Shown: in pieces, positions 1 to 24,785 of the stretch | Numbering within the stretch: position 1 is the stretch's first letter | Layout: every line of letters begins with the position of its first letter | IMG/VR virus record: IMGVR_UViG_3300042319_001862 | Location: 1 to 24,785 of that record | Strand: one strand, 5' to 3' | DNA from: a virus | DNA: 24,785 nt | Program-made: the position numbers and the translations under genes | Notes under the pieces: generated by a model | What the model saw: only the letters and a program-made list of their open reading frames with translations | Database searches by the model: none | Told to the model about the DNA's origin: nothing

Positions 1-1
1 A

Positions 2-208
2 GATGCGTATGAAACCGCAGGAATTCAATTAGGTAGAACAACCATCGAAAGTTGGATGTGTGGTAAATCAAGTTGGATTTATAAAGTAGACTCTGGCGGA
101 TTTATTTTATCTAAAGAAAAACATGAACCACCAACAGACATTGAAAAGTATTATTCCATGAATGTTGCACAACAAATAAAAGAACAATACCTCAAAATTT
201 TATCATAA
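2..208 (+). CDS. C-terminal end of a probable GT-B glycosyltransferase (5' partial)
   Basis: An open frame enters from the left edge and ends at a TAA directly before the next ATG. The 68 visible residues include GRTTIESWMCGK followed by SSWIYKVDSGG. This resembles the donor-nucleotide binding segment of GT4-type GT-B glycosyltransferases, where a conserved Glu precedes a small-residue/CGK-P turn and a beta strand. The tail PTDIEKYYSMNVAQQIKEQYLKIL would be the closing C-terminal helix of such an enzyme. The position at the head of a row of sugar-nucleotide and glycosyltransferase genes agrees. Only the end of the protein is visible, so donor and acceptor cannot be inferred, and the family call rests on one motif. 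Confidence 0.55.
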   Translation, partial: DAYETAGIQLGRTTIESWMCGKSSWIYKVDSGGFILSKEKHEPPTDIEKYYSMNVAQQIKEQYLKILS

Positions 209-1366
209 ATGAAATTAGGTTTAATTAGTGTTAATGAAATTGGTTTGTCTTTTGGATTGTTATGCGAAAAAAAAGGTCATGAAGTTTTAGTTTCAAATAG
301 TAATGATGATTATGTTTTTAATCTTAATCAAAACATATGTATTACAAATGAACCATTAATCCAATCTATGTTATTTGATACCACTAAATTTAGTGCAACA
401 ACAAGTAATGCAGAGGTAATTAAAAATTCCGACATTATTTTTATTTTTTCTCCAACCCCATCTAATATTGATGGTAATTATGACACAACAAAAGTTTTTG
501 ATGTTGTTTCAGAATTTTATAGTTTATCTTCTCAGAACTTTTCTCTTTATAATAAAAAAGTGGTAATATGTTCCACAACAAATCCTGGTGAAGTATCACA
601 AATACAAGAAAGATTAAACATGTTTAATATCCAAGTCGCATATAATCCATTTTTTACAAATGATGGTGAGATTGTAAAAGATATTGAAAATCATGAAATG
701 GTCTTAATTGGCGGAGAATATCAAGAACTAATAAATGATTTAATTAGTTTACACACCGAACTTAAAAAAGTTCTTGTTAATGTTTATACAATGTCATCAA
801 AGGCTGCCGAATTAACAAAAATTAGTATTAATTCATTTTTATCTGTAAAAATTACTTATGCCAACATGTTAGGTGAAATTATAACTAAATCAGGAGTTGA
901 AGATGAGGTTGATATGGTATTAACCGCAATTGGTGGTAATTCAGGAATTGGACAAAAACATATGAAATATGGTTTTGGGTATGGGGGTCCAACAATTAAT
1001 GGAGATAATAAATCGTTAAAACATTTCGCCAATAGTATTGACGCAAATACCGAATTAATTACAAGTGTTGATACATTCAACAAATCACACATTTCTTTTT
1101 TAAAAGAATATTATATTCAAAAAAATCCAAATAAAGAAGTACCATTTGTTATGAACCACATAACGTATAAGAAAGGTACTAATGTAATTGAGGAGTCACA
1201 ACAATTTCAATTATGTGTTGATTTATTAAATGAAGGCTATACATTAAACGTTATTGAAATAACTGAAGTTGCAGAAAAATTAACATCATTAAGTGAGTCG
1301 TATGATGGTCGGTTAAAGTTTTTTCCAATAGGTACAAAACCAGAAGGAATATTAATTAATTTATAA
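209..1366 (+). CDS. UDP-glucose/GDP-mannose dehydrogenase-family protein lacking the catalytic cysteine
   Basis: The 385-residue protein has the family layout: an N-terminal Rossmann domain, the central helix SKAAELTKISINSFLSVKI typical of nucleotide-sugar dehydrogenases, and a C-terminal domain. Family members oxidise the C6 alcohol of a UDP- or GDP-sugar to the acid with 2 NAD+, using a Cys in a G-x-G-F-G-G-S-C-F-P-K-D motif. Here the matching stretch is GFGYGGPTINGD, with Thr262 where Cys is expected and the Lys also lost. The NAD-binding GxGxxG is changed too, to SVNEIG at residues 7-12. The fold call is solid, but normal dehydrogenase activity is doubtful. It may bind a sugar nucleotide without oxidising it or catalyse something else. 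The ATG starts right after the upstream TAA, and the stop overlaps the next ATG by one base (TAATG). Confidence 0.8.
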   Translation: MKLGLISVNEIGLSFGLLCEKKGHEVLVSNSNDDYVFNLNQNICITNEPLIQSMLFDTTKFSATTSNAEVIKNSDIIFIFSPTPSNIDGNYDTTKVFDVVSEFYSLSSQNFSLYNKKVVICSTTNPGEVSQIQERLNMFNIQVAYNPFFTNDGEIVKDIENHEMVLIGGEYQELINDLISLHTELKKVLVNVYTMSSKAAELTKISINSFLSVKITYANMLGEIITKSGVEDEVDMVLTAIGGNSGIGQKHMKYGFGYGGPTINGDNKSLKHFANSIDANTELITSVDTFNKSHISFLKEYYIQKNPNKEVPFVMNHITYKKGTNVIEESQQFQLCVDLLNEGYTLNVIEITEVAEKLTSLSESYDGRLKFFPIGTKPEGILINL

Positions 1367-2085
1367 TGATAATCTTAACTACAACATATAACTGTGAGAA
1401 TTTTGTTGAGCGTTCTTTAATGACAATTATGACTCAAAGATTTAAGGACTTTAAATGTTATATAACTGATGACATGTCAACTGATAAAACTGTTGATATC
1501 ATTAAAAAAACCATATCGGGCGATAATAGGTTTATTCTTATTGAGAATAAACAAAAAATGTATCAACCAGGAAATTACGACCAAGTAATTCGTGGATTAG
1601 ATATTCCTGATTATGAAATATGTGTTGAGGTTGATGGTGACGATTGGTTACCAAATTCAAATGTGTTATCCTTCATAGATGATGTTTATAAAGACAAAAA
1701 TGTTTGGATGACAAGTGGTTCGTTTAAATATCATGATGGTAGGCCAGGGTTTGCAAATCCCCCTAAAAATTTTACAAACATTAGAAAACAAACTTTTACA
1801 CTATCACACATGAGAACATGGAAGTCTTGGTTATGGAAAAAAATTAAAGAAGAAGATTTAAAAGATGTTTCTGGAAATTATTGGAGTGTTGCGGGTGATT
1901 TATCATTTATGTTTCCAATGTTAGAAATGTCGGGAGAAAATCACTTTAGATATATACCAGATGTATTATACATATATAATGAGTCAAACCCATTAAATGA
2001 CCACAAAGTCAATATGAGTAAAGTAAGTTCAACCGTAAACATAATTAGAAATAAACCAAATTATAATTTATTAGAAAATGTCTGA
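1366..2085 (+). CDS. GT2-family glycosyltransferase
   Basis: This 239-residue protein is a GT-A fold transferase. It opens with MIILTTTYNCENFVERSL, the strand-loop-helix that starts GT2 enzymes. YITDDMSTDKT (around residues 32-42) matches the nucleotide-binding D-D-x-S-x-D segment. VDGDD (89-93) is the metal-binding DxD-type motif that holds the nucleotide diphosphate. GT2 enzymes move a sugar from an activated donor to a growing glycan or protein acceptor, usually in the cytoplasm. No membrane segment is seen, so it is predicted soluble. The start overlaps the previous stop by one base, and the end overlaps the next gene by 8 bases, so the genes are probably translationally coupled. The sugar and linkage cannot be read from the sequence. 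Confidence 0.85.
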   Translation: MIILTTTYNCENFVERSLMTIMTQRFKDFKCYITDDMSTDKTVDIIKKTISGDNRFILIENKQKMYQPGNYDQVIRGLDIPDYEICVEVDGDDWLPNSNVLSFIDDVYKDKNVWMTSGSFKYHDGRPGFANPPKNFTNIRKQTFTLSHMRTWKSWLWKKIKEEDLKDVSGNYWSVAGDLSFMFPMLEMSGENHFRYIPDVLYIYNESNPLNDHKVNMSKVSSTVNIIRNKPNYNLLENV

Positions 2086-2794
2086 AAACTTTAATCCAAA
2101 AATTTCAGTATGTATTCCATCATACGAAGCAAATGGTAGAGGTGTTGAATTTATTAATAAGAATATCCAATCAATTCTTTCTCAAACCTATAAAAATATG
2201 GAAATTGTTGTTTCCGACCATTCAAAAGATGATGTAATTGAAAATTACATTAAAGGATTGGGTTTGGATAATATAATGTATTTGAGGAATTTTGAGGACA
2301 TCGGATGGCCCGCACATAATACCAACAACGCAATTAAAAATTCTACAGGGGATTATATCAAATTAATGAATTTAGACGACTTTATGGTTGGTGAAAATTC
2401 AATTCAACTAATGGTTGATTTGTTGGGTGAAGGTAGTAAATGGGTTATCAGTGGATGTATCCATTACGATTATGGAACTGGTAGTTGGACAAATCCAATT
2501 ATTCCAAGGATTGAAGGTGATGGAAAACACTTAATTAAAGGTATTAATTTTGTTGGATGTCCGAGTGTTGGTTTAATACCTCGTGATGAATATTTTGACC
2601 CTGAAGTTTTATATATGATTGATTGTGAACTTTGGTATCGTATGTTTATCAAACATGGTTATCCTGGAGTTTTAAAAGATTATAGGATTGCTGTTGGAAT
2701 TGGTGACCATACATTGACCAGCCAATTATCATCAAAACATAGTGATTTACTTTATAAAGATATTGAGTATTGCAATAAAAAATTTTTAATATGA
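2078..2794 (+). CDS. GT2-family glycosyltransferase
   Basis: The 238-residue protein begins KISVCIPSYEANGRGVEFI, a standard GT2 N-terminus. SILSQTYKNMEIVVSDHS follows, where D47 is the likely nucleotide contact. GDYIKLMNLDD (residues 91-101) carries the DxD-like metal site as L-D-D. The length fits a single catalytic GT-A domain without a membrane anchor. It is the second of two adjacent GT2 genes that differ clearly from each other, so they probably add different residues of one glycan. The start at ATGTCTGA lies inside the end of the upstream gene, and its stop overlaps the following ATG (ATGA). The substrate is unknown. Confidence 0.83.
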   Translation: MSENFNPKISVCIPSYEANGRGVEFINKNIQSILSQTYKNMEIVVSDHSKDDVIENYIKGLGLDNIMYLRNFEDIGWPAHNTNNAIKNSTGDYIKLMNLDDFMVGENSIQLMVDLLGEGSKWVISGCIHYDYGTGSWTNPIIPRIEGDGKHLIKGINFVGCPSVGLIPRDEYFDPEVLYMIDCELWYRMFIKHGYPGVLKDYRIAVGIGDHTLTSQLSSKHSDLLYKDIEYCNKKFLI

Positions 2795-3951
2795 AAAATA
2801 TACAATTATTTGTCCCAAAATTTAGAAACGAAGAAATTTTTGAACATATGTCAACTTGTTTAGACAAGGGTTGGACAGGATTAGGGTTTAAAACCGTCGA
2901 AATTGAAAATGAATGGAAAACTTATACAAATTTACCTCACGCTCATTTCATTAACTCAAATACTTCAGGTCTTCATTTGGCGGTAAAAATATTGAAGGAC
3001 GCTAATAAATGGTCCGATGACGATGAAATCATTACAAGTCCATTAACATTTGTATCATCAAATCATGCAATAATGTATGAAAATTTAAAACCCGTATTCG
3101 CGGATGTGGATGAATATTTGTGTTTAGACCCATCATCAGTTGAATCAAAAATAACTAAAAAAACAAAAGCAGTTTTGTTTATTGGTATTGGTGGTAATAC
3201 TGGTGAACTTTATAAAATTATCGAATTATGTAAAAAACATAAGTTAAAGTTAATTTTAGACGCCGCTCACATGTCAGGTACATTTACAAAAAATCCATCA
3301 ACAGGTAAAGTTGAGCATATTGGTCATGGTGCCGATGTAACCGTGTTTAGTTTCCAAGCAGTTAAGAACTTACCGACTGCAGATTCAGGTATGATTTGTT
3401 TTGCAAATGAGGACTACGATACTTTAGTAAGAAAACTATCTTGGTTAGGTATTGATAAAGACACATACCAAAGAAGTAACGATAAAGGAAATTATAAATG
3501 GGAATACGACTTAGTTGATGTTGGTTACAAATACCACGGAAACTCAATAATGGCATCAATGGCATTAGTTGGTTTAAAATACCTTGACGAAGATAATGAC
3601 AGAAGACGAGAAATCTGTGAAAAATATGAAAACGAATTAACCAAACACGGAATTCAAACCATAAAGACACATAACGATTGTGTATTATCATCAAGACATT
3701 TATTTCAAATTGTTGTTAACCAACGAAATAAATTCATGGAATTATTAAATTCAAATGGAGTATATCCTGGAGTTCATTATAGAGATAACACCAATTATAA
3801 AATGTACAAACATGGATTTGGTACATGTCCAAATTCTTTAACAATATCTGAAAAATTAATAACCCTACCATTACATATGAATTTAACTGATGAGGATATT
3901 AACTATGTAATTGAACAAGTAATAAAAGTTAACCAACAAATAGAAGGATGA
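2791..3951 (+). CDS. DegT/DnrJ/EryC1/StrS-family sugar aminotransferase (lysine type)
   Basis: This 386-residue protein is a PLP-dependent type I-fold aminotransferase of the kind that aminates 4-keto-6-deoxy nucleotide sugars. Visible family features are NSNTSGLHLAV (cofactor phosphate loop), SPLTFVSS, LILDAAHMSG (Asp that pairs with the PLP ring nitrogen) and FSFQAVKNLPTADSGM. The Schiff-base Lys is Lys192, so it should be a true aminotransferase. GYKYHGNSIMASMALVGL matches the C-terminal substrate-site segment. Neighbouring Gmd (8077) would provide GDP-4-keto-6-deoxymannose, so a GDP-perosamine-synthase-like role is attractive but inferred. A dTDP- or UDP-sugar substrate made by host enzymes is equally possible. 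It overlaps both neighbours by ATGA and is coupled to an acyltransferase gene that could acylate the new amine. Confidence 0.88.
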   Translation: MKNIQLFVPKFRNEEIFEHMSTCLDKGWTGLGFKTVEIENEWKTYTNLPHAHFINSNTSGLHLAVKILKDANKWSDDDEIITSPLTFVSSNHAIMYENLKPVFADVDEYLCLDPSSVESKITKKTKAVLFIGIGGNTGELYKIIELCKKHKLKLILDAAHMSGTFTKNPSTGKVEHIGHGADVTVFSFQAVKNLPTADSGMICFANEDYDTLVRKLSWLGIDKDTYQRSNDKGNYKWEYDLVDVGYKYHGNSIMASMALVGLKYLDEDNDRRREICEKYENELTKHGIQTIKTHNDCVLSSRHLFQIVVNQRNKFMELLNSNGVYPGVHYRDNTNYKMYKHGFGTCPNSLTISEKLITLPLHMNLTDEDINYVIEQVIKVNQQIEG

Positions 3952-4589
3952 GTAGTATTGTAATTTTAGGTGCTGCAGGGCTTGCAAAAGAATTTTACTA
4001 TTATGTGAAAAGAGCAAAACCTGAAATAACTAATTTCATTTTTGTTAATGATTTAGATGATGGTCAAACATCGTTTGATATTGATGGTGAAGTATTTCCA
4101 GTAGTTAAAGATTGGTCATTTAAAGAAAACTATAAATTTATAGTTGCTGTTGGTAGTCCAAAAATAAAAAAAATTTTAGTTGTAAAGGCGTTATCATCAG
4201 GTTTAGTTCCATCTGAAACAATTGTTGACCCGTCAGCAATCGTATTAATGGATAGAAAAAATTTAGGGTATGGTGGTATTGTTTCACCAGGTTGTGTTGT
4301 CACTTCTAATGTTACGTTTGGTGACTATGTAACACTAAACTTAAATACTACGGTTGGTCACGATACAATTATTGGCGACTATTGCACCACAAATCCTGGT
4401 GTTCATATTTCAGGTCAAATAACCATGGGGTCTTCTAATGAATTTGGAACAGGGTGTATTGTTAGAGATAGATTAAACATTGGGTCAAATAAAACTTTTG
4501 GTGCTCAAACTGCGGTAGTTAAAAATATTTTGGGTGATGAACCTGAAGTATATGTTGGAATTCCATCTAAACTTTTAGTAAAAAAATAA
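3948..4589 (+). CDS. NeuD/PglD-like sugar O- or N-acyltransferase
   Basis: The 213-residue protein has the two-part NeuD/PglD layout. A Rossmann-like N-terminal sugar-nucleotide domain starts SSIVILGAAGLAKEF and includes FIVAVGSPKIKK. A left-handed beta-helix of hexapeptide repeats follows from about residue 92 to the end. VGHDTIIGDYC contains His138, the position of the general base in this family. Such enzymes transfer acetyl (or another acyl) from acyl-CoA to a sugar amine or hydroxyl. Its ATGA overlap with the aminotransferase gene suggests that the pair makes an N-acylated 4-amino-4,6-dideoxy sugar. O-acetylation of a finished sugar, as NeuD does on sialic acid, is the alternative. Confidence 0.85.
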   Translation: MSSIVILGAAGLAKEFYYYVKRAKPEITNFIFVNDLDDGQTSFDIDGEVFPVVKDWSFKENYKFIVAVGSPKIKKILVVKALSSGLVPSETIVDPSAIVLMDRKNLGYGGIVSPGCVVTSNVTFGDYVTLNLNTTVGHDTIIGDYCTTNPGVHISGQITMGSSNEFGTGCIVRDRLNIGSNKTFGAQTAVVKNILGDEPEVYVGIPSKLLVKK

Positions 4590-4606
4590 AATTAAAAATT
4601 CTTATT

Positions 4607-5224
4607 ATGGATAACGAAATTTCTTTCTCGATTGAGTCTATCAGTGCAGGTCACCACAAAGTATCTTATCGTGGTATTAAATTAATTAAAGACCCTTTTG
4701 ACTACTTATTATATCAAATGATAATTAATGAGGTTAAACCCGATTTAATTATTGAAATTGGTACTAACCATGGAGCATCAGCACTATACATGGCAGATAT
4801 GTTAGATTTATTGGGTAATGGCATGATTCATACTATGGATATAATGGAATATCCTATGGACCCGTTAATAGTTAACCACCCAAGAATTAAAAGATTTTTA
4901 GGCGGATTTATAGATTATGATTTAAAAAACGCTGAAGGTTACAATAACATATTGGTTATTGATGATGGGTCTCACTTATATAGTCATGTAAAAATGGCTA
5001 TGGATAAATTTAAAGATTTGGTTTCTGTCAATTCTTATTTTATTATTGAAGACGGGGCATTAAACCATATTGGTCTTGAAAAACAATACAGTGGTGGCCC
5101 ACTAAGAGCAATTGGTGAATTTTTACCCGATAACCCTAATTTCCAAATTGATAGAAAATGGTGCGATTTTTTTGGTAAAAACGCCACTTTCAATCCAAAT
5201 GGATATATTAAAAGATTATATTAA
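4607..5224 (+). CDS. CmcI-like class I SAM-dependent methyltransferase
   Basis: This 205-residue protein resembles the CmcI/rhamnosyl O-methyltransferase group. The lead-in YRGIKLIKDPFDYLLYQ is followed by PDLIIEIGTNHGASAL (residues 45-60), which is SAM motif I with the acidic residue at Glu50. ILVIDDGSHLYSHV (115-128) holds Asp/His residues typical of metal-dependent O-methyltransferases of this group. A role methylating a sugar hydroxyl on the glycan, or a precursor, would fit the surrounding genes. This is inference, since related proteins are also annotated as cephalosporin hydroxylases. A 17-base spacer separates it from the upstream gene. Its TAA shares one base with the next ATG. Confidence 0.75.
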   Translation: MDNEISFSIESISAGHHKVSYRGIKLIKDPFDYLLYQMIINEVKPDLIIEIGTNHGASALYMADMLDLLGNGMIHTMDIMEYPMDPLIVNHPRIKRFLGGFIDYDLKNAEGYNNILVIDDGSHLYSHVKMAMDKFKDLVSVNSYFIIEDGALNHIGLEKQYSGGPLRAIGEFLPDNPNFQIDRKWCDFFGKNATFNPNGYIKRLY

Positions 5225-6006
5225 TGAGTTTTGTATCTACAAAATTAATGGGTGGATTAGGAAATTATTTATTCCAAATATCCACAGCCTATTATTTATG
5301 TCTAAGAGATAATAAAGAATTGTTATGTGATGTATCAGATTCAAAGGTACCACATAAACCATATTCAAACTATACATCAAATATTTTTAGAAATGTTAAT
5401 TTTATTAATGGTGTTACTGATTTTACCCCATTAGGAGAAGGTGGATTTTCATATTTTCCATTACCTCAAATTGATGGTAATGTTAAATTATATGGATACT
5501 TTCAAAGTGAAAAATATTTCATGGACTATAGAAATGAAATATTAGAATTGTTTAAAATTGATGGTGAAACAAACCAAAAATTAATTAACAAATACGGTGA
5601 AGTATTAAAACGTGATACTTGTTCGATTCACGTTAGACGTGGGGATTATTTAGGTTTACAAAATTACCACCCAATCCAACCAATTGAATATTACCAAAAA
5701 GCAATTAATATTATTGGTAAAGAAAACCATTTCTTAATATTCTCTGACGACATTAAATGGTGTGAAGAAAATTTTAGTTTCTTAAAAAATAAAACATTTG
5801 TGTCCGACAATTTAGATTACGAAGATTTGTATTTGATGTCGATGTGTAATAATAATATATTGGCAAATTCAACATTCAGTTGGTGGGGAGCTTGGTTAAA
5901 TAAGAATAAAAATAAACAAGTTATAATTCCATCCAAATGGTTTGGAGTTTCCAATTTACATTTAAATACTAATGACTTATATTGCAATAAATGGATTAAA
6001 TTATGA
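5224..6006 (+). CDS. GT11-family alpha-1,2-fucosyltransferase-type enzyme (possibly colitosyltransferase)
   Basis: The 260-residue protein shows the whole GT11 signature. It has GGLGNYLFQIS at residues 10-20, the GDP-sugar-binding HVRRGDY at 136-142, FSDD at 173-176 and NSTFSWWGAW at 215-224. GT11 enzymes transfer L-fucose from GDP-L-fucose, usually in an alpha-1,2 linkage. Bacterial members in O-antigen clusters can use GDP-L-colitose (3-deoxyfucose). The next three genes would supply such a donor, and one of them is a ColD-like 3-dehydratase, so colitose is a credible alternative donor here. No transmembrane segment is seen, as in other bacterial GT11 proteins. It is joined to the next gene by an ATGA overlap. 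Confidence 0.92.
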   Translation: MSFVSTKLMGGLGNYLFQISTAYYLCLRDNKELLCDVSDSKVPHKPYSNYTSNIFRNVNFINGVTDFTPLGEGGFSYFPLPQIDGNVKLYGYFQSEKYFMDYRNEILELFKIDGETNQKLINKYGEVLKRDTCSIHVRRGDYLGLQNYHPIQPIEYYQKAINIIGKENHFLIFSDDIKWCEENFSFLKNKTFVSDNLDYEDLYLMSMCNNNILANSTFSWWGAWLNKNKNKQVIIPSKWFGVSNLHLNTNDLYCNKWIKL

Positions 6007-6926
6007 CAGTATTAGTTACAGGTTCAGATGGTTTAGTAGGTTCATCGTTAAAAAAACTTTTAGGTGATGGTCACGTATATCATACTCGTAAAGACGCCGA
6101 ATTAACCAATAGAGAACAAACATTAGATTATATTAATTATCACGTAAAACACAGTGGTGTTGACACAATAATTAATTGTGCGGCAAAGGTTGGTGGGGTG
6201 CAGGCCAACATGAAGAATAATAAAAAGTTTTTTATTGATAACTTTGTTTTAAATAACAATGTTATTGAAGCTTCATTTAAAAGTGAAATACCAAACTTTG
6301 TTAATATTTTATCAACGTGTATTTTTCCCGATAAAAATATTACATATCCTCTAACCGCAAATCAAATAGATTTAGGTCCACCACATTTTTCAAACCATGG
6401 ATATGCCTACGCAAAAAGATTGGCGGGTTATGAAATGAACATAGTTAAACAAGTGTTAAATTCAAATTGGGTTTCAGTTGTACCAACAAATGTTTATGGT
6501 CCATCAGACAATTTTCATTTAGAAGATGGTCATATGATTCCCGCAATGATTCATAGAGCATTTTTGGCAAATAAAAATAAAGAAAAGATGGTCGTTTGGG
6601 GTGATGGTTCGCCATTAAGACAAGTAATTTACTCAGAAGATTTGGCAAGATTAATTATTTGGTCATTAGATAATTGGAAAAATGATGAACCGTTTATGGC
6701 GATAAATCCAGATGAAATTACAATTTTAGAAATCGCAAAAGAAATTTGTAATAATTTTAATATATATGAAGATAATTTAATTTTTGATGATACAAAACCA
6801 AAAGGTCAACATAGAAAACCGGCATCATCAGACGCATTACCAGAATTTAAATTTACACCACTTTCCGAAGGGATTAAAGAATCGGTTAAGTGGTTTTTAA
6901 ACAATTACCCTAATATTAGAAAATAA
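6003..6926 (+). CDS. GDP-L-fucose / GDP-L-colitose synthase (3,5-epimerase/4-reductase family)
   Basis: This 307-residue short-chain dehydrogenase has the NADP-binding TGSDGLVGSSL near the N-terminus. INCAAKVGGVQANM is typical of GDP-fucose synthase. The active-site set is Ser104 and Cys106 in LSTCIFP, the Tyr134-x-x-x-Lys138 pair in YAYAK, and His177 in DGHMIP. In the GDP-fucose pathway Fcl epimerises and reduces GDP-4-keto-6-deoxymannose. The homologue ColC does the same to the 3-deoxy product of ColD to give GDP-L-colitose. The sequence alone does not separate Fcl from ColC. The ColD-like gene directly downstream leans the call towards ColC, though both are possible. Both ends overlap neighbouring genes. 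Confidence 0.9.
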   Translation: MTVLVTGSDGLVGSSLKKLLGDGHVYHTRKDAELTNREQTLDYINYHVKHSGVDTIINCAAKVGGVQANMKNNKKFFIDNFVLNNNVIEASFKSEIPNFVNILSTCIFPDKNITYPLTANQIDLGPPHFSNHGYAYAKRLAGYEMNIVKQVLNSNWVSVVPTNVYGPSDNFHLEDGHMIPAMIHRAFLANKNKEKMVVWGDGSPLRQVIYSEDLARLIIWSLDNWKNDEPFMAINPDEITILEIAKEICNNFNIYEDNLIFDDTKPKGQHRKPASSDALPEFKFTPLSEGIKESVKWFLNNYPNIRK

Positions 6927-8080
6927 TGAATAAAATTGATTTAGTTAAAGACACTATTAATAGTGAAGACATTGAAAAATTAATCTCTTGGTTACAAACA
7001 AATCCAAGATTAACTAAAGGTGAGCTCACAATTGAATTTGAAAAAGAATGGTCAAAATGGCTTGGTAAAAAATATTCTGTATTTGTGAATTCAGGTTCGT
7101 CCGCAAATTTAGCAGCTGTTTATGGATTATTGTTATCGGGTAAATTAAGAAATAATAAAATTGTTGTTCCGTCAGTTTCATGGGTTACAACCGTAACACC
7201 ATCAATTCAATTTGGCATGGAACCAATTATGTGTGAATGTGATGAAGATAATTTAGGGTTAAATATTAACCACTTAAAACAAATTATTAAAGAACACGAC
7301 CCATCTAGTATTATTTTAGTTCACGTTTTAGGGTTTCCAAATCATATGAATGAAATATTGGAATTGTGTAAAGAACATGATATTAAATTAATTGAAGATA
7401 CTTGTGAATCAATTGGTTCTAAATATGAAGGAAATAAAGTTGGGACTTTTGGTGATTTATCGACATTCTCATTTTACTTTGGTCACCATATGTCCACAAT
7501 TGAGGGTGGCATGATTTCAACTGATGATGAAGATTTATACCATATTTTATTATCAATTCGGTCACATGGGTGGGATAGAGATTTACCTAAAACAAAACAA
7601 ATTGAATTACGCGAAAAATATAATATTGGGGATTTTCGTTCTCTTTACACTTTTTATTATCCAGGATTTAATTTAAGGGCGACAGATTTACAAGCGTTTA
7701 TTGGTTTACAACAATTAACCAAATTGGATAAAATTGTAGAAAACCGATATAAAAATTATATGAAATATCATGAGGAGATTAAGAATCCTGAATGGAAAAT
7801 AAATCCCCCTAACGATAGTTATATTTCAAATTTTTCATATCCAATAATTACTAAAAATATTAAACAATTGGTTGAAAAATTAACTGAAAATAATATTGAA
7901 TGTAGGCCATTAATTTGTGGTTCAATCAATGAACACCCATTTTGGTATGAAAAATATGGAAAACAAGATTTACCAATTTCTAAAAGAGTTCATGAATATG
8001 GGTTATATCTTCCAAATAATCATCAAATGACTGAGGATGAAATTAATAAAGTAATATCAGTAGTTAATCAGTATATATGA
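6926..8080 (+). CDS. colD: ColD-like GDP-4-keto-6-deoxymannose 3-dehydratase (His in place of PLP lysine)
   Basis: The 384-residue protein belongs to the DegT aminotransferase superfamily. At the PLP-lysine position it has His, in SFYFGHHMSTIEGGM, with His187 aligning to the lysine without a gap. Replacement of Lys by His is the hallmark of sugar 3-dehydratases such as ColD and the CDP-sugar enzyme RfbH. Other ColD-like stretches are DDEDLYHILLSIRSHGW and the C-terminal IECRPLICGS, both close to what I recall of E. coli ColD. ColD uses PLP and glutamate to remove the 3-hydroxyl of GDP-4-keto-6-deoxymannose, the step that commits it to colitose. The neighbours Gmd (downstream) and the Fcl/ColC-type reductase (upstream) complete the route. 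It overlaps both genes. The symbol is given by similarity only. Confidence 0.85.
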   Translation: MNKIDLVKDTINSEDIEKLISWLQTNPRLTKGELTIEFEKEWSKWLGKKYSVFVNSGSSANLAAVYGLLLSGKLRNNKIVVPSVSWVTTVTPSIQFGMEPIMCECDEDNLGLNINHLKQIIKEHDPSSIILVHVLGFPNHMNEILELCKEHDIKLIEDTCESIGSKYEGNKVGTFGDLSTFSFYFGHHMSTIEGGMISTDDEDLYHILLSIRSHGWDRDLPKTKQIELREKYNIGDFRSLYTFYYPGFNLRATDLQAFIGLQQLTKLDKIVENRYKNYMKYHEEIKNPEWKINPPNDSYISNFSYPIITKNIKQLVEKLTENNIECRPLICGSINEHPFWYEKYGKQDLPISKRVHEYGLYLPNNHQMTEDEINKVISVVNQYI

Positions 8081-9051
8081 AAAAAGCACTAATCACAGGT
8101 ATAAATGGACAAGATGGTTCATATTTAGCGGAATTTTTAATTAATAAAGGATATGAGGTGTTTGGCACATTAAAACGTAATTCAGTTGCCGAAAATCAAA
8201 CTGCAAGATTAGATTCAGTATATGATAAAGTAAAATTATTTTATGCCGATTTAACAGATTTGTCTTCATTAATATCTGTAATACAAAAAACACAACCAGA
8301 CGAAATTTATAATTTGGCCGCCCAATCACATGTAAGAATTTCATTTGACCAACCAATTTACACTGCACAAGTTACTGGTGTCGGCACATTAAATATGTTA
8401 GAAGCCGTTAGGTTAATTAAACCCGATGCTAAAATTTACCAAGCGTCGTCATCCGAAATGTTTGGTAATTCTATTGATTCTGATGGATTTCAAAGAGAAA
8501 CGACATCAATGAATCCTGTTTCACCTTACGGATGTGCTAAAGTGTATTCGTATAATATTTGTAAAAACTATAGAAACTCATATGACATGTTTATTTCTAA
8601 TGGTATTTTATTTAATCACGAATCACCAAGACGAGGGACAAATTTTGTAACTAATAAAGTTGTTAAAGAAGCGGTTAAAATTAAATTAGGATTATCTAAC
8701 AAATTGGCATTAGGTAATTTAGATGCCACAAGAGATTGGGGACATGCTAAAGATTATGTTGAGGCGATGTGGATGATATTACAACTTGAAACTCCGAATG
8801 ATTATGTATGTTCTACAGGAGTATCTCACACAGTTAAAGAATTGTGTGAATATGTTTTTAGAAAATTAGATTTGTCATACCAAGACTATATTGTTTTGGA
8901 TGAAAAATTTTTAAGGCCTGAAGAATTAAACGATTTAAAAGGAGACAACTCAAAACTTAAAAAACATACTGGTTGGGAACCAACATATACTTTTGAATCA
9001 ATGCTTGATGAAATGATTGATTATTGGTTAAAGTACTACAGTAAAAAATAA
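8077..9051 (+). CDS. gmd: GDP-mannose 4,6-dehydratase
   Basis: This 324-residue extended SDR enzyme begins ALITGINGQDGSYLAEFL, the Gmd form of the cofactor-binding GxxGxxG (residues 8-14). It contains YNLAAQSHVRISFDQP, the substrate loop YQASSSEMFG, Tyr151-x-x-x-Lys155 in SPYGCAK, and FNHESPRRG, all diagnostic of GDP-mannose 4,6-dehydratase. It converts GDP-D-mannose to GDP-4-keto-6-deoxymannose, the branch point for GDP-fucose, GDP-colitose, GDP-perosamine and GDP-rhamnose. Length is slightly below the 340-370 of many bacterial Gmd proteins, with no missing motif. It is the last gene of the coupled glycan run. A 17-base gap follows. Confidence 0.95.
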   Translation: MKKALITGINGQDGSYLAEFLINKGYEVFGTLKRNSVAENQTARLDSVYDKVKLFYADLTDLSSLISVIQKTQPDEIYNLAAQSHVRISFDQPIYTAQVTGVGTLNMLEAVRLIKPDAKIYQASSSEMFGNSIDSDGFQRETTSMNPVSPYGCAKVYSYNICKNYRNSYDMFISNGILFNHESPRRGTNFVTNKVVKEAVKIKLGLSNKLALGNLDATRDWGHAKDYVEAMWMILQLETPNDYVCSTGVSHTVKELCEYVFRKLDLSYQDYIVLDEKFLRPEELNDLKGDNSKLKKHTGWEPTYTFESMLDEMIDYWLKYYSKK

Positions 9052-9068
9052 AATTTTAAATTAAAATA

Positions 9069-9818
9069 ATGGCAACAAAACCAACTAGAAAATCACCGAC
9101 ACCAACACCACTATCAGAAGAAAGAAGTTCAAGAACAAAAAAAGAAATTATTTGTTCAATCATAAAAAGAAAAACTAAAGAAAAGTTTTTAACCCAAACT
9201 CAAAAAAGTTATTACGATGTTTTGACATCAAGTGAGGTAACTATTTGTTCAGGGCCAGCAGGTGTAGGTAAAAGTTATATTACAATGAAAGCAGCAATTG
9301 ATTTATTGTCAGACCCAAATACACCTTATGAAAAAATTATTATTGTGAGACCCGCAGTTGAAGCTGAAGAAAAATTGGGTAGTTTACCTGGAAATGTAGA
9401 AGAAAAATTAGACCCTTATATATTTCCATCTTATTATTTGTTAAATAAAATTATTGGAAAAGAAACCAGAGAAAAATTAAAAGAACTTGAAGTTATTGAA
9501 GTTTTTGCTTTGGCATTTATGAGGGGTATGAATATTGACAATTCAATATTAATATTTGAAGAAGGTCAAAATGCAACACCAAGTCAAATGAAACTTCTAT
9601 TAACAAGGATTGGATTTAATAGTAAGTTCTTTATTTCTGGAGATGTTGAACAATCTGATAGATATAAAAACAAAACGCACAGTGGTTTATGGGACGCTAT
9701 TGAAAAATTTAGAGATTCTAATCACATTTCCACTTTTGAATTTAAAGATAAAAAAGACATAGTTAGAAATCCTTTGATTAGTAAGATTTTAGACAAATAC
9801 GATAACGAAACAGAATGA
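9069..9818 (+). CDS. PhoH-like P-loop ATPase
   Basis: The 249-residue protein has a low-complexity basic N-terminus (residues 1-40) followed by a PhoH domain. The Walker A is GPAGVGKS (62-69). VRPAVEAEEKLGSLPGN is the PhoH-specific segment, and the Walker B-like LIFEEGQNATPSQMK begins at residue 161. FISGDVEQSD corresponds to the family's sensor region. PhoH-like genes are frequent in marine T4-like phages. Their role is unresolved, with RNA-related ATPase activity and phosphate-stress links proposed. The usual Walker B Asp-Glu is Glu-Glu here. It overlaps the next gene by ATGA, suggesting joint expression with the degenerate HAD protein. Confidence 0.9.
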   Translation: MATKPTRKSPTPTPLSEERSSRTKKEIICSIIKRKTKEKFLTQTQKSYYDVLTSSEVTICSGPAGVGKSYITMKAAIDLLSDPNTPYEKIIIVRPAVEAEEKLGSLPGNVEEKLDPYIFPSYYLLNKIIGKETREKLKELEVIEVFALAFMRGMNIDNSILIFEEGQNATPSQMKLLLTRIGFNSKFFISGDVEQSDRYKNKTHSGLWDAIEKFRDSNHISTFEFKDKKDIVRNPLISKILDKYDNETE

Positions 9819-10411
9819 AAATTGCGATAGAATTAAACGGAGTATTAAGAGATACTTTAAAAAAAATACAACAAGAGTATGAAAAATGGTACCTTGAGAA
9901 TCCTTTTAAAGAAGATGAGGAAAAATCTGAATATGAAGTAATTTCAGATTTAACAACTTTAGATATATCAAAACATCTTAAATTCAAAGATGAAGATGAA
10001 TTATATAATTTTTTATATAAAGAACATACTATGGAAATTTTTGGTCATGCAGGTTCAGTTGAACATTCTAGTATGATGGATTTTAATGATTTTTATTTAG
10101 ATTTGAGAGATTCTCACGATATTTTAATCGTTTCGGATGAAATGGGTAAATCAAAACCAGCGTCTTTATTTTTCATTTCAAAATTTGGTTGTTTGGTTGA
10201 ATCTGTTAAATTTTATAGTGAATCAACAATTAATTCGCTTTGGGATTCAATAGATGTTTTACTTACTGCAAATCCTAGTCTATTATTAAATCATCCGAAA
10301 GATAAAACAGTTATTAAATATGAAACATTATATAATAAAGACATTAATGTTAAACATTATATAACAAATTTTAAAGAATTAAAAACAAAAATAAAAGAGA
10401 TATATGATTAA
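9815..10411 (+). CDS. HAD-like protein with substituted catalytic residues
   Basis: The 198-residue protein opens MKIAIELNGVLRDT, which parallels the start of small HAD phosphatases, where the nucleophile motif is DxDGVLxDT. Both Asp are replaced (Glu6 and Asn8). ILIVSDEMGKSKP (103-115) resembles motif II plus the motif III Lys. Near the C-terminus, DVLLTANPSLL (147-157) looks like motif IV, but the usual acidic pair of D-x-L-I-D-D-N-P is Thr151-Ala152. It therefore looks like a HAD fold that lost phosphatase chemistry and may bind a phosphorylated ligand or protein. The family call is by motif pattern only. It overlaps phoH by 4 bases and the next gene by 8. Confidence 0.55.
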   Translation: MKIAIELNGVLRDTLKKIQQEYEKWYLENPFKEDEEKSEYEVISDLTTLDISKHLKFKDEDELYNFLYKEHTMEIFGHAGSVEHSSMMDFNDFYLDLRDSHDILIVSDEMGKSKPASLFFISKFGCLVESVKFYSESTINSLWDSIDVLLTANPSLLLNHPKDKTVIKYETLYNKDINVKHYITNFKELKTKIKEIYD

Positions 10412-10685
10412 AGTATTAGGAGAAAATTATTATTTTGATTTAGACAGAGTTGAGGAATACTTAGATATGTCAAATGACATCTTTGATGAGGAATATACCG
10501 GCTCAACAGAAATAAAAATTAATATAGTAAAATTTGAAATAGTTAAAATGTTAATGGATACTATTTTAACAGAACATGAAGAAATTGACGAAAAATTAGG
10601 AATAAAATCAAGTACAAACACTAGTATACCATTTAGGTTAGCTTTTAATAGCCTATTAAATAAAAAACTTATAAACCACTATTAA
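10404..10685 (+). CDS. Small acidic protein of unknown function
   Basis: A 93-residue protein that I do not recognise. It is acidic, without Cys or membrane segment, and appears mostly helical (for example IVKFEIVKMLMDTILTEHEEIDEKLG). It is supported as a gene by its 8-base overlap with the upstream frame and by the one-base gap to the next gene (TAA-T-ATG). Its place between a HAD-like gene and a glycosyltransferase gives no clear functional hint. Confidence 0.6.
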   Translation: MIKVLGENYYFDLDRVEEYLDMSNDIFDEEYTGSTEIKINIVKFEIVKMLMDTILTEHEEIDEKLGIKSSTNTSIPFRLAFNSLLNKKLINHY

Positions 10686-10686
10686 T

Positions 10687-11739
10687 ATGGAATTATCTTT
10701 AAACGAAAAAGTAAAACAATCAATTCAAAATTTAAAAAATAAAAAATCGAGAATATATTTCTTAGTACAAGATACTAAGGGAAACGCGAAAGCATCGGTT
10801 AGATTAATTTATCAGACAGCAAAAGTTCTTTTAGATTCCGGATTTAACCCTATCATTCTTCATGAAAAAAATGACTACTCAGGCGTAGTTGCTTGGATGG
10901 ATGAAGAATATATGTTAATCCCGCATAAATCAATTGAGGGTCAAAATTTAGAAATTTCTCCTGAAGATTTTATTGTTGTACCTGAAATTTTTGGTTTTAT
11001 TATGGAACAAATTAAAAATTTACCTTGTGGTAAAATTGTTTTAACTCAAAATTATTCTAATATTGTTGAAACATTACAACCAGGACAAAGCTGGTCCCAA
11101 TACGGATTTTTTAAGTGTATTACAACTAGTAAACAACAACAAGAATATATTGAAAACGTAATGAGACAAACTAGTTTTGATATAATTAAACCTTTAATTA
11201 CGGATAGTTTTTATCCAAAACTTTTACCACCGATGCCAATTATTGGTGTTCACACTAAAGAACAAGAAGATACTATTAATATAATTAAAACTTTTTATTT
11301 AAAATTCCCACAATACAGATGGTTCACATTTAGGGATTTAAGAGGTCTTTCTGAAAAAGAATTTTCAAATTCGTTACGTGATTGTTTTGTTAGTGTATGG
11401 ATAGACGAAAAAAGCGGATTTGGTACATTTCCATTAGAATCTATGTCATCAGGAGTACCAGTAATTGGTAAAATACCTAATATGAGACCTGAATGGATGA
11501 CTGAAGATAACGGTGTTTGGATTACAGACCCAACAATGATTTGTGATTTTATCGCAGACTTTATTCAAAATTGGTTGGAGGATAACATCAAACCTGAACT
11601 TTACGAAAATATGAAAAAAACAACCGAAAATTACACAAATAAACAAGAATTTGATTCTACAGTTACCTCACTATTTCAAGAGTATTTAAACATAAGAGCA
11701 AATTCATTTGAAGAACAAATATCTAAAACCGAAGAATAA
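10687..11739 (+). CDS. GT-B fold glycosyltransferase (GT4-like)
   Basis: The 350-residue protein has the two-Rossmann GT-B plan. The N-terminal half reads IYFLVQDTKGNAKASVRL then a helix and IILHEKND. The C-terminal half contains VSVWIDEKSGFGTFPLES and MSSGVPVIGKIPN (to about residue 265), the donor-nucleotide site of GT4-like enzymes. Glu251 matches the second Glu of the E-x7-E motif, while the first is not conserved at the expected spacing. The protein seems soluble. It is followed by a GT2 gene, so the two form a second, separate glycosyltransferase pair next to the late sigma factor. Virion glycosylation is one possibility and host glycan change another. The junctions at both ends are TAA-T-ATG. 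Confidence 0.75.
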   Translation: MELSLNEKVKQSIQNLKNKKSRIYFLVQDTKGNAKASVRLIYQTAKVLLDSGFNPIILHEKNDYSGVVAWMDEEYMLIPHKSIEGQNLEISPEDFIVVPEIFGFIMEQIKNLPCGKIVLTQNYSNIVETLQPGQSWSQYGFFKCITTSKQQQEYIENVMRQTSFDIIKPLITDSFYPKLLPPMPIIGVHTKEQEDTINIIKTFYLKFPQYRWFTFRDLRGLSEKEFSNSLRDCFVSVWIDEKSGFGTFPLESMSSGVPVIGKIPNMRPEWMTEDNGVWITDPTMICDFIADFIQNWLEDNIKPELYENMKKTTENYTNKQEFDSTVTSLFQEYLNIRANSFEEQISKTEE

Positions 11740-11740
11740 T

Positions 11741-12547
11741 ATGAGCAATAAATTATCACTATCCGTTATATTACCAATTAAATCATCAAAAGTTAAAGAT
11801 TTTGAAGAGTATTTTGATAAAGCTATCACATCAATCAACGCACAAACTGTTGAGATTGAAGAATTAATTATTGTTCATTCATCTGAAGAATCATTAGTTA
11901 ATTTTTTAAATGATTATGATTTTGGAACATTAAATGTTGTAAAATTATTATGGGACAAAAAATTAAATTATTGTGACCAAGTAAATTATGGTATTAGTAA
12001 TTCAAAAGGAGTTTGGGTTTCATTATTTGAATTTGATGATGAGTATTCGTCAATATGGTTTAAAAATGTTAAAAAGTACGCTGAGTCATTCCCTCAAGTC
12101 CAAGCGTTTTTACCTGTAGTTGTTGAAACAAATGAACAAGGGGTGTTTGCCGGATTTACAAATGAGGCCACATTTGCCGCCAATTTTAGTCAAGAAATAG
12201 GATTTCTAACAAATGACACATTACAAAATTATCAAAATTTTCAAACAGCAGGATGTGTAATTAAAAAATCGGTTATTGAAGATTTTGGAGGATTTAAATC
12301 ATCAATTAAATTAACTTTTGTTTATGAATTTTTATTAAGGCTAACATATAACTCTGTTTCAATTATGACAATTCCAAAACTTGGTTATAAACACACCAAC
12401 ATGAGAGAAGGTTCTATTTTTTGGAATTACAAATTTGGTGAGGAAAAAATGATTGAGGATGAAGTTTCATTTTGGATTCAAACCGCAAAAAAAGAATATT
12501 TCTTTGTTGAGGATAGAAACATAAAATACCAATTAGACAATGATTAA
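11741..12547 (+). CDS. GT2-like glycosyltransferase
   Basis: I take the ATG at 11741 (268 residues), one base after the upstream stop. An in-frame ATG at 11708 would lie inside the previous gene and precede the conserved start with an unrelated basic stretch. LSLSVILPIKSSKVKDFEEYF is a GT-A style opening, followed by SINAQTVEIEELIIVHSSEE and SKGVWVSLFEFDDEYS, with a DxD-like site at Asp99-Asp100. QTAGCVIKKSVIEDFGGF corresponds to the acceptor-side region seen in GT2 proteins. The match is looser than for the GT2 genes of the glycan island, and substrate is unknown. The stop overlaps the start of the sigma-factor gene by one base. Confidence 0.75.
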   Translation: MSNKLSLSVILPIKSSKVKDFEEYFDKAITSINAQTVEIEELIIVHSSEESLVNFLNDYDFGTLNVVKLLWDKKLNYCDQVNYGISNSKGVWVSLFEFDDEYSSIWFKNVKKYAESFPQVQAFLPVVVETNEQGVFAGFTNEATFAANFSQEIGFLTNDTLQNYQNFQTAGCVIKKSVIEDFGGFKSSIKLTFVYEFLLRLTYNSVSIMTIPKLGYKHTNMREGSIFWNYKFGEEKMIEDEVSFWIQTAKKEYFFVEDRNIKYQLDND

Positions 12548-13296
12548 TGATAGAATCTTTGTCAGCATCAACCGAAGAAGTTTTATCTAAAAAAAGAGGT
12601 AGAAAAACTGTAAATTTAAATTATTTTGATGTTGCAGAAGAAACTGCGGTTAGAAGTTTTTTATTAGCAAAAACCTCAGAAGAAAAAAATAAAATATATA
12701 ACGAATGTTTGAAAGAACCTCTCGATAAAATGATTTCATCAATCATACGAAGATATAAGTTATATCGAAAAGATATGGATTTTAATGAAATTCATTGTGA
12801 TACTCACTCATTTTTAATGACAAAAGTTGACAAATTTAAACCGTCAAAAGAAAAAAAGGCATATTCTTATTTTGGAACAATTTGTAAAAATTACTTAATG
12901 GGTCAAATAATTAAAGACCAAAAAGAAACAAATAGAAAAGTATCATATGAAGATATGTCACAAAGTATTGAGGAAAGACCTGATATGATGTATCGAATTG
13001 ATGATGAAGAAATGGACACTAACGCAATTATTATAAAATATTTAAACGAATTACGGTATTTTATTGAAAATGAAAATTTAAGTGACAATGAAGTAAAGTT
13101 AGGATACGCCTTAATCGATTTATTTGATAATTATGAATCTATTTTCTCAAGTGCGGACAATAATAAATTTAATAAAAATGTCATCTTACTATCGTTAAGA
13201 GAAATGACCAATCTTAGTACAAAAGAAATTCGTGGCTCAATTAAAAAATTTAAAAAATTATATATTTTAATTCAATCAAAGATGAAAATAAATTAA
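12547..13296 (+). CDS. T4 gp55-like late transcription sigma factor
   Basis: The 249-residue protein has a sigma region 2-like core at about residues 75-120: DFNEIHCDTHSFLMTKVDKF, then KPSKEKKAYSYFGTICKNYL. This form (F-x-P-x-K, then A-Y-x-Y-F-x-T-I) is typical of gp55 proteins of T4-like phages, which redirect host RNA polymerase to short late promoters together with the sliding clamp. It is longer than T4 gp55 (185 residues). The N-terminal KKRGRK (15-20) resembles an AT-hook. The C-terminal part is helical and lysine-rich, and a clamp-binding tail is not obvious. The gene sits exactly at the border between the glycan/enzyme genes and the virion genes, so it could time expression of the latter. 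Confidence 0.8.
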   Translation: MIESLSASTEEVLSKKRGRKTVNLNYFDVAEETAVRSFLLAKTSEEKNKIYNECLKEPLDKMISSIIRRYKLYRKDMDFNEIHCDTHSFLMTKVDKFKPSKEKKAYSYFGTICKNYLMGQIIKDQKETNRKVSYEDMSQSIEERPDMMYRIDDEEMDTNAIIIKYLNELRYFIENENLSDNEVKLGYALIDLFDNYESIFSSADNNKFNKNVILLSLREMTNLSTKEIRGSIKKFKKLYILIQSKMKIN

Positions 13297-13310
13297 AAAG
13301 TATTTATAAT

Positions 13311-13676
13311 ATGCCAAGACCACAACGTAAAGAAATTAATTTTACTAAAGATTCAATATTATCTTTAATGCAAGAAATATATAATGAACTTGTAGAACAA
13401 AGGCAAACAGCAATCAGAATTCAAAATAAAATGTTGACAATGTTGAAAGACCCTGAAGACATGACAACCATTGGTCCTGTTATTGAAAAACAACAAAAAA
13501 TTGTTAATGATTGTGTTGAAAAAAAAATTAGTTTATCAAAATTACAATCCGGTATTTGGGAAAAATCAAACAACAATACAGAATCACTTTCACTTGCTGA
13601 TTTAGATGATGATTTAATTCAAAATCTGATTGATAAAGATGTATCCAGTAATGAAGAATCTTATAAAATAAAGTGA
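13311..13676 (+). CDS. Small helical protein of unknown function (late region)
   Basis: A 121-residue protein that I do not recognise. Residues 14-90 are predicted helical and rich in Gln, Glu and Lys (for example ILSLMQEIYNELVEQRQTAI), suggesting a coiled coil. The last 30 residues are acidic and probably disordered. Its stop is one base before the next ATG (TGA-T-ATG), so it is coupled with the large protein that follows. It could be a chaperone or a small structural component of that protein, but nothing in the sequence shows this directly. Confidence 0.65.
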   Translation: MPRPQRKEINFTKDSILSLMQEIYNELVEQRQTAIRIQNKMLTMLKDPEDMTTIGPVIEKQQKIVNDCVEKKISLSKLQSGIWEKSNNNTESLSLADLDDDLIQNLIDKDVSSNEESYKIK

Positions 13677-13677
13677 T

Positions 13678-15777
13678 ATGCCGACTCCTGACTTAAACCA
13701 AGGACAAATTGAAGTTAAAAATAAAATTTCAGCAATTAAAAACTTTGCTCAAGTTTCTAATTCTGAAAAAAAATTAAAGAGAAGTGCGGGTAATTCAGAA
13801 TCACAAGGAATCCCTGATATTGCTTCTAGTCTTGATAACGCATCAAAAGACCAAAAAAGATATTTAAAACCTCCACCAAATTCTTTTGACCAAGTATTGG
13901 AGATGATAGGTTTAACTAGTGGTAATGGTTCTGAAACTTTAAAATATTTAAAAAAAAAATTATTGTTAACGGCTACTAAAATAGAGCCTGAAATTAAAAA
14001 AATCATAACTAAAAACGCTATAAAGGCTTTAGGTTGTTCTCAAGAACAAACATTTCAAGGATTTACTTCCACTTTTTTAGAGCTTAATCCTTTGAATACA
14101 CTTCCAGTAGGTCAAGGAATATATGTTCCAATTGAATCTATGGATATTTCAGGAATGTTAAAAACTACAACAGATTCAAAAATAGGTAAAGTAGTTTATG
14201 AAAAACCTAACCCAAATGTGATTGAGAACGTATATAAACCTTATAAAGGAAAAGTCCCGTTCCCAATGAATAAAGAATTTAATAACAGATTACAGGGAAC
14301 ATTTGTCACAGATTCATTTAATGGTGAATATGGTAAATATTATCAAGGGGTGTCAAACCAAAACTTATTTGATTTTCAATATAGCCCAACAAACCAATTT
14401 GGTGTTGACCAAGCGTGTTTTAAAGTCGCTTTAATATCCAAAGTTAACGAATCATTAACTATAACCGGTGGCTCAGCAAATAAAGTTATTGATTTTTTAG
14501 AAGATTATTACGGAACAATTAAACTTTTTGATACTACTGACTTTACCGCAGTTATGATGAATGCTGTGTCAGGTGCAATAAATATTAAAGCAAATCTTAC
14601 CTCAGATGAGATTAGCAAACAATCACAATTTATGTTAATTCTTCAGAGAATATTAGGTCTTTGTTTTGACTCAAGAAGAGAAATTGACGTTAGTGGTGTT
14701 TCAAAAATTGCTGAGTTAGATGGTGTTGATGAATCATTTTTTGAACTTACTGAAATTGATTTAAGAAATATTGATGTACAAATTAGTAATATACAAAATG
14801 GTGTTATGGAACTTGTTGATTGTGATAACGTAAAAGTTCCTGTTGATTATGAAACAATAATTGATGGATTAATTGACCTTAGAGAAACCGAAAATTTATC
14901 TTCAGCATTAGAAGTTAATAAAATTATTGCGATTAGTGATTCTTTAGTTCAAAATCCTGATTGGAAAGTCCTTTTACCAACAAATTTAAATTTGCAAGTT
15001 TTTGATGAAGATTTTATAAAAAAAATCCCGTTATCCGTTGCTGGAGCAGTTTTAAGCCCAAAAGTTTTATTCCCAATTTTTGTTTTAATGCAGTCACTTG
15101 AATCCAATGCAACAAATTCTTTTAATTCTGCGGTAACATCAGCAAACACTTTTATTCAAAGTGCTAATACTATTGGTAATTCGGTTAATAATCTTATTAA
15201 TAGTAACGTTGATTTTTTAAAAACTTTTAAAAAATTTAATATAGAAATGGTTGCGGAAATTGGGGCCATTTTTGTAACCGAACTTTTTAATATATTAAAA
15301 AAAGATTTAATTAATCTTATGAGACCAATTATCACAGATATTGGAAGTGAAGCATTAAAAGCCAAACTGCAAATGATAGAAAGATTAATTACTATTGCTT
15401 TAATTATTAATCAAATTGTAATAGGGGTTAAGGATTACAAAAAATGCAAATCTTTAATTGACGATATTTTAATAATACTAAATTTAATAAGCTCTTTGGC
15501 TCCTCCGGGAAGTAAAATACCTAAAGTATTATTATTATTGGCAAATTTTTTGCCTGGAACGTCAGCTTCAAGGGCAAGTATTAATACAATAGAAGAACTA
15601 CAAAAACTTGGAATACCTACAGGTACTTTACCTGATGGTTCACCAAATTTAATGTTATTATTTAACTTAGCATCTAATAAAGCAACAAAAAAAGAATCCG
15701 CCCAAAATGGAAAGATTCAAGCTATTGGAATTAGTGCTGACGGTAAACCGGTTCGGATTAGTGGAAAATCTACATAA
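13678..15777 (+). CDS. Large probable virion protein with hydrophobic C-terminal region
   Basis: This 699-residue protein matches no family that I can name. The first 100 residues are polar and basic. Around 120-270 there is an aromatic, Gly/Asn-rich stretch (SPTNQFGVDQACFKVALISK). From about residue 519 to 630 the protein turns hydrophobic, with segments near 523-540, 570-584 (LITIALIINQIVIGV), 593-607 and 617-626 that look membrane-active or like packed amphipathic helices. Its place between the late sigma factor and a gp5-like baseplate gene, its size and the lack of catalytic motifs suggest a structural tail or baseplate part, perhaps one contacting the host membrane. No signal peptide is seen. 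The TAA-T-ATG junction couples it to a 68-residue protein. Confidence 0.6.
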   Translation: MPTPDLNQGQIEVKNKISAIKNFAQVSNSEKKLKRSAGNSESQGIPDIASSLDNASKDQKRYLKPPPNSFDQVLEMIGLTSGNGSETLKYLKKKLLLTATKIEPEIKKIITKNAIKALGCSQEQTFQGFTSTFLELNPLNTLPVGQGIYVPIESMDISGMLKTTTDSKIGKVVYEKPNPNVIENVYKPYKGKVPFPMNKEFNNRLQGTFVTDSFNGEYGKYYQGVSNQNLFDFQYSPTNQFGVDQACFKVALISKVNESLTITGGSANKVIDFLEDYYGTIKLFDTTDFTAVMMNAVSGAINIKANLTSDEISKQSQFMLILQRILGLCFDSRREIDVSGVSKIAELDGVDESFFELTEIDLRNIDVQISNIQNGVMELVDCDNVKVPVDYETIIDGLIDLRETENLSSALEVNKIIAISDSLVQNPDWKVLLPTNLNLQVFDEDFIKKIPLSVAGAVLSPKVLFPIFVLMQSLESNATNSFNSAVTSANTFIQSANTIGNSVNNLINSNVDFLKTFKKFNIEMVAEIGAIFVTELFNILKKDLINLMRPIITDIGSEALKAKLQMIERLITIALIINQIVIGVKDYKKCKSLIDDILIILNLISSLAPPGSKIPKVLLLLANFLPGTSASRASINTIEELQKLGIPTGTLPDGSPNLMLLFNLASNKATKKESAQNGKIQAIGISADGKPVRISGKST

Positions 15778-15778
15778 T

Positions 15779-15985
15779 ATGACAAAAGAAGAATTTGAAA
15801 ACATTTTAAATTTACAAAACAATTTAAAAGAATTACCTAATACAAAATTAATTGAGGTTATGGATAAACTAACTGTCACGTTTGATTTAACTAAAGAAAA
15901 TGTAATTAGTTTAACGATATATTTAGATAAACTTGAAGAGTTATATAATAATACCCTTAAAGAATATCAATCTAGAAAGTTATAA
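15779..15985 (+). CDS. Small helical protein, unknown
   Basis: A 68-residue protein starting MTKEEFENILNLQNNLKELP, acidic and helical throughout, with no Cys or membrane segment. I start it at 15779, one base after the upstream stop. The longer frame from 15707 would lie mainly inside the previous gene. A TAA-T-ATG junction and 2 bases to the next gene place it in a tight late operon. Size and position between two large virion genes would suit a small chaperone or a minor structural protein, but this is inferred only from position. Confidence 0.65.
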   Translation: MTKEEFENILNLQNNLKELPNTKLIEVMDKLTVTFDLTKENVISLTIYLDKLEELYNNTLKEYQSRKL

Positions 15986-15987
15986 AC

Positions 15988-17751
15988 ATGGACGATAATA
16001 CAATTTTTTTTCAAATAACTGTCCTTGACAATCAAGACCCAATGATGTTAGGTCGGATTAGGGCAAGACTTTTAACTGATGACTATAATGCAATTATTAA
16101 CTCAATTACAGACCCTCCTTGGAATGAGAAAGTAGATATTTGGACTCAAAGAGACCCATTTGTTTTTAATCCTTTGATGCCGTATTTTATGTACCAAGTA
16201 CCAAAAGTATCCGAAATGGCTCAAGTTTTGTATACAAATAAAGAATTTAAATATCAAAATCAATATTACATACAAAACACATTTTCAAGTCCAACAACTA
16301 CAGGATATGAATTTTATCAGGGAGGTAATAAGTTTACAGCAACAGGAACACAATTAAAAAATCCAAAACCTTTAAAAAACCAAGACGGTACTTATACAGA
16401 CCGAGAAATTCATAGAGGTGTATTTCCAGAACCAGGAGACAATGCTTTGTTAGGTAGGGGTAGTGCGGATGTTATTGTACAACAAGATGAGATTTTAATT
16501 AGAGCCGGAAAATTTAAAGGTACTCAATTACAACCAAATGTTCCACCAGTTGCCAACCCAAAAAGAGGATTTTTACAAATATCAAGATTTAATAAATCAA
16601 AAAATAAATTAACTCCCAATATTGTTACAAAATCAAATGAAATAACAGTACAAGTAAAATATCTTATAGAATGGGTAATAACCAATCCTGAAAACATGCA
16701 AGATGTTTTTTCAGGAACAATATACCTATACCAATTAAAGGCCAATTTATCAACAAATTCAAAAAATTTAACGGTTGATAGTGTTATTGATGAATCTTTA
16801 AAATCGTTGGTAAAGTCAACAACTTTTAGTTTAAAAACAAGAAACGAATCAATTAATTTGATTAATGACTTTATTAAAGAATGTAATGGTAGTCCAGAAC
16901 TTCTTCCAGTATTTTACAGACCAAATAAACTAACTTACGCTTATTTAATTCCCTCAAGTCTACCAACACTTCAATATAACCCAAATTATTCATCAATAGG
17001 TAATAAGGTTTGTTTAGGTGGCAATTGTAATATTAATCTTCAAGTTATTAATATTGCAACATCTCAAATAGTCGCAACAAGTAGTATTGATGGTCTTGAA
17101 AGTGTTGCCGAAGAACTTTATCAAGCGGCAATAAATGAAATCACAAACAATTTACTTAGTCTTAATATTGAAGAAGTTATCCTGCCAGAGTATACTCAAT
17201 TAAATGGAATACCAATATTTCCCCCTACCTCAATTACGTCTCAACAATCAATAGATTCAACCAATAATATTTCCTACATTTTTAATAAAGTTAAATTAAA
17301 CTCAGCACTTAAACAAGGTGGTTATGGTTTAATTTATGCTGCAAATAGAGTTGGAAAACCTCTTGAGTTTATATCAACAGAAGTCCCCCAAGAAGAATAT
17401 ACAAATGATTCTTCAACATATGGTGCGGTTGGAGCCGGCACATTATATTTATTATCTCATAACTCGGCAATTCCTGGTAAAGGTCAAATAAATTTTAATG
17501 ATACATTATATGGTATTTCTTTAGATAAATTTGTTGATGAACTATTACCAAAAACTTCAAGTTTAGTTAGGGGGGAAGAACTTTTAGAATTACTTAATTT
17601 AATTGTTAGATTTTTAAATACTCATACTCACGCATATCCTGGATTACCACCAGTTCCTGTTTCTCAAGACGGTACAAGTTCTGCGGCAATACTGACTGAG
17701 ATGCAAAATGCCTATACAAAAATTCTTAATGCGAATATTCGACTTAACTAA
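15988..17751 (+). CDS. gp5-like baseplate hub/spike protein without a lysozyme domain
   Basis: The 587-residue protein begins with DNQDPMMLGRIRARLLTDD, which matches the first strands of the OB-fold domain of T4 gp5-type hub proteins (the D-P-x-x-x-G-R-x-R-x-R pattern). The segment PEPGDNALLGRGSADVIVQQ followed by DEILIRAGKF looks like another piece of this baseplate domain. The C-terminal part (542-562) is FLNTHTHAYPGLPPVPVSQD, with two His in an HxH arrangement. I see no lysozyme domain of the kind T4 gp5 carries. Domain borders and the repeat content of the middle are not clear. A cell-puncturing or hub role is inferred from the N-terminal motif and the neighbouring late genes. Confidence 0.6.
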   Translation: MDDNTIFFQITVLDNQDPMMLGRIRARLLTDDYNAIINSITDPPWNEKVDIWTQRDPFVFNPLMPYFMYQVPKVSEMAQVLYTNKEFKYQNQYYIQNTFSSPTTTGYEFYQGGNKFTATGTQLKNPKPLKNQDGTYTDREIHRGVFPEPGDNALLGRGSADVIVQQDEILIRAGKFKGTQLQPNVPPVANPKRGFLQISRFNKSKNKLTPNIVTKSNEITVQVKYLIEWVITNPENMQDVFSGTIYLYQLKANLSTNSKNLTVDSVIDESLKSLVKSTTFSLKTRNESINLINDFIKECNGSPELLPVFYRPNKLTYAYLIPSSLPTLQYNPNYSSIGNKVCLGGNCNINLQVINIATSQIVATSSIDGLESVAEELYQAAINEITNNLLSLNIEEVILPEYTQLNGIPIFPPTSITSQQSIDSTNNISYIFNKVKLNSALKQGGYGLIYAANRVGKPLEFISTEVPQEEYTNDSSTYGAVGAGTLYLLSHNSAIPGKGQINFNDTLYGISLDKFVDELLPKTSSLVRGEELLELLNLIVRFLNTHTHAYPGLPPVPVSQDGTSSAAILTEMQNAYTKILNANIRLN

Positions 17752-17771
17752 TATTTATATTAAAAAGGTTA

Positions 17772-19283
17772 ATGTCAATTTTAAGGTCGTACATAGATAA
17801 GAACAATACCATCATTTCAAATTCATATGTCAATACGGGTAGAAACCCTATTGTTGAATTGAATTTTGGTTCATCAGATTACCTAATCCCAAATTATGGT
17901 TACACTCGTTTCCTATTTGATTTGGATTTAGATTTATTAGTAGAAGATATTGCATCAGGTATAATTTCTACAGGATGTACAACAGGTATGACTCACGTCT
18001 TACAAATGACAAATACCTCATCATTTGATAATGAATTGTTAAATACATTCATGTCAAACGAAAGACGAAGAGCAACATCATTTGATTTAATTTTATTTAG
18101 AATTCCAAAAACTTCAGGTTCAACAGGAACCCCACAAACTTGGGATGAAGGTGTTGGATATGATTACACAGATTTTAATGAAAATCAAAATAGCCCGTAT
18201 GGTGGCTCAACACCTCTTACGTATGTTGATAGTCGTGCGTATTCAACTCGACCGTCAAATTGGTATCAGACATCAACTGTTAACAATTGGTCTCAACCAG
18301 GGGTCTATAATAACACGAATGTAGGTACCGTAAATTTCTCAGGGTTAACAATTGTCGCAACACAACATTTTGAACTTGGTAACGAAGACCTAATAATGGA
18401 TATGTCCAACGAAATTAACGGTATATTAAATGGTACAATAACTGGTGTTACTGGATGGGGAGTTGCATATTTGCCACAAATTGAAAATATTACAGGTTTA
18501 ACCGACAGTTATAGTGTTGCATTCTTTTCAAGACATACTCAAACATTCTACCAACCATTCCTTCAAACAACATACAACGACTTAATTAAAGACGACCGTA
18601 ATATATTCTTAAAAAATCAAACAAATAAATTATACTTATACATCTATCAAAATGGTGATTTTACCAATTTAGATTCTGACCCTGTTGTTAGAATTGAAGA
18701 CCGAAATGGTAATGCCATTCCTAATATGGCAACTTTGTCAACTTGTCTAAGAACAAAGGGAGTTTATGAAGTAATAGTTCCTAATGAATTTACGGGAGCA
18801 ACTCCATGTATGTTTTATGATGTATGGTCAGGATTAACAATTAATGGACAATCGTTACCAAACGTAACAAATCAATTTGTATTACAAGAATATACCACAG
18901 GTATTCAAATCGGTTCAACATCTAAAGAACCTAGTCAATTTGGATTTGAATTCTATGGTATTCTACAGAATGAACAAATCCTTAACACTGATATTAGAAA
19001 AGTTGGGGTAACAATTAAAAAAGCGTATACTGGTCAAGCTCCATTAGATGACGTATCGGCATTTTATAGAATTTATGTAAAAGAAGGTACAACTGAAGTA
19101 TTAGTTCAAGATTGGACAGCAGTTAATAGAACTCCAAATGAATATTATTTTATGTTTGATATGAGAGATAAAATACCAAATCAATATTATGTTGATATTC
19201 AGGTAAATACTTCAGGAGAAAAATATACTTATAAACAAGAATTAACATTTAATATTGTTAATTATAAAAAAAATAATCCATAA
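17772..19283 (+). CDS. Probable virion structural protein
   Basis: A 503-residue protein rich in Thr, Ser, Asn and aromatic residues with predicted beta structure, which is common in phage tail or neck proteins. It starts MSILRSYIDKNNTIISNSYV and contains many short strands and glycines (NNTNVGTVNFSGLTIV). The last 130 residues (for example FGFEFYGILQNEQILNTDI) may form an Ig-like or FNIII-like domain. I know no named family for it. It follows the gp5-like gene and has no catalytic motif, signal peptide or membrane segment. Fibre, adhesin or baseplate wedge roles are all possible. AAAAAGG just upstream is one of the few purine-rich, SD-like stretches in the window. Confidence 0.6.
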   Translation: MSILRSYIDKNNTIISNSYVNTGRNPIVELNFGSSDYLIPNYGYTRFLFDLDLDLLVEDIASGIISTGCTTGMTHVLQMTNTSSFDNELLNTFMSNERRRATSFDLILFRIPKTSGSTGTPQTWDEGVGYDYTDFNENQNSPYGGSTPLTYVDSRAYSTRPSNWYQTSTVNNWSQPGVYNNTNVGTVNFSGLTIVATQHFELGNEDLIMDMSNEINGILNGTITGVTGWGVAYLPQIENITGLTDSYSVAFFSRHTQTFYQPFLQTTYNDLIKDDRNIFLKNQTNKLYLYIYQNGDFTNLDSDPVVRIEDRNGNAIPNMATLSTCLRTKGVYEVIVPNEFTGATPCMFYDVWSGLTINGQSLPNVTNQFVLQEYTTGIQIGSTSKEPSQFGFEFYGILQNEQILNTDIRKVGVTIKKAYTGQAPLDDVSAFYRIYVKEGTTEVLVQDWTAVNRTPNEYYFMFDMRDKIPNQYYVDIQVNTSGEKYTYKQELTFNIVNYKKNNP

Positions 19284-19298
19284 TTTAATTAATAATAT

Positions 19299-19760
19299 AT
19301 GAAAACAATAAAATTAACCGAATTAGATTTAACTAGAATTGTTAAACGTGTTTTATCTGAACAAGAAGAAGCAAATTATATGTTTTTTTCAAATTTAAAA
19401 CAAATGAAAAGACAACTTGAAATGATTATGGAAATGGACCCATCTGCAGTTGACCACATAATTCAAAATGGACATGATTGGGCTGATGACCATATTTCTG
19501 AAGCCAAAACAAACATCGACCAAGTTTTTGATTTCTTAAAAAATGAAATGGATAAAGACTCACAATATGTTGATTTTGAAGAAATGAATGAAGGTAGAAA
19601 AAAAACAGGTACACCCCTTTGTGCAAGAGGAAAAGCAGCCGCAAAAGCAAAATATGACGTGTATCCCTCCGCATATGCTAACGGTCACGCTGTTCAAGTG
19701 TGTAAAGGTAAGATTAAAGGTCTTGATGGGAAAAGACATTGTTCTGGTGCTTATTGTTAA
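19299..19760 (+). CDS. Predicted capsid-packaged internal protein with Cys-rich C-terminal domain
   Basis: A 153-residue protein in three parts. Residues 1-21 (MKTIKLTELDLTRIVKRVLS then Glu21) resemble the short N-terminal targeting peptides of T4 internal head proteins and end in L-S-E, the L/I-x-E cleavage rule of the T4 prohead protease. A nearly identical peptide occurs in the gene at 20510-21577. Residues 25-95 are acidic and helical. Residues 101-153 form a basic Cys domain (Cys108, 135, 148, 153) containing KAKYDVYPSAYANGHAVQVC. I recall related domains in large DNA viruses and phages, possibly DUF5872, but could not check. A packaged protein that enters the cell with the DNA is inferred. 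Confidence 0.65.
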   Translation: MKTIKLTELDLTRIVKRVLSEQEEANYMFFSNLKQMKRQLEMIMEMDPSAVDHIIQNGHDWADDHISEAKTNIDQVFDFLKNEMDKDSQYVDFEEMNEGRKKTGTPLCARGKAAAKAKYDVYPSAYANGHAVQVCKGKIKGLDGKRHCSGAYC

Positions 19761-19832
19761 AAAAAAATATATAATTAATTTTTTTATTTAAATAATATCA
19801 TTATATTTGTAAATAAATACTAATATAAGATT
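19761..19832 (+). promoter_or_regulatory. AT-only intergenic stretch with candidate promoter elements
   Basis: This 72-base gap is the largest within the + strand late run. It opens with an A-run and closes a weak AT-only inverted repeat on a T-run near 19780-19786, which might end transcription weakly. TATATTTG at 19802-19809 fits the Bacteroidota -7 consensus TAnnTTTG, but no clear TTTG lies at the -33 spacing. AATAAATA at 19812-19819 differs from the T4 late promoter TATAAATA at one base and lies 13 bases before the next ATG. The A/T-rich background makes chance matches likely. Confidence 0.3.
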
Positions 19833-20228
19833 ATGAAACAAATTATTCACAAATTAAAACGATTAATCCAAAAACAATATATTAAAATATATCGGTCGTC
19901 AACTCCAAAAATAACTACATACGAAAAAGATTGTGTTTCTATTTGTGAAAAATTAATAAAAAAAAATGAAACTGTTTTATTGTTAACTCCAATCTCAAAC
20001 AAACGTTATATTAAAAACGAAGAAGACCAAATTTTTGTAATTTTAGAAAATTATAGTGTAAAAATAATCAACCACGTTTATTCATATACTGTAATATTAG
20101 GAGATAAGTCATGGAATTCTGTAGTTACTTTATTTGATTCAGAAGTTGAGTCAAGACGTAATAAGTTTGAAAAAGAAATTACTTCTAATATCAAATATTC
20201 TATTAAAAAAATTTTAGAAAAAATATAA
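19833..20228 (+). CDS. Basic protein of unknown function
   Basis: A 131-residue basic protein with a lysine-rich N-terminus (HKLKRLIQKQYIKIYR), then a mixed alpha/beta region with VLLLTPISNKRYIKNEEDQI and VKIINHVYSYTVILG, and a C-terminal amphipathic helix (RRNKFEKEITSNIKYSIKKI). I have an impression of similar sequences in phages of marine Bacteroidota but cannot name a family. No signal peptide or membrane span. The 72-base upstream gap with promoter-like elements may give it its own transcript, separate from the virion genes. Confidence 0.6.
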   Translation: MKQIIHKLKRLIQKQYIKIYRSSTPKITTYEKDCVSICEKLIKKNETVLLLTPISNKRYIKNEEDQIFVILENYSVKIINHVYSYTVILGDKSWNSVVTLFDSEVESRRNKFEKEITSNIKYSIKKILEKI

Positions 20229-20252
20229 CAAAAACCTAATAAACTAAAACAT

Positions 20253-20513
20253 ATGAAAAAATTATTTATCACACTAGCATTGTTCACTTCTTGTAATTTG
20301 TTTTCACAAACAATTACAAATACTGTTAATCCAAAAACTGATACATTAGCTTATATTGGTTATGACATCAATCAGTTTAGTGCAGAATATGCACAAGAAA
20401 TGGCCACTTGGTCTAATGAAAAAATTGATTGGTTTAATAAAACTTTTTGTTACACACGAGGAAACTTTACAATCCCCGACAAACCTATCCAACCTTACCA
20501 AAAAGAAGATTAA
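20253..20513 (+). CDS. Small secreted protein with Flavobacteriia-type signal peptide
   Basis: An 86-residue protein starting MKKLFITLALFTSCNLFSQ, a classic signal peptide. Cleavage before or after the Gln of LFSQ is common in Flavobacteriia. FTSC could serve as a poor lipobox, so a lipoprotein is the alternative. The mature part of about 67 residues is acidic, with one Cys and many aromatic residues (ATWSNEKIDWFNKTFCYTRG). A phage gene with this signal suggests a product placed in the host periplasm or outer membrane, for example an exclusion or lysis-related factor, but function is unknown. Its stop codon overlaps the stop of the opposing gene within the palindrome TTAA. Confidence 0.7.
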   Translation: MKKLFITLALFTSCNLFSQTITNTVNPKTDTLAYIGYDINQFSAEYAQEMATWSNEKIDWFNKTFCYTRGNFTIPDKPIQPYQKED

Positions 20514-21577
20514 AGTGTGTTTAGGTAGTTGGACCACTCTCTGTCAGTACCATTATCAATTGAACAAAAATGATTAACGTTAGTTCTAGGACTAATCAAA
20601 TAAATTTTTTGATTAGGTTTCGCCATTTTACTTTTTTCTAAGAAATCTTTATCCATCTTAGCCGCAGGAATAACATCTAGGGTTACTGTGGAAGGCTCAT
20701 ATGATTCTCTTGGTATGGTTGGGGATGGTGTTAAAAATATTCTTTTAAATCCACCACCATTTAATCCTCCGTACATATCTTCTTCAGAATCTAAAGTTAA
20801 CCCACTTTCTCTAAATGAATTGTTTTTACTTTGACAAAAAAGATTAATTACTTTTCCTTCAAGACCGGTTTGTTCTGTAATAACTTTTTTAATAATTCTT
20901 ATTAAATCGTTTTCAGTTAATCTTATTGTTTTTTTCATTGATTCATTTTTTGGTTTATATGATGTCATTACAGGTTTTTGACCTTTACCTGTTTGAGTGT
21001 CTTTTTTCTCAGCGGTTCTTTTTTGTTGACATGCACTTCGTTTTTGTGAATCACTCATTTTACCTGCGACTCCGGCCGCTCTACATTTAGGGTAAGACCC
21101 TTTAGACGTATCTTGTCGTCCACATGGAGGATGTTTACCGTCAACTTTACTACAAATGTTAACCCAAGGACCTTTTGGTTGATTACTACCTTTTGGTTTT
21201 TTCTTTGTTCCAAACCAAACCGCCAAATCTTCTTTAAGTGTGCCAATAGCCCTTTGTATAATTTTTTCAGGATTTTTAACATCGCCAATGTTACCACCAT
21301 CCTCATCATTTTGTCCTGTGTAAAAATTTTTTAAGTATGTATCGATTCTGGAAAGTAATTCTGTTTTATTTTCTATTTTTTTTCTTTGTTCGGGAGTTTC
21401 TTTAAAATCACCATCAGATTCTTCATACGCCAACTCCGCATTAGTATAATGATAAACAGGGTTATTAAATGGAGCCAATTGTTTATCCTTCCAATCTTGT
21501 GGGGCAAGAACAATTGGTACTTTAAAAGTTCCGGCGTTTCCTGAACCTGTGGCTTCACTAATTCGATTTATTTTCAT
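20510..21577 (-). CDS. Two-module predicted internal head protein with Cys domain and internal targeting-like peptide
   Basis: The 355-residue protein begins MKINRISEATGSG, where I-S-E then Ala fits the prohead protease rule. Residues 137-192 hold a Cys domain (Cys142, 152, 165, 183) with GPWVNICSKVDGKHPPCGR and YPKCRAAGVAGKMSDSQKR, related in style to the domain in the gene at 19299. At residue 214 a second start-like stretch, MKKTIRLTENDLIRIIKKVI then TEQ, matches the N-terminus of the 19299 protein and ends in I-T-E (Glu235). The remaining 120 residues are unfamiliar. An ATG at 20938 could begin a separate 142-residue protein from the same frame. It is divergent from the gene at 21598, with only 20 bases between starts. 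Confidence 0.65.
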   Translation of the reverse strand: MKINRISEATGSGNAGTFKVPIVLAPQDWKDKQLAPFNNPVYHYTNAELAYEESDGDFKETPEQRKKIENKTELLSRIDTYLKNFYTGQNDEDGGNIGDVKNPEKIIQRAIGTLKEDLAVWFGTKKKPKGSNQPKGPWVNICSKVDGKHPPCGRQDTSKGSYPKCRAAGVAGKMSDSQKRSACQQKRTAEKKDTQTGKGQKPVMTSYKPKNESMKKTIRLTENDLIRIIKKVITEQTGLEGKVINLFCQSKNNSFRESGLTLDSEEDMYGGLNGGGFKRIFLTPSPTIPRESYEPSTVTLDVIPAAKMDKDFLEKSKMAKPNQKIYLISPRTNVNHFCSIDNGTDREWSNYLNTL

Positions 21578-21597
21578 ATACTTACAATAAATATATT
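21578..21597. promoter_or_regulatory. 20-base divergent intergenic region
   Basis: The starts of the - strand gene (21577) and the + strand gene (21598) are only 20 bases apart. All bases but two are A or T. AATAAATA at 21586-21593 on the + strand is one base from the T4 late promoter TATAAATA but ends 4 bases before the ATG, leaving almost no leader. Promoters for both genes must lie in this gap or inside the opposing genes. No operator-like repeat was seen. Confidence 0.25.
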
Positions 21598-21804
21598 ATG
21601 GAGGCAGAAAAACAACCTTATATCTTCTTATTTGATGATGTTGCAATATACAAACCTGAAGATATTGAACATTTAATTGATAATTTAACAGAAGAACAAG
21701 CAAAGTTTATGTTAATTAAATCTATTCAAATGGCGTATAAACATGGTATATATTCATTAACCGAATCTGAAATTGTGTCAAAATCACTTAGAATATTTAA
21801 ATAA
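21598..21804 (+). CDS. Small protein of unknown function
   Basis: A 68-residue acidic, helical protein (MEAEKQPYIFLFDDVAIYKP then EDIEHLIDNLTEEQAKFMLI). I do not recognise it. Gene status is supported by its codon make-up, the clean gap-filling position between two opposing genes and the strong hairpin terminator 5 bases after its stop. It is an isolated + strand gene among - strand head genes, so it may have its own expression programme. Confidence 0.6.
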   Translation: MEAEKQPYIFLFDDVAIYKPEDIEHLIDNLTEEQAKFMLIKSIQMAYKHGIYSLTESEIVSKSLRIFK

Positions 21805-21809
21805 AAAAA

Positions 21810-21833
21810 AAAGGGACAATTACTTGTCCCTTT
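21810..21833. terminator. Bidirectional hairpin terminator between convergent genes
   Basis: A perfect 10-bp stem, AAAGGGACAA paired with TTGTCCCTTT, around the loop TTAC. On the + strand it follows the stop at 21804 and is preceded by an A-run. On the - strand the same A-run becomes a T-run directly after the hairpin, so the structure is a strong intrinsic terminator for the capsid gene (stop at 21855) and a weaker one for the small + strand gene. Confidence 0.9.
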
Positions 21834-21854
21834 AATTATTCTTTAAGATTTTGA

Positions 21855-23645
21855 TTATCTCAATTCTCTTAAATCAAATGTACGAACGCCATCTACGGTA
21901 ATTCTTCCGTAAAAACGATTATTTACAATTTTCTTCGCGTATCTTGTCATTATTCCTTTAATCGGAGTAAAGTTGAACGGATTATACATTGTAGGTGTTA
22001 ATTGTAGAGGTACATACGGTGCGTAAATATAACCTGTGTCTAACAATGATGTTCCTTTGTGTCCCATTAACACTTGGTTAGCTGGGAAGTAAGGGTCACG
22101 GTAAACTTGGTAACGACCCGCTAATGTACCAACTCTTTCAATACCCATGTTGTATTGGTCTTGCTCAGGAGCCGCGTTTGATACGTGGAAGTATTCCAAG
22201 TCATCAAATATAGCACTGATTTCAGAAGAAACAACAATCCAGTTAGCTCCACCTCTTAAGGTAGATTTGTGGATTTGAGCCGAAATTTGGTTGATAGCTG
22301 TAATCAATGTTTGATTCCAGTCTTTTTGAGTGTAAGGAACTGCACTTGAACCTAGACGTTTCCAACCATTGTAATCCCAACGTAAGTTCCAAGCCGCACC
22401 TTTACGTAAATCTCTTAAGATTTCACGGTCGATTTCAGCCGCAACTTGTTCAGATAATAAAGCCGTTAATTCAGCTTCAGCATCAATGTTGTGGAACGCA
22501 GCAACGTCTTGTGCCATTTCTGGAGACCATTGAGCTCTTAATTTTCTTTCTGTTACAGAAACTGTAACTGACATAAGGTCAAAAGATACCTCACCAATTT
22601 TATCTTCAAATTCTAAATTCTTATATATTCTATAAGTAGATGTAAACGCATTGTTAACAGCTGTACTAGAAGAGAATGTTGAACCTGTGTAACCGTCCAT
22701 AGAACCACCACAAGTAATACATACTGGTACCTGTAAATCAATTTCTAAATAGATTTTACCTTCAGTATCACACAGATTGTCATATTGACCACCACCTGTT
22801 TTACTACCAGGGAAAGTTAATGTATCGTTGTTGTTACCGTATTGAACAATACCTTTACCATATCTTTGAGTTACTACTCTGAATAAGTAAGGATTAGATG
22901 TGTTAGCCGAAGTTGTTGTGTTTCCAGCAGCACCATAGACAGTCAAATCAGATAAGAAAGATTCGTTATCCATTGGTTGACCATCAGGTCCAATTAATTT
23001 ACCAGCTCCATCAGATGCAAAACCTGACAAAACTACCAATACTTTTCTGTAATCAGATGAAGTATAAGCTGAAGCAACTAATGCGTCAGCTAACCAAGCA
23101 ACAGTAGCAACATCAGCAGTGATTGCGGAAAATTGTCCTTTAGAATAGTCAAATAACCCTGGAGGGTCTAACGCTGGTTCGTTACCTTCGTAGAATCTAT
23201 CGTAAAGGTCTTTAGTATTGTTATAGTCATAACCGCTGTTTGGTGTTTGACCCACAGCTTGGTTTGGTGAACCATAAGGTGCGTAGTGCTCAGAAGTACC
23301 TGGTTGGTAAGCCTGAATGTTAGGTACAAAGTAGAATAATTTACCGATTGGTAAGTTCATTGCTTGTACTGAAACGATGTCATTCGCTAATAATTTAGAG
23401 AATACACGTCTAACAATTGGGAAAACCACTGTTTCAAATGCACCTGTATCAGATGTAGATGATGCTTCATTGATTAAGAATGATGCTTGGTTTTCGTATA
23501 ATTGTGCTACGTTTTCTCTCATGTGACCTTTAAGACCCTCTAAGAATCCTAATTTGTCCCATTTGTTGATTGTGTCTTCTTTGATAACTTTAAGGTGTTT
23601 TAACCCAATGTTACCAACAAGACCTGATTCTAATAATGCTCCCAT
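21855..23645 (-). CDS. T4 gp23-like major capsid protein
   Basis: The 596-residue protein matches T4-type gp23. The best stretches are GAFETVVFPIVRRVFSKLLA followed by NDIVSVQAMNLPIGKLFYF (residues ~67-105), the core of the HK97-fold shell protein of this group. The C-terminal end (FYGRITVDGVRTFDLREL) is also of this kind. An N-terminal propeptide is expected, and FLINE at 56-60 followed by Ala61 fits cleavage by the prohead protease (T4 gp23 is cut after Glu65). The region is visibly richer in G+C and in C-ending codons than its neighbours, as often seen for highly expressed capsid genes. Its terminator is at 21810-21833, and the scaffold gene lies 36 bases upstream. Confidence 0.95.
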   Translation of the reverse strand: MGALLESGLVGNIGLKHLKVIKEDTINKWDKLGFLEGLKGHMRENVAQLYENQASFLINEASSTSDTGAFETVVFPIVRRVFSKLLANDIVSVQAMNLPIGKLFYFVPNIQAYQPGTSEHYAPYGSPNQAVGQTPNSGYDYNNTKDLYDRFYEGNEPALDPPGLFDYSKGQFSAITADVATVAWLADALVASAYTSSDYRKVLVVLSGFASDGAGKLIGPDGQPMDNESFLSDLTVYGAAGNTTTSANTSNPYLFRVVTQRYGKGIVQYGNNNDTLTFPGSKTGGGQYDNLCDTEGKIYLEIDLQVPVCITCGGSMDGYTGSTFSSSTAVNNAFTSTYRIYKNLEFEDKIGEVSFDLMSVTVSVTERKLRAQWSPEMAQDVAAFHNIDAEAELTALLSEQVAAEIDREILRDLRKGAAWNLRWDYNGWKRLGSSAVPYTQKDWNQTLITAINQISAQIHKSTLRGGANWIVVSSEISAIFDDLEYFHVSNAAPEQDQYNMGIERVGTLAGRYQVYRDPYFPANQVLMGHKGTSLLDTGYIYAPYVPLQLTPTMYNPFNFTPIKGIMTRYAKKIVNNRFYGRITVDGVRTFDLRELR

Positions 23646-23681
23646 TTTTTTAGTATTTTTTTTTTAGTTTATTTTTATTGT

Positions 23682-24785
23682 TTAACCTAATTTACCCATT
23701 AAGTCCTTCATTCTTAAGAATTGAGGATTTTCATAAGTTTTTGATTCAATTAGGGTTGTTGATGAACCTGTAGAAACTGATTTGTTTAATTTTGTTGTTA
23801 CCGATTCATTAATTGATTTTGTATCCGTCGAAGTTAATTCGTCTTTAAGAGACCTATAAAGATTTTTAGATTCTTTTAAGGTTTCAACGTCGTCAAATCT
23901 TCTAAGGATGTTTATTTTTTCTTTTTTAGTTGTTGAATGTTCTGTAAACAATCTTGTAGCATAAGCCAAATTTGAATTAAAGATTGCAACTTCGTTAAGT
24001 TTTTCTCTAAAAACATTTAATGCTTTTCTATACTCCTCATTTTTTCCTCTTAACATTCTAACTTCTTCTTGAGTAGATTCTGTTTTAACACCACCATTAC
24101 TATAAACATAATTTCTATTGTTAGTGATACCTTTTCTCAATCCTCTACCTTCTTTGGAACCCATTCCATATGTTCTAGCTGCTTCTTTAGTTTCAGATTT
24201 TTCAAAATCTGCGTCATCTCTACGACCTTTAGTAGTCTTAATGTCTTTTGATGCAATTTTACCATGCTTCATTGACAATCTTTCATCTTCTTTGTCTTTG
24301 TATCCTTGACCTTCTTTAGTTTCTGCTTTAACAATTTTGGATTTAGCACCCATATTTTCACCTTTCTTGTATTCAAACTTAGGTTTACCAGTACCAACTG
24401 ATTTAGGACCTTGTTTTCTTTTTTCATTAAATCCGCCATTAGTCTTATTTTTATAAGAAAATTTAGGACCTAATCCTATTCCAACACCTTTAGGTTTATA
24501 AGTTTCATTGTAGTATCCGTTGTCTCCGTCTTCGTCATCTTGTTCGTCCATGTTAAATTCGTTGAATCCGTCTTCGTCATCTTGTTCGTCCATGTTAAAT
24601 TCGTTGAATCCGTCTTCGTCTTCGTCATCTTGTTCGTCCATGTTAAATTCGTTGAATCCGTCTTCGTCATCTTGTTCGTCCATGTTAAATTCGTTGAATC
24701 CGTCTTCGTCATCTTGTTCGTCGATTGGTATTAAGTTGTCGTCATCCAATTCAAGTTCATAAATAGTTTCAACTTTTTCTGGTTC
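23682..24785 (-). CDS. gp22-like prohead core scaffold (5' partial at window edge)
   Basis: The frame stays open to the right edge, so the start lies outside. The visible part is 367 residues. A TTG at 24749 in the same frame is not needed as a start, since acidic codons continue upstream of it. It begins with a very acidic repeat region, then basic linkers (GPKFSYKNKTNGG, RKQGPKSVGTGKPKFEY), then a helical C-terminal domain (EVRMLRGKNEEYRKALNVFR, EKLNEVAIFNSNLAYATRLF) that resembles scaffolds of T4-like phages. L-N-E, I-N-E and L-I-E sites (in KLNEV, SINES and TLIES) would allow digestion by the prohead protease, as happens to gp22. Position directly upstream of the capsid gene matches T4 order gp22-gp23. 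The assignment is by context and composition. Confidence 0.7.
   Translation of the reverse strand, partial: EPEKVETIYELELDDDNLIPIDEQDDEDGFNEFNMDEQDDEDGFNEFNMDEQDDEDEDGFNEFNMDEQDDEDGFNEFNMDEQDDEDGDNGYYNETYKPKGVGIGLGPKFSYKNKTNGGFNEKRKQGPKSVGTGKPKFEYKKGENMGAKSKIVKAETKEGQGYKDKEDERLSMKHGKIASKDIKTTKGRRDDADFEKSETKEAARTYGMGSKEGRGLRKGITNNRNYVYSNGGVKTESTQEEVRMLRGKNEEYRKALNVFREKLNEVAIFNSNLAYATRLFTEHSTTKKEKINILRRFDDVETLKESKNLYRSLKDELTSTDTKSINESVTTKLNKSVSTGSSTTLIESKTYENPQFLRMKDLMGKLG
24525..24722. repeat. Tandem 42-bp coding repeats (acidic 14-residue unit)
   Basis: Units of 42 bp begin at 24525, 24567, 24609 and 24657, with a partial fifth (24 bp) at 24699-24722. The third is 48 bp because of an extra 6 bases adding Glu-Asp. 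All are in frame with the scaffold gene on the - strand and encode repeats of DEQDDEDGFNEFNM. The copies are nearly identical at the DNA level, which suggests recent expansion by slippage or unequal recombination. It is not a CRISPR: there are no spacers. Confidence 0.95.

Follow-up and report, generated by a model that had tools for sequence, protein, structure and literature searches.

Gmd-, ColD- and Fcl-type steps are known from E. coli and Yersinia. In E. coli O55 we take the genes gmd, colD and colC to encode the enzymes of the same names (Gmd, ColD and ColC), of which ColD and ColC are labelled in RefSeq as a DegT aminotransferase and a GDP-L-fucose synthase family protein, respectively. 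A further dehydratase, E1 (RfbH), holds a [2Fe-2S] in a cysteine-rich stretch. The papers covered here assign the sugar-nucleotide genes of phages to GDP-fucose, rhamnose or, generically, LPS, and the available text on cyanophage S-SCSM1 describes its Gmd and GDP-L-fucose synthase as cell-wall modification genes (PMC9602691). In the open-access literature, covered by titles and abstract openings and with subscription journals mostly outside it, we found no paper on a phage-encoded colitose pathway. This agrees with an earlier note on this DNA, which knew of no such pathway, but phages with the same trio of genes are already in GenBank under other names.

Organization of the sugar module

The window, the whole 24.8 kb stretch of viral DNA that was analysed, contains three ORFs at positions 6003-6926, 6926-8080 and 8077-9051, all on the + strand and starting with ATG. 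They overlap by 1 and 4 bases, so that the three enzyme genes adjoin with overlapping ends, as the earlier note had described. That note named a Gmd, a ColD-like and an Fcl-type enzyme, and Pfam confirms the three families, but the order runs Fcl, ColD, Gmd and not Gmd first. The first gene (6003..6926, 307 aa; Pfam Epimerase, E 4.5e-37) encodes a GDP-4-keto-6-deoxy-sugar epimerase/4-reductase of the Fcl/ColC family, a proposed GDP-L-colitose synthase; the second (6926..8080, 384 aa; DegT_DnrJ_EryC1, E 4.5e-75) a ColD-like PLP-fold 3-dehydratase in which His187 replaces the catalytic Lys; and the third (8077..9051, 324 aa; GDP_Man_Dehyd, E 7.5e-119) Gmd.

Immediately upstream, and overlapping the Fcl-like gene by 4 bases, lies a gene for a GT11-family glycosyltransferase (5224..6006, +; Glyco_transf_11, E 2.5e-28), a candidate fucosyl- or colitosyltransferase that shares 28% identity with its GT11 counterpart in the O-antigen cluster of E. 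coli O55. A GT11 gene is found directly 5' of the window-type Fcl in 7 of the 13 records holding that Fcl, and in one fragment besides. The GT11 protein had no meaningful match in the PDB that would point to its acceptor. The same run includes, further upstream, a Lys-type DegT aminotransferase, ArnB/PseC-like and outside the colitose steps (2791..3951, +; best PDB match ArnB, 142 bits), with K at the catalytic column of the alignment, followed as context by a NeuD/PglD-like sugar acetyltransferase (3948..4589, +; TIGR03570, E 1.5e-37, under its cut-off) and an RMNT/CmcI-type O-methyltransferase (4607..5224, +; PF04989, E 1.2e-32).

The downstream edge of this variable module is marked by a PhoH-like gene (9069..9818, +; PHROG 170, E 2.9e-66), a gene that follows the module in many relatives but not in loci L006-L008. 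Further downstream are a group 1 glycosyltransferase (10687..11739, +; PF00534, E 3.1e-6) and a second glycosyltransferase ending at 12547 (PF00535, E 1e-6), both present wherever a window-clade locus extends to this point. The protein at 12547 has a weak likeness to a late sigma factor and found no match in the phage collection.

Proposed pathway

Gene order, enzyme families, catalytic residues, tree position and conservation in phages were all observed directly, and we consider it probable that the three genes lead, as a branch, from the GDP-mannose of the host to GDP-L-colitose. GDP-colitose would be the most economical product of the trio. In the substrate order that we infer, Gmd would convert GDP-mannose of the host to GDP-4-keto-6-deoxymannose, the His-type ColD would remove the 3-hydroxyl with pyridoxamine phosphate and glutamate, and the Fcl-like enzyme would carry out the C5 epimerisation and the C4 reduction with NADPH. 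The product of the overlapping GT11 gene, whose specificity is likewise predicted, would then probably attach this sugar to an acceptor of the infected cell, most likely a virion or surface glycan, and the biological role of the pathway may lie on either the virion or the host surface.

Gmd is 45% identical to its E. coli O55 counterpart, scores 390.8 bits against TIGR01472, just below the curated cut-off of 415, and keeps S125, E127, Y151 and K155, presumably the Thr/Ser-Glu-Tyr-Lys active site. The best solved relative of the Fcl-like protein is the human-type GDP-L-fucose synthase 4e5y (236 bits, E 3.6e-69). The protein retains S104, C106, Y134, K138 and H177, of which we take S104-Y134-K138 to be the Ser-Tyr-Lys triad and C106 and H177 the epimerisation residues, by WcaG numbering. 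Its best NCBIfam family gives 188 bits against a curated cut-off of 500, and the ColD-like protein reaches 227 bits for RfbH, its best family, where the cut-off is 423; that all three enzymes fall below the cut-off of their best NCBIfam family counts against the colitose reading.

The predicted dehydratase

In the alignment, H187 of the window protein falls at H188 of E. coli O55 ColD, and the PDB chains of the ColD mutants H188N and H188K show N and K at that same column, which bears out the His-for-Lys exchange reported earlier. Both sequence and predicted model place the middle protein, among solved relatives, nearest to ColD: the PDB scores are 225 bits for ColD (2gms), 144 for E1 and 126 for perosamine synthase, and the corresponding Z values of the model are 44.2-45.0, 42.8 and 42.0. 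In a quick tree with SH-aLRT support only, which included one characterised ColD (ColD_O55, on a long branch), the ColD side (94 rows) received 98 and the E1 group stood apart with 98.

Two other readings of this protein were rejected. Against an E1/RfbH dehydratase stand the lower score (144 against 225 bits) and the missing cysteines, the cysteine stretch of E1 (3bcx) having no Cys counterpart in the aligned window protein. Against an ordinary aminotransferase stand His187, the scores, the model and the tree. That it should make GDP-perosamine in this way is scarcely credible to us: the protein does belong to the DegT family and perosamine synthase is among its structural matches (Z 42.0), but ColD is ahead of perosamine synthase by 100 bits and His replaces the catalytic Lys in every one of the 73 viral forms. 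Placement among true aminotransferases, the outcome that the earlier note had named as speaking against its proposal, was not what the tree returned, since the seven Lys-type rows form a separate clade (support 100) with the window protein and ColD opposite. The reading as a His-type dehydratase thus came through alignment, score, model and tree.

The gene before colD

The gene preceding colD is exchangeable among related phages, a feature that is new here. Of 42 related records (near-copies counted), 13 have the window-type reductase and 16 a short SDR, never both; the counts for this slot are lower bounds for the known types (locus L193 was scored empty though the SDR sits just before its colD). 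Between two close relatives the single gene before colD is replaced, with homologous flanks on either side, and four other phages carry a Lys-type aminotransferase in the slot, the one compared being perosamine-synthase-like. The short SDR keeps the Thr-Glu-Tyr-Lys residues of Gmd, and with Z of 22 to 24 its model is roughly as close to Gmd as to RMD and to UDP-sugar 4-epimerases; from context we infer that it is a reductase. SDR-ColD pairs also occur in several loci without gmd within the 4 kb fetched per side, for which the Gmd of the host is one possible source.

At the same position beside ColD stands the short SDR in some of these 42 records and the window-type Fcl in others, in no case both, so the likeliest substrate of Fcl is what ColD produces. 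Its identity is 31% to O55 ColC and 30% to E. coli WcaG, so, being equally far from both and nearest to the human-type GDP-fucose synthase, it may instead make GDP-fucose. In the sequence we found nothing by which the window Fcl could be told to be a colitose rather than a GDP-fucose synthase, and we know of no diagnostic residue that tells ColC from the latter. Of the colitose pathway claimed earlier, the assigned enzymes and the His-type reading of the dehydratase hold up in the tests made, but the product is less firm, as sequence cannot tell the two synthases apart and relatives vary the slot.

It is unlikely, though worth weighing, that two branches share Gmd. In one, Fcl and GT11 would make and transfer fucose; in the other, a phage or host enzyme would turn what ColD produces into another 3,6-dideoxyhexose. 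The window Fcl resembles GDP-fucose synthases, GT11 (the window's Glyco_transf_11 match) is best known as a fucosyltransferase family, and relatives with ColD and Gmd use the short SDR, 10 of 16 such records having a separate Fcl of another type as well. Against this, Fcl and SDR sit at the same place, one replacing the other as a single gene, and no short SDR was found in any of the 13 window-type-Fcl records, three of which are 112-215 kb long (two of these near-copies). Two further points weigh against the colitose reading: Fcl is not directly beside ColD in 5 of the 13 Fcl loci of the tree set, and the window is a fragment, so a second reductase may lie elsewhere in its genome.

Beyond the colitose reading itself, we advance tentatively, as somewhat less than an even chance, that a Gmd-ColD core is combined with a swappable finisher. 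Fcl would lead to GDP-L-colitose, the short Gmd/RMD-like SDR to a GDP-3,6-dideoxy-D-hexose (tyvelose-type) and the perosamine-synthase-like aminotransferase to GDP-3-deoxyperosamine, a one-gene swap changing the sugar of virion or host. To our knowledge the tyvelose-type compound is not known as a GDP sugar, and no paper on 3-deoxyperosamine was found in the open-access literature. If such a swap alters the decorating sugar, phages could change their surface chemistry by single-gene recombination.

Distribution among phages and bacteria

The catalytic His is kept in all 73 non-redundant viral ColDs, and in one scan 525 of the 599 viral stretches among those listed encode ColD relatives, with the His checked in the best only; dehydratases of the ColD kind thus appear to be common in viral contigs. 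Every one of the 13 records that have the window-type Fcl also holds a Gmd of at least 72% identity. Nor is the trio unique to the window: it is also present in the complete cyanophage genomes ACG-2014f and S-CAM7, in a ColD clade of the tree separate from the window's. In cyanophage records the dehydratase is named aminotransferase or hypothetical protein. Among bacterial ColD relatives, 23 of 80 have both gmd and fcl in the fetched stretch (up to 6 kb per side); the 57 without the pair, which include the two nearest, are a point against the colitose reading.

These loci bear on a further alternative, quite improbable in our judgement, in which the protein, though a His-type dehydratase, acts on a different nucleotide sugar or has drifted in activity, and its neighbourhood with Gmd and Fcl is loose. 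Its identity to O55 ColD is only 34%, ColD_O55 branches outside the phage forms and most bacterial forms, and many bacterial and several viral relatives (51-61% identity) lack gmd in the stretch fetched. However, of the 43 window-clade loci (near-copies counted), 38 have Gmd adjoining ColD or one gene off (the others being L011, L039, L042, L043 and L061), and the trio is kept in two separate phage clades.

Phage type and host

The T4-like label given earlier is backed by a T4 gp23-like major head protein (21855..23645, -; PHROG 138, 224 bits). A Bacteroidota host, also proposed then, is only suggested: Shine-Dalgarno-like motifs are scarce, but phages of different origin are similarly close in the head protein, with 44.5% identity to an uncultured 484 kb phage, 41.9% to a Flavobacterium phage and 41.8% to a Microcystis phage. 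With gene starts chosen mechanically and expectations obtained by shuffling, such motifs precede 0 of 23 window genes (0.2 expected), and 6 of 92 in five kin loci (4.8), which resembles the 1 of 32 in a Flavobacterium phage (0.8) and 2 of 52 in four Bacteroidota loci (1.1). By contrast, the values are 16 of 67 for three cyanophage loci (9.1), 28 of 68 for four cyanophage-like viral loci (11.0) and 21 of 39 for E. coli (9.8).

The window Fcl has matches in 260 of 296 genomes from the phylum of Flavobacterium sp. genome G058 (the source of L100), none of the listed matches exceeding 37% identity, and in 28 of 30 ColD-bearing genomes, at no more than 35% over long stretches and up to 40% in short weak ones. 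Because these identities are low, no host or recent donor was found by Fcl sequence among the two sets of genomes. Flavobacterium phage matches were set aside as distant (22%, E 4e-11 in the one record tested).

Comparison with known systems

That this 3,6-dideoxyhexose-type dehydratase is so common in viral contigs suggests that phages put rare sugars to a chemically specific use. With an exchangeable finishing gene, phages differing by one gene should make different sugars, and such differences would tell decoration of virions from alteration of the host surface.

The GDP-L-colitose pathway of E. coli O55 has the three enzyme families and the catalytic His in common with the window, its reductase gene likewise lies directly before and overlaps the dehydratase gene, and its O-antigen cluster holds a GT11 gene. 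It differs in being bacterial and in having gmd about 10 kb away rather than adjacent; in contrast to O55, no genes for GDP-mannose synthesis, flippase or polymerase were found among the window genes given to Pfam. The CDP-6-deoxy-glucoseen E1 dehydratase (RfbH) is also a His-type 3-dehydratase of the DegT fold, but it scores 144 bits against 225 and its cysteine-rich stretch is unmatched in the window protein. Cyanophage S-SCSM1, as far as the available text goes, shares a phage-encoded Gmd and GDP-L-fucose synthase, whereas the words aminotransferase and colitose are absent from its main text (PMC9602691). The Synechococcus phages ACG-2014f and S-CAM7 (the latter with a Synechococcus host on record) have gmd, fcl, a colD of the His type and a GT11-like gene in a single run, for which RefSeq gives the names nucleotide-sugar epimerases, aminotransferase and glycosyltransferase; unlike the window, they have the order gmd-fcl-colD-GT11, and their ColD is about 36% identical to that of the window.

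Gene order and identity of the ColD-like protein

The region from 209 to 9051 of the window, a viral record of 24,785 bases, is filled by plus-strand genes, nearly all overlapping, that encode, in order, a nucleotide-sugar dehydrogenase-like protein, two GT2 glycosyltransferases, a Lys-type DegT aminotransferase, a NeuD-like acetyltransferase, a CmcI-type methyltransferase, a GT11 protein (5224-6006), and the Fcl-like (6003-6926), ColD-like (6926-8080) and Gmd (8077-9051) proteins. The overlaps among the final four genes are 4, 1 and 4 bases; the last two are those of the Fcl, ColD and gmd trio, which indeed lies side by side with overlapping ends, as the earlier note described. Downstream of the run there is a PhoH gene, followed by two more glycosyltransferase genes, and a T4-type head protein gene is located at 21855-23645. 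The gene upstream of the latter on the same strand (23682-24749) has a product in which acidic repeats stand in tandem (DEQDDEDGFNEFNM). By eye, the proteins of 19299-19760 and 20510-21577 have in common a peptide like MKxIxLTExDLxRIxKxVxxEQ, N-terminal in one and internal in the other, possibly a tag for targeting or cleavage.

In the PDB, E. coli ColD is the best match of the ColD-like protein (384 aa), at 225 bits, ahead of E1, an RfbH-type His dehydratase (144 bits), a putative NDP-4-keto-6-deoxyglucose-3-dehydratase (9wvy; 130 bits) and perosamine synthase (126 bits). In the alignment, its H187 stands opposite H188 of the E. coli O55 ColD, a reference taken from the chromosome whose start matches the 2gms chain, and this bears out the proposed replacement of the catalytic Lys by His. 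The structures closest to its AlphaFold2 model (pLDDT 87.8, least certain at residues 189-191, just past the histidines) are ColD entries, with Z from 44.2 to 45.0 and 32-33% identity, compared with 42.8 for E1 and 42.5 and below for aminotransferases. The related loci L003-L150 contain 151 DegT-family ORFs that are 330 aa or longer, with His at the catalytic column in 144 and Lys in 7, a proportion that is no survey, since ColD-like patterns were used to fetch the loci.

Phylogeny of the dehydratases

In a quick tree of 106 rows, where the O55 ColD has a long branch, one clade (100*) holds all seven Lys-type rows, namely the window DegT, ArnB and five from the loci, and three E1-like viral proteins and a single bacterial one group with E1 (98*). 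A place among true aminotransferases, which the earlier note had named as a refutation, is not what the tree gives: the window ColD lies outside the Lys-type clade, together with the O55 ColD and all other forms (98*). The clade around it comprises 26 rows, exclusively viral (97*); the cyanophage ColDs and their kin make up another viral clade, with 13 rows (98*), and the ColD of the huge phage LR756502 is sister to an Elusimicrobia protein (99*). Viruses have thus acquired ColD-type genes more than once. The 642 kb LR756502 (L066) carries Fcl-ColD at 7068-9167 and a second, E1-like dehydratase at 15682-16842; a Gmd search of the whole record gave a weak match only (28%, E 1.9e-9).

Fcl and Gmd enzymes

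The window Fcl retains S104, C106, Y134, K138 and H177, and the window Gmd retains S125, E127, Y151 and K155. In an Fcl alignment of 57 viral and 34 bacterial rows, near-copies counted in, the Cys, Tyr and Lys are present in all, the Ser in 55/57 and 31/34, and the His in 57/57 and 33/34, respectively. Because the Gmd, ColD and Fcl families are represented with their catalytic residues, each step of the predicted colitose pathway has a plausible enzyme in the window. The closest solved protein to the window Fcl is a human-type GDP-fucose synthase, and its identity is 31% to the O55 ColC and 30% to WcaG, the E. coli fucose synthase. The complete GDP-colitose set proposed earlier stands in having a candidate for every step; as for its end product, colitose and fucose synthases are indistinguishable from the Fcl sequence.

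The gene preceding colD is exchangeable

In 73 non-redundant loci, the position just before colD holds an Fcl (23 loci), a short SDR of ~260 aa (21), a longer SDR (3), a Lys-type DegT (4), a Gmd-like SDR (1) or a gene of another kind (19). No such gene was found within 90 bases of colD in 2/73, and in one of these two loci, L193, a translated search reveals the SDR in that position. A small protein (~115-130 aa) recurs there in L199, L200, L204, L217, L223, L225, L227 and L230, and in L020 (6892-7239) it precedes the SDR rather than colD; for those of L020 and L217, the two given to Pfam, the DUF4254 match is weak and below cut-off.

In 42 whole records, a count that contains near-copies such as L015 and L016, a close relative of the window Fcl (at least 69% identity) is present in 13 and the short SDR (at least 45%) in 16, and the two occur together in none (0/42). 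A 17th SDR record has just the SDR end, at the record edge. Another type of Fcl (42-48%) is also present in 10 of the 16 SDR records, and no Fcl was found in the other 6, including contigs of 269 kb and 95 kb. Five of the 13 Fcl loci in the ColD tree described below have their Fcl away from colD: in L009, L012, L013 and L014 between one and three genes resembling glycosyltransferases or methyltransferases intervene, and in L010 a one-gene-length gap.

A careful ColD tree of 13 Fcl and 12 SDR loci implies five state changes, of which starred branches force three or more; in it L005, with an SDR, nests with L003 and L004, both with an Fcl, next to the window. The DNA of L004 (14-11227) and L005 (6114-17138) is homologous (77%) up to roughly where the preceding gene ends, breaks over the Fcl (L004) or the short SDR (L005) alone, and resumes just before colD for 9 kb (77%). 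This is a single clean gene replacement, in either direction, and it gives the strongest argument for the window Fcl and ColD working together.

The short SDR is a divergent Gmd relative (PDB E 7e-7 using a profile) whose model (pLDDT 89.3) has an extended-SDR fold about equidistant from Gmd, RMD and UDP-sugar 4-epimerases. We infer that it would reduce the ColD product without C5 epimerisation, giving a D-series 3,6-dideoxyhexose. The Lys-type DegTs of L228, L231, L233 and L238 occupy the position before colD, at about 2960-4010; that of L231, the only one compared with PDB, scored 227 bits with a sugar aminotransferase, 222 with perosamine synthase and 92 with ColD. GDP-3-deoxyperosamine is bound in one perosamine synthase structure (3dr7) and is thus within chemical reach. 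ColD paired with such a DegT could make it.

Distribution and comparison with known systems

An initial scan of viral contigs found 63 loci; in a second, by alignment, relatives were encoded in at least 525 of 599 stretches, of which the best 80 were kept. After removal of near-copies, the catalytic His is present in 73/73 viral ColDs, a comparison that takes in ACG-2014f, S-CAM7 and LR756502. In the stretches fetched around 80 bacterial ColD relatives, a strong gmd is present in 29, an fcl in 34 and both in 23. Searches of an open-access library turned up no publication describing a colitose or ColD gene in a phage.

In 7 of 13 records a GT11 gene stands directly before the window-type Fcl, and in one more case this position holds a GT11 fragment with a stop (G016:C1:18821-18970), perhaps a decaying copy. 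Virion decoration and host-surface change are both possible roles of the predicted sugar; the glycosyltransferase genes conserved downstream of the module would lean slightly towards the virion.

In the complete genomes of the Synechococcus phages ACG-2014f (NC_026927) and S-CAM7 (NC_031927), as in the window, a single run holds gmd, fcl, colD and a GT11-like gene. RefSeq names these genes nucleotide-sugar epimerases, aminotransferase and glycosyltransferase, so that ColD is labelled an aminotransferase despite its His-type active site; the GenBank copies are "hypothetical protein", with two S-CAM7 records as putative CDP-4-keto-6-deoxy-D-glucose-3-dehydrase. The O-antigen cluster of E. coli O55 contains a GT11 gene as well, which encodes the colitosyltransferase.
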